Part shown: one piece after another, positions 1 to 64,000 of the stretch | Position numbering within the stretch: the stretch's first letter is position 1 | Layout of the letters: every line of letters starts with the position of its first letter | DNA from: Lysobacterales bacterium | Lineage (GTDB): Bacteria; Pseudomonadota; Gammaproteobacteria; Xanthomonadales; SZUA-36 | Assembly: GCA_013001885.1 (NCBI GenBank) | Contig: JABDLD010000093.1 | Coordinates: 1 to 64,000, forward strand | Length of the DNA: 64,000 nucleotides | Reading direction: 5' to 3' | Made by a program: the position numbers and the translations under genes | Notes under the pieces: model-generated | Told to the model about the DNA's origin: nothing | Database searches by the model: none | Seen by the model: only the letters and a program-made list of their open reading frames with translations

Positions 1-1212
1 GTCTACCTGTGGCTGGTTGCTCCGCGACTCATTCCGGAAAGGCAGCCACCGATGAGCGGCTCGGTGACCCGGATTTATACCGCGCAAATCCGGCTGGACA
101 AGAACAGCACCGTGGTCGGCAAGACCCTGGCGGACACGACCCTGAGAGTCGGAGAGGGCCTTCGGGTTGAAACCGTGCAGCGCGGCAAGGGCGTATTCAT
201 AAACCCCCTGCCTGACGTGGTACTCAAGGCCGGCGACCGTCTCACCACCAGTGACACCCAGGAAAACCTGCGTGAATTCTCTCGGTTGCTGGGCGGCACA
301 TTGTTTTCCGGCGACCAGGCGGTCGATGCCGAACATCCGCTCAGCGCAGAAGGCCAGCAGATCGCGGAAGTGGTGATTACGCCGGCATCGCGTCTGAACG
401 GCGTTCGCATCGGCAAAGCACGGCTGCGCTCGAGATACGGACTAAGGCTGCTGGCCTTCAACCGCTTCGAAGATTCGCAGCAGAGAAAGGCGCCGGGCCT
501 GGACGAGGTTCAGATACGTTCGGGCGATGTGCTTTTGGTTCAGTCTACGCCTGAAAACCTGCGTGAATTGAAGGAAATCGCCGACTTCCTGGTACTGGAC
601 GGCAGCATACAGTTGCCCAGCACCAAGAAGGCACCGATAGCTCTGCTGACGATGCTGGGCGTCGTCGCCCTGGCCGCACTGAACATCATGCCGATTGAAA
701 TCAGCGCAATCCTCGGTTTCACGTTGTTGATTCTGACCGGCTGCCTAAACTGGAAGGATGCGATGAGCGCGCTCAGCACCCAGGTTATCCTGATCATCGT
801 GTCCTCACTGGCCATGGGCGCCGCGCTGCTCAAAACCGGCGGCGCTGACTACCTGGCAAAACTGTTCGTTTACGTCACGTTCGGCGCGCCGCCGTCGGTG
901 GTTTTGGCCGGGCTCATGTTGATGATGGGCGTCCTGACCAATATCGTTTCGAACAATGCGGCGGCTGTGATCGGCACTCCGATTGCCATCGGCATCGCCC
1001 AGCGCCTCGGGATGCCGCTCGAGCCGTTCGTACTGGCCGTTCTGTTCGGCGCAAACCTGAGTTTCGTCACACCAATGGCATACCAGACCAATATCCTGTT
1101 GATGAACGCGGGCGGTTACAAATTCAGCGATTTCGTCCGTATCGGGCTGCCTTTAGCCATCGGTTTGTGGCTGGTGCTGACCATGGTCCTGGTCTGGGCA
1201 TACGGAATGTAG
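1..1212 (+). CDS. SLC13-type permease with RCK-C (TrkA-C) domains, 5' truncated
   Basis: The reading frame is open from base 1, so the N-terminal membrane helices lie outside the window. What remains has two RCK-C-like regulatory domains (about window residues 20-100 and 115-195), each with the pattern of a 'vGktL..t.lr...gl.v....R' strand and a 'l..GD.L' turn. A second set of hydrophobic helices follows. The motifs VSNNAAAV and TPMAYQTN match the substrate and Na+ binding hairpins of the DASS/SLC13 family (sodium-coupled dicarboxylate or sulfate carriers). This arrangement of membrane half, TrkA-C pair and membrane half is common in bacterial SLC13 proteins. The substrate cannot be told from sequence. 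The OPT transporter gene follows after 20 bases, probably in the same transcript. Confidence 0.85.
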   Translation, partial: VYLWLVAPRLIPERQPPMSGSVTRIYTAQIRLDKNSTVVGKTLADTTLRVGEGLRVETVQRGKGVFINPLPDVVLKAGDRLTTSDTQENLREFSRLLGGTLFSGDQAVDAEHPLSAEGQQIAEVVITPASRLNGVRIGKARLRSRYGLRLLAFNRFEDSQQRKAPGLDEVQIRSGDVLLVQSTPENLRELKEIADFLVLDGSIQLPSTKKAPIALLTMLGVVALAALNIMPIEISAILGFTLLILTGCLNWKDAMSALSTQVILIIVSSLAMGAALLKTGGADYLAKLFVYVTFGAPPSVVLAGLMLMMGVLTNIVSNNAAAVIGTPIAIGIAQRLGMPLEPFVLAVLFGANLSFVTPMAYQTNILLMNAGGYKFSDFVRIGLPLAIGLWLVLTMVLVWAYGM

Positions 1213-1232
1213 CGCACAAGGAACAAGAATAA

Positions 1233-2969
<1,737 letters not shown>

Positions 2970-2971
2970 AC

Positions 2972-3538
2972 ATGAAAATTATTGCCCTGATCCTGATCGC
3001 CGCCTCCTTCCTGGCGGGTTCGTTCCTCTCGGTCGTTGACCCCCGGCTGGTCGACTGGAACTACATGATCCCGGTGTTGGCGGTCGGCGTAGCCGGCCTC
3101 GGCCTGTTCCGGTCGGTGAAGAAAAAAGAAACCCGTGCGGGACACCGGCTGGCCGGAAACATCGAGATTCTGCAAACAAGCCTTTCCCGGATCCTGGCCA
3201 ATCTCGAATTACTCAACGCGCGTGGCAACGACCTGCCGGTTTACCAGGCCCGATTCGAAATCGACCGGCTGTTTCGCGAGGACCTGAACAATTTTGCCGA
3301 AGCCCGGGAAAGCATGATCCATGTATTCGGGATTCAGAACTATGCGGATGTCATGAGCAACTTTGCCGCCGGTGAACGTTACATCAACCGGGTCTGGTCG
3401 GCATCCACTGACGGTTACATCGATGAGGTGCGCAATTACCTGAACAGGGCTATGAACCAGTTCACCGAGGGCAACCGGCACTTCGCGGAACTGATGGCCG
3501 AACATTCAGAAGCCATCAACACTCACCAGGGCGCCTGA
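2972..3538 (+). CDS. Small membrane-anchored protein of unknown function
   Basis: I do not recognise this 188-residue protein. It starts with an ATG two bases after the OPT stop codon, which suggests translational coupling. Residues 1-46 form two hydrophobic segments separated by a short loop (SVVDPRLVDWN), giving a hairpin with both ends on the same side. A basic stretch (SVKKKETRAG) follows, then a long, mostly helical soluble part with regularly spaced Leu and Phe. A partner or accessory subunit of the upstream OPT transporter is possible, but the only support is operon position. Its last 16 bases overlap the end of the convergent ATP-grasp gene. Confidence 0.7.
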   Translation: MKIIALILIAASFLAGSFLSVVDPRLVDWNYMIPVLAVGVAGLGLFRSVKKKETRAGHRLAGNIEILQTSLSRILANLELLNARGNDLPVYQARFEIDRLFREDLNNFAEARESMIHVFGIQNYADVMSNFAAGERYINRVWSASTDGYIDEVRNYLNRAMNQFTEGNRHFAELMAEHSEAINTHQGA

Positions 3539-4506
3539 TTCAGCAAGTCGGTTCGGGCGTCACCGAAGGTACGGCACGCCCACTCCACGCGCTCTTCCGG
3601 GTTCCTGTGTGAAACTTCCAGACGGTCCACCGCATCAAGCCGTGTGCGCAGTCCGTTGCGGTTTGCGATCTGGATATTGAGGCCGGGCCTGGCATTGAGT
3701 TCCAGAATGAGCGGTCCCAGGTCACGATCGAGCACAATATCAACGCCCAGGTAACCGAGTTCAACAGCCTCGTAACAGCGGGCCGCCATGGACACGATAC
3801 GACTCCAGTGCGGAATCTGGAAGCCGGTAATCTCCGATCCCGTATCCGGATGTACCGATACCGGACTGTTGCCGGAAACGCCGCCGACGGTTACACCGCT
3901 GTTGAGATCGACGCCAACACCAATTGCGCCCTGGTGCAGATTGGCTTTTCCATGCGACTGATGGGTCGGCAGCCGGGCCATCGCCATTACCGGGTAACCA
4001 CGATATACGATCACCCTCAGATCCGGAACGCCCTGGTACGTCAGGTTGGAAAACGCCGGGTCAAAATGCACCAGTGATTCGATCATGGCTACATCGGGTT
4101 GTCCGCCCAGCGAATACAGTCCACCGATTACGTTGGTCAGGTGGTGGACCAGGTCGGCGCGCAGCACGAGTCCATTGTCAGAGTCGACAAAGTTATCCGA
4201 TTTCCGATCCTTGATCACCAGGATGCCGTCGCCGCCGCTACCGTGGGCGGGCTTGATCACAAACTCGCGGTGGTCTCCAAGCAACTCCTCCAGTCGGGAA
4301 GCCTGCTGCATGAAGGATGCGATCGAAATGAGCTCGGGTACGGCCAGGCCGTGCTGTTGGAGTTTCTTCTTGCACAGGACCTTGTCATCCACCAGCGGGA
4401 AAAACTTGCGCCGGTTCAGTTTCAGAATGTACTCACCGTTGCGCCGGTTAAGCCCCAGCACACCGGATGAGCGCATTCCGCCGAGCAGCGACAGCATGCC
4501 CGTCAC
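3523..4506 (-). CDS. Alpha-L-glutamate ligase-like ATP-grasp protein (RimK related)
   Basis: This 327-residue ATP-grasp enzyme has the nucleotide-binding segment FVIKPAHGSGGDGI near residue 100 and the metal-binding LILELNARPGLNIQIANRNG near residue 270. It belongs to the RimK-related ligase-like group that occurs next to inactive-transglutaminase membrane proteins. RimK adds glutamate to the C terminus of ribosomal protein S6; by analogy this protein may join an amino acid to a carboxylate on a peptide or protein, but its substrate is unknown. Its ATG overlaps the stop of the upstream gene by 4 bases (ATGA type), so it is translated with it. It forms a three-gene minus-strand unit with the inactive transglutaminase and the retropepsin-like protease. 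Confidence 0.87.
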   Translation of the reverse strand: MTGMLSLLGGMRSSGVLGLNRRNGEYILKLNRRKFFPLVDDKVLCKKKLQQHGLAVPELISIASFMQQASRLEELLGDHREFVIKPAHGSGGDGILVIKDRKSDNFVDSDNGLVLRADLVHHLTNVIGGLYSLGGQPDVAMIESLVHFDPAFSNLTYQGVPDLRVIVYRGYPVMAMARLPTHQSHGKANLHQGAIGVGVDLNSGVTVGGVSGNSPVSVHPDTGSEITGFQIPHWSRIVSMAARCYEAVELGYLGVDIVLDRDLGPLILELNARPGLNIQIANRNGLRTRLDAVDRLEVSHRNPEERVEWACRTFGDARTDLLNQAPW

Positions 4507-6032
4507 GCCTTCGGCCTCGCCAGCTGGCGAAAACGGAACAGCTCCGTCAGGCGGAACCCGGTATACCGGCCAAGCGCCACGATCAGGCCAAGTACGATCA
4601 GGTTGACTTCCGGAAACACAGTCACCCAGTACTCGAGAATATCAAGCGATATGACGACGTAGGCAAGAGATGCCATCAACAGGCTTCCCAGCCCTTCCCT
4701 GATAGCAGTTGCCGCGCCACGTTCTTCCCAGACGATCGACATGCGCTCGATCACCAGGGAAATAATGACCATCGGGAAAAGTGAAACAGAGAGACCGGTC
4801 TCAAACCCTGCCTGGTTGCTCAACAGACTGATCAACGTCATCAACAGCACCACGATCGTTACAACCGCCGCGAGCCTCGGCACAAGCAACAGGCGCAAAC
4901 GCTCAAGGTAAAACCGGAACACCAGCCCGAGAGATACAATCAGGATAAAAAGCAAAACCCCCTTGAGCAACTCGGTCTCCCTGAAAGAGAGCGCGATCAG
5001 CACCGGAGCAAAAGTGCCGAATGCGCTGAGGCCGACAAAATTCCTGAGCAGTACGATGACCAGGATGCCAAACGGAACCAGCAGCAGGACTTCGTAAACC
5101 GATTGCGTCTGCACCGGAAGGTGCAACAGGGATATCCGCCCGACGAAAGAATCCCGCATCTCCGCCCGCCTTGCGGCGAGATCCAGCGAACTGACGTGGC
5201 GCATCTTCACTGAAATCTGAAAATCGCGGATCACGCCGCCGCTGACGCGGGCCAATTCCTCCTCGCCCCGCCACCAGATCATGAACGGCTCCGGCCGGCC
5301 TTTGTGTCCGGTTTCCGGATCGAACAACAGCCATTCTTCACCGTTCCAGACACCGAGCATCGTTTTCAGCGCCGACCTTTGTACGTCTTTCTGCAGCATG
5401 ATTCCGTGTATGAGCAAGGAAGGAATCTGCGCAGCAGCGAGAACCGTCTGGGCAAGACGCGCGCGATCGTCCTGGGTATCAACCTGTTCCAGGAACAGCC
5501 CGAAGTTTTCGTCCGGACCACGGCCGCTGATGCGGTCCAGGACTTCAGCGGCAAACGATTCCACGTCAGCCGATTCGCTACTGACCTCCTCTACGATATC
5601 GCTCAAAGCGCCTGCCCACGGCTCACGCAGTTGCGGCGATTCGGGCATTCCCGGCCTCTTCGCGAATCGTTGGTCTTGCGGGTTGCCGATCACCGTGGCG
5701 CGGTAATAGAGGGTTTTGGGTTTGGGCAAGCTTCGGATGGCCCAATTCGCCTGGCGCCTGAAAAGATCCTCGTCCAGCGTTAGTCCAAATCCTCTGGATA
5801 CGAAATTTTCCTCGCTTACCGTAAATCCAGTGGCCCTGGCGGGGAGTAAGATGCTGGCCTGTACCGGCCCATCCTCCGGTTCGATCTCCATCCTGACCTG
5901 AACGACCCATTGCTCGCTTTGTTCGTCCGGCAGCGCAGGATAGCCCAGCGTCGCTGTCTTGTAGGCAAAGATCAGACATCCCAGCGATACCAGGAATAAT
6001 GAGAGCACCATCCATTGCCGGCTCTTGGTCAT
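4503..6032 (-). CDS. Inactive transglutaminase fused to a seven-helix membrane domain
   Basis: This 509-residue protein has one N-terminal helix (residues about 8-27), a periplasmic region of about 270 residues, and then a block of about seven hydrophobic helices (residues about 310-490). The periplasmic part resembles the transglutaminase fold (LLIHGIML...VWNGEEWLLFDPETG) but I see no catalytic Cys in the expected place. This matches the described family of inactive transglutaminases fused to seven membrane helices. Such proteins recur beside a RimK-like ligase and a RimB-like protease, as here (4-base overlap downstream, 8-base gap upstream). A role in binding or presenting a peptide at the membrane is inference. 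Confidence 0.87.
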   Translation of the reverse strand: MTKSRQWMVLSLFLVSLGCLIFAYKTATLGYPALPDEQSEQWVVQVRMEIEPEDGPVQASILLPARATGFTVSEENFVSRGFGLTLDEDLFRRQANWAIRSLPKPKTLYYRATVIGNPQDQRFAKRPGMPESPQLREPWAGALSDIVEEVSSESADVESFAAEVLDRISGRGPDENFGLFLEQVDTQDDRARLAQTVLAAAQIPSLLIHGIMLQKDVQRSALKTMLGVWNGEEWLLFDPETGHKGRPEPFMIWWRGEEELARVSGGVIRDFQISVKMRHVSSLDLAARRAEMRDSFVGRISLLHLPVQTQSVYEVLLLVPFGILVIVLLRNFVGLSAFGTFAPVLIALSFRETELLKGVLLFILIVSLGLVFRFYLERLRLLLVPRLAAVVTIVVLLMTLISLLSNQAGFETGLSVSLFPMVIISLVIERMSIVWEERGAATAIREGLGSLLMASLAYVVISLDILEYWVTVFPEVNLIVLGLIVALGRYTGFRLTELFRFRQLARPKA

Positions 6033-6040
6033 GCTTCACT

Positions 6041-6553
6041 TTATCCTTTTTCCGGCGCAGCGCAATCAGTTGCACCCAGGAAAGTGCTGCCCGGATCGAC
6101 CAGGGCAAAAGAAGCCAGCGCACTGCGTCCGAGGAGCAGAGCGTAGTTGAATTCACTCCGGTCGATCAGGCTGACTTCGGTCTGGAGCCACTGGCCTGCG
6201 ACGCAAATCTGCAGTTCTACGACGGGTCTGACCTGGCGGGTGCCGTCATGTTGGACCACGCCAACGGTCCTGACGCGTTCCCTCACCATGATCGTTTCGG
6301 CCCCGCTGTCGCGGTCGATGACTGCAAATCGAACCCAGCGTTTTCCCGACTTGCGAAACTTCTTGATGATCCGGGCATCCAGGGAGGAAGTCTCAGCGCC
6401 GGTGTCCAGTTTAGCCTTGACGTGCCAATCCGGGCCAGCCAGGTAAGCGTTTTCCACCCAACCGAGAATCCGCAGGTCCGATGTATCCGCTGAGAGGCCG
6501 GCACAAAAAACCAGCGTGACTGCGGCGAATGAAATTTTAGTGAATCTACTCAT
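6041..6553 (-). CDS. Retropepsin-like (RimB / zinc-protease family) exported protein
   Basis: The ATG at 6553 gives 170 residues that begin with a clear signal peptide (ending near FCAGLSADT). An in-frame GTG nine codons further upstream would weaken that signal. The motif KLDTGAETSSLDA (Asp about residue 50) is the retropepsin-type active-site loop of the family annotated as ATP-dependent zinc protease. A relative, RimB, removes glutamate added by RimK to ribosomal protein S6. Because this copy appears to be exported while its ATP-grasp neighbour is cytoplasmic, a simple add-and-remove pair is not certain. It is the first gene of the three-gene minus-strand unit. Confidence 0.85.
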   Translation of the reverse strand: MSRFTKISFAAVTLVFCAGLSADTSDLRILGWVENAYLAGPDWHVKAKLDTGAETSSLDARIIKKFRKSGKRWVRFAVIDRDSGAETIMVRERVRTVGVVQHDGTRQVRPVVELQICVAGQWLQTEVSLIDRSEFNYALLLGRSALASFALVDPGSTFLGATDCAAPEKG

Positions 6554-6641
6554 TACGCGGTATTTTCCATATTGTTGCACTCAATATTGTAAAAATTACG
6601 TTAGTTGAGCCAAAACGACGCGGAATGGTTGTTATAAACAA

Positions 6642-6669
6642 TTGACTCGCGCGTTCGGCAAGTTATACC
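6642..6669 (+). promoter_or_regulatory. Candidate sigma-70 promoter for the DUF3450-ExbB-TonB operon
   Basis: TTGACT at 6642-6647 and TATACC at 6664-6669 are separated by 16 bases. They lie about 70 bases upstream of the DUF3450 start, in a locally AT-rich gap between divergent genes. Found by eye only; no expression data. Confidence 0.45.
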
Positions 6670-6737
6670 CTTCTGAGTCCGGAAGAATTACTTTTGATTT
6701 TTCAACCGTTATCCATTTTTCAAAACTGAGACCAAGC

Positions 6738-7529
6738 ATGCTTATTAATCAAATGAAGAAAAGGCTTTTGCCGAGCGTCATTCTGGTTGCGGCACTCTTC
6801 GCGAGTTTGTCCGCCTCCGTGTTTGCACAGGCAACCGTGGATCAGGTCATGCAGGAAGGCGAAAAACGCGCCGATGCCGGCGCTGCCGAACAGCAGCGTG
6901 TCGAGCAGATCGCAAACCAGACCAACGACTTGTTAAATCAGTACAACACGACGTCCAAAGTCGTGGATGGACTGATCACCTACAACAGTTTGTTGCAGCG
7001 GCAAGTTGAAAATCAGGAGACCGAGAAAGCCGCATTGGCCGAATCGATCGACAACGTGGCGCTGATCGAACGCCAAATCATACCGTTGATGACTAAGATG
7101 CTCGATTCACTGGAACAGTTCATCGCGCTGGATACGCCCTTTTTGCTGAAGGAACGTAACGAGCGTATGGCGAGACTGCGCGATATGATGGAGCGTTCCG
7201 ACGTTTCTTCGGCGGAGAAATTCCGGCGCGTCATCGAAGCCTACCAGATTGAAAACGACTACGGTCGCACCATCGAAGCCTACAAAGGCACGGTGCCAAT
7301 CAACGGCAATCCCCAGGAAGTGGACTTCCTTCGTATTGGGCGCGTATCGCTGGCATACCAGTCAGTCGGCGGGGCGCACACCGGCGTTTGGGATACGGAA
7401 AGCGGAGATTGGGTTGAACTCGATCCAGCTGACTACAAGAACCAGGTCGCCGATGGCCTCCGGGTCGCCCGCAAGCAGGTCGCTCCCGACCTCTTGATCA
7501 TTCCAGTTGCTGCTCCTTCGGAGGAATAA
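6738..7529 (+). CDS. DUF3450 family periplasmic coiled-coil protein
   Basis: Starting at the ATG at 6738 the product has 263 residues with a signal peptide (hydrophobic core to SVFAQA). A long helical, Gln/Glu-rich region (VMQEGEKRAD, EQQRVEQIANQ) follows, predicted to be coiled coil, and then a more globular C-terminal part. It matches DUF3450, which in many aquatic gammaproteobacteria is the first gene of an operon with ExbB, ExbD, TonB and TPR genes. Its role is not defined; periplasmic interaction with the ExbB/TonB machine is inferred from this linkage. An in-frame upstream TTG start would place extra residues before the signal peptide, so it was not used. The ExbB-type gene follows after 2 bases. 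Confidence 0.82.
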   Translation: MLINQMKKRLLPSVILVAALFASLSASVFAQATVDQVMQEGEKRADAGAAEQQRVEQIANQTNDLLNQYNTTSKVVDGLITYNSLLQRQVENQETEKAALAESIDNVALIERQIIPLMTKMLDSLEQFIALDTPFLLKERNERMARLRDMMERSDVSSAEKFRRVIEAYQIENDYGRTIEAYKGTVPINGNPQEVDFLRIGRVSLAYQSVGGAHTGVWDTESGDWVELDPADYKNQVADGLRVARKQVAPDLLIIPVAAPSEE

Positions 7530-7531
7530 TC

Positions 7532-8896
7532 ATGATTAATAAAATTTTCAAAGCAGCAGTAATTGCTGGACTCGTATTCGGACTGGGCAACACCGCTTAT
7601 GCGGCACAGGCTGTGTCTCTGGATGAACTTCTTCAGCAGGTCAAATCCGGACGTGTGAAAGACGCCGCTGAAAACCAGAAACGTATCGCTGACTTCCAAA
7701 GCGCGCGCGGCGAACAACAGCGTCTTCTGCGGCAGATGGAAGCCGAGCAAACCCGCCAGGAAGGGATCTCTCAACAGTTGGAAGACACATTTGAGGCCAA
7801 CGATGCCCAGATCATCGATCTCGAGCGGGCTCTGCAGGAACGCCTTGGCGAGCTGAAAGAACTGTTCGGCGTGCTGCAACAGGCCGCTGGTGATGCTCGG
7901 GGCAACTTCGACACCTCCGTGACCCAGATCCAGTTTCCGAACCGCGGTCAGTGGCTGACTGAGTTCGCTCAAAAGATGGGATCGACCACACGCATGCCGA
8001 CCCTCGAGGAAATTGAGCGGATCTGGTTTGAACTTCAGCGTGAAATGACCGAGTCCGCCCGTGTCGTGAAACTCAACACGACCGTAATCAACGCGGACGG
8101 TGAGGAAGAGCAGCGCGATGTGGTCCGGGTTGGGCTGTTCAACGTGATCTCAGACGGCAAGTACCTGGAATATGTTCCTGAAACTGGCCGCCTGGTCGAA
8201 TTGCAGCGCCAGCCTGCAAGCCGTTACACCGGTCGCGCCGATGATCTGCAGGACGCGTCAGATGGTGTGAACAGTTTCGCGGTCGACCCGACGCGGGGCC
8301 AGTTGCTCGCATTGCTGGTGCAATCACCGAGCCTGATGGAGCGCATCGCACAGGGGAAACAAGTCGGTTACGTAATTATCGCCCTGGGTATCGTCGGTCT
8401 GCTCATCGCACTCTGGCGTTTGTTTGCCTTGTGGACTACGTCAGTGAAAGTCGTCAACCAGACCAAGCACCTCGACAAGGCCGGCAATAATCCGCTGGGC
8501 CGGGTATTGAAGATCGCGATCGACAATCCGCAATCGGATGTCGAGTCTCTTGAGCTGAAGCTGGGCGAAGCGATTTTGAAAGAAACGCCGAAATTCAATT
8601 CCATGCTGTCGTTCCTGAAAATCATCTCGGTCGTAGCCCCGCTGCTTGGTCTGCTGGGTACGGTAACGGGTATGATCATCACGTTCCAGGCCATCACGCT
8701 GTACGGCGCCGGTGATCCGAAACTGATGGCGGGCGGTATTTCAACCGCTCTCGTGACCACGGTGTTGGGTCTGGTGGTCGCTATTCCGACCGTCTTCCTG
8801 CATACCCTGGTTCAGAGCAGGGCGAAACGCCTGACCCAGATTCTGCAGGAAGAGGCTGCGGGCATGCTCTCCGAGCGTGCTGAAAGGACGGCATAA
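7532..8896 (+). CDS. Large MotA/TolQ/ExbB proton-channel protein with periplasmic extension
   Basis: This 454-residue protein has a signal peptide (to about residue 24, NTAYA) and a periplasmic part of about 230 residues whose first half is coiled coil (EQQRLLRQMEAEQTRQEG). A C-terminal MotA/TolQ/ExbB domain follows. That domain shows VAPLLGLLGTVTGMIITFQA and the third helix STALVTTVLGLVVAIPTVFL, the usual pore-lining segments. It is more than twice the length of ExbB because of the periplasmic extension, a form known to accompany DUF3450. It probably forms the proton-conducting ring that energises TonB, alone or with the short ExbB encoded next (5-base gap). Confidence 0.9.
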   Translation: MINKIFKAAVIAGLVFGLGNTAYAAQAVSLDELLQQVKSGRVKDAAENQKRIADFQSARGEQQRLLRQMEAEQTRQEGISQQLEDTFEANDAQIIDLERALQERLGELKELFGVLQQAAGDARGNFDTSVTQIQFPNRGQWLTEFAQKMGSTTRMPTLEEIERIWFELQREMTESARVVKLNTTVINADGEEEQRDVVRVGLFNVISDGKYLEYVPETGRLVELQRQPASRYTGRADDLQDASDGVNSFAVDPTRGQLLALLVQSPSLMERIAQGKQVGYVIIALGIVGLLIALWRLFALWTTSVKVVNQTKHLDKAGNNPLGRVLKIAIDNPQSDVESLELKLGEAILKETPKFNSMLSFLKIISVVAPLLGLLGTVTGMIITFQAITLYGAGDPKLMAGGISTALVTTVLGLVVAIPTVFLHTLVQSRAKRLTQILQEEAAGMLSERAERTA

Positions 8897-8901
8897 CTCC
8901 T

Positions 8902-9441
8902 ATGGACGTTATCTACTACTATCTGCCATTCCTTGAAACCATCAGGGACTTTTTCGAACTCGGTGGCCCGGTATTGAACGTCATCGCGGTCGTTACCCTG
9001 TTCATGTGGATGCTGATCATTGAGCGCCTGATCTATTTTCGCACCGGTCACCGGACGATGATCAGAAAGGCACATAACTACTGGGACGAGCGGGGTGATT
9101 ACTCCTCCTGGCAGGCTCATCAGATCAGAGACCGGATCATCTCGCAGGTTTCCGCGAATGCCGAGCGCAATATGGCGCTGATCAAGACCTGTGTTGCGTT
9201 GTGCCCTTTGCTGGGCCTGCTCGGCACAGTCACCGGCATGATCGAGGTGTTCGAAGTGATGGCTATTTCAGGATCGGGTAACCCCCGATCCATGGCTTCC
9301 GGTGTGTCCAAGGCGACCGTGCCGACAATGGCAGGGATGGTAGCGGCGCTCTCAGGCGTAGCCATGTCGGCATTCCTTGAAAACAGGGCGCGTAGGGAAC
9401 GTGAGTTCATAGCAGACGAATTGATAATCGAGCACGGTTGA
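8902..9441 (+). CDS. exbB: ExbB-type biopolymer transport protein
   Basis: This 179-residue member of the MotA/TolQ/ExbB family has three membrane helices: residues about 22-42, about 98-120 (CPLLGLLGTVTGMIEVFEVM) and about 135-160 (VPTMAGMVAALSGVAMSAFL). ExbB forms a pentameric ring around ExbD and uses the proton gradient to energise TonB. It is shorter than enterobacterial ExbB, as is usual in this operon type. It is the second ExbB-family gene in a row, so the two products may form separate or mixed rings. A 40-base gap with two small hairpins separates it from exbD. Confidence 0.9.
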   Translation: MDVIYYYLPFLETIRDFFELGGPVLNVIAVVTLFMWMLIIERLIYFRTGHRTMIRKAHNYWDERGDYSSWQAHQIRDRIISQVSANAERNMALIKTCVALCPLLGLLGTVTGMIEVFEVMAISGSGNPRSMASGVSKATVPTMAGMVAALSGVAMSAFLENRARREREFIADELIIEHG

Positions 9442-9471
9442 AGGGGCGTCCCTTCAGCCTGCTCATGCAGG
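9440..9471 (+). promoter_or_regulatory. Two tandem hairpins in the exbB-exbD gap, the second covering the exbD ribosome site
   Basis: A 6-base stem (GAAGGG/CCCTTC, loop GCGT, 9440-9455) begins inside the exbB stop codon. A 5-base stem (CCTGC/GCAGG, loop TCAT, 9458-9471) follows and pairs part of the GCAGGAG ribosome-binding sequence of exbD. It may lower exbD translation relative to exbB. The stems are short, so the effect is uncertain. Confidence 0.4.
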
Positions 9472-9481
9472 AGAAAGACAA

Positions 9482-9889
9482 ATGCGGCAACATTTAGCCC
9501 AGCAATATGATGAGGAAGAATCGGAAATCAACATCACGCCCATGCTGGACGTGGTGTTTATCATGCTGATCTTCTTCATTGTGACGGCAACCTTTGTAAA
9601 AGAAGCCGGAATTGAAGTTAACCGTCCGGATGCGGCCACTGCGGTCAAGCAGGAAAAGGCCAATATCCTGGTGGCTATCGGCCCAAACAATGACATCTGG
9701 ATCGATCGTCGCCAGGTTGACATACGTTCCGTCAGGCCAAACATCGAGCGACTACACGCCGAGAACCCACAAGGTTCAGTCGTTATCCAGGCGGACAAAG
9801 AGTCCAAGACAGATACGCTGATCCAGGTGATGGACGCGGCCCGCTCGGCCGGTGTGTTCAACGTGTCAATTGCGGCCAATGAACCTTAA
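9482..9889 (+). CDS. exbD: ExbD/TolR biopolymer transport protein
   Basis: This 135-residue protein has a short cytoplasmic N terminus, one membrane helix (about residues 22-42) and a periplasmic domain. The motif NITPMLDVVFIMLIFFIV carries the conserved membrane Asp (residue 23) that is protonated during the ExbB-ExbD cycle. The periplasmic part (ILVAIGPNNDIWIDRR...VVIQADKESKTDTLIQVMDA) matches the ExbD/TolR fold. A GCAGGAG ribosome-binding site lies 8 bases before the ATG. It is the partner of the ExbB proteins encoded just upstream and of TonB, which starts 10 bases downstream. Confidence 0.93.
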   Translation: MRQHLAQQYDEEESEINITPMLDVVFIMLIFFIVTATFVKEAGIEVNRPDAATAVKQEKANILVAIGPNNDIWIDRRQVDIRSVRPNIERLHAENPQGSVVIQADKESKTDTLIQVMDAARSAGVFNVSIAANEP

Positions 9890-9899
9890 GAGGTAAGCC

Positions 9900-10556
9900 A
9901 TGTCGGCTACAATTCTTGAAACATTACACTTAAACCGGACCGGCCATTTCGTTCGCATTGGGGTTGGCGTCGTGTTGGGTGTCGTTATCACCGCCGCGCT
10001 CTTCTGGTTCATGCAATACCTGATTGTCACGGCAGACCGGGAACTCAATGAGGGCGCTTCCGGCCACCTGATCGATTTTGTCCGGCTCAAGCGTGACGAA
10101 TCCATTCAGCGCCGGCAATTGAAACCAAAGAAGCCGCCACCTCCAGATGCACCGCCGCCTCAGCCGCCGACGCCCCAGCTGGAAAATCTGAATCCAAATG
10201 CTGAAAAAATCGCGATTTCATCCGCCCCGGTTGAGACCGATATCGAAATGAGCGGCGGGTTCAGCCTCGGGGTTGGCGAAGGCGATTACCTGCCGATCGT
10301 GAAGGTAGCCCCCATCTATCCGCAGCGCGCCCTGTCGCGCAGCATCGAGGGTTTTTGTGTCGTGCAGTACACGGTAACCAGGAATGGAACCATTCGTGAT
10401 CCGTTCGTCATCGAGGACCAGTGCACCAGTTCGCTGTTTCATCGGGCTTCGGTACAGGCTGCCTTGAAGTTCAAGTACAAGCCCCGTGTGATCGACGGCC
10501 AGGCTGTAGAGGTTCCCGGCGTGCAGAACAAATTCACCTACGAAATTCAGGAATAG
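9900..10556 (+). CDS. tonB: Energy transducer TonB
   Basis: This 218-residue protein has an N-terminal membrane helix (residues about 18-42), a Pro-rich spacer (KPKKPPPPDAPPPQPPTP, about 76-93) and a TonB C-terminal domain (about 125-218). The C-terminal domain shows VKVAPIYPQRALSRSIEG and VVQYTVTRNGTIRDP, the usual start of this fold. TonB links the ExbB/ExbD motor in the inner membrane to the TonB box of outer-membrane receptors; the receptor encoded at 45958 is a plausible client. The gene lies between exbD and a TPR gene with gaps of about 10 bases, so all are probably co-transcribed. Confidence 0.92.
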   Translation: MSATILETLHLNRTGHFVRIGVGVVLGVVITAALFWFMQYLIVTADRELNEGASGHLIDFVRLKRDESIQRRQLKPKKPPPPDAPPPQPPTPQLENLNPNAEKIAISSAPVETDIEMSGGFSLGVGEGDYLPIVKVAPIYPQRALSRSIEGFCVVQYTVTRNGTIRDPFVIEDQCTSSLFHRASVQAALKFKYKPRVIDGQAVEVPGVQNKFTYEIQE

Positions 10557-10566
10557 GCAAAAACCT

Positions 10567-11895
10567 ATGCATAGATATCTATCAAATCTGATCGTGGCTC
10601 TGATCACTGGCGCCATGCTGCTGGGTGCAGCGGAAATTTCCTTTGCTCAGCAAAAAGACGAAAAGAAAACCAAGGAAACCGTGGCGATGAGCCAATCGGT
10701 ATATGAGAAGCTGACGGAAATCCAGGAACTGGTGGAAGCCAAGGATTATGCATCCGCGCAGCGTCTGATTGAGGAGGTAAAGGGTAAAAAAGGTTTGAGT
10801 GATTATGAAATGGCCCAGATCTGGAATATCAGCGGATACTCCTACTACCTGCAGGAGCGTTACGACGATGCCATCAGGGCATACGACAATGTAATGGCTC
10901 AACCCGGCCTTCCCGAGGCCCTGATGCTGAGCACCCTGAAAACCAAGGCACAGCTCCAGTTCCAGCAGGAAGACTACGAAGGAGCGCTGGTGACGGTACG
11001 CCGCTTGCTCGACGTCGTCAGTGAACCCAGCGCCGACATCATGATGCTGGAAGGCCAGGCACTGTTTCAGTTGGGGCGCTACGACGACGCACTTGAACCG
11101 ATCAAGGCCGGGATCGAACTGTACCGCAGCCAGGGCCAGGTTCCGAAGGAAAACTGGCTGCTGCTGCTGCGCGTTATCTATTTCGAGCAAAAAGACTATG
11201 AGAGCATGATTGGTGTCGTGAAGGAACTGATCGTGTATTACCCGAAAGACACTTATATCCTCACACTGGCCGGTATTTACAGCGAACTCGGCGATACCAA
11301 GAAGCAACTGGCGCTGACCGAAGTTCTGTATGAAAAGGGCATGATCTCCACAGCGTCTAATGCGGTCAACCTGGCGAACCTCTACTTGTTACACGGCCTG
11401 CCCTACAAAGCGGCCGTTGTGCTGGAAAAGGAAATGGCCGAGAACATCGTGGATGCAAATGAAAGAAACCTGAGGCTCCTGTCCCAGGCCTGGTACCAGG
11501 CGCGCGAAGATGCCAAAGCCATCCCGCCGCTGCGGCGCGCAGCCGAACTTTCTGATGACGGTGAGCTTTACATCAGGCTTGCGCAGGCCCACATCAACCT
11601 CGAAGACTGGGAAGGGGCGGCCAGTGCCGTTCGCCAGGGGCTGAAGCTGGGCGGACTGAAACGCAACGATACCGCGAACATCATGCTGGGAATGGCATTG
11701 TTCAACCAGAAAAGGCTTGAACAGGCACGGCGCGCATTCGAAGTCGCCGCCCAGGACAGCCGTTCCCGGCGTACTGCCAACCAGTGGATTGCCTACGTGG
11801 ACAGCGAAATCAAGCGCAGAGACCTCATGAGGCAGGACATTCCTGAATACCAGGCCCGTGAACGCGACCAACTGGAAGACGTCATCGACCAGTAG
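10567..11895 (+). CDS. Exported TPR protein, last gene of the TonB operon
   Basis: This 442-residue protein has a signal peptide (ending near AEISFAQQ) and then roughly nine tetratricopeptide-type helix pairs, for example WNISGYSYYLQERYDDAIRA, ALFQLGRYDDALEPIKAGIE and IRLAQAHINLEDWEGAASAV. TPR repeats bind other proteins. This gene regularly closes the DUF3450-ExbB-ExbB-ExbD-TonB operon, so a periplasmic role in assembling or guiding the TonB system is likely but not shown here. A strong terminator follows its stop codon by about 20 bases. Confidence 0.88.
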   Translation: MHRYLSNLIVALITGAMLLGAAEISFAQQKDEKKTKETVAMSQSVYEKLTEIQELVEAKDYASAQRLIEEVKGKKGLSDYEMAQIWNISGYSYYLQERYDDAIRAYDNVMAQPGLPEALMLSTLKTKAQLQFQQEDYEGALVTVRRLLDVVSEPSADIMMLEGQALFQLGRYDDALEPIKAGIELYRSQGQVPKENWLLLLRVIYFEQKDYESMIGVVKELIVYYPKDTYILTLAGIYSELGDTKKQLALTEVLYEKGMISTASNAVNLANLYLLHGLPYKAAVVLEKEMAENIVDANERNLRLLSQAWYQAREDAKAIPPLRRAAELSDDGELYIRLAQAHINLEDWEGAASAVRQGLKLGGLKRNDTANIMLGMALFNQKRLEQARRAFEVAAQDSRSRRTANQWIAYVDSEIKRRDLMRQDIPEYQARERDQLEDVIDQ

Positions 11896-11915
11896 CCCAT
11901 TTTTAGCTGTCGAAT

Positions 11916-11946
11916 AAAAAAGCCCCGGTAACCGGGGCTTTTTTTT
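11916..11946. terminator. Rho-independent terminator, usable in both directions
   Basis: A perfect stem AAAAAAGCCCCGG / CCGGGGCTTTTTT with loop TAA is flanked by A and T runs. It ends the TonB operon on the plus strand. Its symmetry means it can also end the convergent universal stress protein transcript. Confidence 0.93.
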
Positions 11947-11968
11947 GATCCGAATAACAGCGGGTCAG

Positions 11969-12772
11969 CTAGCTTATAGCCACCACGTCGATCGATATCT
12001 TCTCCATTACCTTTTCTACTGTGCGGCTGCTGAACGTCGCCGACAGTCCCTTGCGGGGGCTGATACCGAGAATGACCATGTCGGCGCCCACTTTCTCGGC
12101 AGTACCGGCAATGACGTCTTCCGGCTTTCCCATGTCGCGGTGAACGTTTTCGCGCGCCAGGCCGCTCATCCTTCTGATCAGGGACCGGTCAGGAAAATTC
12201 TCGCTGTCCTTATAGGCGTTGACCACGTGCAGGTCCGCTTCAAAGTATTCTGCCAGGAAGATCCCGCGCTCCAGGACCCTCTCGGCCAACCCTACATGCG
12301 CATCATCTTGCTGCTGTGTGTTAACCGCGGCAAGAATACACTTGATCGGGGCGGTTGTTCCTTCGTCTGCAATCACCACATCACAGGAGGAACGACGCAC
12401 CAGATCCCACTTTGAATCCGTGATCCCGCTTTTGTGCTCCGCTGACGACTCGCACAGCATGATCGTGTCGCAGTCATAACGGCTGGCCGCATTTGAAATA
12501 GACTGGCGCCAGTCGCGCGTCCAGAAATACTCGGTTGTATAACTCACACCCAGCTCATCCAGGGGATGCAAAAGATCTTCAAACCAGGCGCTTGACTTGA
12601 CGACCTCCATCGGAGTTTCAGTATCGGTCTTGTCGCCGATCTCGAAACCCATGATCAGGTGAAATTCCAGGTCCCACTTTCGTTCCTGGCGCACAATTTC
12701 AAGCATGCGCTCCAGAGCAAGATGCCTTTCATGAGACGGGTCGACAACGACCAAGTACTTTCTTTTTTCCAC
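11969..12772 (-). CDS. uspE: Tandem universal stress protein (UspE-like)
   Basis: The GTG at 12772 sits 8 bases after a GGAGG sequence and starts the first Usp strand directly (EKRKYLVVVDPS), giving 267 residues. The longer frame to 12865 would overlap the preceding gene. There are two Usp domains in tandem (about 1-135 and 140-267), the layout of UspE. The second has the segment MVILGISPRKGLSATFSSRT, close to the Usp nucleotide-binding pattern G-2x-G-9x-G(S/T). Usp proteins help cells survive starvation and envelope or oxidative stress by mechanisms that are not fully settled. It stands alone between the TonB operon terminator and the CHAT gene. Confidence 0.85.
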   Translation of the reverse strand: MEKRKYLVVVDPSHERHLALERMLEIVRQERKWDLEFHLIMGFEIGDKTDTETPMEVVKSSAWFEDLLHPLDELGVSYTTEYFWTRDWRQSISNAASRYDCDTIMLCESSAEHKSGITDSKWDLVRRSSCDVVIADEGTTAPIKCILAAVNTQQQDDAHVGLAERVLERGIFLAEYFEADLHVVNAYKDSENFPDRSLIRRMSGLARENVHRDMGKPEDVIAGTAEKVGADMVILGISPRKGLSATFSSRTVEKVMEKISIDVVAIS

Positions 12773-12834
12773 TTGCAATTCCTCCGGACATTGATCTGAT
12801 ATTTGCAAAGCCCTGTTGCCGGGCAAAACACATT

Positions 12835-15800
12835 CTACCTTATAAAAAGCTGGAAACCCGCCCACATCATGAAATTTGATTCATCAGTGGACTTCAAACT
12901 GGATTCTCGGGTGCGCGAAAGCGCCTCGGCGGCGTCGCCAGTCGCTTCCAGAGCGGTATAGAATTCACGCACAAACCCGGTTGAGCGGGCCTCTCCATCA
13001 AACCACAAACTTACCAGTACGTTTTTGACGCCCCCGTCCAGGAGGTCCGACACGAAACCCATTCGGCTGTCGAACCCGGAGCGGCCGGCGCCGATGGCCG
13101 CGGTCTGGCTGAGGACCGCGAGGTCGGCCCGGAATGTCGTTCCCCGGATGTCATGGGGTTGGAGATTGACCGCCGCCCTGTCGTTACCTGCGCGGGACAT
13201 CAGCAATACGGAGCGCTCCGGAAACGCGAGGTCCAACGTGCCCGGAACCGCCAGGTGGATAAGGCCGGCTTCTGCTAAACGGGTATCGGTGAATTCTTCC
13301 CGGGTCAGCGCAACCCCCTGAACGATGTGCAATCCGGGGCCGACAAAACGGTCGGTGACGCTGGCCACTTCCTCGGAGGCCTGCACGTCGTAACTGAACA
13401 ACTGCCGGTCGGCCTGCGGGTTGCCGGCCAGAAAAACTTTTTTCTGCTCAGCAACCGGACGCCGCCCGTCGAACGGCGCCAGGCTCACGAGATTGATCAC
13501 ATCGTAGCGTTCAGCGAGAAACTTGCCATTGATCCTCAACGCGTTGAACGGGAACCCGTTTAGCGGCCCGGCTGGCAGAAGATAAATCGTATTATTCAGG
13601 TTTTTTGCAAACGGTTGCAGCAGCACCCTGCCCATCGACTCGAGTTGGGACAACACGTCAGAAGAACCGTTGTTGACCAGCCCGCGCAGTGCGTAAAGCC
13701 GCTGGGCAAGCTTGTCGGGGCCGCGCAATTCAGAGAGTGAAATGCCCCTTCGGCTTCCGATCAGAATATAGCCAGCGGAATCCGTGAAATAATAGGTGAG
13801 CAGCGATTCGTCTCCGGACAGGCCTCCCAGCAGTTTTTCCAGCGCCGATGGTGAGAGCGGACTGATCGATGGCTCAAATACATCCTGCAGGGCCCGCAAT
13901 TCAGCATTGACCTGCTGCGAGAGGATCACGGCCTCCTGGCCATGTGCCGCCTCACGGCGTGCCAGCGCCGCCCGCAGAGACTCATCCTGACCTTCATCAA
14001 CAATGCCGCCTGCTGTCCGTTGTTCATCGGCTTCGATTAACCTGATGCGATTGAGCGCCAGCAGAACCCGTGCCCCATCCACTGTGCCGCCGGAGGTGCC
14101 GCCGGACTGTTCAAGCGTTGTCGCCATGTATTCCTGAAACAGGCCCACCTTGTTATTCCAGTACCAGGAACCCAGGACGCCGGGAAGCGTTTGGCGAAAA
14201 AACCGGATTTCGTCAATCAACTGCTCCATCAATTCCAGCGCCTCGACGGATCTCCCTTCGCGATGGAGAATTTTCGCGCTGACGAACTCGGCTTCCAGGG
14301 ATAGTGCAGGCAAACCGCTGTTTTTCAGCTCATTTCTCTGCCGGCGAACTTTGCTGGTGCTGCAAGCTCCCCTTCCCCTTTGCTCCAGTTCCAGCAGACA
14401 CTGATGCAGTCGGGCTCTGTATTCAAACATCGGTTGACCACTTTGCACGGCTTGCTTCAAATTCGCCGCAAGCAACTCAGCCGCCCGCGTCGAGCCCCTG
14501 CCGTCGAGCTGCCGCGCATCCATTGCCGCTTCAAATGTGTAATCGATGCGCTGTGCCTCTGTCTTGACCTGCTTTGCCTGCTGCTCACGGAATGCGGACA
14601 TCTGGTCATAATCTTCCAGTGCCCGATAAGCCCCGGCAAGGATGCTGTATGCCCTCACGAGGGCATCGTTATTGCCATTCGACGGGGTCCTGGGCAGCGA
14701 TTCCATGATCAACCGTACAGCCTGTTCCCGGTCACCCAGTGAATAATGAGACCATGCAAGCGCAAGGCCAGTGGCGCCCCAGGGACCGGAATTTACGTTT
14801 GAACGCTGCAACTCAAGTGCCTGCGTAAGCTCCTCAACGGCTTCCTCATAACGGTAGCTGCTGTTCAGCAACCGGCCCCGTTCCGACAGGTTGGCGGCGA
14901 CTTCCCCCGCTGCGTCACTTTTCAGGTCCCCTCCAATGTCTTCCAGCATCTCTATGGCCCCGGCCGTACTGCCCAGCGTTTCATAAGCCGCGGCCGCCGT
15001 GCCACGAATCTCATTCACCAGTTCCGCGTCGTTGGTCGACAGTGAAACGTCCAGCGCTCTTTGAAACTGGCGGATCGCGGCCTCCAGTTGCTGCTGCCGT
15101 TCGTACGCCAGGCCGTCGTGGAACAGTGCGCGGGCCTGCTCCGATTTCAGTCCCAACTGATCAGCCAGCAATACAACACGGTCAAGGACACCGTGAGCCT
15201 GCTCCAGGCGGGCATTTGCAATGGTGCCCGAGCCGCTCCCGCCGGCCGTCATCAAAGCGTCGCCTTCCAGTATCAGCGCCGCAAGTTCGATCACTTCAAA
15301 CCCCGCCTTGCGGGCGGAACGCTGGATTTCACGCGACAGTTCAAGGGCAAGCACCACATCACTCAGCTTGTACAAAACCAGGTGTGCCGCGTAAAACTCT
15401 GACCAGAGACGCATCTCTTCCCAACCGAGGCTGGCAAAAGCCCTGGCAGCGTTCTTCAGGGTGTAGGTCTTCATCGCCCAGGTCGATGAGTCGTTGCTGT
15501 GAATGGATTCAGTGCCATAAGACAGCAGGCGGTATGCCTGCGCCAGGGCGGCGCTGTTGCGATCCCTTTCGGGCAACTGAATCAACTCCATGCCGATTTG
15601 CGCACGATCGACCGTACGCCCGGGATTCACTTTAATCATTAACTGGCGCGGCGAATCAACGGCGCCGATGTATTGGTACAGCGGCCCAATTCGTGAAAAA
15701 GGAATCCGGGATGATTTGAGCAGCGCATCCTCGGGCCCGTATACGTTTGAATCGAATTCCGTTTCTGGCGCATCGATCTTGACGACGAGAGCCACTTCGG

Positions 15801-15915
15801 GATACTGGTAGATCATGTATTCAGCCGGCCGGTCAGGCGAGGCCTCGCCCGTCGCCGCAGACTCCGCGGCTGCGGGGAAGGCAATCAGCATGATGATCAA
15901 CGCAGTCCGGAACAT
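12835..15915 (-). CDS. Exported TPR protein with a degenerate CHAT (caspase-like) domain
   Basis: The ATG at 15915 starts a good signal peptide (MFRTALIIMLIAFPAAAESA); an in-frame TTG at 15957 is less likely. The product has 1026 residues: a short beta-rich N-terminal part, many TPR-like helices (about 180-650) and a C-terminal CHAT domain (about 690-1026). The CHAT fold is supported by LLPAGPLNGFPFNAL, GVKNVLVSLWF and a terminal WAGFQLF segment. CHAT proteases use a His in a 'H.AtHG' loop and a Cys in 'LSACeT'. Here the loops read HLAVPG (Pro at residue 891, codon at 13243-13245) and VLSQTA (Gln at 937), so both catalytic residues appear lost. It is probably a periplasmic or lipid-side scaffold. 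It is transcribed away from the VWA genes across an 81-base shared gap. Confidence 0.85.
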   Translation of the reverse strand: MFRTALIIMLIAFPAAAESAATGEASPDRPAEYMIYQYPEVALVVKIDAPETEFDSNVYGPEDALLKSSRIPFSRIGPLYQYIGAVDSPRQLMIKVNPGRTVDRAQIGMELIQLPERDRNSAALAQAYRLLSYGTESIHSNDSSTWAMKTYTLKNAARAFASLGWEEMRLWSEFYAAHLVLYKLSDVVLALELSREIQRSARKAGFEVIELAALILEGDALMTAGGSGSGTIANARLEQAHGVLDRVVLLADQLGLKSEQARALFHDGLAYERQQQLEAAIRQFQRALDVSLSTNDAELVNEIRGTAAAAYETLGSTAGAIEMLEDIGGDLKSDAAGEVAANLSERGRLLNSSYRYEEAVEELTQALELQRSNVNSGPWGATGLALAWSHYSLGDREQAVRLIMESLPRTPSNGNNDALVRAYSILAGAYRALEDYDQMSAFREQQAKQVKTEAQRIDYTFEAAMDARQLDGRGSTRAAELLAANLKQAVQSGQPMFEYRARLHQCLLELEQRGRGACSTSKVRRQRNELKNSGLPALSLEAEFVSAKILHREGRSVEALELMEQLIDEIRFFRQTLPGVLGSWYWNNKVGLFQEYMATTLEQSGGTSGGTVDGARVLLALNRIRLIEADEQRTAGGIVDEGQDESLRAALARREAAHGQEAVILSQQVNAELRALQDVFEPSISPLSPSALEKLLGGLSGDESLLTYYFTDSAGYILIGSRRGISLSELRGPDKLAQRLYALRGLVNNGSSDVLSQLESMGRVLLQPFAKNLNNTIYLLPAGPLNGFPFNALRINGKFLAERYDVINLVSLAPFDGRRPVAEQKKVFLAGNPQADRQLFSYDVQASEEVASVTDRFVGPGLHIVQGVALTREEFTDTRLAEAGLIHLAVPGTLDLAFPERSVLLMSRAGNDRAAVNLQPHDIRGTTFRADLAVLSQTAAIGAGRSGFDSRMGFVSDLLDGGVKNVLVSLWFDGEARSTGFVREFYTALEATGDAAEALSRTRESSLKSTDESNFMMWAGFQLFIR

Positions 15916-15996
15916 CAGACATAGATAACGGTCCGAGAGGTTTAGGTCAACCGTCAATTGCCCCTGCGGCGCCTTTTTGTTAGCTTGCCAGAACCT
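15916..15996. promoter_or_regulatory. Shared divergent control region of the CHAT and VWA genes
   Basis: This 81-base gap separates the two divergent starts. On the minus strand TTGACC (15945-15950) and TTATCT (15923-15928) lie 16 bases apart, but the second box is so near the CHAT ATG that a transcript from it would have almost no leader. I see no clear plus-strand promoter and only a weak ribosome site before the ATG at 15997. Confidence 0.3.
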
Positions 15997-16926
15997 ATGC
16001 GAAGACCGAACAGAGAAACATCCGTATTCAGCACCAGCGCAATCGACCTGTTCGCATCCGCGCTGGGCGCTTTCATTCTGCTCGTCATGATCCTTTTTCC
16101 TTACTACCGGAACGCGGGCGATGACGCCGCTTTTTCCCGCACCCTCGAAATTCAGGAAATGCGCCGGCTCGCTTCCGGTGAAATAGCCCGGATGCTTGCA
16201 GAGCAGCAGGTCTCACAAAGCGAAATCCAGGATATGAACGAGGCGAACAGGGGCATCGAAGAGGCCATTTCCCGCATCCGGAAACGGATGGCCGATATCA
16301 AGACGCAGCTTGCCGAAACACCGGTTCCCAAGCCCGAGCCGGTCGAGGAAATTATCGAAGAGCCGGAACCCGAAGCAGTGACCGCGGGTGTCGAGTTCTC
16401 CATTCTGGGCCTGGCGAGCGAAGCCAAGTCCTTTGTCATCGTCGTGGACATGTCGGGCAGTATGCTGTCCTACACCGACCTGATGATCAAATCGGTGCTC
16501 GAGGTGCTCGAGCCGCTGGACGACAGCAACGAATTCGCGATCATCGGATACCAGGGAAACCCCTCCCCCGTTCTCTGGACCTTTCCGGATCGTGGCGGCC
16601 TGGTCCGGGGCACCGCGGACAACCTGGATGCGGCAAGGGGGTTCATCCAGTCGCTGGCGCGGCGGTTCGCCGGTTCCACCCCCACCCATTACGCCGTGAT
16701 GTCAGCCATGCAGTATCCGGCCAAGTCCATCATCCTGATGAGTGACGGCGAACCGGACAACGCACCCGGCTTCATCATCCAGGACATCACCGGGCTGAAC
16801 CGCTTTGAAAATAAGGAAATTCATACGGTTGCCATCGGCGATTACACGCAGAACCGCGGACTGGTCATGTTTCTGCAGACACTCGCAAGACAGAACGGCG
16901 GCGATTTCGTGGGGGTCTCGAGATGA
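15997..16926 (+). CDS. MotB-like membrane protein with periplasmic VWA domain (first paralogue)
   Basis: The ATG at 15997 gives 309 residues; a TTG at 15958 is possible but would lengthen the cytoplasmic tail. A short basic N terminus precedes one membrane helix (about 15-36, SAIDLFASALGAFILLVMIL) with an Asp at residue 17, as in MotB, ExbD and ZorB stator helices. A coiled coil (about 45-108), a Pro/Glu linker and a VWA domain (about 133-305) follow. The metal-site motif is complete: DMSGS at 151-155, a Thr near 228-230 and SDGEPD with Asp 250. The next gene encodes a paralogue with the same layout (4-base overlap), and a MotA-like gene lies 1.8 kb downstream. A stator-like role is inference; VWA domains usually bind protein ligands. 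Confidence 0.82.
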   Translation: MRRPNRETSVFSTSAIDLFASALGAFILLVMILFPYYRNAGDDAAFSRTLEIQEMRRLASGEIARMLAEQQVSQSEIQDMNEANRGIEEAISRIRKRMADIKTQLAETPVPKPEPVEEIIEEPEPEAVTAGVEFSILGLASEAKSFVIVVDMSGSMLSYTDLMIKSVLEVLEPLDDSNEFAIIGYQGNPSPVLWTFPDRGGLVRGTADNLDAARGFIQSLARRFAGSTPTHYAVMSAMQYPAKSIILMSDGEPDNAPGFIIQDITGLNRFENKEIHTVAIGDYTQNRGLVMFLQTLARQNGGDFVGVSR

Positions 16927-17861
16927 AGTCGCGGCAGCGTAATTTCGAAGTCTATTCCCTGTCCGCCGTGGACCTGTTCGCGTCGGCCATGGGGGCGTTC
17001 ATCATTATTACGATCATCCTGATGCCGGACTACCAGAAAGAAGTGCGTTCGATCGGAGACCTGGAATACCTGGAACAGCTCGCCGGTAAAACCCAGGCGA
17101 TGCTGGACGAGACCGAGGAGGGCAGCAAGGACATCATGGAGGCCCTGCTGGCTGCACAGACCCGGCAACAGAAGCTGCAGGCGCAGTTCGAAGTAGTATC
17201 CAGCGAACTGGAGACGATCAATGCTGAGCAGCAGGCCCGCAACGACCAGCCTCCACCGCCGCCTCCCAGCCCGGTGGTGACGCCGGAGAAAGAAGGCAGC
17301 AACCAGGTCACGTTCCGCTTCCTGGGATTGAAAACCGACAAGAAACGCATCCTGTTCCTGGTGGATATGAATGCGTACCTGGCCGGACACGAGTCGCTGG
17401 TCAGGCGCACGGTGATCAGGGGGATGGAATCACTTCAGTCGGGTTACCAATTTGCCATCCTCGGCTTCCAGCAACAGGACAGCGGTCCAAAATATTACCG
17501 CTGGCCGGCGGACGGCAGCCTGGCCAACATGTCGGACCGGACCCGTGTGCAGGCAATCAGTTTTCTTCAGGGGCTCTCACGCAAATTCGAAGGGTCCTCC
17601 TCGCTGCTCAGCGCCTTTGGCGTTGCATTTCAGAGCCCGGCGGAAGCCATTATATTGATCAGTGACGGCCTTCCCAATCCTGCCTTCAACAACAACCTGT
17701 CACCCGGCAGCCTGGTTCGGAATATCACGGTCTCCAACACCGGCGGGAAGGAAATTCACGCGGTAACCGTGGGTGAGTATTTCAAATACCGTGGAACCGT
17801 GGAGTTCATGGAGTCGCTGGCCCGGGCGAATGCCGGCGGCTTCCTCGCACTGGCGGAATGA
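16923..17861 (+). CDS. MotB-like membrane protein with degenerate VWA domain (second paralogue)
   Basis: This 312-residue protein starts in an ATGA overlap with the preceding paralogue. It repeats the same plan: short basic tail, membrane helix with Asp at residue 17 (SAVDLFASAMGAFIIITIIL), coiled coil (about 45-105), Pro-rich linker (NDQPPPPPPSPVV) and VWA-like domain (about 128-310). The metal site is weakened: the DxSxS motif reads DMNAY (148-152), while the later ISDGLPN (Asp 248) remains. One member with a full site and one without suggests the two form a hetero-oligomer with division of labour. It is followed on the other strand by a small FHA-like gene whose end lies 1 base from its stop. 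Confidence 0.8.
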   Translation: MKSRQRNFEVYSLSAVDLFASAMGAFIIITIILMPDYQKEVRSIGDLEYLEQLAGKTQAMLDETEEGSKDIMEALLAAQTRQQKLQAQFEVVSSELETINAEQQARNDQPPPPPPSPVVTPEKEGSNQVTFRFLGLKTDKKRILFLVDMNAYLAGHESLVRRTVIRGMESLQSGYQFAILGFQQQDSGPKYYRWPADGSLANMSDRTRVQAISFLQGLSRKFEGSSSLLSAFGVAFQSPAEAIILISDGLPNPAFNNNLSPGSLVRNITVSNTGGKEIHAVTVGEYFKYRGTVEFMESLARANAGGFLALAE

Positions 17862-17862
17862 A

Positions 17863-18252
17863 CTAATCTTCCCGCGCGACGCGTAAAAGCCGGATCTCGT
17901 AGTCCCCTATCCGGACGCAATCTCCCCCCCGCAACTCGGTCGGGGCCAACACGGCCTCTCCATCCAGTAAAACCGGCCGTTCCTGCCCCCCGGGCTGTGC
18001 GTAAAATTTACCGGTTTCAGGGTCAAGGCTAATGATGGCAGCGCCATCAGCCCCGGCCTTTTTTGCGTTCAGGTCGCGGGTGCCGGGTTCTCCAGTGAAC
18101 CCCGCCGGTTGCTGAAGGTCAATGGTGTCAGGTTCATCATCAGGCTGGAATCTGCGGGCTAACGGATTGTGGCCGGACTCAATGCTGTCCCTGCCGCGCA
18201 TTGCGCGCGGGGCAGTTGACGTCTGGTTTTGCTTTTTTCGCTTGAAAATCAT
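17863..18252 (-). CDS. Small FHA-like protein, oriented against its neighbours
   Basis: This 129-residue protein starts with a basic stretch (MIFKRKKQNQ) and a disordered region of about 65 residues. The last 60 residues (VLLDGEAVLAPTELRGGDCVRIGDYEIRLL) resemble the final strands of an FHA domain, where an 'L..GD.i.iG...l.l' pattern is typical. The usual GR, S..H and N residues of the phosphothreonine site are not clear, so binding to phosphoproteins is doubtful. It lies head to head with the plus-strand FHA gene (29-base gap) and tail to tail with the second VWA gene (1-base gap). It may have been inserted into, or inverted within, the locus. Confidence 0.65.
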   Translation of the reverse strand: MIFKRKKQNQTSTAPRAMRGRDSIESGHNPLARRFQPDDEPDTIDLQQPAGFTGEPGTRDLNAKKAGADGAAIISLDPETGKFYAQPGGQERPVLLDGEAVLAPTELRGGDCVRIGDYEIRLLRVARED

Positions 18253-18281
18253 GCATCAGCACCGTCACGGGATCGAACACA

Positions 18282-18710
18282 ATGTATCATACCGACATGG
18301 AAAACAGCGGGAAAACCATAGGGCGCGCCGGCGACTGCGATCTCGTACTGGAGGACGACTCCATATCACGCAGGCACGCGCGCATCGAAGTGACGCCCGA
18401 GGGCTACCTCTGCGTCCAGGACGCCCGCTCCAGCAACGGCACGTTCCTGCACCGTAACGGCCGCTGGATCCGAACGCGCAAAGTGATTCTCGGCACCCAG
18501 GACCGGATCCGTTTCGGAGAGTTCGAGGTCCCGCTGAGCCAACTGGTTGAACTGTTCGGAAACCACAGCATCCGCTTGCGTGAAGGTTACTCTGTGCGGG
18601 GTAAACCGCTGTTTTTCGACACCAACCTGGCCGACCTGCCCAAGCCGAAAATCGTGCTGGAAAACCCTCGGCGAAATCCGTTGACCGGAGATATTGAGGA
18701 GAATAAGTAG
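18282..18710 (+). CDS. Soluble FHA-domain protein
   Basis: This 142-residue protein has an FHA domain from about residue 8 to 95 with the phosphothreonine-binding residues in place: GR (14-15), SRRH (29-32) and SSNGT (50-54). No membrane segment is present, so it is cytoplasmic. FHA domains recognise phosphothreonine, which fits the Ser/Thr kinase encoded at 20930. An in-frame ATG at 18297 would remove five residues and is also possible. The stop codon overlaps the GTG start of the MotA-like gene by one base, so the two are translated together. Confidence 0.85.
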   Translation: MYHTDMENSGKTIGRAGDCDLVLEDDSISRRHARIEVTPEGYLCVQDARSSNGTFLHRNGRWIRTRKVILGTQDRIRFGEFEVPLSQLVELFGNHSIRLREGYSVRGKPLFFDTNLADLPKPKIVLENPRRNPLTGDIEENK

Positions 18711-19453
18711 TGCGCATCATCACCCTGGTTGTCAGTCTGGTCACCGCACTGATCGTCATCGCGCTCCTGACAAAAACCTTGCCGCCCTCGGCGGCCGCCA
18801 TCCTGCTTGATATCAAGCGTTCTTCATGGCCGTTCACGGTTCAGAACATCCTTTGGGTTGTTTTTTTCATCGGGCTGGGCGAACTGTCTATTCGCTGGCG
18901 GGCCGGCCGGCTGGAGGCAAGCCAGATTGACCGCGGCTACCTGCCGGAGGACGAAGAAACCGTGCTGCGCCCAGGTGAGGACATGACTCCCATCTACCAA
19001 AAAGTACGCAACAGCAAATACCGTGAAACCTGTTTCGTGCCGCGGCTGATCGAACGCTGCGTGCTGGGTTTTAACCTGAGCCATTCAGCCGATCAGACCA
19101 ACTCGCTGCTGAACTCGAGCATCGAGCTGTACCTGCATGAAATCGATCTGCGTTACAACATCATCCGCTACATCACCTGGCTGATTCCTTCGCTGGGCTT
19201 TATCGGCACCGTAATCGGCATCATGCTGGCACTCAATTACGCCGGTGACCGCGCCAATGTGGAGAGTCCGGATATGCTCTACCAGGTGACCGAACGCCTG
19301 GGTGTCGCCTTTTCAACGACGCTGCTGGCGCTGGTGATGGCGTCGATACTGGTCTTTATCCTGAACATCGTCCAGGGCAAAGAGGAGAACGCACTGAACA
19401 AGGCCGGTCAGTACTGCCTCGATAACCTGATCAATCGCCTCTATTCGCCCTGA
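18710..19453 (+). CDS. Four-helix MotA/TolQ/ExbB-like membrane protein
   Basis: This 247-residue protein begins with GTG overlapping the FHA stop codon. It has helices at about 3-21, 43-61, 155-176 and 199-222. The third reads LIPSLGFIGTVIGIMLAL, matching the family pattern 'P.LGllGTv.Gm', and the fourth (FSTTLLALVMASILVFIL) matches the second pore helix. A soluble stretch of about 90 residues lies between helices 2 and 3, as in MotA and ZorA, whereas ExbB and TolQ have three helices. I infer that it forms a pentameric ring for the two MotB-like VWA proteins encoded upstream. It is distinct from the ExbB genes at 7532-9441. Confidence 0.85.
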   Translation: MRIITLVVSLVTALIVIALLTKTLPPSAAAILLDIKRSSWPFTVQNILWVVFFIGLGELSIRWRAGRLEASQIDRGYLPEDEETVLRPGEDMTPIYQKVRNSKYRETCFVPRLIERCVLGFNLSHSADQTNSLLNSSIELYLHEIDLRYNIIRYITWLIPSLGFIGTVIGIMLALNYAGDRANVESPDMLYQVTERLGVAFSTTLLALVMASILVFILNIVQGKEENALNKAGQYCLDNLINRLYSP

Positions 19454-19466
19454 GGACAGGAATCTG

Positions 19467-20930
19467 ATGCAACGTTCCTTCGTCAAGCTGATCGCCCGGC
19501 TCGCTCTGAGCATGGGCCTGCTGATGCTGACGGGAACATCAGTCGCACAGGATCTGCAGCGGGGAGGCCGCTACGTTCTGCCGCCCGGCTCAATGCCGGC
19601 CTGGACGGTCCCGGTGCTCCGGCTGGTTTCTGCCACGCACGTCGAGCCGACGACCGGGGTCGTTCTGTCCGATACCGGGCTGGTCCTGGTGCCGGAGGAG
19701 TTTGCCGGCGCCGGCGATGAGATTATCGTGCTTGATGGCGGCACCGATATCATCCGCAACGGCAGGCCCGCGAAGATTGAACGCAGATTCACCGTTGAGG
19801 GTCTGCAGGTATTATCGGTACAGGGGCTGAAAAGGCGCGGCGTAACGCTGGCCTCCAGTCCGCTCGAGCAAGGCAGCGAAATCGTCTTGACCGCCTTTCC
19901 GCCCGCTGAACAGATTGCCCTCGGCGAACCGCCGCTGAGCCTTCCGGCAACCGTGCTTGTATATGGTGAAAACCAGCGCCCCTCCGTTTCCGGCGAAACC
20001 GCGCTTCCCAACGTGACCGGGGCATTGGTGGACACCTGCGGAAACCTGGTTGGAGTCAGCATCGCCAATGAAATCCAGAGCATGGAAAGTTCTCCCGCCA
20101 CGCGTTACCAGTGGCGTGACACCCTGCTCGGCATCCTGCGTGAATTGGGTGTACCCCCCAGCGAGTCGGCCTGCTCTCCCGTCGAGGATGAACCTGCAGC
20201 GCCGCCGGTTGACGAGCCTGAGCCGGAGCCTGTGGTTGAAGACGCCGCTCCGGCTGAACCGGAGATTGAAGAGCCGGTAACTGAGCCGCCCGAAGAAGTA
20301 TCGGAGACTGAGCCGGCACCCGAGGAACCAGCCGAAGAATTACTGCCGGACATTCTACCGCCGCTGGAGAGTGGCGCCGATGAAGCTCCGGCCCCGGTCG
20401 AAGAAACCCCGTCACGTGCCTGGTTGTGGCTGCTTGCCGGCGTCTCGCTGATCGGGATCGGTTATTTGCTGCACCGGGTGCGCCGGCCCAGAACCGGGGA
20501 ACTGGCAAAAACAGACGGGAACGAACCCCACCAGCCTGACACCGGCGCGCAGGCGGCCGGCGAGTCCGAAGCTCCGACGCTGAGGCTCGACAGCGTGCTG
20601 CGGATATCCGGAGCCCTGGCGGACGGTACCGAGTTCGAAGACAGCTGCCCGGTCAGCGAGCACGCGATCAACGTCACGATCGGGCGGTCGGGAACCGATC
20701 TGGTCATCGACAGCCGGGCCGTCAGCCGCCGGCACGTCAGCCTGAATGGCCCATGGCGGGAACTGACCGTCTCTGACCTGGGCTCCAGCAACGGCACGTC
20801 CATAAACGGCGTACCCTGCCTGGAGGGGGAAATCATGTACATCGAAACCAGAGACGTACTCGTGCTGGGTGACGCGCGCTGCGCACTGGAGATCGGGCCG
20901 CGCTCAGGAGCCGGGAGTATCGAGTCGTAA
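19467..20930 (+). CDS. Membrane protein: dead trypsin-like domain outside, FHA domain inside
   Basis: This 487-residue protein has a signal peptide (1-28), a periplasmic beta-rich domain resembling DegP-type trypsin folds (about 45-225), a Glu/Pro linker (about 238-312), one membrane helix (317-336) and a cytoplasmic FHA domain (about 375-477). The trypsin-like match rests on TGVVLSDTGLVLVPEEF and TGALVDTCGNLVGVSIA, which align with the 'G.vi...G.ilTnaHV' and 'GnSGGpl.d..G.vvGi' segments. The expected catalytic His and Ser are not there. The FHA site looks intact: GR (406-407), SRRH (420-423) and SSNGT (440-444). It could pass a periplasmic state to phosphothreonine binding inside. It overlaps the kinase gene by one base (TAATG). 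Confidence 0.78.
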   Translation: MQRSFVKLIARLALSMGLLMLTGTSVAQDLQRGGRYVLPPGSMPAWTVPVLRLVSATHVEPTTGVVLSDTGLVLVPEEFAGAGDEIIVLDGGTDIIRNGRPAKIERRFTVEGLQVLSVQGLKRRGVTLASSPLEQGSEIVLTAFPPAEQIALGEPPLSLPATVLVYGENQRPSVSGETALPNVTGALVDTCGNLVGVSIANEIQSMESSPATRYQWRDTLLGILRELGVPPSESACSPVEDEPAAPPVDEPEPEPVVEDAAPAEPEIEEPVTEPPEEVSETEPAPEEPAEELLPDILPPLESGADEAPAPVEETPSRAWLWLLAGVSLIGIGYLLHRVRRPRTGELAKTDGNEPHQPDTGAQAAGESEAPTLRLDSVLRISGALADGTEFEDSCPVSEHAINVTIGRSGTDLVIDSRAVSRRHVSLNGPWRELTVSDLGSSNGTSINGVPCLEGEIMYIETRDVLVLGDARCALEIGPRSGAGSIES

Positions 20931-23359
20931 TGGCGGAGCTGTCACTGGCGCCGGGCGCCATTATCGAAAATCTGCGAATTGACCGAATTCTCGGCCAGGG
21001 CGCTTTTGGAGTCACTTACCTGGTGACCGATCAGCTTCTGAGCAAGTCGTTCGCACTAAAAGAGTACCTGCCTCGCGACCACGTGAGCCGCAGCGAAGAC
21101 AGCCGGCTGCAGCCGAAGAACGAAGCATCCGCCAGCCTGTTCGCATCAGGACTTGAGCATTTCCTGGAAGAAGGGCGCAGGGTGGCGCAGCTGAAACACC
21201 CGAACATCGTAGAAGTTTTCCGCTGTTTCGAAGCGAATGGCACGGCTTACCTGTTGATGCCTTACTACAGGGGAGAGGCCCTGCACACGCTGCTCAAGCG
21301 CAGCGGGGTGTTCAGCGTCGAAGAAGCACTGGCCCTGGCCCGCCCAATGCTGGACGCGCTGGAATACATCCACAGCAAAGGGCTCGTTCACCAGGACATC
21401 AAGCCTGCGAACATCTATATCACCGATACCGGCCAGCCCATACTGTTGGACTTCGGCGCAGCCGGGCAGCGCCTTGACGCTGCTGCATCGACCCGCTGGA
21501 AACTGGGCAGCGAGGGGTACGCGGCACCTGAGCAGTCCGAACATAACGGGTCTATCGGGCCGTGGACGGACATTTATGGCCTCGCTGCCACGCTCTATCG
21601 CTGCATCAGCGGGCAGATACCGGTTGCAGCTGCGCAGCGGCAAAGCGCCGTCGCAGAAGGAGAAGCCGACCCGCTGGAGCCCGTCGCAAACCTGGTGCCG
21701 GCCCAGCCCTATTCCAGCATTTTGAAAGCCATCGAGAGCGGGCTGCGACTGCAGCCAGCCGCCCGTCCCCTGGACGTGGCGGGCTGGCGCCCGGTTTTTG
21801 GAAGGACCGCGGCAGCGGGGCCCGGCGCCGGCAACGCGGCGATAGAGCAGGAAGGAAGGGAGTGGCTTCCGATCATCCTGCTCAGTATCCTGGGCATCGT
21901 CCTGCTCAGCGCCGTAATTTACCTGCTTGCCGGCGGGGACGGAAAGCCGGCCGACCCAGAGGACGGAAGGACTCCGCCATCGGCCGGGACGGACCAGCAG
22001 GCTGAACCTACCAGGGTCTCCTCACCCGAAGAGACTACCCGCTGGCAGTCTGCGCTGGAACTGGATACAGCGTATGGCTATCAGTTGTTCATGCATGATT
22101 TCCCGGACTCCATCCACCGGGAACAGGCTGAAATGCATCTCGAACAGCTGGACGACCAGGCCTGGGGATATGCCCGCCAGCAAAATACCCCGGCTGCGGT
22201 TGCAGCCTACATGGATACCTTCCTCTCGGGAAAACATGAAGCCGAGGCGAGGATCCTGATGGATGAATTCCGGCTCGCAGCCGACGCAGCGCAACGCGAA
22301 ATGATGGAACTGGAGCGCCAGGATGACGAGGCCTGGGAGAAGGCACGCGCTGATCGCACCATTGGCGCGATCAATCAATACCTGTCCGACTGGGCGGGTG
22401 GGCGGCACGACGACGAGGCGCGCACGCTGCGGCGGCAGATCCAGGCTGAACGCGACGATACCCGCGCCTTCGAGGCCGCCGGCAAGCTCGATACCATCGA
22501 CGCTTACAAGTCTTACGTTGCCGCTTTTCCAGCAGGCCGCCACGTAGCCAGGGCGCTGGAAGCGATCGACGACCGCACGCTGCGCCCCGGCAAAAAGTTC
22601 CGGGACTGCGAAGACTGCCCCTCGATGGTGGTCGTGCCGGCCGGTTCATTCTGGCAGGGCTCTGAGGAAACAGCCCCGCTGGCGCTGAAAATGGAAACTC
22701 CCAGGCGAATGGTCACCATCGCCGAACCGTTCGCCGCAGGAGTTTTCGAAATCACGATGGCGCAATGGGACCAGTGCGTCGCCGACGGCGGTTGCAAAAC
22801 ACGTCCGCCCGATAACGGCTGGGGCCGGAGCTCACGGCCGGCGATCATGGTCTCGTGGAACGACACGCAGGAATTTACCGCCTGGCTGAGCCGTAAGACC
22901 GGGCAGTCCTACAGCCTGCCCAGCGAGAGCCAATGGGAATACATCGCGCGGGCCGGCGAGGAAAGTGACTGGCTGGGCGGCAGCGCCGCGAACGTCTGCC
23001 AGTTTGGAAACATCGCCGGCAGCGAATCGGGTTTTCGCTGGCAGCACGAGGAGTGCGCCGACCAGGCCGCCATAGAAACGCTGCCGGTGGGTTCGTTCCG
23101 TGCCAATGCGTTTGGCGTTTACGACGTGATCGGAAACGTGGCCGAGTGGACACTGGACTGCATGAACCTTTCCTATCTGGATGCGCCGGCGAACGGAAGC
23201 GCCTGGGGGCGCGGAATCTGCAGTTCACGCATGACGCGTGGCGGATCCTGGTTCACCGGTTCGCGGGAAGTGCGCCTGCCGGCGAGGTTTAATCTTAAAA
23301 ACGGAGATCGCAACGACTTTACCGGTTTTAGAGTGGTGCGTAGGGTGGAGCCCCAGTGA
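20930..23359 (+). CDS. Transmembrane Ser/Thr protein kinase with periplasmic repeats and FGE-like domain
   Basis: This 809-residue protein has a cytoplasmic PknB-type kinase (about 14-285), a membrane helix (about 313-334), four periplasmic repeats of about 45 residues (about 370-550, 'AW..A...dT..a...Yl..f..GrH...A') and a C-terminal FGE/SUMF1-type domain (563-805). Kinase residues are present: GQGAFGVTY (22-30), Lys44, HQDIKPAN (154-161, with HQD instead of HRD) and DFG (174-176), then SEGYAAPEQ. The FGE domain has GNVAEW and RGGSW, but no Cys pair after RGGSW, so formylglycine formation is unlikely. Chlamydial Pkn1 also joins a kinase to an FGE domain. Likely targets are partners of the nearby FHA proteins. 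No PP2C phosphatase gene is visible in the locus. Confidence 0.88.
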   Translation: MAELSLAPGAIIENLRIDRILGQGAFGVTYLVTDQLLSKSFALKEYLPRDHVSRSEDSRLQPKNEASASLFASGLEHFLEEGRRVAQLKHPNIVEVFRCFEANGTAYLLMPYYRGEALHTLLKRSGVFSVEEALALARPMLDALEYIHSKGLVHQDIKPANIYITDTGQPILLDFGAAGQRLDAAASTRWKLGSEGYAAPEQSEHNGSIGPWTDIYGLAATLYRCISGQIPVAAAQRQSAVAEGEADPLEPVANLVPAQPYSSILKAIESGLRLQPAARPLDVAGWRPVFGRTAAAGPGAGNAAIEQEGREWLPIILLSILGIVLLSAVIYLLAGGDGKPADPEDGRTPPSAGTDQQAEPTRVSSPEETTRWQSALELDTAYGYQLFMHDFPDSIHREQAEMHLEQLDDQAWGYARQQNTPAAVAAYMDTFLSGKHEAEARILMDEFRLAADAAQREMMELERQDDEAWEKARADRTIGAINQYLSDWAGGRHDDEARTLRRQIQAERDDTRAFEAAGKLDTIDAYKSYVAAFPAGRHVARALEAIDDRTLRPGKKFRDCEDCPSMVVVPAGSFWQGSEETAPLALKMETPRRMVTIAEPFAAGVFEITMAQWDQCVADGGCKTRPPDNGWGRSSRPAIMVSWNDTQEFTAWLSRKTGQSYSLPSESQWEYIARAGEESDWLGGSAANVCQFGNIAGSESGFRWQHEECADQAAIETLPVGSFRANAFGVYDVIGNVAEWTLDCMNLSYLDAPANGSAWGRGICSSRMTRGGSWFTGSREVRLPARFNLKNGDRNDFTGFRVVRRVEPQ

Positions 23360-23365
23360 TCGAAA

Positions 23366-23432
23366 CCAGCAGGGAAGAAAGCCAGCGCTTCTTTGCCTGC
23401 GGCAAAACCGCACGGGCTTTCTTCCCTGCTGG
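23366..23432. repeat. 18-base perfect inverted repeat between the kinase gene and the next gene
   Basis: The arms CCAGCAGGGAAGAAAGCC (23366-23383) and its exact reverse complement (23415-23432) enclose 31 bases, which themselves contain a 5-base hairpin (TGCGG/CCGCA, 23397-23411). No T run follows, so it is not a standard terminator. It may be an mRNA-stabilising or attenuating structure, or a mobile palindromic repeat. Confidence 0.8.
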
Positions 23433-23483
23433 CTGCTTCAGGGGGCGTTCAGTTTGTTGGTGCATAATTGAGGCATGGTAAAA

Positions 23484-24368
23484 ATGCGTATTAATTTGCT
23501 TGTTTTCCTGCTGGGAACCTTCTGGCTGCCGTTGGCACTTGCCCAGGAAGCGGAGCCGGCGGAGGACGCGGACGATTCCAGTGACCAGGTCGAGCAGCGG
23601 GACGATTCCTACCGACGGCAGATGGAACTGGAGGACGCCAGGGCGCGCGACCGCAGCTACATCGACAACACTTATACACCCTCGGGCGATCTCGAAAAGA
23701 TCGACAAGCTGCCCGAGGAGTCACGGGAAAACATTCGCGACCAACTGGTTGACGTCATCATGGAGAACGGGGAATGGGAGCCTTCCGACGCTCTCGAGGA
23801 ATATCCATACCAGCCTACCGCAGCGGCCCAGGCCGACGCCGAATTGATGGAGCAGGAGCAGGAAGCCTGGGACGAACAGATCGAGAAATATCACAAGCGT
23901 GAAGCAGCGGCATTCGGCAGTTACCGCGGCCCGGTTCCGGGACCCGGCAACCCCACCGGCCAGGAGGGCGGACAACAGGGAGGGGAGCAGGGCAGCGGCC
24001 AGGAAGGACAGGACAGTGGCCAGGGAGCCGACGGCTCAGGCTCAGCCGGCACTTATCAGCCCTACGAGCCCAACTCCTCGAGTTCAGAAGATGAAACCAG
24101 CACCGCCGGTGTTTCGGAAAGCGCCCTCGATTTTCTGCGGAGCGGCCGCACGGGAGCGCAACAACAGCAGGCTCAGCAGGCCGAAAACCCGGAGCAGCTC
24201 GCCGAGCAGTCTTCAGAGCAAGCTGAAGAACAGGTTACTGCCGAGCAGCAGCGACCTTCTGAGCAGGCGATACAGCCCGACCTTCGCGGCATCATCGCGA
24301 TCCAGGACCTGGACAAGCTGGAGGGCACAGAAATCCCGGTTGCACCTGAAGAGCAGGAAGACCCCTAG
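23484..24368 (+). CDS. Exported low-complexity protein, unknown function
   Basis: The ATG at 23484 (294 residues) has a GAGG sequence 10 bases upstream; the ATG at 23475 is only one base from it and is less likely. A signal peptide (RINLLVFLLGTFWLPLALAQ) leads into an acidic, Arg-containing region (about 25-130) with some helix. A Gly/Gln/Ser-rich stretch (about 155-190) and a Gln/Glu-rich tail (about 220-265) follow. I do not recognise a domain. The gene follows the kinase in the same direction after the 18-base inverted repeat, so it is probably the last member of the signalling locus, perhaps a flexible periplasmic linker. Its stop overlaps the end of the convergent endonuclease gene by 4 bases. 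Confidence 0.75.
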   Translation: MRINLLVFLLGTFWLPLALAQEAEPAEDADDSSDQVEQRDDSYRRQMELEDARARDRSYIDNTYTPSGDLEKIDKLPEESRENIRDQLVDVIMENGEWEPSDALEEYPYQPTAAAQADAELMEQEQEAWDEQIEKYHKREAAAFGSYRGPVPGPGNPTGQEGGQQGGEQGSGQEGQDSGQGADGSGSAGTYQPYEPNSSSSEDETSTAGVSESALDFLRSGRTGAQQQQAQQAENPEQLAEQSSEQAEEQVTAEQQRPSEQAIQPDLRGIIAIQDLDKLEGTEIPVAPEEQEDP

Positions 24369-25663
24369 CGCTCACACAAAGCGACATTGTCCAGGGCAAC
24401 TCGCTGGATCGAGACCTCACCCTCCAGGTTAACCGAAGGAATCCTGTAGTGAATTATGCCGGCGTTGCAGTCGCTGAATGAAACCTGCATTGTGCCTTTG
24501 ACCTCTGCCGGACCGGCCGCGGGTAAAGCTGAATCGAATATCCCGCCGCTGGTTACATTAATGTCAAAGGACACACTGTTTCCCGCATAAGGACCCTGGG
24601 CAGTCAGCCAGCGGTGCCCCGGATCGCCCAATAGTGATTTAACGTCTTCTGGCGGCCGTTCGGTATCGTAGGTAAACCACGCGATAAACATGTACTGGAT
24701 GTCTTCCCAGACGATAATGAAAAATCCCTGGCCGTTGGTTTCGGGGTCATACCAAGCATCATTCAGGCCGGAATTAATAACGAACGAGCTGCATTGGTCT
24801 TCGAACACACAAGACACCCATTCGGGGTGATCAATGAACGGATTTCGGTTGCCCTGGAAAGAAGCAACGGTCTCGTGATGCTGAATCTCCACCAGGTCTA
24901 CCGGGTCCTGCAGGTGCCACTCCAGCAGTACCGACAGCATACCCATGTAACCGGTGTCTTCGTTGAAACCCGTACGCGAATTTTCGATCAACTGCCGGTC
25001 GTCTGTCAGTATCAGGTCGGGCTCACTGGCACCGCTGCCCGTGTGCGAACCGCCTTCGTACCTGACGTCCATGTACATCAAAGCGCGCGCCACGTCTCCC
25101 CGGCGACCGCTCCACACTTCCCAACTGCCGTATGTGAACTCGCCGATTTGCCAATTCGAATCTCCCGGGTAACCGCCTCCCGTTCCGCCGCGACCGCCAT
25201 TATCCGAGGTTGGGTATTCCTCGCAATTCTCGTTGCAGTAGTCGAAGGGATGGTTTGAACGCGCAAAATTGTAGTCCGTATCAGACAGGAATAGTGCGTG
25301 CATGTCTGTATAGGGGTAGTTGATCGTGCTGTCGTTGTCCGGAAAGCCGTAGGACTTGGGCCAGGTATGTTCGCGATTATAAAAGTCGTTGCCCCCGCCC
25401 CGCTTGGAAAAACCTGCGTTTCGGTAAAGCGTTATTACCTGCCCTTCGTCGTCCGGATTCTGATCTGCCATCTCCAACACATCCCAGGTGTCCGTCAGTG
25501 AAGAAGTGTATGGAAAGCGCTGGTGGTCATCGATCAGCTCATGCAGCGACTGGCGCAAAAGTGTGGATGAAGAGTCGTCGACACCCTCGTAGTAGTTTTC
25601 AGTTTCCGCCATCAACAGCAGGGGGGGAAAAGCCAGAACGGCGCCAAGTGCCAGCATTCTCAT
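24365..25663 (-). CDS. Exported endonuclease I family protein with extra C-terminal domain
   Basis: Starting at the ATG at 25663 the product has 432 residues with a signal peptide (MRMLALGAVLAFPPLLLMA). The endonuclease I (EndA/NucM) domain covers about residues 25-290. It has the metal-binding beta-beta-alpha motif FYNREHTWPKSYGF and DMHALFLSD, found in periplasmic or secreted nucleases that cut DNA without sequence specificity. The remaining 130 residues carry a motif, NDAWYDPETNGQGFFI, and an 'FIAWFTYDT' strand that recur at the C terminus of many exported gammaproteobacterial proteins. This part may help secretion or binding. Probable role: use of extracellular DNA as nutrient. Confidence 0.88.
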   Translation of the reverse strand: MRMLALGAVLAFPPLLLMAETENYYEGVDDSSSTLLRQSLHELIDDHQRFPYTSSLTDTWDVLEMADQNPDDEGQVITLYRNAGFSKRGGGNDFYNREHTWPKSYGFPDNDSTINYPYTDMHALFLSDTDYNFARSNHPFDYCNENCEEYPTSDNGGRGGTGGGYPGDSNWQIGEFTYGSWEVWSGRRGDVARALMYMDVRYEGGSHTGSGASEPDLILTDDRQLIENSRTGFNEDTGYMGMLSVLLEWHLQDPVDLVEIQHHETVASFQGNRNPFIDHPEWVSCVFEDQCSSFVINSGLNDAWYDPETNGQGFFIIVWEDIQYMFIAWFTYDTERPPEDVKSLLGDPGHRWLTAQGPYAGNSVSFDINVTSGGIFDSALPAAGPAEVKGTMQVSFSDCNAGIIHYRIPSVNLEGEVSIQRVALDNVALCER

Positions 25664-25838
25664 GAGCAAACCAGAAAAAATAAAAACGCCATTTTACGTC
25701 ATTTGCGGTAGGTAGAGTGCAGGGCATCATTAAGATCGAATGGTTTTTGTGCAGCAAGCGGAAACTGTTTACCCCCTTGGCCCAGAAGCGTTCATGGTAC
25801 CGCCTGGCGAATTGACATGCCGCCGGGGGTGAACCAGT

Positions 25839-26951
25839 ATGGCAGCCTCATTCAAAATACGAAATGCAATGACAGCTTCGGCCACCGCCAAAGACTACCT
25901 GGACAGTCCGGACTACCTGGCTTACAAATTCAATTTCAGCACGGAAAATATTGAGTTTCTGCCGGTACGGAAAAGCGAGATTCGCCGGGCCAATTCCCTT
26001 AGCCGCGAGTTCATCGGCTCCGACCGGCCGCTGATTCCGGTACCGCTCGCTGAGCTGGCTCCGCTGCTTGACCCCTCCAGCCGCCAACTGCAGGACAATC
26101 CTCCGCGCTTCGTGTTTCACACCGCTTTTTGCTCGTCTACTTTCATATCGCGCTGCCTGGATGTCGATGGGATCAGCATCGGTTTGCGGGAGCCGCAACT
26201 GCTGCTGGATGCAGCCAACGCGAAAAGGCTGCAGTGGCGGTCCCAAACGACCCCGCTCGATCATCGCGACTGGCCCAGGCTCGCCCTGCAGTTGCTGGGA
26301 AAACACGCCGGCCCGGCCGGGAAACTCGTGATCAAGCCGATCAATTCAGTCAATAATATTATCTCCGAGCTGTTGCAGATCACGGGCACCGGCAGGTCCC
26401 TGATGCTCTACACCGACGCGCGGAATTTCCTTTTGTCGACGTTGAAAAAGGGTGAAGAAGCCAAATTTACGGTCAGGGCCATGTTTGACCTGACGCGTTG
26501 CGATTTTCCGCACCTGGCGAATCTCAGGTTGTCCGATACGATTCACATGACCGACATCAAGGTCATACTTACCCTTTGGCGGCTGCAGATCGAGCAGGCC
26601 GAACAGGCATTGCAGCAATTTTCAGCCGCAAACAGGATGGCCTCTGTCTATGGCGAACGCTTGATCGACGACCCCCGAAATACACTGCAATCAGCCAACC
26701 GGTTTCTGCAACTTGGCATTCAAGCGAGTCAGATTGATGACATTGCAACAGGTGACCATCGCTTCAGCGACGCGAAAAACACCGGTCAGGCATTCAGCAC
26801 TGCAACGCGGGAAAAGGCCTACGTTCGGGTTGAGAAATACTACGGTACCGAGTTGGATAATGCCCTCAACTGGCTGTTCCAGAACAATCCGGGCACGCGG
26901 CTTGAGCCCAGGTTGAGCGGGGCGTTGCCGGCGGAGAACGGTCCGGAGTGA
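25839..26951 (+). CDS. Sulfotransferase-like protein of unknown function
   Basis: This 370-residue protein contains FVFHTAFCSSTFISRCLD at about residues 90-107. This resembles the phosphosulfate-binding loop of a divergent sulfotransferase-like family ('HtafC.STlla..L'). An Arg/Asp-rich core (MLYTDARNFLLSTLKKGEE) follows and may correspond to the 3'-phosphate site. No signal peptide or membrane segment is seen. The acceptor is unknown. It stands alone: a GGGGGTGA ribosome site lies just before the ATG, the upstream 175 bases hold no clear promoter, and it converges with the YheT gene 47 bases downstream. Confidence 0.6.
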   Translation: MAASFKIRNAMTASATAKDYLDSPDYLAYKFNFSTENIEFLPVRKSEIRRANSLSREFIGSDRPLIPVPLAELAPLLDPSSRQLQDNPPRFVFHTAFCSSTFISRCLDVDGISIGLREPQLLLDAANAKRLQWRSQTTPLDHRDWPRLALQLLGKHAGPAGKLVIKPINSVNNIISELLQITGTGRSLMLYTDARNFLLSTLKKGEEAKFTVRAMFDLTRCDFPHLANLRLSDTIHMTDIKVILTLWRLQIEQAEQALQQFSAANRMASVYGERLIDDPRNTLQSANRFLQLGIQASQIDDIATGDHRFSDAKNTGQAFSTATREKAYVRVEKYYGTELDNALNWLFQNNPGTRLEPRLSGALPAENGPE

Positions 26952-26998
26952 GTGAAGCCAACCAGTCTTTCTGAAACGCTTATTCATTGGTACAGCCG

Positions 26999-27991
26999 TC
27001 AGATCGAGGCGGCATCCAAAAAGCGTTTTTCCAGCAGGTCTTCCGCCATGCTCTCCAGTTTCCAGTTTTTCAGGAAGCCGCAGTGGCCACCGTGTTTTGT
27101 CACAATCAACTCCAGGTTTGGGTTGGTCGGCAAGTCGGCAAAATCAGAAACCGGGACCACCGGGTCGTCCGCACTGGTCAGGATGGTGGAGGGCACTTCG
27201 AGCGGCGCCAAACGGCCGTCGGCAATGGAATAACCTTCGAAATACTCATCGGCGCTGTCGAAGCCGGCGTGACGCGTAGCCAGGTAATGTGTGCGCTCTC
27301 TCAGGCCCTTGATGTCGTGCCAGCTCTCCTGCCCGTATAGATCGGGAAAAGCCGCCTTTTTGATACGCAGAGAGCGCGACCATTTACGTTCAAAGTAAAC
27401 CTCGTAGAAGCGAATGCCCTGCTCCATCGACAGCATGGCGTTGGCCGGGTTGATCACCGGGCAGACCGCAACGATGTGGCTGATATCCACGCCGTCCAGT
27501 TGGGATCTCAGCGCAACGCGCATCGCGAAGTTTCCGCCCAGTGAATAACCGGCAAGAAACCATCTGCTGGCTTCCAGCCGATTCTGCAGATCGCGCAGCG
27601 CGCACACCACTTCGTCCAGCCGGCAGGAGTGAAAAATTTCGTGGTTAAGGTGATGGGTATCGCCATGATCCCTGAAATTCAGCCGAAAAATGTCAAAGCC
27701 TGCCTGGTACAGACGGGCGCTGTTACCCAGCACATAGTTCGAATTGACGCTGCCCTCCCAGCCATGCAGCAACACCACCAGTCCCCTGCTCTTCGCCGGT
27801 TGTTTCGAATACAGGCCCTGTAAGCGGATGCCTTCGCCCCCGTCCAGTGTCCAGACCTCGGCATTCTGCCGGATCGCCCTGGACCGGCGCAGCACCACAC
27901 GCCGGCGAATGGCGCTACTGCTGATCAGGGACTGGACATGCCCGCTGCGCAATCCCAGTGGAGGTTTGAATTCGGAGAAAGTTTTACTCAT
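26999..27991 (-). CDS. yheT: YheT-family alpha/beta hydrolase
   Basis: The ATG at 27991 (330 residues) overlaps the acyltransferase stop by 8 bases; the longer frame to 28072 would lie within that gene. The sequence has the oxyanion loop LLHGWEGSVNSNYV, the conserved LNFRDHGDTHHLN, the nucleophile elbow GYSLGGNFAMR (Ser) and a terminal Asp/His set (SADDPVVP, KHGGHCGFL). This is the YheT/YbiR-type esterase family, whose physiological substrate is not established. Translation coupled to a PlsC-type acyltransferase and a hotdog thioesterase suggests lipid or acyl-chain metabolism. Confidence 0.9.
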   Translation of the reverse strand: MSKTFSEFKPPLGLRSGHVQSLISSSAIRRRVVLRRSRAIRQNAEVWTLDGGEGIRLQGLYSKQPAKSRGLVVLLHGWEGSVNSNYVLGNSARLYQAGFDIFRLNFRDHGDTHHLNHEIFHSCRLDEVVCALRDLQNRLEASRWFLAGYSLGGNFAMRVALRSQLDGVDISHIVAVCPVINPANAMLSMEQGIRFYEVYFERKWSRSLRIKKAAFPDLYGQESWHDIKGLRERTHYLATRHAGFDSADEYFEGYSIADGRLAPLEVPSTILTSADDPVVPVSDFADLPTNPNLELIVTKHGGHCGFLKNWKLESMAEDLLEKRFLDAASI

Positions 27992-28757
27992 CTCGCAAAT
28001 CCGATTCGTAAGCCGCCCGGACAGTTTTTTCTGCCTCTCCGGCCAGGTGCCTCCGCTGCTTCCCTTCGACATCGATCAACGGCAATATGTGCACATCTGC
28101 CACGCACGCCCTCTGCATCAACAGGCGGGTGAAGTTGGCCAGGAAATGTTCGCCCGGAAAAAAAGTAATATCGTCATAGCGAGAGCCGTCTCGAACATAC
28201 CGGATCATTGCCGGCTGCACCGGAGTTCCGGCCTGGATCGGGGCTGCAAACAATCGGGCATGAAAGTACTTTATCCCTTCACCCGGCAATATGCCGCCTT
28301 CAGGGAAAATAGCCACCTTGCGGTTTTCCTGCAGGCGTTCGGTCATGACGGCCGCCACCCCGCTTGCCGAATCATGACTGCCACGTTGGTGAAAAACCGA
28401 TCCGCCGGCCCTGGCCAGCAGACCGAGAAGGGGCCAGCCGTCAATTTCCGCCTTGGCCACGAATCCCAGGGCGGTGAAGCTGTGCAACACCGCGATGTCG
28501 ATCCAGGAAATGTGATTGGCGACCACCAGCTGCGCGCCCGGCTTGAACTCACCGGAAAGCCTTCGCCTGATGCCAAAAATTCGGCAGTTCACCCTACACC
28601 ACCAACAGGATAAAATTTCGGCCAGCGGCTGACCTCCCAGTTGCAGTGACCTGCCGATGGTGCCCTGGCAAACCACCGCTACCGGCGTACTGATCAATAA
28701 GTGCAGCAACAATAGGGGTAGACGGTAAGCAAGTCTGAAAAAACCCGGCAGATTCAT
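27984..28757 (-). CDS. PlsC-type lysophospholipid acyltransferase
   Basis: This 257-residue protein has an N-terminal hydrophobic segment (residues about 5-30) and the acyltransferase motif VVANHISWIDI (HX4D). FPEGGILPGEGIKYFHARLF with its 'PEG' acyl-acceptor motif follows, then PVQPAMIRY. It probably moves an acyl chain from acyl-ACP or acyl-CoA to a lysolipid at the inner membrane, as PlsC or OlsA do. The acceptor (lysophosphatidate or lyso-ornithine lipid) cannot be decided here. It sits between a hotdog thioesterase (15-base gap) and YheT (8-base overlap), so the three are likely one operon. Confidence 0.88.
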   Translation of the reverse strand: MNLPGFFRLAYRLPLLLLHLLISTPVAVVCQGTIGRSLQLGGQPLAEILSCWWCRVNCRIFGIRRRLSGEFKPGAQLVVANHISWIDIAVLHSFTALGFVAKAEIDGWPLLGLLARAGGSVFHQRGSHDSASGVAAVMTERLQENRKVAIFPEGGILPGEGIKYFHARLFAAPIQAGTPVQPAMIRYVRDGSRYDDITFFPGEHFLANFTRLLMQRACVADVHILPLIDVEGKQRRHLAGEAEKTVRAAYESDLRDE

Positions 28758-28772
28758 CGTCTTAAAACCCGA

Positions 28773-29219
28773 TCAGCCGCCAGGATTTCTGCCGCTTCCA
28801 ACTTTTACCGTCAGTTTGGCTGCGCAGCACAGGTTATTTTCGTCGTCTCGGATGTCTATTCGCCAGAAATGTAGGCTTCTGCCCAACCGGACGGGGCGGG
28901 CTATACCGGTTACGGTGCCCGATCTGACCGTCCACACGTGACTTCCGCTGACTTCAATCCCGGCTACCCGGGCTTCAGGATCATCGCAGGAGATGAGGTA
29001 GGACGCCCAGCTTCCCAGCGTTTCAGCCAGCACGATCGAAGCGCCGCCATGCAGCACCCCGAACGGCTGGTGTGTGCGCTCATCCACCGGCATTTCGCCA
29101 CAAATGAAATCGGGGCCGACAGCAATGACCTTGATACCAAGGACCTTCTCTATACCGCCCTGAATTCGCTGATTCATCTGCTCCAGGCTCACCGGAGCCT
29201 GGCTGATATAAGTGTTCAA
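28773..29219 (-). CDS. Hotdog-fold thioesterase (PaaI/MenI type)
   Basis: This 148-residue single hotdog domain has the PaaI/4HBT-II signature PFGVLHGGASIVLAETLGS. The HGG loop and the Glu on the long helix form the usual active site for cleavage of acyl-CoA thioesters. IRDDENNLCCAAKLTV forms the last strand pair. Closest named types are YdiI/MenI and EntH-like proteins, but no menaquinone or enterobactin genes are nearby. The downstream acyltransferase and YheT genes suggest a housekeeping acyl-CoA role. It is divergent from the iron-sulfur reductase gene (88-base gap). Confidence 0.88.
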   Translation of the reverse strand: MNTYISQAPVSLEQMNQRIQGGIEKVLGIKVIAVGPDFICGEMPVDERTHQPFGVLHGGASIVLAETLGSWASYLISCDDPEARVAGIEVSGSHVWTVRSGTVTGIARPVRLGRSLHFWRIDIRDDENNLCCAAKLTVKVGSGRNPGG

Positions 29220-29307
29220 ACGACCGCCAAAATGAAAAGAAATCGGCGCAAGCCTACCACAGCGGGGTGTAATCGGTGAAAATGTCCGGCCTTAACGGGA
29301 GAAAAGC

Positions 29308-30357
29308 GTGAAGGAATTCAAAGTCACGATAGCCGGAAACAAAAAAACCTTCCGCGTCAGGGAGGGAGAAAACATACTGGTCGCCGCCCTGCGGCAGGGT
29401 GTGATGCTGCCTTATTCCTGCAAAAACGGCACCTGCGGCAGTTGCAAGGGCCTGATTGAATCCGGAGAGGTGCATTACCCTTTTCACCCCCCTTTGGCCC
29501 TGGAAAAAAGCGACCATGCCGAGGGTTACGCGCTGATGTGTCAGGCTGAACCGCTCGAAGACCTGACGATTCGCGTACGGGAAATCGAGGCCGTGCGCGA
29601 CATCCAGGTTCGGATGCTGCCTGCACGGGTGCTGGAAAAAACCCGGCTGGCGGATAATGTTATGCGCCTGCAATTGAGGCTGCCCGCCGCCCAGCGTCTG
29701 CAGTTCCTGGCGGGTCAATACGTCGATGTATTGCTGACGGGCGGTAAACGGCGCGCATTTTCAATCGCCAGCAGTCCTTCGCTGGAGAGTGAAATTGAAT
29801 TGCACATCCGGCACGTCGAGGGCGGTGACTTCACAGGCTACGTGTTCGACGAACTGAAAGAACGTGACATCCTGCGGCTCGAAGGCCCGCAGGGGAATTT
29901 TTTCGTGCGTAACGACATGTCGGAGCGGCCCATGATCATGATGGGCGGCGGAACCGGCTTTGCACCGCTCAAATCGATGATCGAAAACCTGATCGAGCAC
30001 GGTGACCGGCGAACCATTTACCTGTATTGGGGAGCGCGGACCGACGCAGAACTCTATCTCGGCGAATTGCCGGAAGCCTGGGCCCGCGAACACCCGAACA
30101 TCAACTATCGAAAGGCGATTTCAGAATCGGGAGATGAGGGCAATGGCGCGTACTTCCCGGGTTTCGTGCACGAGGCCGTAATCGCCGATCATCCGGACCT
30201 GTCAGCTTTCGACGTGTACATGAGCGGGCCGCCGGCGATGATTGAAACCGCCAAAGCTGAATTTTTGAGCCATGGGGTGCCCGAAGACCGGTTATTCTAC
30301 GACTCGTTTGAATTTGGGCTTGATGTGCCGGTCCGGGTACTGGCCCGACCGCATTAG
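29308..30357 (+). CDS. 2Fe-2S/FAD reductase (CDP-6-deoxy-delta-3,4-glucoseen reductase type)
   Basis: This 349-residue protein has an N-terminal plant-type ferredoxin domain (about 1-95) and an FNR-like flavin and NAD(P)H part (about 100-345). The ferredoxin cluster ligands appear as SCKNGTCGSCKG plus a later Cys in ALMCQAEP. The FAD site is RAFSIASSP and the nucleotide site is MGGGTGFAPLKSMIE. The family is often annotated as CDP-6-deoxyglucoseen reductase after AscD, but in gammaproteobacteria without dideoxysugar genes it more probably transfers electrons to an unknown oxygenase or radical enzyme. The start is GTG at 29308 with GGGAG upstream. Confidence 0.87.
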   Translation: MKEFKVTIAGNKKTFRVREGENILVAALRQGVMLPYSCKNGTCGSCKGLIESGEVHYPFHPPLALEKSDHAEGYALMCQAEPLEDLTIRVREIEAVRDIQVRMLPARVLEKTRLADNVMRLQLRLPAAQRLQFLAGQYVDVLLTGGKRRAFSIASSPSLESEIELHIRHVEGGDFTGYVFDELKERDILRLEGPQGNFFVRNDMSERPMIMMGGGTGFAPLKSMIENLIEHGDRRTIYLYWGARTDAELYLGELPEAWAREHPNINYRKAISESGDEGNGAYFPGFVHEAVIADHPDLSAFDVYMSGPPAMIETAKAEFLSHGVPEDRLFYDSFEFGLDVPVRVLARPH

Positions 30358-30370
30358 GGTTGCCAAAGCC

Positions 30371-31597
30371 CTATTCGGTCTCCGGCGTTTGCGGTGCTTC
30401 CAGCCTGGCCGTCTCGCCCGGCAGCGGCTTGGGTTCCTTACCCTGGTTCATGCGCAATGCGTTGCGGAAGCAGGCCATTGCGATTTCCAGCTCACCCTTG
30501 CGTTCCAGCAGCTGGCCCAGTGAGTCATAACCGGCGACCGTCGGTTCCAGTTCCAGGCTTCGAATCATGTGATGTCGTGCTTTACCCCACAACTCTTCCC
30601 TGGCGCACAATCGGCCGAGAGTGAGATGCAAAAGGGAGTCGTCCGTGTGGGTAAGCAACCATTTCTCACATTGCTTCAGGCGTTTTGATGCGTCGTCAGG
30701 CCCGGGTTCACCATAGGGAATGAGCAACATCGGAATCCACTCGCTTTTCAATCGCGACCGGATAACATCCTCGGTGAGTTCTGGCGCTCCGATTAAAACC
30801 GCCTTGTCGGTATACGCCCGGATCACTTCGGTAGTCTTTTGCATGGCTTTAGGCAACGCCCGCCAGCCGGCCTGCAGATCTTCTTTGTCATTACAGCGAT
30901 TGATTTCGCCCATCGCCGCGACCCGACGCAGTTCTTCTGCTTCCTGCTCGTCGATTACCTTCGCTTTCTGCATCGCGGGCAGCAGCTTGACTAAGGCGTC
31001 CCATTCTCCAAGCTCACGGTAGCAGCGCGCCAGCATTTCCAGTACCTGGGGATGACGCTTACGTGTCCGCGCCAACGTCTGGAGCACCTCCCTCGCTTCC
31101 TCATAATGACCATTTTGAGTGAGGATACGAGAACGTGTGAGGTCTACCAGAAATTTTTGTTTGCGGTTGCGGGTATCCGCCTGTTCCAGATACCAGTCAG
31201 CCCGGTCCCCGGCGTCCTGGCCATCAGCCGCCTCGGCCGCCGCTAGGTAACGCGCGGTCGTGCGCCCGTGGGCACTTGCGGATTTTTGCAGGGCTTTTTC
31301 GGCCGTGCTCCAGTCACCCTCGGTCAAAGCGAGCAGGCCTTTCTCGAGCTGCGCCAGGGAACGCCGTTCGCGAATCCGTTGCGCCGTTTCGGTTGGAATT
31401 TTCCACAGCCTGACCACCACCCACACGATCAGCCACACCGCCAAAACAGAAAGGATCAGGATCAACATACTGGTTTCGACCGTCCAGCCACGGAAGTGAA
31501 TCTGCACCATGCCCGGATCTGCTTTGAAAACCGGGGCAACAGCGGCGGCCAGCAAGGCGAGCACCAGCGCAATCAGAATAAGAAAGGAGTTCTTCAT
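30371..31597 (-). CDS. hemY: HemY-like inner-membrane TPR protein
   Basis: This 408-residue protein has two N-terminal membrane helices (about 4-24 and 42-64) and then cytoplasmic or periplasmic TPR helices, with typical segments such as LARCYRELGEWDALVKLLPAM and TLGRLCAREELWGKARHHMI. It matches HemY of the gammaproteobacterial hemCDXY operon, a membrane protein linked genetically to late haem synthesis but without known catalytic activity (it is not the Bacillus protoporphyrinogen oxidase of the same name). The gene overlaps hemX by 4 bases. Confidence 0.9.
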   Translation of the reverse strand: MKNSFLILIALVLALLAAAVAPVFKADPGMVQIHFRGWTVETSMLILILSVLAVWLIVWVVVRLWKIPTETAQRIRERRSLAQLEKGLLALTEGDWSTAEKALQKSASAHGRTTARYLAAAEAADGQDAGDRADWYLEQADTRNRKQKFLVDLTRSRILTQNGHYEEAREVLQTLARTRKRHPQVLEMLARCYRELGEWDALVKLLPAMQKAKVIDEQEAEELRRVAAMGEINRCNDKEDLQAGWRALPKAMQKTTEVIRAYTDKAVLIGAPELTEDVIRSRLKSEWIPMLLIPYGEPGPDDASKRLKQCEKWLLTHTDDSLLHLTLGRLCAREELWGKARHHMIRSLELEPTVAGYDSLGQLLERKGELEIAMACFRNALRMNQGKEPKPLPGETARLEAPQTPETE

Positions 31598-32916
31598 CCC
31601 TGCTCTTCCTCTGCCCCGGATTCTTCCTCGACAACGGGCTCAATTTCCTCGACAACGGACTCAATTTCCTCGACAACAGGCTCAATTTCTTCGCCAACCG
31701 GTTCAGGCTCCCGGGCTGGCGGCAAGGCCACAGGCCGGGACTGCCCGGCGCGCAGCAATCGAAGCGTCGACCACGGTGCAGTGATGTCCGGAACGTCTGC
31801 CCTGACCTTGATTGCGTCAAGGGCGTCCAGTTGGTCACTGACGGACTGAACGCTGCTGTCGGCCGGATCAAACCAGGTGACAAGCGACTCCCTGACTCTT
31901 TCAAGAGCGATTGTGAAAGCCTTCTGATCTCTGCGCATCAAGGCCAGGTGTGCAATTTCAAGCTGCAGCCACAGGCGTTGGCGGATGAAGTCCTTGTCCT
32001 GCAGGCTGATTCTCGCGTTTTCCTCGTCAGTGCTTCGCCTGATCGTCACGAGATTTGAAAAAACGCCTTTGACTTTTTCCCACCAGCCATCAGCGGCGGC
32101 CGCTGATCCGTCCTGTTTTTGCGGATCGCTGGATTTGAACGGCAGCTGCGCTATCCGCTGTTGTATGGAATCCAGTTGGGAAGCCAGATCCAGGTAGTCC
32201 GGTATATCAACCGCTGCAAGGTTTCTCCGAGCTGCTGCGATATCCTGTCTCACACCCGTATACATGGGATTATCGAGCGCCGCGAGGTGCGTGTCAGCGA
32301 CCTCAAGCGCCTGGTCGGCGCCCACAGGATCAGTAAAAAGCTTCAGGCGTTCGTTCGCCAGCCTGAGCAGGTAATCCACCTCCGCGAGATCCAGTTCGCC
32401 ACCGGCGTCCAGTTCACGGGTCGACATCCCAGTCAGTGCGGCTTCAGCTGCCAGCATTCGGCCGTTCACCGAATCGGCGGCGGCCTGCAGCGAGCGGGCC
32501 AGCGACATCTGTTCGTCGAGCGCTTTCTCGACTTGCTCCATTTTTGCACGGTCGGCCTGCAGGCGGTCTTGCAGGGCCTGCCATTCGGCGCTTACATCAC
32601 CGGTATTGAGACGGGCAAGCTCATCGCGGACTTCGCTTAACTTGAGCGACAGTTCGCTGTCGCGCCCATCCAGGCGCGCCATTTCCTCGAACATGCGCTC
32701 TTCTTCCAGCCCCAGGGATGACTGGTCCTGCCACCACATCCAGGCGGTGCCGGCCAACGCGGCCAGCGAGAAAAGAAAAGCGAAAAAAGCCAATCGCGAC
32801 CGGCCGCGAGGCCGCTCTTTTTCAGCCGGCATTCCCTCGCTGCTGGCCTCCTGTCGCTCCGGCGTATCAGAGTTTTCAGGCATTTCAGACTCGTTCCCGG
32901 ACATTTCGGTGTTCAC
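31594..32916 (-). CDS. hemX: HemX-like membrane protein
   Basis: This 440-residue protein starts with GTG and has an acidic cytoplasmic tail, one membrane helix (about 42-62) and a long helical periplasmic domain. The domain has the family pattern of coiled coil followed by AEVDYLLRLANERLKL and LQLEIAHLALMRRDQKAF. It matches HemX of the hemCDXY cluster. HemX is sometimes labelled uroporphyrinogen-III methyltransferase but lacks that enzyme's domain; its function in haem synthesis is unsettled. The C-terminal tail consists of acidic heptads made by a 21-base DNA repeat, which is not a usual family feature. A 91-base gap separates it from hemD. Confidence 0.9.
   Translation of the reverse strand: MNTEMSGNESEMPENSDTPERQEASSEGMPAEKERPRGRSRLAFFAFLFSLAALAGTAWMWWQDQSSLGLEEERMFEEMARLDGRDSELSLKLSEVRDELARLNTGDVSAEWQALQDRLQADRAKMEQVEKALDEQMSLARSLQAAADSVNGRMLAAEAALTGMSTRELDAGGELDLAEVDYLLRLANERLKLFTDPVGADQALEVADTHLAALDNPMYTGVRQDIAAARRNLAAVDIPDYLDLASQLDSIQQRIAQLPFKSSDPQKQDGSAAAADGWWEKVKGVFSNLVTIRRSTDEENARISLQDKDFIRQRLWLQLEIAHLALMRRDQKAFTIALERVRESLVTWFDPADSSVQSVSDQLDALDAIKVRADVPDITAPWSTLRLLRAGQSRPVALPPAREPEPVGEEIEPVVEEIESVVEEIEPVVEEESGAEEEQG
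31626..31688. repeat. Three tandem 21-base units in the 3' end of hemX
   Basis: Units at 31626-31646, 31647-31667 and 31668-31688 differ at one or two bases; a diverged fourth follows. Read on the minus strand each adds seven residues (E-I-E-P/S-V-V-E). Because 21 is a multiple of 3, copy number can change without a frameshift. Confidence 0.9.
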
Positions 32917-33007
32917 CGTTAAAATCCTGTGGTTTAGTTATTGATTCCTGATGCTAACCAAAAGCGCTGGACAGTTCATCCTTTATTGCCCGATGTTTTG
33001 TTCGGTA

Positions 33008-33772
33008 TCAGCTCAGGTTGCGAATGGCCAAAAACAACTCGCGGTTTCCAGGACCGGCGGCGAGATGAATTTCGGGCGGTCCGTAAGCGCGAGCCAGGCG
33101 TTTGAGCCGGTCTGAAATTACCAACCAGTCATAGCGGCAAATCTGAAACCACGTGGCTGGCGGCAACCGCTGTGACAAAGCCTTCATCGCGTTAGCGCTG
33201 GTCCAGACGGAAAGTACGCCAGAGGCCTCGCCCAGCCTGCCCAGGGACTGTTTGTCCAAAACGGCGGGTTCCGAACGATAGGCTATAACCAGCCTGGGTT
33301 GCCAACCCTGCTTACCCAGCCCTTCAAACAGTTTCTTACGGCCGCCGGCCGCCGCAATAATGAAAGCGAACGGATGGCCCGCTACCGCAGATGAGCCCTC
33401 CTCCGCGAGGGTCTTCAGCAGCGCCTCGCTGGTATAGCCATTTTTTGGAATGACGCTGACCCTGATGCCTGCGTCACCCAGCGCCTTTGCTGTGGCGGGC
33501 CCGATGGCAGCGATCCTCGCATTGAAGCGTACCGAATCCGGCAACTGGGCCAGGCCGTGGGCGACAGAGCGCGGACTGGTGAAGACTACCAGCGACCCCG
33601 AACCGGCCATGTCGATCTCATCGAACATTTCTTTCTGCGCGGCCCGCGCATCCACCGGAAAATAACTGAATGCCGGCTGCACAACGGTCTGGAGTCCGAT
33701 CGTGTTCAACATGGCCGCCAGTTCTTCCGACTCTCTGCGCGGCCTGGATATGAAGACGTGTGTAAAACTCAT
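33008..33772 (-). CDS. hemD: Uroporphyrinogen-III synthase
   Basis: This 254-residue protein has two alternating alpha/beta domains as in HemD, which closes hydroxymethylbilane to uroporphyrinogen III. Supporting segments are VFISRPRRESEELAAMLN at the start, VVFTSPRSVAHGL, AAIGPATAKALGDAGI and WTSANAMKALSQRLPP. The sequence of this family is weakly conserved, so position matters: it overlaps hemC by 4 bases in the expected order. The length is normal. Confidence 0.93.
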   Translation of the reverse strand: MSFTHVFISRPRRESEELAAMLNTIGLQTVVQPAFSYFPVDARAAQKEMFDEIDMAGSGSLVVFTSPRSVAHGLAQLPDSVRFNARIAAIGPATAKALGDAGIRVSVIPKNGYTSEALLKTLAEEGSSAVAGHPFAFIIAAAGGRKKLFEGLGKQGWQPRLVIAYRSEPAVLDKQSLGRLGEASGVLSVWTSANAMKALSQRLPPATWFQICRYDWLVISDRLKRLARAYGPPEIHLAAGPGNRELFLAIRNLS

Positions 33773-34689
33773 CCCAGGGACGCTATGATCCGGGCTGCGC
33801 CCTGGCCGAGAAGTTCGTCGGCAACCTCGGCGGAAAGCCTGTCCACCTCAGCCACTTCGCCGGATAAATCGGCCCGGATGATGTCACTGCCGTCGGGCAT
33901 TCCAACCAGGCTGGAGATACGGATCTGCCCTTCGTGCAGATCGGCGTAAACCGCCAATGGCACCTGGCAACTCCCGTGTAATGCGGTCGCCACCGCACGC
34001 TCCGCCCGGGTACGGATCACCGCATCCCGATCTTTCAATGGTTCGATCAGGTCGATCACCGCGCGATCATCATCCCTGCATTGGATGCCAATGGTCCCCT
34101 GGGTAGCGGCGGGTAGCCAGTTCGGAGGCTCGAGTGTCTCGGTGATCAATGAATCCATTCCGAGGCGTTCCAGTCCCGCGCACGCAAGGATGATGGCGGC
34201 ATATTCGCCCTCCTGTAATTTACGAATCCGGGTGTTCACATTACCCCTGAGATCCATAACGGCCAGGTCCGGCCTGGTCGCCCGCAACTGGCACTGACGC
34301 CGCAGGCTGCTGGTGCCGACACGGGAACCGGCCTCGAGTGCAGCCAGCCGAACGCCGTCCCGGCTGAGCAAAGCGTCGAACGGGTTCGCGCGTTCCAGCA
34401 TAACGTCCACGGTCAATCCAGGGACCTGCTCCACGGGCACATCCTTCATCGAATGAACGGCGATGTCGGCGTTACCCTTGATCAGTGCCCGCTCCAACTC
34501 TTTAAGAAACAGTCCCTTGCCACCGATTTCGGCCAGCGGCTGATCCAGGATAATGTCGCCTTTAGTCACCATCGGAAGCAGTTCTACGGTCAGGCCCGGA
34601 TAACGGTCCCGGAGCAGTCCGGCGACATGATTAGCCTGCCACAGGGCTAGCTCACTTTTCCTGGTCGCAATTCTTATTTTTTCGATCAT
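33769..34689 (-). CDS. hemC: Porphobilinogen deaminase (hydroxymethylbilane synthase)
   Basis: This 306-residue enzyme joins four porphobilinogen molecules into hydroxymethylbilane. Visible signatures are IRIATRKSELALWQAN at the N terminus, GGKGLFLKELE, AVHSMKDVP, GTSSLRRQCQL and the ALHGSCQVPLA loop. Cys241 in that loop carries the dipyrromethane cofactor. The length is typical. The ATG overlaps the algR stop by 4 bases, so haem synthesis is co-expressed with the two-component genes, as in Pseudomonas. Confidence 0.97.
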   Translation of the reverse strand: MIEKIRIATRKSELALWQANHVAGLLRDRYPGLTVELLPMVTKGDIILDQPLAEIGGKGLFLKELERALIKGNADIAVHSMKDVPVEQVPGLTVDVMLERANPFDALLSRDGVRLAALEAGSRVGTSSLRRQCQLRATRPDLAVMDLRGNVNTRIRKLQEGEYAAIILACAGLERLGMDSLITETLEPPNWLPAATQGTIGIQCRDDDRAVIDLIEPLKDRDAVIRTRAERAVATALHGSCQVPLAVYADLHEGQIRISSLVGMPDGSDIIRADLSGEVAEVDRLSAEVADELLGQGAARIIASLG

Positions 34690-35402
34690 GAAATTTCGCT
34701 CAAGAGTTTCCTCAAAGAAGAGATGTTTCTCCTGCTCACCTCTGGTTTACGGTCTGTGCCGCTCAGAAGCACCTGGGTTTGCCCGTCGCTGGTCCGTTGC
34801 AGTCCCCTGAGGTGTTTACGCGATACCAGCGCGTTGCGGTGCACCCGAAAAAACATGCCGGGATACTTCTGCTCCAGTTCGGTGAGCGATTCGTCGATAA
34901 CCGTCGCACCTTTTTCGTGCACGACCGTGGTGTATTTGTCTTCCGAAAGCAGGCAGATCACGCGGTGAACCGGAGTCAACACCACTTTCCCGCCAACGCT
35001 GGAGCGAACATAGTGCTCTTCCAGCGGTGCTTTTTCCTGGCCCAGAAGGCGTTGTGCCTTGTTCAGGGCTTTTTCCAGCCGTTCGCCGCGCACCGGCTTT
35101 ACCAGGTAATCAACCGCTTCCACTTCGAACGCATTCAGCGCCTGGTCCTGGTAAGCCGTGCAAAAAATGATGGCCGGCGACGCCCCGCCTTCCTGCAGCA
35201 CACGGGCCAGGGACATGCCGTCCATACCCGGCATGGAAATATCCAACAACAGAATGTCCGGGTTCAATTGCCGAATCAATTCAATTGCCTGAGCGCTGTT
35301 GGCGGCTTCTCCGGCAACGTCGTATTTTGGCAGGGCATCCAGCAGCCGATGCAATCGGTCGCGGGCCGGTTTTTCGTCGTCAATGATCAGTATGTTCAAC
35401 AT
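34686..35402 (-). CDS. algR: LytTR-type response regulator (AlgR-like)
   Basis: This 238-residue protein has a receiver domain (about 1-120) with IIDDEKPARDRL, the phosphorylation site Asp54 in LLLDISMPGMDG and Lys in YLVKPVRGE. A LytTR DNA-binding domain (about 135-236) follows, with VHRNALVSRKHLRGL. In Pseudomonas AlgR controls alginate, type IV pili and virulence genes from the same position upstream of hemC. The regulon here is unknown. The gene overlaps the sensor gene by 23 bases and hemC by 4. Confidence 0.93.
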   Translation of the reverse strand: MLNILIIDDEKPARDRLHRLLDALPKYDVAGEAANSAQAIELIRQLNPDILLLDISMPGMDGMSLARVLQEGGASPAIIFCTAYQDQALNAFEVEAVDYLVKPVRGERLEKALNKAQRLLGQEKAPLEEHYVRSSVGGKVVLTPVHRVICLLSEDKYTTVVHEKGATVIDESLTELEQKYPGMFFRVHRNALVSRKHLRGLQRTSDGQTQVLLSGTDRKPEVSRRNISSLRKLLSEIS

Positions 35403-36438
35403 AAGGCAAACTCAACACCGCATAAAATCTGTCTTTGTCCTGATGGGTCAGCAAACTGGCGCGCGAGCCGAATGCGAGAGCCAGACGCTCCCGAATGTTA
35501 CGGATAGCCATGCCATGGCCGCTGGTGTCCGAGCCTTCCGGCGCCAGCGGATTGCTGATGGTAATCACGACCTGTTCACTCTCGGCACGCCCGTAAAGGG
35601 CGACTTTGCCGCCATCCTGGATGGTCTGAACGCCATGTGAAACTGCATTTTCCAGCAGCGGCTGCAGGGTCAGCGGGAGTATGGCTGCCCCGGCCGGCAA
35701 ATCCTTCACGCGCCAGTCAACCTCGAGCCGCTCACCCAGCCGCCGCCCCTCCATGTCCAGGTATTGTCGAGCCAGCTGCAGTTCTTCGGCCAGGGAAATG
35801 AGCTGGTCCGCGCGGCGCATGCTGCCCCTGAAAATATCGGCGAGATCCAGCGTTGCCGCCTCCGCATTGGCCGGGTCATCCGGAATCAGGCTTGCAATAG
35901 TGTTCAGGCTGTTGAACAGAAAATGCGGTCGAATTCTCGCCTGCAGCGCCTGCACCCTGGCCTCTGCCTGTGAGATCAAATCAGACCTCCATCGCGCCCG
36001 GAATTCGAGGTAGCGAAAGAAAACCACCGTTACCAGAGCTACGGCAAAGGCGTTCTTGAACACAAACATCGCCACCCGCTCATCGATCAGCTGCGGCCCG
36101 ACGAACCGGTCCGCAAGCCAGGTTGCATAACTGAAAGCCAGTGCAAGGGATATCACGATCAGCCAACTTCCGGTCCAGGCGCCACGCACCGACAGGCGGC
36201 TGGTCCAGCCGCTGGTGACACAGAGCCCGGAAGCGCAAAACAGGGCCATCCACTGCGCGTAGAGGCTGGCCGCGAAAAACCATTGCCAGGACGGAAGGCC
36301 GCCATGGCCGAGTCCGACCAGGAACACGGAAACTTCGGTAATGACCATGACCGCCAGCAACAGCCGCCAGTCGCAAAAAGACGGCGGGTAAACGCCTATG
36401 GACTTTTCTCCAAGGTCGATATCAAGTGACCCGGCCAT
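35380..36438 (-). CDS. algZ: LytS/AlgZ-type sensor histidine kinase
   Basis: The ATG at 36438 (352 residues) is used because the longer frame overlaps the carboxylesterase gene. About four membrane helices (residues about 25-145) lead to a His_kinase domain with LQARIRPHFLFNSLNT (phosphate-accepting His172). An ATPase domain follows, with LLENAVSHGVQ and HGMAIRNIRERL. The absence of a standard HisKA dimer domain and the PHFLFN motif are typical of the LytS/AlgZ class that signals to LytTR regulators. It pairs with the regulator encoded immediately downstream. Confidence 0.9.
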   Translation of the reverse strand: MAGSLDIDLGEKSIGVYPPSFCDWRLLLAVMVITEVSVFLVGLGHGGLPSWQWFFAASLYAQWMALFCASGLCVTSGWTSRLSVRGAWTGSWLIVISLALAFSYATWLADRFVGPQLIDERVAMFVFKNAFAVALVTVVFFRYLEFRARWRSDLISQAEARVQALQARIRPHFLFNSLNTIASLIPDDPANAEAATLDLADIFRGSMRRADQLISLAEELQLARQYLDMEGRRLGERLEVDWRVKDLPAGAAILPLTLQPLLENAVSHGVQTIQDGGKVALYGRAESEQVVITISNPLAPEGSDTSGHGMAIRNIRERLALAFGSRASLLTHQDKDRFYAVLSLPYVEHTDH

Positions 36439-36443
36439 ATTTT

Positions 36444-37157
36444 TCAGGCCAGGCACTTCTGCAGCCACTTTGCCAGGTCGTTTATTTCCTGGGGACAGAC
36501 CGCATGCATCATCGGATAACTGTGCCACTCAACTGCGTGGCCCAATCCGCGCAGGCGCCCGGTAACCTGTTCTCCCAGCATGCAGGGCACCATCGGGTCA
36601 GCGGTTCCATGACCTACAAACACGGGCAACTCCCGGTTGGCCTCATGCCGGTTGTTTTCCAGCTCTGAGTCGTTCAACAAATAGGTCGAAAGCGCAACCA
36701 GCCCCGCGAGGGTCTCGGGATAACGCAGCGCCGCTTGCACTGATATCGCGCCGCCCTGGGAAAATCCGGCGAGGACAATTCGGCTGGGGTCGATACCGCG
36801 CCGGCGTTCCCGCTCAATCAGAGCGGTTGACTGTTCGATGCTCTGCGCGATGCCCTGTTGGTCCTGGTCACGGTTAAGCGACATTTCAACAATGTCGTAC
36901 CAGGCGCGCATTTGCATGCCGCCGTTGATCGTGACCGGCCTCACCGGCGCATGCGGAAACACAAATCGGATATCTGGCGCACCGGGCCAAAGCAGTTGCG
37001 GAACGATCGGTTCAAAGTCATGTCCATCCGCACCCAGGCCATGCAGCCAGATGACCGCCGCATCCGGCGCCGGTCCGGTAACGATTTCGACTGTATCCAG
37101 CCTGGACTCCGGACCTGGCCCGGCTTGAGGTGCGGTGGCTGATTCCTGAGTATTCAT
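36444..37157 (-). CDS. Carboxylesterase / lysophospholipase-like alpha/beta hydrolase
   Basis: The ATG at 37157 gives 237 residues; the upstream extension would run into the divergent lptM region. The protein is a small alpha/beta hydrolase of the acyl-protein-thioesterase/carboxylesterase type: AVIWLHGLGADGHDFEP (oxyanion), VLAGFSQGGAIS (nucleophile Ser), HGTADPMVP (Asp) and a terminal His in MMHAVCPQEI. Family members hydrolyse short acyl esters; the natural substrate is unknown. It lies 5 bases upstream of algZ on the same strand. Confidence 0.92.
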   Translation of the reverse strand: MNTQESATAPQAGPGPESRLDTVEIVTGPAPDAAVIWLHGLGADGHDFEPIVPQLLWPGAPDIRFVFPHAPVRPVTINGGMQMRAWYDIVEMSLNRDQDQQGIAQSIEQSTALIERERRRGIDPSRIVLAGFSQGGAISVQAALRYPETLAGLVALSTYLLNDSELENNRHEANRELPVFVGHGTADPMVPCMLGEQVTGRLRGLGHAVEWHSYPMMHAVCPQEINDLAKWLQKCLA

Positions 37158-37197
37158 GGCGTATAGTGTATCAGCCCTTGGATCACTCAACCCACCC

Positions 37198-37398
37198 ATG
37201 AAAAGAACTGGAACACAAGCCGTCAACCTGCTTTGCTGCAGCTGCCTGATTCTGTTACTGGCCGCTTGCGGTCAACGCGGACCCCTGTATCTTCCCGATA
37301 AGAACGGGACCGCCGACCCCGCGCAGACCAGCGCCGCTTCCGATGAAACACCAGAGGAAGAAAAAGAGGAAAATGATGGCTCAGAAACCGGCCGCTAG
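37198..37398 (+). CDS. lptM: LptM-like small lipoprotein
   Basis: Starting at the ATG at 37198 the product has 66 residues. A lipoprotein signal ends in LLAAC and is followed at once by GQRGPLYLP, the signature of LptM (YifL). LptM helps mature the LptD-LptE complex that inserts lipopolysaccharide in the outer membrane. The remainder is acidic and disordered. It precedes dapF as in many gammaproteobacteria; here no lysA lies between them. Confidence 0.88.
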   Translation: MKRTGTQAVNLLCCSCLILLLAACGQRGPLYLPDKNGTADPAQTSAASDETPEEEKEENDGSETGR

Positions 37399-37449
37399 CA
37401 GCCTTAGCCCCGGTTCGCCGCGTAACGAAACGGAGGGTCCGGTCCGGCG

Positions 37450-38280
37450 ATGGCGTTGAAGTTCCACAAAATGCACGGAGCAGGTAACGATTTTGTGCTG
37501 ATCGATTCCCGCGACCAGGAATTCCTGCTCACCCCTGAACGTGCATCACGCATCGCAGACCGCCACCTCGGGGTGGGATGCGATCAGATTCTCGTCCTGC
37601 GCGATGCGGAATCACAGCAACACCGGGCACGCTATGAAATCTGGAATGCCGACGGCAGCAACGCCGGGCAGTGCGGCAACGGTGCGCGCTGTATCGGTCT
37701 TTACCTCGAAATGTACGGCGAAGCCGGCGGAACTTCCTTTTCTGTGGAGAGCCCGGCCGGTGTTGTTACGATGCGGCGGTGCGGCGACGGGGAGTATGAA
37801 GTCGAAATGGGCCGGCCGGCGTTCGAATCCGCCCGCGTCCCGATTAATCTCGAGCCGGAGGATGACCACTACCACCTGGACTCGCCCTGGGGTGTGCTCG
37901 AATTTGGCGCCGTATCGATGGGAAACCCGCACGCTTTGCTGATCACCAGGGACATCGACAGCCCGGAAATTCCTGCGATCGGAGCATTTGTCGGTCATCA
38001 CGACGTTTTTCCGAAAGGCTGCAATACCGGTTTCGCGCAATTGGCCGGTCCGAAAAAGATCTATCTTCGGGTGGTTGAACGGGGTGCCGGGGAAACCCTG
38101 GCATGCGGTTCGGGAGCCTGCGCCGCCGTCGCCCTGTTACACCGATCGGGGCGCGTACATGAAGAAGTGAATGTCATTCTTCCCGGCGGACATCTTGTGA
38201 TAAAGTGTCGCGGTAACGGAGAGCCCCTGACGATGAAGGGGCCGGCTGAACACGTATTCAGAGGGACCTTGAATGAGTGA
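37450..38280 (+). CDS. dapF: Diaminopimelate epimerase
   Basis: This 276-residue enzyme converts LL- to meso-diaminopimelate for lysine and peptidoglycan synthesis. The two catalytic Cys are present: Cys75 in NAGQCGNGARC and Cys219 in ACGSGACAA. KMHGAGNDFVLID at the N terminus and the MGNPHAL segment are also typical. It is encoded between lptM and the DUF484 gene, overlapping the latter by 8 bases. Confidence 0.97.
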   Translation: MALKFHKMHGAGNDFVLIDSRDQEFLLTPERASRIADRHLGVGCDQILVLRDAESQQHRARYEIWNADGSNAGQCGNGARCIGLYLEMYGEAGGTSFSVESPAGVVTMRRCGDGEYEVEMGRPAFESARVPINLEPEDDHYHLDSPWGVLEFGAVSMGNPHALLITRDIDSPEIPAIGAFVGHHDVFPKGCNTGFAQLAGPKKIYLRVVERGAGETLACGSGACAAVALLHRSGRVHEEVNVILPGGHLVIKCRGNGEPLTMKGPAEHVFRGTLNE

Positions 38281-38974
38281 CGATAAAACATCCTTGAAAA
38301 GCGTTGTTGCGAGCTACCTGCGCAAACACCCGGACTTCCTCGACAACAACCCCGACGTGCTGGAAGCCCTTGAAATCAACCATCAAAGCGGAGTGGCAGC
38401 TTCGCTTATTGAACGCCAGGTCGATCAGCTTCGAGCCAGCAACGAAGACATGGACCGCCAACTCCAGCGGTTGATCCAGGTTGCATCCGAAAATGAAGAG
38501 TTGATGTCGCGGCTGCACCAGCTGACTCTGGATCTTATGCTGATCAGTTCGAAGCAGGAGTTTTTCTCCCATTTGGGCAACAGCCTGCTGAACGACTTCA
38601 ATGCAGACATACTGCAGATTTACCTGGTCGATCACGATACGGCGGCCCAGGCGGGTGAGGATGTGATCGAAATCGAGCCGGATGACCCGGCCATGGAGCA
38701 GTTCCAGCCCTATCTGGAAAAAAGCGAAACGGTCTGCGGCAGGCTCAACGAAAGCAAATTGAATTTCCTGTTTGGCAGCAAAGCACGCTGGGTGCAGTCC
38801 GCCGCGCTGGTCCCACTGGGAGACAGCGGAGTTCACGGCATGATGGCTATCGGCAGCAGTGACCCAGCGCGGTTCTATCCGGGCATGGGCACCTTGTTCC
38901 TGGACTTGCTGGCCAATGTGATTGCCGTGACCCTGGCGGACGACGAGCCCGAGGTTCAACGCCGCTCCGCCTGA
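38273..38974 (+). CDS. DUF484 (GAF-like) protein
   Basis: This 233-residue protein matches DUF484, a GAF-like family always found between dapF and xerC in gammaproteobacteria (YigA in E. coli). Visible features are VASYLRKHPDFLDNNPDVLE at the start, a coiled coil (QVDQLRASNEDMDRQLQRL) and a GAF-type C-terminal half (ALVPLGDSGVHGMMAIGS). Its function is not known; a role linked to recombination or division has been suggested only from linkage. It overlaps dapF by 8 bases. Confidence 0.92.
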   Translation: MSDDKTSLKSVVASYLRKHPDFLDNNPDVLEALEINHQSGVAASLIERQVDQLRASNEDMDRQLQRLIQVASENEELMSRLHQLTLDLMLISSKQEFFSHLGNSLLNDFNADILQIYLVDHDTAAQAGEDVIEIEPDDPAMEQFQPYLEKSETVCGRLNESKLNFLFGSKARWVQSAALVPLGDSGVHGMMAIGSSDPARFYPGMGTLFLDLLANVIAVTLADDEPEVQRRSA

Positions 38975-38996
38975 ATCCGGTGTATGCTTCGGCATC

Positions 38997-39884
38997 ATGC
39001 GGCAAGTAACAAAATTTCTGGACTATCTTCATCACGAGCGCGGCCTGTCGCCAAGGACGCGCGCCGCATACCAGCGCGATCTCGATCTTTTCGGCCAGGA
39101 GCTGGGGCGCCTTCAAATCGACGATCCGCAAGCGGTCAATGAGCATCACGTACGCGGGCTGGTCGCAAGACTTCACCGGCAGGGCCTCGGCTCGCGCAGC
39201 CTGCAACGGCTATTGTCCGCTATTCGCAGTTTTTACCGCTGGCAGATGAAAGAGGGCCGTTGCGACCACAATCCGGCAATCGCAGTGAGGGCGCCCAAAG
39301 CGCCAAAAAAATTGCCGGCAACACTCGACCCCGAAGCAGTGACCCAGCTACTGGACATCAAGGAAGTAACGCCTCTGGCCATTCGAGACAAGGCGATGAT
39401 GGAGCTGTTTTATTCCTCGGGCCTGCGGCTGTCCGAGCTCGCCGGACTCAGGTGGGATCAGATTGACCCCGCTTCGGGACTGATAACCGTGACCGGCAAG
39501 GGCAATAAAACCCGGGTTGTTCCGGTCGGCAGCTATGCCGCCGCTGCGCTTGAAAAATGGCGCAGGGCGCGGGGAAATTTCGCCGGATTCAATGAACCGC
39601 ATATCTTTGTAAGCAACCGCGGAAAACCGATCTCCACACGCAATATCCAGGACAGGATAAGGTACTGGGCGCGCCGTCAGGGCCTGCCCCAGCAAGTGTA
39701 TCCACACCTGCTAAGGCATAGCTTCGCCAGCCATATGCTGGAATCATCGGGCGACCTCAGGGCGGTGCAGGAGCTGCTCGGCCACGCCGACATTGCCACT
39801 ACCCAGGTATACACCCACCTCAATTTCCAACACCTCGCCAGCGTCTACGACAAGGCCCATCCTCGCGCAAAGAAAAAAACCTGA
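38997..39884 (+). CDS. xerC: Tyrosine recombinase XerC
   Basis: This 295-residue site-specific recombinase acts with XerD at dif to resolve chromosome dimers. It has an N-terminal SAM-like core-binding domain (about 1-90) and a catalytic domain with all six active residues: Arg144, Lys168, His237, Arg240, His263 and Tyr272. Gene order after dapF and DUF484 identifies it as XerC and not a mobile-element integrase. Confidence 0.95.
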   Translation: MRQVTKFLDYLHHERGLSPRTRAAYQRDLDLFGQELGRLQIDDPQAVNEHHVRGLVARLHRQGLGSRSLQRLLSAIRSFYRWQMKEGRCDHNPAIAVRAPKAPKKLPATLDPEAVTQLLDIKEVTPLAIRDKAMMELFYSSGLRLSELAGLRWDQIDPASGLITVTGKGNKTRVVPVGSYAAAALEKWRRARGNFAGFNEPHIFVSNRGKPISTRNIQDRIRYWARRQGLPQQVYPHLLRHSFASHMLESSGDLRAVQELLGHADIATTQVYTHLNFQHLASVYDKAHPRAKKKT

Positions 39885-39989
39885 TCCCGATCAGACTTGG
39901 TGCCCCGGAGCGACCGGATGCCAGGCCTGAGTGGAAGAGGGGTCGTACCCACCCATGACGATCAACTGATGGCTTAACCTACAGTCCGG

Positions 39990-40679
39990 TTATTCCTCGA
40001 ACCAGCGGTAAACCAGCCCGGCAACCGCCGCGCCGATGATCGGCGCCACCCAGAACATCCATAACTGCGCGATAGCCCAGCCACCGACGATCACGGCGGG
40101 TCCGGTGCTGCGCGCCGGGTTCACCGAAGTGTTCGTTACCGGAATGCTGATCAGGTGGATCAGCGTCAGACCCAACCCGATGGCTATCGGCGCGAATCCG
40201 GCCGGAGCTCGTTTATCGGTCGCACCCAGGATAATGATCAGGAACATAAGAGTCATAACCACTTCGGTAACAAATCCGGCCTCGATCGAATATCCGCCGG
40301 GGGAGTGGTCGCCGTAGCCGTTTGACGCCAGGCCGCCGGCCAGGTCGAATCCAGGCGCGCCGCTTGCAATCCAAGCCAGCAATGCAGCAGCCGCGATCGC
40401 CCCCAGCACCTGGGAAATGACGTATGCCGGAAGTTCGGCGAACTTGAACCGCCCGGCAACCGCGAGGCCCACCGAAACCGCGGGATTGAGGTGGCAGCCC
40501 GAAATATGTCCGATGGCGAACGCCATGGTGAGCACGGTCAGACCGAATGCCAGTGACACCCCGACAAAGCCGATTCCAAGCTCCGGATACCCGGCGGCAA
40601 TGACCGCCGAACCGCAACCTCCCAGAACCAGCCAGAAAGTGCCGATAAATTCAGCAACTGATTTTTTTGCAAGCGACAT
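39990..40679 (-). CDS. aqpZ: Aquaporin Z
   Basis: This 229-residue water channel has six membrane helices and two pore half-helices with NPA motifs ([11 protein letters not shown] and NPARSTGPA). The [16 protein letters not shown] start is typical of AqpZ. Arg after the second NPA and a His in the fifth helix region ([13 protein letters not shown]) form the narrow, water-selective filter. It stands alone on the minus strand; the 105 bases between xerC and its end hold no visible element. Confidence 0.95.
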
Positions 40680-40765
40680 TATTTTTCTCCCTCTTTCGAT
40701 TCGCGCTGCAGAAAGCAGACAGTATCAGCATAGACCAATACGATTAAATTTCGAGCCGTCGGCTG

Positions 40766-41284
40766 TCAGTCGGTGGATTCACCTGCGATTCCCGACTGCC
40801 GGAGCGCCAACTGGGTGCCCGCCCAGTAGGCGCCGTACGCCACCAGAAACCATATCCAGATGTGATTACTCCGGATCTCGCCCAACCAGAAAGCCGGCCA
40901 GGCAATAGCCACGATGAAATTCTGCAGCGCGTCGATGAACAGCTCGACAAAGAGGTCGAACGAGATATTCCTGATGAGCTCCATAAAACCGCCAAGTTGG
41001 GCTACGAAATCGCGGATCTCCCGTAACTCGACCAGGGCGTACGTCAGCAATCCCACCACGCCGTAAAAACCGCCGCCAAAAGCCAGCCATTTTCGGTGCA
41101 GGGTATCGCCTTCCTTCTTCCGGTTTTTATCCTTTCTGCGCTTTTTCGCTTCTTGCTCAAAGCTCTTGATCGTGCCGGCCGGGGAAAGATAGTCGTTTCT
41201 GAGCGCCCACCAGACCAGGCCGTAGCTGGCCAGCCCGACCGGCAAGCCGGCCTTCACCAGGGCAATGAAAAATTCGCTGATCAT
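40766..41284 (-). CDS. Membrane protein of unknown function
   Basis: Using the ATG at 41284 the product has 172 residues. A hydrophobic helix (about 5-24) is followed by a highly charged cytoplasmic stretch (SFEQEAKKRRKDKNRKKEGD). Two or three more helices follow (FGGGFYGVVGLLTYALVEL, about 110-135 and ending near WFLVAYGAYWAGTQ). I do not recognise the family. It is encoded divergently from hslV, whose promoter lies in the 86-base gap between them. Confidence 0.72.
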   Translation of the reverse strand: MISEFFIALVKAGLPVGLASYGLVWWALRNDYLSPAGTIKSFEQEAKKRRKDKNRKKEGDTLHRKWLAFGGGFYGVVGLLTYALVELREIRDFVAQLGGFMELIRNISFDLFVELFIDALQNFIVAIAWPAFWLGEIRSNHIWIWFLVAYGAYWAGTQLALRQSGIAGESTD

Positions 41285-41312
41285 GGGCGTGGACCGTTCT
41301 CCGCAGTGAAAC

Positions 41313-41341
41313 CTTGCATTAACCATATGCTATCCCCACTT
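41313..41341 (+). promoter_or_regulatory. Heat-shock (sigma-32-like) promoter of hslVU
   Basis: CTTGCAT (41313-41319), 14 bases, then CCCCACTT (41334-41341) closely match the sigma-32 pattern CTTGAAA-N14-CCCCATnT. It lies 29 bases before the hslV GTG, allowing a leader of about 25 bases with AAGGAG. hslVU is a classic RpoH target in gammaproteobacteria. Confidence 0.75.
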
Positions 41342-41370
41342 TCCGTGCATGCAAATCTAAGGAGCCAAAA

Positions 41371-41916
41371 GTGGAAAACTACCGGGGCACCACGATCTGT
41401 TCAGTCCGGCGGGGCAACCTGGTTGTCATGGGCGGCGACGGGCAGGTCACGCTGGGCAACACCGTCATGAAAGCCAATGCGCGCAAAGTGCGCAGGCTTT
41501 ACAAAGACCGGGTCATCGCGGGATTTGCCGGCGCCACCGCCGATGCTTTCACACTGTTCGAACGGTTCGAAGGCAAGCTGGAAAAGCATTCCGGCCACTT
41601 GGTTCGCGCGGCCGTGGAAATGGCCAAGGACTGGCGCACGGACCGGGCGCTGCGGCGCCTGGAAGCCCTGCTGGCGATCGCTGATGAAAACGATTCGCTG
41701 CTGATCTCGGGCACCGGTGACGTGATCCAGCCGGAACACGGTTTGATCGCGATCGGCTCCGGCGGCCCGTTTGCGCAGGCCGCGGCGCTGGCCCTGATCA
41801 ACAACACCGATCTGGATGCCGAGGAAATTACCCGGCAGGCGCTCGGCATCGCGGGCGATATCTGTATCTATACCAATTCAAACCTGACGATCGAAACGCT
41901 TGAAATAAAACCATGA
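41371..41916 (+). CDS. hslV: ATP-dependent protease subunit HslV
   Basis: This 181-residue proteasome-like peptidase forms two hexamer rings that work with HslU. The N terminus reads [15 protein letters not shown], so a short leader must be cut to expose the catalytic Thr of the TT pair; this form is seen in several bacteria, unlike E. coli, where the Thr follows Met directly. [14 protein letters not shown] and [13 protein letters not shown]... are typical. The start is GTG with AAGGAG upstream and a sigma-32-like promoter. Confidence 0.97.
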
Positions 41917-43259
41917 GCCAAATGACACCCCGCGAAATTGTCCAGGAACTGGACAAACACATTATCGGCCAGTCCGACGCCAAGCGCGCAGTGGCCATTG
42001 CGCTGAGAAATCGCTGGCGGCGAATGCAGGTGGACGAGAGCCTGCGCACAGAAATCACGCCCAAGAACATCCTGATGATCGGCCCCACCGGCGTGGGCAA
42101 AACCGAGATTGCCCGGCGCCTGGCGCAGTTGGCAAACGCGCCGTTTATCAAGGTGGAAGCAACCAAGTTCACCGAGGTGGGCTACGTGGGAAAAGACGTC
42201 GAGTCGATTATCCGGGACATGGTGGACACGTCAGTGAAGATGACCCGCGAGCAGGCCATGGCCCGGGTGCGCTCGCTCGCTGAGGACGCCGCGATCGACC
42301 GCATTGTCGATATCCTGTTGCCGCGGCCCCAGGCCACGGCGGGAATCGGTTTTGCCAATGAACCGGAAGCGGAAGAGTCGGGCGACAGCAAGACACGCCA
42401 AAAAATGAGGTACAAACTCGTGCATGGCGAACTCGATGACCGCGATATCGAGTTCGACGTGTCGGCCCAGGCCGGCGTCGAGATCATGACACCCCCGGGC
42501 ATGGAAGACATGGCCAATCAGCTGCAGGGCATGTTCCAGAACCTGGGTGGGCAGAAAACCCAGAAACGAAAAATGAAAATTCGAGACGCCCTTCCCATCC
42601 TGATCGAGGAAGAAGCCGCCCGGATGGTCAACGAAGAGGAGATCAAGCAGCAAGCGATCGAAAACGCCGAGCAAAACGGCATCGTGTTCATCGATGAGCT
42701 CGACAAGGTGGCCAGGCGTTCGGAATATGCCGGCGCGGACGTATCACGTGAAGGGGTCCAGCGCGACCTGCTGCCGCTGGTCGAGGGCTGCACCGTCTCG
42801 ACCCGTTACGGCATGATAAAGACCGATCACATCCTGTTCATCGCCTCCGGTGCGTTTCACCTGTCCAAGCCCTCGGACCTGATCCCCGAGTTGCAGGGCC
42901 GCCTGCCGATCCGGGTCGAGTTGCGTGCATTGGAGGTTGAGGATTTCACCCGGATCCTGACCGAGCCGCAGGCTTCCCTGACGGAGCAGTATTCAGCCCT
43001 GATGCAGACCGAGGGCGTCCAGCTGGAGTTCAGCAAGGACGGTGTCCGGCGTGTCGCGGAAATATCCTGGAAGGTCAACGAGTCCACCGAGAACATCGGC
43101 GCACGACGTCTTCATACGGTGCTGGAGCGCCTGCTCGACACCATTTCATACGAGGCGCCGGACCGGTCGGGGGATGCGTTCGTGATCGACGGTGCTTATG
43201 TCGATGAACACCTCAATGAGCTGGCCGGCAACGAAGACCTCAGCCGCTATATCCTCTGA
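41913..43259 (+). CDS. hslU: ATP-dependent protease ATPase subunit HslU
   Basis: This 448-residue AAA+ unfoldase feeds substrates to HslV. Visible are the Walker [14 protein letters not shown], the pore motif region [10 protein letters not shown], the inserted I domain (about 110-240), Walker [12 protein letters not shown] and the C-terminal sequence EDLSRYIL that inserts into HslV. It overlaps hslV by 4 bases, the usual arrangement. Confidence 0.98.
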
Positions 43260-43314
43260 TTCGGCACTCAGTGACGTTCTTTGCCGGCGTCTTCAGCCGG
43301 ATTGCGCCAGGGGC

Positions 43315-44886
43315 TCAACCCAACAGATTTGCGGCTGAGAGCTTTTGGCTCACCGGCGCAAGTTCCGCTTCGAATCTCCGCCAGAGGCCAACCGAACTCG
43401 TGTGGATGGGCGCCCTCACCTGAGCTGCGCTGGCCGTCGAACACGGTTCTGCGGAATCTTCTATTTCGTGCAGATCTTCGGACCAGTCGAAGCCTATGTA
43501 GGCGGCAATCTGTTTTGAAACATCCTCTGGATTTGAAACCAATTCCTCATATGAAACGTCCAGGATCGCGCCGGGCATCAGGTTGTGCCAGTGATCCATC
43601 AGTTTCCGGTACCCGATGTAATAGCCGGCAAGCTCTTCCAGGTTGTAGGAATAGTAATAGGCCTGGTTGAAAAGTGTTTTGAACACGGCGTAGCAGGTAT
43701 CCATCGGGTTACGAACCAGGTGTAGTATCCGAGCCTTCGGAAAGGCTTTCCTGATCAAGCCGCAATACAGGAAATTGAAAGGCGTTTTGTCCATGTAACA
43801 CTTCGCCTCGCCCAGCATTCCCCTCATATGGCCGAGGTACCCGGCGGCTATCTCTCCGTAGTCCACCTCAAGTGCAGCACTCAATGGAGTTAAATTTTTG
43901 CCCGGGTTGGCGCTGATGTAATTGTTGATGACGGAACTGAAAGCGAACGTGAAATCGTTGGACTCTTCTGCCGATTTGACACCTCCGTGCCTGCTGACAA
44001 TGCGCGCCACCAGCGTGGTGCCCGTGCGCGGCATACCAACGATGAAGACGGGGGCATCCTGCACATTTGAATCCGGAATTGAGGCAAAGTTTGCTGACTG
44101 AAATGTCTCGATGATGTCCTCGATATTTTTCAATTCACCGGCCAGGTTGAAATTCACAAGCTGTCTCTGGGTTGACGCTCCTGACCTCAGCGCTTCGAAT
44201 GATTGCGAAAATTCGCCGAGGTCTTCCAGTTCCTTGGCCAGAGCGTAATAGCAGTTTACTGCCTCCCTTTTCGGCAGCGGCTGCGCCAGGTAATTTTTCA
44301 GCCCTGCAACGTGATTGTCCGTCGGAGTCTGTTTCTTCAGCTGTGACCTCAGCAGCAGTTTGCGCCCGCTCGACGGCAAACCCAGGTCCAGAAAGTCCGC
44401 GATGGCCTTCTCGGCCTCGGCGGTTTTACCCAGGAAAAACTGGTTGGTTGAATAGTCGAACAGGAATCTCGGATTTTTTCGATCTTTTGCGCCAGCATTC
44501 AGAAGGTAGGCCTCGGCGCCGGCATGGTTGCCGCACCTGGTAAAGATTCGCGCCGCGGCCAGTTGAACCTGCACGTTATCGGGTAAGCGGGCCGCAACCT
44601 CGGATGCGATTGCCTGCGCCCGCAGCCCCTGGCGGTGAATCAATTCGACGTCAGCCTGTTTCAAACGCAGCTCCGGCTCCTGCGGGTCCAGGTCAACAGC
44701 ACGGTTTATATGATCCAGCGCCTGGCCGGCCAGGTTCTGGGCAATGGCGACTTCACACGCCAGAAAATGAACCAGAGCTTCGTCCGGCGCCTCTGTCAGC
44801 AACTGAGAACTGATTCGTGCTGCCTCCTGCACCCGCCCTTCAAAAAGGTGCTTCATGCCAACATTCACATTTTCGAGCTGATTCAT
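43315..44886 (-). CDS. TPR-sulfotransferase fusion protein (first copy)
   Basis: This 523-residue protein has N-terminal TPR-like helices (about 1-240) and a C-terminal sulfotransferase domain (about 275-515). The phosphosulfate loop is VFIVGMPRTGTTLVARI, and the 3'-phosphate site resembles LHLVRNPMDTCYAVF. It is related in plan to the second copy at 48888, but the two differ in the loop sequence and spacing, so they are not a recent duplication. Possible acceptors are proteins, glycans or lipids. Neither has a signal peptide, so the reaction is cytoplasmic. Confidence 0.85.
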   Translation of the reverse strand: MNQLENVNVGMKHLFEGRVQEAARISSQLLTEAPDEALVHFLACEVAIAQNLAGQALDHINRAVDLDPQEPELRLKQADVELIHRQGLRAQAIASEVAARLPDNVQVQLAAARIFTRCGNHAGAEAYLLNAGAKDRKNPRFLFDYSTNQFFLGKTAEAEKAIADFLDLGLPSSGRKLLLRSQLKKQTPTDNHVAGLKNYLAQPLPKREAVNCYYALAKELEDLGEFSQSFEALRSGASTQRQLVNFNLAGELKNIEDIIETFQSANFASIPDSNVQDAPVFIVGMPRTGTTLVARIVSRHGGVKSAEESNDFTFAFSSVINNYISANPGKNLTPLSAALEVDYGEIAAGYLGHMRGMLGEAKCYMDKTPFNFLYCGLIRKAFPKARILHLVRNPMDTCYAVFKTLFNQAYYYSYNLEELAGYYIGYRKLMDHWHNLMPGAILDVSYEELVSNPEDVSKQIAAYIGFDWSEDLHEIEDSAEPCSTASAAQVRAPIHTSSVGLWRRFEAELAPVSQKLSAANLLG

Positions 44887-44942
44887 CGGGATGATTCCTA
44901 GGAGTTCAAATGCAGGGTGCAGGATACAGGGTACGGCCTGAA

Positions 44943-45728
44943 TTAATCCTGTTTGATTTCATCCTCAGCCCGCAGACCTGCGAAAGCACGCAGGCTGTCG
45001 TCCAGCAGAGGGCGCCAGTTATCCCAGTCGTGGCCGCCGTTGTTTGTCACGTAACGGATCGGATAGTCTTTTTTGCGCAGTGTTTCCACGAACCGCCGGT
45101 TTGCGGCCGCGTTGTCCTGCGGACCGCCATGGGATATGAAAATGGAGGATGGGCTGCGTGGCTTTTCCCGGTAGAGTTCTTCTACCACTGCAACATGCTT
45201 GTCACTTCCCGGTGAATGCATGATCAGTACCTGGAATACGCCCGGCAACATAATGCCGAAACAGGCGCTGTTGATGGCCCCGAACGAGGCCCCCATCAGC
45301 CCCCGGTGGGTGGTGGGATCGGCGCCGGTCCAGCGCCTGGAGATTTCCGGCATCAGTTCACCGATAAAGAATTTTCCGTAGTCAACCTTGCACATGAACT
45401 CGTTATTACGGCGGGTTTCATGCAGGAAGTCGGGATCCCGGCTATCGACGAAAATAGCCGCAAAAGGTGCGATTCTGCCATTTTCAATTTCCTGGTCCAG
45501 CAATTCCACCAGGTTTCCCTCGCCCAGGTATACCTGGCCATCGGTAATATAGAGTTCGGGGAGCGGTTTCCTGGCCTTTTTGGGCAGGTAAATCCAGTAT
45601 TGAAGGTCATATCCAAGTGCTATGCTCGTGATGCGAATTGGACCCTTCAGTTTTCCGCCCGCAAGCACTTCGCTGGAACAAAAAATCAGCATCATGCCGG
45701 CCAGCAAAACGAGTATCTGTTTTTTCAT
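44943..45728 (-). CDS. Exported esterase (PF00756 type)
   Basis: This 261-residue protein has a signal peptide (MKKQILVLLAGMMLIFCSSEVLA) and an alpha/beta hydrolase domain of the putative-esterase family, which includes enterochelin esterase and antigen-85 relatives. The nucleophile elbow is GLMGASFGAINS and the His is in NNGGHDWDNWR. A nearby, divergent TonB-dependent receptor gene suggests that this enzyme cuts an ester in the imported ligand, for example a siderophore or plant-type ester. The ligand is not known. Confidence 0.85.
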   Translation of the reverse strand: MKKQILVLLAGMMLIFCSSEVLAGGKLKGPIRITSIALGYDLQYWIYLPKKARKPLPELYITDGQVYLGEGNLVELLDQEIENGRIAPFAAIFVDSRDPDFLHETRRNNEFMCKVDYGKFFIGELMPEISRRWTGADPTTHRGLMGASFGAINSACFGIMLPGVFQVLIMHSPGSDKHVAVVEELYREKPRSPSSIFISHGGPQDNAAANRRFVETLRKKDYPIRYVTNNGGHDWDNWRPLLDDSLRAFAGLRAEDEIKQD

Positions 45729-45804
45729 CTGAATACCGAGCCAGAAAGTAGTTTAGGTTCTGTTTTAAGCCGCTAGAAATAAATCAATAAATAGTGCTTT
45801 TTCC

Positions 45805-45826
45805 GTTAAATTAATGTAAATTTAAC
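45805..45826. promoter_or_regulatory. Operator-like dyad upstream of the TonB-dependent receptor
   Basis: An exact 8-base inverted repeat, GTTAAATT and AATTTAAC, is separated by 6 bases in the 229-base gap between the divergent esterase and receptor genes. The AT-rich dyad could bind a dimeric regulator acting on one or both genes. It is not a good Fur box by eye. Confidence 0.5.
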
Positions 45827-45957
45827 GACTGGACAACATCGTTTTAAGGTATAAGTCCTCTGGATTCGCCATGGAAGGGTTGGATTGGTGGTTTTTGTCA
45901 CGTTCAAAATACCCCCCGGCGAATCTATCAAAATATAGCACAAACAGGAGATTTACC

Positions 45958-48792
45958 ATGTATCGCAAAAAGCACCTAAGTCTTTCGGTGTCTGCGGCTC
46001 TCGGGCTTACATCATTCATGATGATCCCGGGCGCTGCGTTGGCCCAAGACCAGCAAACCGCGGATGACAGCAGCGAAGTACTCGAAGAAGTAATCGTTAC
46101 GGGTTCCCGCCTTATCAGCGAAGACGGTTTCGGACAAGTCAGTCCGGTTACCGTGGTTGGCATGGAAGACATCAGTTCTTACGGCCTCACCCGTGTTGAG
46201 GACGTACTCAACAACCTGCCGCAGATTGAAGCGTCAAACACAGCATTCGATTCCAACGGCGCAACGGGTACAGCCTCGATTGATTTGCGTGGTCTCGGCA
46301 CGAACCGCACCCTGGTTCTGTTGAACGGCCGCCGCATGCAAAACGGCGGCGTCTCGACCGAATCGGTTGACGTCAACCAAATTCCCACCATGATGATCGA
46401 GCGGGTTGAAGTGCTCACCGGTGGTGCATCAGCGACTTACGGCGCCGACGCCGTCGCGGGTGTTGTGAACTTCATCATGCGCCGCATGAACGGTGTTGAA
46501 TTCAGCGCCGGTTACAGTGGTTACCAGCACAAGAACGGTAACAAATACATCCAGGGATTGATGGATGAGAGAGGCTTCGAATACCCGACAGGCAGCAGCT
46601 TCGACGGCAAAGCCTACAACATCGAAATTGCGGCAGGCGGCGACTTCGCAGACGGCCGAGGCAATGCCACGGTTTTCGCAACCTGGCGCCAGAACGACGG
46701 ACTGCTGCAGGGTGAGCGTGACTACTCAAGCTGCGCCCTGAACGCTGCCGGTAATTCTTGCGGTGGTTCAGGCAACGCGGTCGTCCCCAACTTTGCCATC
46801 TATTCATTTGGCGATGATGGCGAACTGGACGGAGCCAGCGGGCAGTACGTGGGCCTGCAGCCGGACGGAACGCTCGGCAGCACCACCATCTACAACTACA
46901 ACCCGATCAACTTCTACATGCGTCCGCAGACGCAGTGGACAGCAGGCGCCTTCGTTGATTTCGAAATCAACGAGAATGCTGTTGCCTACGCAGAAGTCAT
47001 GATGGCCAGTAACGAAACGCGCGGCCAGATTGCCGAGTCAGGTACCTTTTTCTTCGAAGCGTACGACCTGCCGGTGGACAATGCCTACTTCCCGCAGCCT
47101 TTCAGGGATTCACTTGCCGAACTGTTCCCGGGTGAAGATCGCCTCGGCATCTACATCGGTAAGCGTAATGTCGAAGGCGGCCCGCGTTCTGACGTGCTGA
47201 AGTACGACAGTCACCGTATCGTGGCCGGCGTCAAGGGCGCGATCAATGACGATTGGGATTACGATGTGAACTATCTTCACGCCCAGTCTTCATCCAGTTC
47301 GACCTACATCAACGACTTCCTGGCCCCAAGTATCGCTCAGGCAGTCGACGCCTCGCTTTGTGAGCCCGATCCCACCTGTATTCCTTACCAGGTGTTCACC
47401 TACCAGGGTGTAACTCCTGAGGCTGCAGCGGCAATGGGCGGCACAGCTATCCGTGCTAACGTCAGTAAACTGGATGCGTTCGAAGCAGTCGTCACGGGTG
47501 ACAGCGGTTTTGGATTCTCGGCCGGCAACATCATGGTTGCGGGTGGTTTCCAGTGGCTGCAGCAGAAATACGACACCAAGTCTGACACGCTGTACGAACT
47601 GGGCCTGCTTCTCGGCCAGGGCGGACCGCAACCCAGTGTTGCCGGTACCATCCGGTCCAAGCAGCTCTTCGCTGAAGCCAATGTTCCGTTATTGGCTGAT
47701 GCAGCGTTCGCACAGAACATGAGCCTCGACCTCGCTTATCGCTGGGCTGATTACAACACCACCGGTTCCAACAGCACCTACCGTGTTGGCCTGGACTGGC
47801 AGGTCGTTGACGCCTTCCGGTTCCGCACCGGCTACAACCGCGCCGTTCGTGCGCCGAGTGTTGCCGAGCTGTTCTCCGTTCAGAATATTGGTCTGTGGTC
47901 AGGTGTTGATCCCTGCGCAACTGCAAACCCGGTTTACTCTGAAGCGCAGTGCGCCAACACCGGCGTGTTGCCCGGTCAGTACGGCAACATCAGCGCCAGC
48001 CCGGCGGGTCAGTACAACGCCCTTTACGGTGGTAACCCCCTCCTGCAACCTGAGAAAGCCGACACCTATACGGTTGGCGTGGTTGTAAATCCGACGGAAA
48101 CGATGCAGTTCTCAGTTGACTGGTGGCAGATCAAGATCAAAGACACGATCTCTAACGTCTTTGCCGAGACCAGCCTTACCCAGTGTGCCGAGAACGGCGC
48201 CTCACCCCTTTGCGACAACATCAGCCGCGGAAACGGCGGCACGTTGTGGCTGGGTCAGTCAGGTTTCGTCACGAGTACCAACCAGAACATCGGTACGCAG
48301 AAGTGGTCCGGTGTCGACCTGGCATGGGCGTGGCAGTTGGGTGACAACTGGAACTTCGACATGATCGGCACCTATACGCTGAAGAAGGAAACGACTCCGA
48401 TCCCGGATCAGGCGGATTCAGCCTTCGACTGCAAGGGTGTGATCAGCCCGCGCTGCTATCCGAATCCGGAATGGCGCCACACCGCCACCGGTACTTATGA
48501 TTCCGGTAGCTGGTGGGCCCTGACGGCTCGTTGGCGTTACCTCGGTAAGGTCAAATACGAAGGAACGACCGACTTGATCGTTGCGGACAACACGAAGGCT
48601 AAAAACTATGTTGACCTGAACGCCGTGTTCCGGTTCATGGATACGAATGACGTGGTTGTTGGTGTGAACAACATCTTCGACAAAGAGCCTCCGCTGATGG
48701 GTAACACCATTTCAGGCAACGGCAATACCATCGTTGGTTTCTACGACACGCTGGGACGTTACATGTTCGCAGACGTAACATTCCGCTGGTAA
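45958..48792 (+). CDS. TonB-dependent outer-membrane receptor
   Basis: The ATG at 45958 has CAGGAG 7 bases upstream and starts a signal peptide ending at PGAALAQ; the longer frame to 45871 is rejected. The product has 944 residues: a TonB-box region (LEEVIVTGSRL), a plug domain (about 50-180, with RTLVLLNGRRM and GGASATYGADAVAGVVNFI), a 22-strand barrel and a terminal aromatic residue (ADVTFRW). It takes up a substrate across the outer membrane with energy from TonB-ExbB-ExbD (genes at 7532-10556). The plug sequence resembles receptors of the wide peptide/carbohydrate group; the substrate is unknown. A terminator follows. Confidence 0.95.
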   Translation: MYRKKHLSLSVSAALGLTSFMMIPGAALAQDQQTADDSSEVLEEVIVTGSRLISEDGFGQVSPVTVVGMEDISSYGLTRVEDVLNNLPQIEASNTAFDSNGATGTASIDLRGLGTNRTLVLLNGRRMQNGGVSTESVDVNQIPTMMIERVEVLTGGASATYGADAVAGVVNFIMRRMNGVEFSAGYSGYQHKNGNKYIQGLMDERGFEYPTGSSFDGKAYNIEIAAGGDFADGRGNATVFATWRQNDGLLQGERDYSSCALNAAGNSCGGSGNAVVPNFAIYSFGDDGELDGASGQYVGLQPDGTLGSTTIYNYNPINFYMRPQTQWTAGAFVDFEINENAVAYAEVMMASNETRGQIAESGTFFFEAYDLPVDNAYFPQPFRDSLAELFPGEDRLGIYIGKRNVEGGPRSDVLKYDSHRIVAGVKGAINDDWDYDVNYLHAQSSSSSTYINDFLAPSIAQAVDASLCEPDPTCIPYQVFTYQGVTPEAAAAMGGTAIRANVSKLDAFEAVVTGDSGFGFSAGNIMVAGGFQWLQQKYDTKSDTLYELGLLLGQGGPQPSVAGTIRSKQLFAEANVPLLADAAFAQNMSLDLAYRWADYNTTGSNSTYRVGLDWQVVDAFRFRTGYNRAVRAPSVAELFSVQNIGLWSGVDPCATANPVYSEAQCANTGVLPGQYGNISASPAGQYNALYGGNPLLQPEKADTYTVGVVVNPTETMQFSVDWWQIKIKDTISNVFAETSLTQCAENGASPLCDNISRGNGGTLWLGQSGFVTSTNQNIGTQKWSGVDLAWAWQLGDNWNFDMIGTYTLKKETTPIPDQADSAFDCKGVISPRCYPNPEWRHTATGTYDSGSWWALTARWRYLGKVKYEGTTDLIVADNTKAKNYVDLNAVFRFMDTNDVVVGVNNIFDKEPPLMGNTISGNGNTIVGFYDTLGRYMFADVTFRW

Positions 48793-48831
48793 CATAAAAG
48801 CCAGAAGTTTGTAGAAATAAGGTAAGACAGG

Positions 48832-48859
48832 AAGCGGGCCGAAAGGCCCGCTTTCTTTT
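48832..48859 (+). terminator. Rho-independent terminator after the receptor gene
   Basis: The 9-base stem AAGCGGGCC/GGCCCGCTT with a GAAA loop is followed by TCTTTT. It separates the receptor gene from the second TPR-sulfotransferase gene, which starts 29 bases later. Confidence 0.9.
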
Positions 48860-48887
48860 ACCCGGCAGAAAATATATTCTCGCTTCG

Positions 48888-50381
48888 ATGAAGATGAACT
48901 CACAAGCGAGAGATGAGCTGGAACGCTTCCAGTCTTTTTTGCGAGGCGCCAAAGACAATCTCTCGGTGATCGACCAGGTTGCATACGCTCTGCAACAACG
49001 GTCTTTTCCGCTGGACCAGGCACTAAAGGCTTACGGCGACTACCTGGCAACACACCCGGACTCTGCCAATGCCGCTTTTAACTATGCCTGGTATTTGGCC
49101 AGGGACGGGCAATTCGAGGAGGCCGTGGCCATGTACCGGCGCGCACTCGATCTCGATGTCAATCAGCCTGAAGAAGTCCATCTGAATATTGCCAATCTCT
49201 ATATGGACCATCTCGGGGATAACGATAAAGCCAGGGACGAGTTCCAGCAGGCGCTGGAAATAAACCCGCAATTCAGCGGCGCATACTACAACCTGGGTAA
49301 TCTCGCCGAGCAGTCGGGCAGCCGGAATGAAGCAGCCACCCTGTTCAAAAAATGCCTGGAGATCGACCCTGCCAACCAGGCTGCGCTGGCGCGCCTGGCC
49401 GATACCCACAGGTTCAAGGAGAACGACGATCCGCTGCTCGCCAGGCTGGTCGAATCCGCGCAAGCAAATCAAAACAGTGACGTGCATTTCGCGTTGGGCG
49501 CGGCCTACAATCAGCTTCAGGATTTTGATTCCGCCTGGAAACATTTTGACCTGGCCAATTCGCTTGAACATGAAAACATGCCGCCTTACAGCAAACAGCG
49601 AACTGAGGAAAGGTTTCAGCGGATCATGTCGTTGTGCAGCGGCGAGTGGCTCTCCCGATTTACGGGCGCGTCGCCAGAACCCGTATTCATTTGCGGCATG
49701 TTTCGAACAGGCTCGACGCTGCTGGAGCAGATACTAGCTGCTCACCCCGCCTTTACCGCCGGCGGAGAAAGCGAGTTTTTTCCGCGCCTGGTCCTTCGAG
49801 AGTTCCATGAATATCCCGAAGGCCTGGATCAGGTCACGCCTGAAGACGTGCAGCTTTGGCGAGAAAAGCAGGCACGTTTCGCCAGCCAGTTTAACGATGA
49901 TACTCGCCGGCTGACGGACAAGCGTCCCGACAATTTTCTCTATGCCGGGCTGATCAAGGCGATCCTGCCGTCTGCCAGGTTCATCGTCACAGAGCGCGAC
50001 TGGCGTGATGTTGCGCTTTCGATTTTCACCACGCGGCTGGGCGCTTCACAAAACTACTCTACCCGTCTTGAAAATATCCGGCACTATATCGGGCAACAAC
50101 AACGGCTGGTTGACCACTGGGAATCGATACTGGAGGGCGACCTGTTACGCATCCGTTACGAGGACCTGGTCGGGCGAACCCGGGAAACCATTACTGAATT
50201 GCTTCACTTCCTTGGAGAGGAATGGGATGAGCGCTGCCTGGAATTCGACAAGCTGGACAACACCGTGAAAACAGCCAGTGTCTGGCAGGTCAGGGAACCG
50301 CTTCATTCCAGGTCCGTTGGCCGCTGGAAAAATTACCGGCCCTACTTTGAGCAGGCGTTCGGCTCCGGTTTGGATGACTAA
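48888..50381 (+). CDS. TPR-sulfotransferase fusion protein (second copy)
   Basis: This 497-residue protein has TPR repeats (about 30-235; for example LGNLAEQSGSRNEAATLFKK) and a sulfotransferase domain (about 250-490). The phosphosulfate loop is VFICGMFRTGSTLLEQILAAHP and the 3'-phosphate region contains TERDWRDVALSIF. This layout is related to tyrosylprotein-sulfotransferase-like bacterial proteins, but the acceptor is unknown. An ATG two codons later is an alternative start; no clear ribosome site precedes either. Its stop overlaps the end of the convergent transglutaminase-like gene by 4 bases. Confidence 0.87.
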   Translation: MKMNSQARDELERFQSFLRGAKDNLSVIDQVAYALQQRSFPLDQALKAYGDYLATHPDSANAAFNYAWYLARDGQFEEAVAMYRRALDLDVNQPEEVHLNIANLYMDHLGDNDKARDEFQQALEINPQFSGAYYNLGNLAEQSGSRNEAATLFKKCLEIDPANQAALARLADTHRFKENDDPLLARLVESAQANQNSDVHFALGAAYNQLQDFDSAWKHFDLANSLEHENMPPYSKQRTEERFQRIMSLCSGEWLSRFTGASPEPVFICGMFRTGSTLLEQILAAHPAFTAGGESEFFPRLVLREFHEYPEGLDQVTPEDVQLWREKQARFASQFNDDTRRLTDKRPDNFLYAGLIKAILPSARFIVTERDWRDVALSIFTTRLGASQNYSTRLENIRHYIGQQQRLVDHWESILEGDLLRIRYEDLVGRTRETITELLHFLGEEWDERCLEFDKLDNTVKTASVWQVREPLHSRSVGRWKNYRPYFEQAFGSGLDD

Positions 50382-51607
50382 AGACCGCTTCCCGGGTTTC
50401 TCAGCAAATCGAGTTTATGGTGATATTTTTTCTGGTCCTCGGTTTGCTCGGCAACTTCCTCTGCCTTTTGCATCCAACGCTGAGACTCCGCCTTGTCTCC
50501 GCTCATCAGGTAACTGAGACTCAGAAGAAAGTATAGACGGTCATCGTCATCCCTCTGCCGAATGGCCATTTTCAGGTTTTTGATGGCCTCCCGGTAATCA
50601 CCCTCGTTGAAAGCGGTATTGGCCAGTTGGTAACGGTAGTAAGGGTTTTTCATCCGGTGTGACTGGACTTTGGAGAGATACCACCGGGCCTGCTCAGGCT
50701 TCCCCTGCTCCTCGTAAAGGTTGGCGAGGTTGCTCATGGCCATCAAATTCAGCTTGTCATGTTCCAGCGCTTCCATGTAAGCCACTTCGGCATGCGAGGG
50801 ATATCCCTCCCTGCGGTGCAGGATTCCCATGTTGACCCAGGCGGGGCTGAAAGATTCGTCCTCTTTGATACTTTGCTGAAAATTTGCGAAGGCCCGGCCT
50901 GATTCGTCTGCGAGCATGTGTTCAACGCCGATGTTGTTGAAAAAATGCGCTCTCGCCCTTTCGTCGGAGATTACCCGGGCTTCGTTCTTGACGTTGTATT
51001 CCAGCGTGTTGAAATCAACGACGCGTGAGAGAGCGCTTTTCATATCGACCAGCGCATTCACGTGCTGGCTGAGCAGAACAGTCTCCCCGGTCATAGACCA
51101 GTCGGGTGGTATATCCACTTCCTGGAAATTGACTTTCAACCCCACATCCCGGGCCATGGCGACAAACATGTTGGTGAACGAGATACAGTTACCGCGCCTG
51201 GACGCAAAGGTGCCTGCCGCAGTCCTGGTGGAATCGTCGTAGGACAGAAGAAAACGATCCTCGCCGATCACCGCATAAATCAGTTGCGCCAGTTTCAGAT
51301 TCTGATTTGCGTCGCGGTCAATGTGTTTATCGAGAAAAGCCGTCATCTCGGTGCTGAGCAACAGGATTTCCCGTTGCGACACATCCCCGCCCCCAAGACT
51401 GCCCGACAGCGGACTGTCGATCAATACCATTTCGGCCGTTATCGGTTCCTCGCCGACCACCAGCCCGCTTTGACGCGTGGCACAGGAAACAACGACGACC
51501 GCCATGGCCGCTGCAGCGGCAAACCTTGTGAACGTTGCAAACCTGGAACTAATCCTTCCTCTCCTCGCCGGAGCCCGGCTCCGCCGCAGTTTCAGCTTGC
51601 TGGTCAA
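50378..51607 (-). CDS. Lipoprotein with transglutaminase-like domain and TPR repeats
   Basis: This 409-residue protein has a long Arg-rich leader, a lipobox ending at Cys42 (VVVVSC), a transglutaminase-like domain (about 80-205) and about five TPR motifs (about 215-400; NMGILHRREGYPSHAEVAYM). A possible Cys-His-Asp triad is Cys141 (RRGNCISF), His182 (SQHVNAL) and Asp198 (RVVDFN). Proteins of this kind are often peptidases or cross-linking enzymes, but the substrate is unknown. It overlaps the DUF547 gene by 59 bases with the start used here; a later start would leave no room for the signal sequence. Confidence 0.82.
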   Translation of the reverse strand: MTSKLKLRRSRAPARRGRISSRFATFTRFAAAAAMAVVVVSCATRQSGLVVGEEPITAEMVLIDSPLSGSLGGGDVSQREILLLSTEMTAFLDKHIDRDANQNLKLAQLIYAVIGEDRFLLSYDDSTRTAAGTFASRRGNCISFTNMFVAMARDVGLKVNFQEVDIPPDWSMTGETVLLSQHVNALVDMKSALSRVVDFNTLEYNVKNEARVISDERARAHFFNNIGVEHMLADESGRAFANFQQSIKEDESFSPAWVNMGILHRREGYPSHAEVAYMEALEHDKLNLMAMSNLANLYEEQGKPEQARWYLSKVQSHRMKNPYYRYQLANTAFNEGDYREAIKNLKMAIRQRDDDDRLYFLLSLSYLMSGDKAESQRWMQKAEEVAEQTEDQKKYHHKLDLLRNPGSGL

Positions 51608-52796
51608 CGGGAACCTCGCCCAGTTCTTCCACGGTCACTGTGCCCTTTTCCATGTTGATGGCGTCCTGCTTAGCCTTGATCTCTTTCAGATAAACAAGCA
51701 ACTCCGGGCTGACGTAACTCCTTGAAGACGATTTCGAAATCAAACCCGACGACACGGCGGAAAAGCCGCTTGAGACGCTGCTTCCGGGACCGTCGGAACC
51801 CTGCGTGGTGGCTTTAACCGAGTCCAACAGCGCGGCGCTGTTGTCCGCCAGGCTGCCGCCAAGTTCAGGGTAAGAGCCGTAAAGATCGGTGATTGTCCAG
51901 TCGTTGATGTCCGGTTTGATGGTCGTGGCTGCCTGCAACTGCCCCCGGACTCTTCCCTCGAGCAAGCTCAGCAAATGTGTTTTCAGGTCCGCCTGGAAAT
52001 TCGGAAAAAACGAACGGTTGCGATCATACAGGCTGGAAACCCGGAACACCTTTTCGTCTTTTGCGTATGTGCCGCGGTTGGAATTGACGAATTCCGCAGC
52101 ATTTTCTGCAAGGTGACGCCGGACGTTTGCGGCCGTGTACGCGCTTTTTCGAATATTCGGCCCGCCAATGATGCCCTGGTAAAGGCCGTACAGCACAAGC
52201 GGATCGTTGCCGTAATTATGTCTCAGGATGGTGTACTGAATATCATCCAGGCTCAGCGGAACCCCGGCGACGTTTAACAGTTTCTTTTTAAGAATCGATT
52301 TCCTGCCGGTCAGTAGTTTCTTCAGCTTGCGTTTCGGATAGATACTGATGATCTCGTTGATCAGCGTAACGTTGTACAGGTTTAGCCAGTATGCCAGTTG
52401 CTCATCCCTGGAAAAATACTCCAACGGAGCCTCCGCCGGCACGCCTTCGAGGTTCTTTTGAATATTCAGCAGCATCTGCGTCGTATCGGCATCGCCGGAA
52501 AAAACTTCGTAATAAAAGCGATTGCCCTCATTGGTCGTTGACCTTTTTACGTTGACCTTGAGCCGGCTTCCGGTCTTGGCCCGGATTGGCGCCGATTTTT
52601 CCCGGGTGGACCGCCCCGTATCCACAACCACTTTTTTCAATACTCCATTGAGATCTGCATAGCTGATCGAATACCGGGAATCCGGGTTGAAGCGCTGAAA
52701 AGGCTCGGGAACGGGCGAATCCGCGGCAAAAGCCGCCGGAATCATCATCGCCGCCGTGATCATCGAGCATACGGCCGCGTAAATGGGCTTGAACAT
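51549..52796 (-). CDS. Exported DUF547 protein
   Basis: This 415-residue protein has a signal peptide (MFKPIYAAVCSMITAAMMIPAAFA) and a DUF547 domain (about 100-280). The signature is FSRDEQLAYWLNLYNVTLINEII, followed by LNVAGVPLSLDDIQYTIL and DPLVLYGLYQGIIGGPNIR. DUF547 resembles the papain/transglutaminase fold but its activity is not defined. The C-terminal part is Ser-rich and ends in an acidic tail. It is paired with a lipoprotein carrying a transglutaminase-like domain, so both may act on the same envelope substrate. Confidence 0.87.
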   Translation of the reverse strand: MFKPIYAAVCSMITAAMMIPAAFAADSPVPEPFQRFNPDSRYSISYADLNGVLKKVVVDTGRSTREKSAPIRAKTGSRLKVNVKRSTTNEGNRFYYEVFSGDADTTQMLLNIQKNLEGVPAEAPLEYFSRDEQLAYWLNLYNVTLINEIISIYPKRKLKKLLTGRKSILKKKLLNVAGVPLSLDDIQYTILRHNYGNDPLVLYGLYQGIIGGPNIRKSAYTAANVRRHLAENAAEFVNSNRGTYAKDEKVFRVSSLYDRNRSFFPNFQADLKTHLLSLLEGRVRGQLQAATTIKPDINDWTITDLYGSYPELGGSLADNSAALLDSVKATTQGSDGPGSSVSSGFSAVSSGLISKSSSRSYVSPELLVYLKEIKAKQDAINMEKGTVTVEELGEVPVDQQAETAAEPGSGEERKD

Positions 52797-52961
52797 GGCT
52801 ACTCCTTGTTATGGCAATTGCGGCTCTAGGAAATTGGCCGCAGTAAATTTACTCACTCTAGTCTACTGCGTTTGCGGCAGAGATTCCGCACCCGCTGTCT
52901 GTATTACGACACCTTGTTTGATTTACGGGACGAGCTGTATTTGAACCCGTGCAAGGGTGTT

Positions 52962-53609
52962 ATGCTGATGAATATGGGCTTCTACGACACGTACCTGCTG
53001 CCGAAACTGGTGCACTGCGTTTGCGGGCAGAATCCGGCAATGAAACAGCGCGCAAAAGTCGTTCCGCTGGCCGAGGGCCTGGTGCTCGAAATCGGCATCG
53101 GTTCAGGGCTGAACATCCCGTATTACGACCCGGAGAAAGTAGACCACCTTTGGGGAATCGATCCGTCGCGGGAAATGTGGGCGATTGCAGGTAAAAATGC
53201 CCGGGAACACCACCTGGATGCCGAATTCATTCAATCCGGGGCAGAATCCGTCCCGCTGGATGACGAATCGGCCCACACCGTCGTAATGACCTACACGATG
53301 TGCACGATTCCGGACGTCCCGGCTGCGCTCAATGAAATAAAACGAGTGCTCAAGCCCGGCGGAAAACTGCTGTTCTGTGAACACGGGCAAGCACCCGACG
53401 CCAACATCAGGCGCTGGCAAAACCGGATCAATCCCGTGTGGAGACGCCTGGGCGGCGGCTGCAACCTCAACCGCCCGATCTCCTCGCTACTGCAAGACTC
53501 CGGATTTGTATCCGACGACCTGCAGACAACGTATATCCCCGGCTGGAAGCCGGCCTGCTTCAACTACTGGGGCAGCGCCAACTGCGGCACGAACCGCGGC
53601 AAAGGATAA
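52962..53609 (+). CDS. SAM-dependent methyltransferase (UbiE/COQ5-like class I)
   Basis: Using the ATG at 52962 (with AAGG 7 bases upstream) the product has 215 residues. The class I fold is shown by LVLEIGIGSGLNIPYY (SAM loop), WGIDPSREMW, DESAHTVVMTYTMCTIPDV and LKPGGKLLFCEHG. The substrate is unknown; related proteins are called UbiE-like or phospholipid methyltransferases, but the real ubiE is at 61045. The Cys-rich C terminus (CGTN) and the N-terminal YLLPKLVHCVCG recur in this subfamily. Confidence 0.85.
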   Translation: MLMNMGFYDTYLLPKLVHCVCGQNPAMKQRAKVVPLAEGLVLEIGIGSGLNIPYYDPEKVDHLWGIDPSREMWAIAGKNAREHHLDAEFIQSGAESVPLDDESAHTVVMTYTMCTIPDVPAALNEIKRVLKPGGKLLFCEHGQAPDANIRRWQNRINPVWRRLGGGCNLNRPISSLLQDSGFVSDDLQTTYIPGWKPACFNYWGSANCGTNRGKG

Positions 53610-53693
53610 CCCGGCCAACCCGCGCTTTCCGCCACCGGAAGATGCCTTTATACTTTCGGGCAATCCCTAACAGCAATTCCAGGCGGGCAGGCC

Positions 53694-54194
53694 ATGATTT
53701 TAAGAGTTTCAAGTATTCTGATTTTTACACTCGGCCTCTTGATGGCCAGTGCGGCGACTGCAAAAGATGCCCCGCCCGTTAACTCATTGATGACGCCCGA
53801 AGATTACACCGCATCCGGACTGGAAAAACTCAGCGACGCCGAACGGGCGCACCTGAGTGAATGGCTGGAAAGGTACCGCCAGGGCGCCGTGATCGGTCCG
53901 GTCGTAAAAAAGGCGCCGTCAGAAATGAACGAACAGGAAAAAGTCCAGGCGGAAAAGGAAAAACAGGAAAAAGACAAGGAAATCATGGCCAAGGTCATTC
54001 CCGCCTTCCGGGGCTGGTCCGGCAAAACCGTATTCCGGTTGGACAACGGGCAAACCTGGCAGCAAAGACAGGCCGGCAGACTCCGCTACAGCGACGGTGA
54101 TTCAAGGGTAGTCATCAGGCGAAACATCATCGGAAAATACATCATGAAACACGAGGACAGCGGCCGCGCTATCGGGGTTGAGCGGATCGACTGA
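53694..54194 (+). CDS. Small exported protein of unknown function
   Basis: This 166-residue protein has a signal peptide (ILRVSSILIFTLGLLMASAATAKD), a short helical part with LSDAERAHLSEWLERYR and a charged helix (QAEKEKQEKDKE). The C-terminal domain of about 60 residues (FRGWSGKTVFRLDNGQTWQQ) resembles a small beta-barrel seen in other gammaproteobacterial exported proteins. No function is known. Its end overlaps the convergent MobA-like gene by 26 bases. Confidence 0.75.
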   Translation: MILRVSSILIFTLGLLMASAATAKDAPPVNSLMTPEDYTASGLEKLSDAERAHLSEWLERYRQGAVIGPVVKKAPSEMNEQEKVQAEKEKQEKDKEIMAKVIPAFRGWSGKTVFRLDNGQTWQQRQAGRLRYSDGDSRVVIRRNIIGKYIMKHEDSGRAIGVERID

Positions 54195-54789
54195 TCAACG
54201 CCTCCAGATCTTCCGGCGTATCCAGATCGAAGGCGGCATTCTCGATTTCAACGCGTTTCACACGGGAGTAGTTCTCAATCACCGGCTTCGCGCCGTCCTT
54301 ATTTTTCAGGCCTTTCAATTTCGGTATTAAATGGCGCGGAAATATGACCGGGGGCCCTGAGGCCAGTGCGTTCCCGCTGCGCCACGAACTGACACATACC
54401 TGTGATACGTCCTGCTGCCATAGATGAACAAGGCGCATCAGGTCAGTTCTGTCGACCCGCCATTGATCGCACAACATCAGCATCAAGCCGTCGACTTCGC
54501 CTGGAATACCACGCACGCCATGAGCGATCGAACCGCCCAGCCCCTTTCTCCAGCCGCTGTTGACCACCGCGTCCACGGCCAGGCTTTCTATCTCGCACAG
54601 TACCTCATCGGAACAGCAGCCCGTTACAACCGTCAGGCTCACGATCTCCAGGCCAAGCAGCAGCTCCGCAGTACGCCTGGCCAGGCTGACTCCATCGACT
54701 TCCACCAATTGCTTCGACTGCCCCAGGCGGGATGATCCACCGGCGGCCAGCAGGACTGCGGCCAGTTTTGGCTGTTCAGGATTCTTCAT
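54169..54789 (-). CDS. MobA/MocA-like nucleotidyltransferase
   Basis: This 206-residue protein has the nucleotidyltransferase signature AAVLLAAGGSSRLGQSKQLVEV and an MLMLCDQWRVD segment. It matches the MobA-like transferases encoded next to XdhC, which attach CMP or GMP to molybdopterin (MocA type). This fits molybdenum hydroxylase maturation, but no xanthine dehydrogenase structural gene is in the window. The gene overlaps xdhC-like by 14 bases. Confidence 0.87.
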   Translation of the reverse strand: MKNPEQPKLAAVLLAAGGSSRLGQSKQLVEVDGVSLARRTAELLLGLEIVSLTVVTGCCSDEVLCEIESLAVDAVVNSGWRKGLGGSIAHGVRGIPGEVDGLMLMLCDQWRVDRTDLMRLVHLWQQDVSQVCVSSWRSGNALASGPPVIFPRHLIPKLKGLKNKDGAKPVIENYSRVKRVEIENAAFDLDTPEDLEALISRSAQPR

Positions 54790-55852
54790 CGACCCGCGCG
54801 GTCAATGACAGGCCGTTGCGCCGGTTCAGAACCGCGTGAATTTCCGCTGCGATCGACAGCGCGATCCCGCTGGGCAATTCGGCACCGATATCCAACCCGG
54901 CGGGACCATGAATTTCCAAATCGGAACAGGCTGCCATCTCACGCAGGCGGTCACGCCGGGCCCGCGGTCCCAGCACGCCGATGTAGCCGATCTCGTATGC
55001 GGAGACCTGGCGCAGGTATTCGCCGTCGTTGTCCAGGTGATGACTCATGATGACAACGCCATCGAGTTCGGAAAGATCGGCCGTTTCGCCCAGCCTTTCC
55101 GGCCTGCTCCGGAGCACGGTACAACTGGGCGGAAACCGTCCGGCCTTGGCGAATGCAGGCCGATGATCAACCACCACAATGTCCCAGTCCAGCTCTGCCA
55201 GGGCCCTGGCGAGCGGTACCGCGTCCGGCCCAGCTCCGCAAATCATTATGCGGGTCGCGGCCGGTATATTTATCTGCAGGACATCCGCCTGGTCGGCCGC
55301 GGGGTCAAGTCTGGCCGGGTAGGTCCGCCAGGACGGCCACGGCCGGGTGTGGGCCTCTAATCTGTGCAGCAACTGCGGCGCGCCGGTGACGGCCCCGGCC
55401 TGGTCGAGCAGCGCGAAGCTGCCGCAAGGCAAGCCGCTCTCCGGGCGCGTGACCAGGGCGAGCAAAGCCGCCTTGCGTGCTGCCCGGGAGGCCTCGAGCT
55501 GCCGCAGGAATCCAAAATCATCTTCCCGGCCCAGCCGCTGCAGCATTAAGTGGATGACGCCGTCGCAGCCCAGGCCGAGGCTCCACACCAGGTCGTCGTC
55601 CGCATGCATGTCGTAGGTAACGAAAGCCGCTTCGCCGCTGGCAAACACGGCGTCTGCGTGTTGCAGCAGGTCGCCTTCCAGGCAGCCGCCGGAAATCATC
55701 CCCTCGTACTCGCCTTCGGGGCTGATCAGCATCATCGCGCCCGGCTTGCGGTAGGTCGAGCCCTCGGTGGCGATGATCGTCACCAATACGAGTGCGTCGT
55801 CTTGGTTGTGCCGGCGATAGAAATCCAGTAATGCCCTGATGCCCAGATGCAC
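54776..55852 (-). CDS. XdhC/CoxI family protein
   Basis: The GTG at 55852 is the most plausible start (358 residues), because the longer frame to 56020 would lie inside the divergent decarboxylase gene. An XdhC_CoxI domain (IIATEGSTYRKPGAMML, ISGGCLEGDLLQHAD) is followed by a Rossmann-like XdhC_C domain (IMICGAGPDAVPLARAL). XdhC binds molybdopterin cofactor and inserts the sulfurated form into xanthine dehydrogenase-type enzymes. It is encoded directly before a MobA-like gene. The target enzyme must be elsewhere. Confidence 0.85.
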   Translation of the reverse strand: MHLGIRALLDFYRRHNQDDALVLVTIIATEGSTYRKPGAMMLISPEGEYEGMISGGCLEGDLLQHADAVFASGEAAFVTYDMHADDDLVWSLGLGCDGVIHLMLQRLGREDDFGFLRQLEASRAARKAALLALVTRPESGLPCGSFALLDQAGAVTGAPQLLHRLEAHTRPWPSWRTYPARLDPAADQADVLQINIPAATRIMICGAGPDAVPLARALAELDWDIVVVDHRPAFAKAGRFPPSCTVLRSRPERLGETADLSELDGVVIMSHHLDNDGEYLRQVSAYEIGYIGVLGPRARRDRLREMAACSDLEIHGPAGLDIGAELPSGIALSIAAEIHAVLNRRNGLSLTARVDEES

Positions 55853-55890
55853 GATATGATCCGTATGAAGGAAAAAGGAAATGATAACCC

Positions 55891-57366
55891 GTGAACGACG
55901 ATCAAAACTACGAAACACTGGACCCCGAAAACTGGGATGAGATGCGCAAGCTGGCTCACCGGATGATGGATGACGCCCTGGACTACATCCAAACGGCGCG
56001 CGAGCGCCCGGTGTGGACACCCGTGCCGGAGGAAGTATCGGCGAAGCTGACTTCGCCCGCCCCTGCAGGTCCGACCCCGCCTGAAGAGGTGTACGAGGAA
56101 TTCCGCTCGGACATCCTGCCTTATAACCTGCATACGAATCACCCCCGGTTCTGGGCCTGGTACATGGGCAGCGGAACCGTAATGGGCGCTCTGGCCGACT
56201 TTTTCGCGGCCGTCATGAACCCGAATGTGGGCGGCATCAACCACGTGGCGCCGAGAGTCGAGCAACAGGTGATCAGCTGGATAACCCGCATGATGGGCTT
56301 TCCAGACAGCGCCAGCGGCCTGCTGACCAGCGGTGGTTCGATGGCCAATTTCACCGCCCTGACCGTCGCGAGAAACTCGGGCGCCGGATACGATGCGCGG
56401 CGCGAAGGCGTGCTCGCAGCACCCGGGCCGCTCACCGTTTACGCCTCGACCGAAATACACAGCTGTAACCAGAAGGCCGTCGAAACGCTCGGTCTGGGCA
56501 GCGACGGCTTGCGCAAGGTACCGGTGAACGACGATTACACCATCGACCTGGACGCTCTGGCCCGGCAGGTTAACTCGGATCGTGAATCCGGCATGGTGCC
56601 CTTCTGCGTCATCGCAACGGCGGGCACCATCAATACCGGAGCGATCGACGACATGAACGCAATCGCTGACTTTTGTGAGCGTGAAAACCTCTGGTTCCAT
56701 GTCGACGGCGCGATCGGCGCCGTTGCGGTGCTGGCAGAAAACGTGCGCGGACAACTGTCCGGCATGGAGCGCGCTGATTCCATTGCCCTGGATCTGCACA
56801 AGTGGATGCACATACCTTTCGAAGCCGGCTGCGTGATCGTTCGCAATGCGCCCGCTCATCGCGATTCCTTTGCGCTGGTCCCGGAATACCTGCAGCGCGA
56901 ACCGGACGGCGGCGGGATGGCCTCGGGCAGCTTGTGGTTCAGTGACTACGGCTTGCAGCTGACCCGCCAGTTCCGGGCGCTGAAAGTATGGATGTCGATC
57001 AAGGAACACGGCCTCGAACGCTTCGGCCGCATGATCGCGCGCAACGTGGAGCAGGCTCACTACCTGGGGCGCCTGGTCGAGGCGCAGCCGTCACTCGAAC
57101 TGACCGGCCCTGTCGGGCTGGATATCGTCTGTTTCCGCTATAACCCGGGTAATCTGGCACCGCAGCCCCTGAACGACCTGAACAAGGAACTACTGGTGCG
57201 GCTGCAGCGCGGGGGCGTGGCGGCGCCTTCCTACACCACCCTGCGGGGCCATTACTGCCTGCGCGTTGCGATCTCCAACCACCGCAGCCGTCCAGAGGAT
57301 TTTGATCTGATGGTCAGAGAAGTGGTGCGCATCGGTAATGACCTCGTTTCCGGGACGGTCCACTGA
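55891..57366 (+). CDS. PLP-dependent aromatic-L-amino-acid-type decarboxylase
   Basis: This 491-residue group II decarboxylase starts with GTG. The PLP Lys is Lys304 in LDLHKWMHIPF; His190 (STEIHSCNQ) stacks on the ring and Asp272 (HVDGAIGA) contacts the ring nitrogen. TSGGSMANFTAL binds the phosphate. The family includes decarboxylases of tyrosine, DOPA, tryptophan and glutamate; sequence alone does not fix the substrate. It is divergent from the XdhC gene with only 38 bases between the starts. Confidence 0.93.
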   Translation: MNDDQNYETLDPENWDEMRKLAHRMMDDALDYIQTARERPVWTPVPEEVSAKLTSPAPAGPTPPEEVYEEFRSDILPYNLHTNHPRFWAWYMGSGTVMGALADFFAAVMNPNVGGINHVAPRVEQQVISWITRMMGFPDSASGLLTSGGSMANFTALTVARNSGAGYDARREGVLAAPGPLTVYASTEIHSCNQKAVETLGLGSDGLRKVPVNDDYTIDLDALARQVNSDRESGMVPFCVIATAGTINTGAIDDMNAIADFCERENLWFHVDGAIGAVAVLAENVRGQLSGMERADSIALDLHKWMHIPFEAGCVIVRNAPAHRDSFALVPEYLQREPDGGGMASGSLWFSDYGLQLTRQFRALKVWMSIKEHGLERFGRMIARNVEQAHYLGRLVEAQPSLELTGPVGLDIVCFRYNPGNLAPQPLNDLNKELLVRLQRGGVAAPSYTTLRGHYCLRVAISNHRSRPEDFDLMVREVVRIGNDLVSGTVH

Positions 57367-57390
57367 TCAATCAACGGACAGCCATGAAGC

Positions 57391-58254
57391 TCAGTACGTG
57401 AACGGAGACCTCAGGTTCAGAGAAATGGCTTTGTAGGCGCCGTTCGAACTGGTTTTGTAGGAAAGCCCGATATGCTCGAACGTCATGAACCAGATTTTCA
57501 TCTGTTTACTGCTGTTGCTCAGCGCCAGGCCAATTTGCCACTGGTCCCGGATCGACTCACTGCGATCCTCATCGATGTGAAAATTCAACTTGTCAAAAAG
57601 GTAGTTGTAAGTCACGTGCCAGTTCAGCCGCAGCGGTTCCCCGCCAAATTCCAGCTTGCCCATGGGCTGGTCGAACTCCAGGCCTGCCATGACCGAACCG
57701 TACCGGCCGCGTGATTTGAATTCGGGCTTGTACCCGGCATAATATACGGCGTTGAGCAGGGACCAACTCAGTTTTTCACTTTCACCCAGCAGGTAGCGGC
57801 TTTTCAGGCCGCCGTACCAGATGCCGGCCCACTCCCTGGTTTCCCTCTCATATCCAGCTCCGATATGTGCATAGGGCCTGAGAGACCAGCGCTGGTTGAC
57901 GGGAATTTCCACCTCGACTCCCGGCGTGAAACTGACGGTTCCATAATTTTCAAAATCAATGAAGTCCGGAATATCGTCGAGGTTATGCAGCCCGAAAGTC
58001 AGCGGATACTGGATCTCAATGCCCAGTGTGCGTTTGCCGTTTTCGTCAAACCCGGCCTTGCGGACTGTCTGACGCGGCGGAATTCTGAACACGAACACGG
58101 AGCGGTTCTGGTCGACCCGGTACCAACCGGTTCCGAAAAAGGCACCCATCGCCCAGTGCACCTGGCGTGCCGGCTCCTGGTCGCTGGGTACTGCCTGGGC
58201 CACCAGCGAAAGGGGCGTCAGGGTAAGCAGGGTCAAAAGCAGAATTCGAAGCAT
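57391..58254 (-). CDS. Probable outer-membrane beta-barrel protein
   Basis: The ATG at 58254 gives 287 residues with a signal peptide (LRILLLTLLTLTPLSLVAQA). The rest shows alternating strands (TFGLHNLDDIPDFIDFENYG, RWSLRPYAHIGAGYERET, RLNWHVTYNYLFDKLNFHI) and ends in SPFTY with a terminal aromatic, typical of an outer-membrane barrel. No named family is recognised. It is encoded between the decarboxylase gene (convergent, 24-base gap) and the MOSC gene (divergent, 99-base gap). Confidence 0.75.
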   Translation of the reverse strand: MLRILLLTLLTLTPLSLVAQAVPSDQEPARQVHWAMGAFFGTGWYRVDQNRSVFVFRIPPRQTVRKAGFDENGKRTLGIEIQYPLTFGLHNLDDIPDFIDFENYGTVSFTPGVEVEIPVNQRWSLRPYAHIGAGYERETREWAGIWYGGLKSRYLLGESEKLSWSLLNAVYYAGYKPEFKSRGRYGSVMAGLEFDQPMGKLEFGGEPLRLNWHVTYNYLFDKLNFHIDEDRSESIRDQWQIGLALSNSSKQMKIWFMTFEHIGLSYKTSSNGAYKAISLNLRSPFTY

Positions 58255-58353
58255 CGCAACGCAATCTATTACATTCAGCCGGTTCAATGAAAGAGTACAG
58301 GATGCGCAGTATGATGTAACGATTCTCTGGCTGCCTGGTGACGCCAATCAATC

Positions 58354-59190
58354 ATGAGTGTTGAAATTACAGGGCTCTATATTTACCCGGTGAAATCGCT
58401 GAAGGGCATTGCACTCGAAAAGGCGACACTCACGCCGCAGGGTTTCCTGAACGACCGCCGCTGGATGGTCGTGCGCTCCAGCGGCCGCTTCGTCACGCAG
58501 AGAGATTTGTCGCGTCTGGCCCTGATTCACACAGGTCTCAGTGATTCAGGCGTCACGCTGACGCTCGACGGCCATGGCGCCGTTACCGTACCCTTCGATT
58601 CCACCGGCGGAGAACCGGTGCAGACCAGGGTATGGGGCGATGCCTGTGAAACCGTGGATGAGGGCGGGGAAGTTTCCCGCTGGCTCACTGCGGCCACGGA
58701 ATGCAGCGAGAAGCTCAGGCTGGTTCACATGCAGCCCGGCTTTGTGCGCCCCCAGGGCAAACCCCGCGAGCTGGGCGAGCAGACAAGCACGTTTTTTGCG
58801 GACGCTGCACCGTTCCTGGTGGCTGGCGAGGCTTCTTTGAATGAACTGAACCGGGAACTGGCTGCCCGCGGGCACCCGCCCGTGCCGATGGACCGGTTCC
58901 GGCCAAATGTGGTGGTTCGGGGATTGCAGCCTTTCGCGGAACACGGGCTGGCCGGCCTCGAAAATAGCGCATATGGCCTGAAATTCTGCCACCCATGTGA
59001 ACGCTGCGTGGTCACCACGATCAACCAGGATACGGCCGCAAAAGATCCTGCCCGGCAACCATTCATCACGCTAACGCAAATCAACCCGGTACCTGGCAAA
59101 AAGCCTGCACCGGCGTTCGGTCAAAACGCCATTCTGGGGAGGGGTGACGGGGAAATGGCAACCCTGGGCGACCGGCTGAGCGCAGCCTAG
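58354..59190 (+). CDS. MOSC domain protein with N-terminal beta-barrel domain (YcbX/mARC-like)
   Basis: This 278-residue protein has a MOSC_N domain (IYPVKSLKGIAL, DRRWMVV, FVTQRDLSRLALI) and a MOSC domain (about 130-275). The molybdenum-binding Cys lies in KFCHPCERCVVTTIN. Homologues (YcbX, mARC) reduce N-hydroxylated compounds using molybdenum cofactor. E. coli YcbX has an added ferredoxin domain which is absent here, so an external electron donor is needed. Its end overlaps the phospholipase gene by 4 bases. Confidence 0.88.
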   Translation: MSVEITGLYIYPVKSLKGIALEKATLTPQGFLNDRRWMVVRSSGRFVTQRDLSRLALIHTGLSDSGVTLTLDGHGAVTVPFDSTGGEPVQTRVWGDACETVDEGGEVSRWLTAATECSEKLRLVHMQPGFVRPQGKPRELGEQTSTFFADAAPFLVAGEASLNELNRELAARGHPPVPMDRFRPNVVVRGLQPFAEHGLAGLENSAYGLKFCHPCERCVVTTINQDTAAKDPARQPFITLTQINPVPGKKPAPAFGQNAILGRGDGEMATLGDRLSAA

Positions 59191-60257
59191 TCGAGCCAGT
59201 CCGTTATAGAAATTCCAATACCGATCCGGTTCACCTTGTTGTTGTAGTCGATCAGGCTCTCGCCATATCCGTAGAAATACTGCACGTATCCCTTCAGGTA
59301 AGGGTAATCAAACACCGGGAAGCTCCAGCTGAGTTCGACCGCGCCCCGCTCAAAACCGCTTTCCAGCTGGTTACGCAACATGGCGCTGAACACGTGGCCT
59401 TTGCGGCCATAAACGGCCCGCAGTTCACCGTGGCCCATATAATCGTCGATGTCGGGATTGTCGCTCTTGCCCTTGTCGGTCGTCAGCCAGATCCACGGCC
59501 GCACAGCAAAGACCCAGCGCCCCCGTTCAAACACGAAAGTCGCGGCCAGGCGGTCCCAGCTGCGGGATAGCACGCCGGATCGACCGTTGGACTGATGAAC
59601 CCAGCCGAACGTGTTGACCGTGTTGATCAGCCCAAGAACCTCCCAGTCGTTTTCAAACTGCGCCCACACCTCGGGTTCGTGATTGGTTTCCCGGAATGGC
59701 TCGGAGAAATCCGAGTTATACATCTGCCAGAAGGAATGATTGGTGTAAGCACCGTAGAGGTCCATCCGTCCGTTGAACAGCCCAACAGCGAGCGGCACTT
59801 TCAGGCTGATCTGAAACTGGCCTTCCACGTTCTTGTTCTCAAAGCCGGGGTCCCCGGATTGCCGTCTGAAAAGCTCCGGGCTCCAGCCTTCCCGGTTATA
59901 AACCACGGGCATAAAGAAATTGGGTCTGTGCGCCAGGATACTGAAAGGCTGTGCCGCGGCGGCACGTTCCGAGGCTAGCCGTGTTCCGATCGGGCTGGGA
60001 ATAACTTCTGCCCCGGCTGCTTCGGCCGTGCCGGGACCGGCCGGTGGTTCGTCAGCCAACGCCGTCCTGGCCTCAGACGACGAGCACCGCTCCCGAAGCT
60101 CATCCAGCGTCATGAAGCCGTCAGCGGTTTCCGCGAGGAGCAGCACGCATTCCCGGTCGAGTCCCGTCTCATCCGCAGGCAGAGCGCCCCCGGCCAGCAG
60201 CCCCGCGATGCACAAGGCGCCGGCCGCTGCCGCTTTAAGGTCTGCCGGGCGAACCAC
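59187..60257 (-). CDS. pldA: Outer-membrane phospholipase A (OMPLA/PldA family)
   Basis: This 356-residue protein has a signal peptide, an extra N-terminal region of about 90 residues and a 12-strand OMPLA barrel. The active-site stretch reads VHQSNGRSGVLSRSWDRL: His221 and Ser223 match the catalytic pair, but the position of the conserved Asn (Asn156 in E. coli) is Asp235. The downstream YGYGESLIDYN matches the conserved C-terminal motif. OMPLA hydrolyses phospholipids in the outer leaflet when the membrane is disturbed, usually as a Ca2+-dependent dimer. It is encoded 2 bases after the AsmA-like gene. Confidence 0.92.
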   Translation of the reverse strand: MVRPADLKAAAAGALCIAGLLAGGALPADETGLDRECVLLLAETADGFMTLDELRERCSSSEARTALADEPPAGPGTAEAAGAEVIPSPIGTRLASERAAAAQPFSILAHRPNFFMPVVYNREGWSPELFRRQSGDPGFENKNVEGQFQISLKVPLAVGLFNGRMDLYGAYTNHSFWQMYNSDFSEPFRETNHEPEVWAQFENDWEVLGLINTVNTFGWVHQSNGRSGVLSRSWDRLAATFVFERGRWVFAVRPWIWLTTDKGKSDNPDIDDYMGHGELRAVYGRKGHVFSAMLRNQLESGFERGAVELSWSFPVFDYPYLKGYVQYFYGYGESLIDYNNKVNRIGIGISITDWLD

Positions 60258-60259
60258 CG

Positions 60260-60976
60260 TCAGTTACTTGAATCCGGATTGTCTTTACCGAAAATATCCT
60301 TGAGTTTCTCGCTGACTTTTTTCTCGGCGTCGCCAAGCTGTTTCCTGGCCTGCGCCTTCAGCATTTCCGTGGCGGCCTCCTGGCTGATCTCCTTCAGAAT
60401 CTTGTTTGCGATCACCTTGCCAAGCTCGGTCGGCGTGCCGCGCAGGTCATTGAGCTCAACCGCATCGATCTTGATATTGGCATAAGTATCCAGCGCTTCC
60501 GATTCAAAAGCCGCGCGCGATTCGTTCATTCTGAAATGATGAATTACGATGACCGGCTCTTCGCTGCCCGGTTCCGCTGGAGCCGGCGTCGAACCTGTCC
60601 GTTCGAGTTGGTCCATCATCATCGAAAAATTGGTTTTACCACCCAGTTCCTCGATGATGATCTCCGGATTGTCGATCACGACACGCCTGATTTCGCGGCT
60701 GCCGTAGTCCACCGCGGCCTCGATGCCGTTCAGGCTGAATGCATTGGGGTTTTTGAACCCCGGAGGATTAGCGACAGTCACACTGGAAATGGTCATTGAG
60801 CCATCCTTCAGATTTGTTTCCACCGCGCCCACGCTCACTTGCGCTCCCAGCGACCTGGCGCCGGCTGTTTCGATCTGTTGCTGAATCATCGCATCCATGC
60901 GGTAGGTGACGAAATACCAAGTGACTCCGCCCGCCAGCAACAACAGGACGAGCAGAGTGACAATTACTTTTTTCAT
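60260..60976 (-). CDS. AsmA-like membrane-anchored periplasmic protein
   Basis: This 238-residue protein has one N-terminal membrane helix (VIVTLLVLLLLAGGVTWYF) and a short periplasmic domain with VSVGAVETNLKDGSMTISSV, VANPPGFKNPNAFSLNGIEA and VIDNPEIIIEE. These match the repeating strand pattern of AsmA/DUF748-type lipid-groove proteins. The C-terminal part is helical and charged (ARKQLGDAEKKVSEKLKD). It is far shorter than AsmA or TamB. Being encoded 2 bases before the phospholipase gene fits a role in envelope lipid homeostasis, but that is inference. Confidence 0.75.
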   Translation of the reverse strand: MKKVIVTLLVLLLLAGGVTWYFVTYRMDAMIQQQIETAGARSLGAQVSVGAVETNLKDGSMTISSVTVANPPGFKNPNAFSLNGIEAAVDYGSREIRRVVIDNPEIIIEELGGKTNFSMMMDQLERTGSTPAPAEPGSEEPVIVIHHFRMNESRAAFESEALDTYANIKIDAVELNDLRGTPTELGKVIANKILKEISQEAATEMLKAQARKQLGDAEKKVSEKLKDIFGKDNPDSSN

Positions 60977-61044
60977 AAAAGGATCCTCGGTTGATTGCTG
61001 CGGGGTATTAAAGACTCCCCCGATCTTCGCTCCAAGGATACAAT

Positions 61045-61800
61045 ATGGCGATGAAACAGGAAAAAACCACGCATTTTGGGTATCAGGAGGTACCGGTCCA
61101 GGAGAAAGCCAGCCTGGTACGGGGGGTGTTTGATTCCGTCGCTTCCAGTTACGACCTGATGAACGACCTGATGTCGCTTGGTGTTCACCGCCTCTGGAAA
61201 CGCGATTTTACAGCCAATAGCGGCATCAGTCCGGGAGACCGGGTGCTGGACCTGGCTGGAGGTACCGGTGACATCGCGGCCCTGTTGACTAAAAAAGTGG
61301 GTTCAGCCGGCCGCGTGGTGCTGAGCGACATCAACGAGGCCATGCTGGATGTCGGACGCCGCCGGCTGGAAGACCAGGGCATCGTGGGCAATGTCAGCTA
61401 CGCCATCGCTAACGCCGAGCACTTGCCGTTCGATGGCGGTGAATTCGATGCGGTAACCATCGCTTTTGGCTTGCGTAATGTGACCGATAAAGAAGCGGCG
61501 CTGAGCGAAATGCGCCGAGTACTGCGCCCAGGCGGCAAGGCTTTGATCCTGGAGTTCTCGACCGTGCAGCCCGAACCCCTTAAAGCCATTTATGATGCCT
61601 GGTCGTTCGGAGCGCTCCCGGTCCTCGGTAAGTTGATTGCAGACGATGAGGCCAGCTACCGTTACCTGGCCGAAAGCATCCGCAAGCACCCGCCGCAGGA
61701 GGAACTGGCCCGAATGATGGAGGACGCCGGCTTCGATCAGGTGCGTTTTCGCAACCTGACCGGCGGAATCGTCGCGATTCATTCCGGAGTTAATCCCTGA
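61045..61800 (+). CDS. ubiE: Ubiquinone/menaquinone C-methyltransferase UbiE
   Basis: This 251-residue SAM methyltransferase methylates the ring of demethylmenaquinone and of the ubiquinone precursor. The UbiE signatures are THFGYQEVPVQEKASLV..VFDSVASSYDLMNDLMSLG, LDLAGGTGDIAALL and FGLRNVTDKEAALSEM. AAGGA lies 6 bases before the ATG. It starts the ubiE-ubiJ-ubiB operon. Confidence 0.97.
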   Translation: MAMKQEKTTHFGYQEVPVQEKASLVRGVFDSVASSYDLMNDLMSLGVHRLWKRDFTANSGISPGDRVLDLAGGTGDIAALLTKKVGSAGRVVLSDINEAMLDVGRRRLEDQGIVGNVSYAIANAEHLPFDGGEFDAVTIAFGLRNVTDKEAALSEMRRVLRPGGKALILEFSTVQPEPLKAIYDAWSFGALPVLGKLIADDEASYRYLAESIRKHPPQEELARMMEDAGFDQVRFRNLTGGIVAIHSGVNP

Positions 61801-61802
61801 CC

Positions 61803-62432
61803 ATGCCCGAATACAAGACACCGCTCCCCGGAATACTTGCCGCCATGCTGGAGACGGCGATCAACCGTCTGCTCGATCTCGATGAAGGCACTCCGGCCCG
61901 ACTCGACCGGCTGGAAGGACGCATGCTGAAGCTGGATCTTGATGGGGTTGGGATTACGCTCTTTTTCGCTTTCAACGGTGGCCAGGTCGAAGTCGGCACG
62001 CGCTCGTCTTACGAGCCGGACACGGTCATCAGCGGTTCTCCGGCTGCTCTTTTTGCCATGGCCGCTCCTGAAGGCATGGGTAACTGGGGTTCACCCGATT
62101 CCAGGGTAAACATAACCGGCGACGCCAATCTCGCACGCGACCTGGAACGGCTGTTTTCGCGGCTGGACCCGGACTGGGAAGGACGCTTGTCCCGGATATT
62201 TGGCGATGTCTGGGGGCACCAGGTCGCTTCCGGATTACGGGTCGGGTTGGAACAGGCGCGCGGAACGGCCGAAAATGCCGGCAGCATGCTGTCGGAGTAC
62301 CTGGAACAAAACCGCGGCCCCGTGGTGCGTGGGGATGAAATCGACGGGTTCGCCGAAGCGGTCGATGACACCCGGCAATCGGTGGATGAACTCGAAGAAA
62401 GCATCCGAAGAATGGAAAAAGGCACGGAATGA
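61803..62432 (+). CDS. ubiJ: Ubiquinone biosynthesis accessory factor UbiJ
   Basis: This 209-residue protein has an SCP2-type lipid-binding domain (about 10-115; VEVGTRSSYEPDTVISGSPAALFAM) and a C-terminal coiled coil (ESIRRMEKGTE). UbiJ holds lipid precursors in the cytoplasmic Ubi complex with UbiK, UbiE and others. It starts 2 bases after the ubiE stop and its TGA overlaps the ubiB ATG (ATGA). Confidence 0.95.
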   Translation: MPEYKTPLPGILAAMLETAINRLLDLDEGTPARLDRLEGRMLKLDLDGVGITLFFAFNGGQVEVGTRSSYEPDTVISGSPAALFAMAAPEGMGNWGSPDSRVNITGDANLARDLERLFSRLDPDWEGRLSRIFGDVWGHQVASGLRVGLEQARGTAENAGSMLSEYLEQNRGPVVRGDEIDGFAEAVDDTRQSVDELEESIRRMEKGTE

Positions 62433-64000
62433 TCCATTCTCTGCGCCAGTTCACCCGCATGCTGAAAATCAGCGCGATACTCTCGCGATACCGGCTGGAT
62501 GAGTTTCTCGAGGCAACCCACCTGTACCGGCCGATGCGCCTGTTGCGCGTGTTTGCGCCCTGGGGCAAAACAGATATCGCCGATAAACCGCGTGGCGAAC
62601 GGTTACGCCTCGCCCTCAACGAAATGGGGCCGATTTACGTCAAGTTTGGCCAGATTATTTCGACCCGGCGCGACCTCGTTGCTCCGGACATCGCAGATGA
62701 GCTGGCGTTGCTACAGGACCAGGTACCGCCCTTTCCCGGCCATGAAGCCAGGAGCATTATCGAGAATGCCCTGAATCAACCTGTTGAGGACCTGTTCGGT
62801 TCCTTCGATTTGTCTCCTCTGGCGTCCGCCTCCATTGCACAGGTCCACGCAGCTACCCTGCCTGACGGCAGCGAGGTGGTCGTCAAAGTCGTCCGGCCCG
62901 GAATCAACCGGCTGATCCGGCGGGATATCGACCTGCTGATGGCCGTTGCGAGGCTGGCGGAAAAATACTGGGAAGGCGGCTCGCGGGTAAAGCCGACCGA
63001 ATTCGTTCGTGAATTCGAGACCTTCATTTTCGATGAACTCGACATGACGCGGGAAGGCGCCAACGCGTCCGCCCTGCGCGCCAATTTCGAAGGTTCAAAA
63101 GAACTGTATATACCTGAAATCTACTGGCCTTACTGCAAGGAACAGGTCCTGGTGATGGAGCGGGTTTCAGGCATTCCCATCAGTGACGTCAAGGGCCTGA
63201 AAGACGCCGGCGTCAACCTGGAACGCCTGGCCGAGATGGGTATCCGGGTTTTCTACACGCAGGTATTTCGAGACAACCTGTTTCACGCCGACATGCACCC
63301 CGGAAACATCCTGGTCGATGTCAGCGACCCGGAGAATGCGAGCTATATCGCACTGGACTTCGGCATCGTGGCCAGCCTGACGCCGCTCGACCTGTACTAC
63401 ATCTCAGAAAACTTCCAGGCCCTGTTCAACCGCGACTATTTTCGCGTAGCGCAGTTACATATAGATGCCGGCTGGGTGCCGCACGATACGCGCGTGGATG
63501 AGCTGGAGGCGTCGGTCCGCGCGGTCGGCGAGCCCAGTTTTGCGCGGCCGCTGAACGAGGTCTCATTCGGCAACCTGATGCTGAAACTGTTCCAGGTGGC
63601 GTACCGCTTCAAGCTGGATATTCAGCCACAACTGATCATGCTGCAGAAAACCTTGCTGAACATCGAGGGCCTGGGCCGCGACCTTTATCCGGAGCTGGAT
63701 GTGCTGGCCGTGTCGAAACCCGAGCTGGAACGGATTTTGCGTGAGAAACACGGCATCGATCAGGCGGCAAAAGACCTGCGAGAGAGGCTTCCGGGCTGGC
63801 TCAGCAAGGCGCCGGAAATGCCGGGGCTGCTCCACGATTACCTGAAGCTTGCCACCGAGGGCAAGCTGATCTCAAAAACCGATCCTAGAGAACTTGCGCG
63901 GATCCAGGCCGAACAACGGGCCGCCAGCCGCCGCATCGTCAGGGTTGTCAGTGGAGCGGCGTTATTCTTCAGCGGCGCGACCATGGCCGGCCTGGAGGTG
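62429..64000 (+). CDS. ubiB: UbiB atypical kinase, 3' end beyond the window
   Basis: The frame is open to the last base (524 residues seen; about 20 are missing from the usual length of about 545). The ABC1/ADCK signatures are present: the KxGQ motif YVKFGQIISTRRDL, the Ala-rich loop SASIAQVHAA, HADMHPGN and LDFGIV. The ATG overlaps the ubiJ stop by 4 bases. UbiB is an ATPase needed for coenzyme Q synthesis, thought to extract lipid precursors from the membrane. The start of the C-terminal membrane helices (VSGAALFFSGATMAGLEV) is seen just before the edge. Confidence 0.97.
   Translation, partial: MIHSLRQFTRMLKISAILSRYRLDEFLEATHLYRPMRLLRVFAPWGKTDIADKPRGERLRLALNEMGPIYVKFGQIISTRRDLVAPDIADELALLQDQVPPFPGHEARSIIENALNQPVEDLFGSFDLSPLASASIAQVHAATLPDGSEVVVKVVRPGINRLIRRDIDLLMAVARLAEKYWEGGSRVKPTEFVREFETFIFDELDMTREGANASALRANFEGSKELYIPEIYWPYCKEQVLVMERVSGIPISDVKGLKDAGVNLERLAEMGIRVFYTQVFRDNLFHADMHPGNILVDVSDPENASYIALDFGIVASLTPLDLYYISENFQALFNRDYFRVAQLHIDAGWVPHDTRVDELEASVRAVGEPSFARPLNEVSFGNLMLKLFQVAYRFKLDIQPQLIMLQKTLLNIEGLGRDLYPELDVLAVSKPELERILREKHGIDQAAKDLRERLPGWLSKAPEMPGLLHDYLKLATEGKLISKTDPRELARIQAEQRAASRRIVRVVSGAALFFSGATMAGLEV

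Follow-up and report, generated by a model that had tools for sequence, protein, structure and literature searches.

Stator-type motors with unknown loads have been predicted in many bacteria, and those of the vWA type have no reported function (PMC12204202). The locus considered here raises the question of what such a motor builds when its genes lie next to those of a phospho-signaling set. The 64,000-nucleotide stretch analyzed (hereafter, the window) contains, at 12835–24368, a block of nine genes found by open reading frame reading and a Pfam search of the window. With a probability that we put at about 0.6, the block is a phosphorylation-gated envelope motor, i.e., an ion-driven unit of a MotA/TolQ/ExbB-like protein (MOT) and VWA proteins within a transmembrane (TM) Ser/Thr phospho-signaling set. 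This reading draws on the observed gene content, synteny, domains, stator residues, and recurrence of the block.

Layout of the block

All genes named by the first-pass annotation, which was made from the letters alone, are open frames with the domains it had assigned, and Pfam returned CHAT, VWA, FHA, MotA_ExbB, Pkinase, and FGE-sulfatase matches. The close packing it had described is also real: the two VWA genes overlap by 4 bases (16926/16923), and 1-base overlaps join the FHA gene to MOT (18710/18710) and TRY to STK (20930/20930). The layout required corrections. One gene on the minus strand (17863–18252) had been overlooked, and the proposed TTG start of VWA1 at 15958 was replaced by the conserved ATG at 15997. 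The start of the CHAT gene that gives a signal peptide lies at about 15915.

The probable motor core

VWA1 (15997–16926, plus strand; PF13768, E = 1.7e-10) consists of an N-terminal transpore-type TM helix with the stator residue Asp17 (AIDLFASALGAFILLVMIL), a 65-residue helix, and a VWA domain with an intact MIDAS (DMSGS). Its AlphaFold model (mean pLDDT of 79) has helices at residues 13–38 and 43–107 with the VWA domain after them and yielded VWA matches in a Foldseek search (E = 2e-10). VWA2 (16923–17861, plus strand; PF13768, E = 4e-4, below the curated cut-off) follows the same plan, with the stator Asp present (AVDLFASAMGAFIIITIIL) and a degenerate MIDAS (DMNxxL). The MIDAS pattern was found in 19 of 21 VWA1-type proteins versus 0 of 21 VWA2 proteins. 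Asp17 is invariant in all 25 aligned rows (14 VWA1, 5 VWA2, the L075 and L080 proteins, and 4 type II VWAb proteins from the sister loci described below). In the wider set, 71 of 85 proteins have the Asp pattern in the TM helix; the remainder are, as far as examined, truncated, mis-started, or off-pattern.

MOT (18710–19453, plus strand; PF01618, E = 3.4e-13) is a four-helix MotA/TolQ/ExbB-like stator subunit of 247 amino acids. Its Thr167 and Thr204 are invariant in alignment A3 and align with Thr residues of TolQ/ExbB (hhalign, E = 6e-6). Pfam and further profile searches gave no tolR, exbD, or motB match among the nine block proteins. An ExbB-ExbD-TonB set at 8902–10556 is a cluster apart from the block, and further MotA_ExbB genes of the genome were read as TolQ and ExbB. 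Because the TM helices of VWA1 and VWA2 carry the stator Asp and the MOT Thr residues align with those of TolQ/ExbB, MOT and the VWA pair probably form a 5:2 stator.

Conservation in close relatives

The conserved block was found in marine bacteria; apart from the minus-strand gene, all relatives with sufficiently long contigs retain it. A position-checked recount covered 24 loci from other genomes, with denominators limited to loci with enough flank or a match in place. FHA was found in 23/23, VWA1 in 19/19, VWA2 in 21/21, CHAT in 17/17, TRY in 22/22, and STK in 18/18; exclusion of cross-matches had lowered FHA from 24 to 23 (L024), VWA1 from 21 to 19 (L009 and L022), and STK from 19 to 18 (L025). 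The best conserved gene is MOT, with 73 to 94% identity across 24 relatives, and VWA1 and VWA2 rank next. Chance clustering was rejected on the basis of the synteny across relatives. None of 12 relatives retains the neighboring endonuclease I gene, and the edge of the block on that side is therefore real.

Signaling and flanking proteins

The cytoplasmic FHA protein (18282–18710, plus strand; PF00498, E = 1.7e-18) has intact R, S, H, N, and G residues at the positions expected to bind phosphothreonine. Its C-terminal tail RNPxTGxI was found in 25 of 28 proteins and, by eye, also in L018 and L021. The tail is a possible phosphosite; because it is retained in five loci with a broken kinase (L015, L017, L018, L020, and L021) and lost in L022, it may be a docking tail.

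TRY (19467–20930, plus strand; FHA, E = 1.3e-10) comprises a signal peptide, a periplasmic DegS/S1C-like domain, a Pro/Glu-rich linker, a TM helix at residues 318–336 (C-flank of +3), and a cytoplasmic FHA domain. The label “trypsin-like” given to it earlier stands for the fold, which is predicted to resemble DegS/HtrA/S1C proteases (Foldseek to DegS 2qf0, E = 3e-8). It does not extend to a Pfam match, which this domain of the window protein lacks, or to activity: the catalytic His pattern is absent in 19 of 19 family proteins, and an active trypsin was rejected on this ground. The Ser region, readable in 15 of the 19, is NVTGA in the window protein and contains Ser in L007, L018, L019, and L022. 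TRY is probably a pseudo-protease.

STK (20930–23359, plus strand; PF00069, E = 5e-37; PF03781, E = 9e-46) comprises a cytoplasmic Ser/Thr kinase with the K, HxD, N, and DFG motifs all intact, a TM helix at residues 315–333, a periplasmic repeat stalk, and a PvdO/FGE-like domain. The nearest match of the latter is PvdO (5hha, E = 3e-40), and GldK/PorK are among its FGE-fold matches; the FGE Cys pair was compared with motifs by eye, for the most part on the window protein.

Two genes for exported proteins flank the set. The CHAT-TPR protein (12835–15915, minus strand; PF12770, E = 2.7e-30) has a signal peptide with a hydrophobic N terminus, TPRs, and a C-terminal CHAT fold, and its identity among the 17 relatives is 27 to 56%. 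It reads LSQTAA at the expected site of the catalytic Cys of CHAT proteases. No Cys was found in this region of the window protein and L012, the sole two read by pattern, and the His region was found in 14 of 15 proteins. The CHAT protein is possibly a pseudo-protease; an active enzyme was rejected given the lack of Cys at the expected site in these two proteins, compared by eye with the motif. LC (23475–24368, plus strand) is an exported low-complexity protein rich in Gln, Glu, and Gly, with a signal-like N terminus. All 16 relatives with sufficient flank have it (31 to 67% identity), by the count that preceded the recount; the position window of the recount missed L018 and L020, where STK is shortened.

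The minus-strand gene at 17863–18252 encodes a small 129–amino acid protein without a Pfam match, present in 11 of the 22 relatives whose flank is long enough and having conserved blocks NPLARRF, EPdTiDL, and TGKFY. By eye, its C terminus resembles a degenerate FHA domain.

Distribution beyond the family

Co-occurrence extends beyond close relatives, contrary to the outcome that the first-pass annotation had named as a refutation. Related cassettes were found in other gammaproteobacterial families (L075 and L080 read fully; L073, L074, and L076 partly) and on a Rhizobium plasmid. Outside the family, orthologous MOT proteins have 49 to 55% identity. In L075, L080, and Rhizobium L089, and partly in L073 and L076, their surroundings again include FHA proteins, membrane FHA proteins, kinases, and PP2C, the last being present in L073, L075, L080, and L089. 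In the distant families and Rhizobium, kinase, FHA, and MOT occur with different accessory domains. Synteny and this recurrence bear out the proposed genetic tie between a MotA/MotB-like membrane complex and a set of TM Ser/Thr kinase plus FHA readers.

In a sister arrangement, type II, the same motor is accompanied by a PEGA-FGE protein and an FHA-tailed protein; some loci have a kinase-TPR protein as well. A search of the class gave MOT matches above 200 bits in 33 of 369 other genomes: 5 outside the family are type I–like, 27 were assigned on reading to type II or a similar form, and one is G097 (unread). Among the 27 type II–like stretches, a VWA gene lies within about 1.5 kb in 17, to which wider reading adds L081 and L087; one stretch (L063/L085) is without a VWA gene. 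Seven of the stretches end in an Hsp70-like gene. “Hsp70/actin-like” is a reading by eye; three of the proteins were submitted to Pfam, which did not return a match of this kind but FHA in L087 and a weak, related one in L033.

Type I is patchy outside the family, and none of the 46 order-mates of G406 or the 5 of G091 carries it. When 396 genomes of a phylum sample besides our own were searched with the type I profile (E ≤ 1e-20), four matched; G137 and G161 are type II by reading, and G529 and G692 have similar scores and are unread. Type I was recognized in none of the 396, on a reading of two of the four matches, and a wide spread of type I cannot be claimed. Three plasmid records matched MOT: the Rhizobium protein is a true relative, and the Anabaena and Microcystis proteins align at 30% over about 60% of the length; the loci read were those of Rhizobium and Anabaena. 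The kinase search returned 143 plasmid records, and among the matches listed (15 of 143) none covers 80% of the query. A search of phage records found no match, and no match in viral contigs could be confirmed; with these results and one true plasmid relative, phage or plasmid cargo was rejected.

How the block may work

We infer the assembly, ion flow, direction of signaling, and physiological role of the block as follows. Five MOT subunits would surround the VWA1-VWA2 pair in the inner membrane, and ions would pass through MOT along the Asp of both VWA transpore helices. Ion flow would turn or pull the stalks and move the VWA heads in the periplasm, where they would act against the trypsin-fold protein, the FGE domain, CHAT, and exported LC. 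Through its FGE domain, the kinase would sense the state of the VWA proteins or the envelope across the membrane, and this would set its activity. The cytoplasmic FHA protein, seated on MOT, would bind phosphorylated Thr and gate the motor, and the FHA tail of TRY would also bind phosphorylated Thr and recruit the rest. The block would thereby supply the envelope with switchable force or act as its force sensor, with wiring like that of PpkA-TagR-Fha-PppA of T6SS and a stator replacing the secretion machine.

More tentatively, the block may belong to a class of its own among mechano-signaling machines, in which the VWA-pair stator is an arm of the TM kinase relay and one operon provides a motor with its own load sensor. 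Ion-driven movement of the VWA heads, or its stalling by the envelope, would then switch the kinase, and the loop would be closed by FHA binding to the MOT pentamer.

Alternative readings

As judged from their motifs, the kinase and FHA decay together: FHA residues remain intact in 11 of the 12 loci whose kinase is intact and in 0 of the 5 whose kinase is broken. The FHA domain of TRY is still intact in three of six kinase-broken loci. Every broken kinase and broken FHA falls in one clade, indicating few independent events; L016, from this clade, has an intact kinase and a broken FHA. MOT is retained at 73 to 79% identity in kinase-broken loci, and since the motor genes persist there, phosphorylation is not essential to the motor. 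This persistence, together with the small number of wider type II loci that show a kinase-model match (3 of 16; some contigs stop short of that gene), would suit a plain TPH-vWA force transducer (PMC12204202), with the kinase, FHA, FGE, and protease-fold proteins being loose neighbors or part of another process. However, FHA adjoins MOT in all 30 loci with a readable FHA gene (gap or overlap of ≤75 nt in 29), and kinase, FHA, and MOT recur together in distant families, in Rhizobium, and in type II L087, where both kinase (E = 4e-29) and FHA (E = 5e-12) proteins are present. We consider a plain transducer unlikely.

Considerably less probable is a gliding, adhesion, or surface-polymer machine in which the motor would drive LC or surface contacts of the VWA proteins. 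Exported or low-complexity partners do recur (LC in 16/16, a Ser/Gly-rich protein in type II L036, and a 1610–amino acid protein in Rhizobium), and Agl-Glt of Myxococcus is reported to couple an FHA-TonB protein to a TolQR motor (PMC3169522), but no Glt family matched except GltG through its FHA domain (39 bits versus a cut-off of 650). The defense option raised by the first-pass annotation, here spelled out as a Zorya-like anti-phage or anti-competitor device whose motor detects an envelope breach and triggers an effector, is hardly credible: patchy distribution outside the family, weak similarity of MOT to ZorA profiles (best PADLOC match, E = 4e-6), and strong kinase-domain matches to the PD-T4-6 (E = 4e-45) and MAD6 (E = 1e-43) models, which may be general kinase similarity, are outweighed by the lack of a nuclease or helicase effector and of ZorC/ZorD profile matches among the nine proteins (for the kinase, among the best 25 of 34 families), by the presence of MOT orthologs in 27 of the 36 family members sampled, and by the phage and viral searches above.

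Comparison with known systems

MOT does not group with flagellar MotA-MotB, whose models match at E = 0.003 or worse, far below the cut-off. ExbB-ExbD and TolQ-TolR share with the block the MotA_ExbB superfamily and the same Thr positions, but in the block the ExbD/TolR domain is replaced by VWA. Zorya shares a MotA-like subunit and a TM partner that carries an Asp. Zorya has a long cytoplasmic ZorA tail and a ZorB with a peptidoglycan-binding OmpA-like domain, whereas the block has a short MOT, in which the best ZorA profile covers residues 145–235 only, and VWA partners without an OmpA family match in Pfam, a domain expected of ZorB or MotB. With GldL/GldM and GldK of T9SS, the block shares an FGE-fold protein beside a stator-type motor; GldM is not known to have a VWA domain, nor the T9SS machine a kinase or FHA.

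In T6SS, the periplasmic activator TagR presumably has an FGE-like fold, and the VWA domain of PpkA presumably lies in the periplasm. The pathway of TagR, PpkA, Fha, and PppA is reported to respond to outer-membrane damage and force (PMC11881912), and PpkA of Pseudomonas aeruginosa itself carries a VWA domain (PMC1262709). The block has in common with this pathway a TM Ser/Thr kinase, an FHA reader, and a VWA domain, and its relatives also PP2C; the VWA domain is on PpkA in T6SS but on stator subunits in the block, where FGE is fused to the kinase. Our own genome, about 98% complete, had 0 PP2C_2 matches and 0 matches to the sheath gene VipB (E. coli control positive), and a T6SS control module was rejected given the lack of VipB. 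Agl-Glt likewise has a TolQ-type motor and an FHA protein but is listed with ExbD/TolR subunits and the TonB-type GltG, unlike the block (PMC3169522).

The TPH-vWA core, a tolQ-like gene with a heterologous TM-vWA pair bearing the stator Asp, was predicted in 2025 with AF3 (PMC12204202, Mol Biol Evol), and the earlier statement that no described system has this gene set was overstated. The predicted pairs and the block share a TolQ-like gene without tolR/exbD (nor is motB present among the nine proteins), a heterologous TM-tethered vWA pair (VWA1/VWA2, kept with MOT in relatives), a protonatable Asp in each vWA TM helix (25/25 rows), and Thr facing Asp, the Thr ring corresponding at residue level only (Thr167 and Thr204). 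The block differs in adding a TM kinase-FGE protein, two FHA proteins, and protease-fold proteins; by word count, “kinase” is absent from the text of that paper, and “FHA” occurs only inside FhaC. Its Idiomarina cluster may be type II. No description of the kinase-coupled form was found in open-access literature. On the mechano-signaling reading, the type II sister would make kinase-wired envelope motors a broad proteobacterial family. If our main reading is true, the block joins envelope motors with Ser/Thr signaling, which are known together only in pieces (T6SS control and gliding). A prediction of the stator core has already been published; the conserved kinase/FHA wiring of a TPH-vWA motor is new. 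The block suggests the missing wiring of vWA motors, a cytoplasmic FHA at the motor and a TM kinase with a sensor-like periplasmic fold, and makes their control and load directly testable questions.

Gene content and conservation of the block

Gene reading and Pfam domains place nine genes in the block at 12835-24368 of the window. The first codes for an exported CHAT-TPR protein and is divergent to the plus-strand genes, which follow in the order VWA1 and VWA2 (membrane-tethered VWA proteins), FHA (a cytoplasmic FHA protein), MOT (a MotA/TolQ/ExbB-like stator subunit), TRY (a trypsin fold with a transmembrane helix and an FHA domain), STK (a Ser/Thr kinase with a transmembrane helix and an FGE domain), and LC (an exported low-complexity protein). 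A further small gene (17863-18252) is encoded on the minus strand, within the operon between VWA2 and FHA. The gene set listed in the first-pass annotation was confirmed, as were its coordinates and overlaps, apart from slight shifts required in the VWA1 and CHAT starts.

An ExbB/ExbD/TonB/TPR cluster upstream of the block (8902-11895) is a different system; it is also found next to the block in four other loci (L002, L004, L007, and L011). The organism's own genome has seven MotA_ExbB matches, including proteins read as TolQ (beside ruvB) and ExbB, and MOT is therefore an extra, dedicated subunit.

A search of a public genome set with MOT gave 24 loci, from metagenome-assembled genomes titled Lysobacterales, Xanthomonadales, Chromatiales, Oceanospirillales, Proteobacteria, or Gammaproteobacteria. 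Block genes were recounted with their positions checked, using as denominators the loci whose contigs reach far enough. FHA was kept in 23/23 of these relatives' loci, VWA1 in 19/19, VWA2 in 21/21, CHAT in 17/17, TRY in 22/22, and STK in 18/18. LC was kept in 16/16 according to an earlier count, since two LC genes lie closer to MOT than the position window of the recount permitted. Half of the relatives with sufficient flank (11 of 22) have the small minus-strand gene. The next gene outward from the block was kept in none of the 12 loci checked, and at the block's opposite edge 5 of 14 loci retain the Usp gene. Median identities among the relatives' loci were 84% for MOT, 76% for VWA1, 68% for VWA2, 56% for STK, 48% for TRY, 47% for FHA, 40 to 42% for LC, and 38% for CHAT. 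Orthologous MOT (74 to 94%) occurs in 27 of 36 same-family relatives, with one more as a fragment cut by the end of its contig, and in none of 24 genomes from other families of the order; three of these 24 have the MOT of the type II sister cluster.

A predicted motor formed by MOT and two VWA proteins

VWA1 and VWA2 both begin with a single hydrophobic helix, A-I/V-D-L-F-A-S-A-x-G-A-F, whose Asp is invariant in all 25 aligned rows (14 VWA1, 5 VWA2, L075, L080, and 4 type II VWAb). The predicted model of VWA1 consists of a transmembrane helix, a 65-residue helix, and the VWA domain (mean pLDDT 79, lower in the transmembrane part). The MIDAS pattern was found in 19 of 21 VWA1-type proteins compared to 0 of 21 VWA2 proteins; since it is intact in VWA1 but not in VWA2, the pair is unequal.

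A sequence scan finds four hydrophobic stretches in MOT, one of which it splits. Thr167 (FIGT) and Thr204 (FSTT) are invariant, and a profile alignment (probability 85%, E 6e-6) places them on Thr residues of TolQ/ExbB; sequence matches to solved PomA, MotA, and TolQ were marginal (E 0.25 and worse). According to a 2025 report based on AF3 models, the TPH-vWA motor comprises a tolQ-like gene without tolR and a heterologous vWA pair, has a transmembrane Asp and a Thr ring, and is of unknown function (PMC12204202). The predicted motor of MOT and VWA1/VWA2 is this TPH-vWA motor.

The kinase and FHA proteins as a proposed control layer

STK has one transmembrane helix and, in the periplasm, an FGE-fold domain whose nearest match is PvdO. 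FHA adjoins MOT on the same strand in 30/30 loci with a readable FHA gene (the window, 23 family loci, and 6 others; the FHA gene of L024 begins inside MOT), at a spacing of no more than 75 nt in 29 of them and of 197 nt in L073. The FHA protein has a C-terminal tail, R-N/D-P-x-T-G-x-I, which a pattern search found in 25 of the 28 FHA proteins, drawn from Gammaproteobacteria and Rhizobium, and missed in L022, L074 (TGEL), and L073 (a fragment). The tail is a candidate for either a phosphosite or a docking motif. In TRY, the predicted fold and a transmembrane scan indicate a DegS-like periplasmic domain and a cytoplasmic FHA domain. In a motif check, none of the 19 TRY proteins of the family showed the catalytic His pattern. 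The Ser region was read in 15 of them; the window protein carries Thr there, and four proteins carry Ser.

Of 18 aligned family members, window included, 13 retain the kinase residues K, HxD, N, and DFG. The kinase domain is broken or absent in L017, L018, L020, L021, and L022 by alignment, and broken by eye in L015. Where the kinase is intact and an FHA was aligned, 11 of 12 loci retain the FHA residues R, S, H, N, and G, the exception being L016; where the kinase is broken, 0 of 5 loci do (L015, L017, L020, and L022 aligned, L018 by eye; L021, whose FHA is cut by the contig end, was left out). All of these decay loci, L016 included, belong to one clade (tree support 0.93), and the joint decay of kinase and FHA is therefore suggestive, not proof. 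TRY-FHA is still intact in three of the six kinase-broken loci. Motor genes persist in all six; the motor thus survives without the kinase, which argues that phosphorylation is a control layer.

Related clusters outside the family

A profile built from both kinds of MOT was compared with 369 other gammaproteobacterial genomes at a threshold of 200 bits, and 33 genomes had a match above it. Type II clusters (L033-L042, L077-L079, L081, L086, and L087) are frequent in the sampled Gammaproteobacteria. Their order is lipoprotein, TPR protein, PEGA-FGE protein, MOT, often an extra protein with an FHA-like C terminus, VWAa, and VWAb, the FHA-tailed protein occurring in some clusters only. The L087 cluster encodes a TPR protein with a genuine kinase domain (E 4e-29) and an extra protein with a genuine FHA domain (5e-12); the kinase model matches 3 of 16 wider type II loci, namely, L087 and, more weakly, L034 and L037. 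A further MOT-like gene (L085 in genome G247, ~9298-10341; 307 bits) had no VWA gene found nearby.

Type I-like sets, which resemble the window's cluster, were present in 5 of the 369 genomes and contain FHA and a MOT 49 to 55% identical to that of the window. PP2C is found in L073, L075, and L080; trypsin-like proteins with FHA in L075 (twice) and L076 (Trypsin_2 up to 1e-29) and, by custom profile, in L080; and a single membrane-anchored VWA protein and kinases in L075 and L080. The contigs of L073, L074, and L076 stop early, so the absence of a gene from them is uninformative; the L074 contig encodes a sigma-70 region 2 protein but not PP2C. Another protease-FHA fusion, of a thermolysin-like (M4) domain, lies beside PP2C and kinase genes in L080 (12225-14510).

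A Rhizobium plasmid (L089) has genes for FHA, MOT, two PP2C, two PDZ-containing kinases, a membrane FHA protein whose front is VWA-like by eye only, and a 1610-amino acid low-complexity protein. Its gene at 14808-15545 encodes a stator-type helix as in VWA1 and VWA2 with no Pfam match behind it; judged from this sequence, the periplasmic head of the stator-helix protein seems exchangeable. Type I MOT had no match in 46 order-mates of genome G406 or in 5 of G091, and no type I cluster was recognized in the phylum sample (four matches, two of them read). Type I is sporadic outside its own family. On an Anabaena plasmid (L090), a MotA/ExbB-like gene (9686-11086) adjoins type III-B CRISPR genes, with a viperin gene a few kilobases off; a defence link is possible for this motor, which is not the MOT of the block.

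Proposed mechanism and comparison with known systems

We propose that the block encodes a phosphorylation-gated, ion-driven trans-envelope motor. Kinase activity would be set by the periplasmic state, and MOT would be gated by phospho-state through FHA. We lean toward a signal running both ways, from kinase to motor and from motor load to kinase, a direction that is not readable from sequence. The first-pass annotation had suggested an ion-driven complex, its state relayed by phosphorylation, encoded by a gene set not described before. This interpretation is supported in part. The motor core is of the TPH-vWA kind, which is already known, as a recent prediction only. As far as our searches of open-access literature go, the kinase/FHA wiring of such a motor has not been described.

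The organism's own genome has no VipB gene. PpkA is a kinase with a VWA domain (PMC1262709). In the T6SS, PpkA, once activated via periplasmic TagR, phosphorylates Fha, and PppA reverses this; the threonine-phosphorylation pathway responds to outer-membrane damage and force (PMC11881912, PMC6082577). This pathway is the best guide to the working of the block, which has like parts, but rearranged around a stator.
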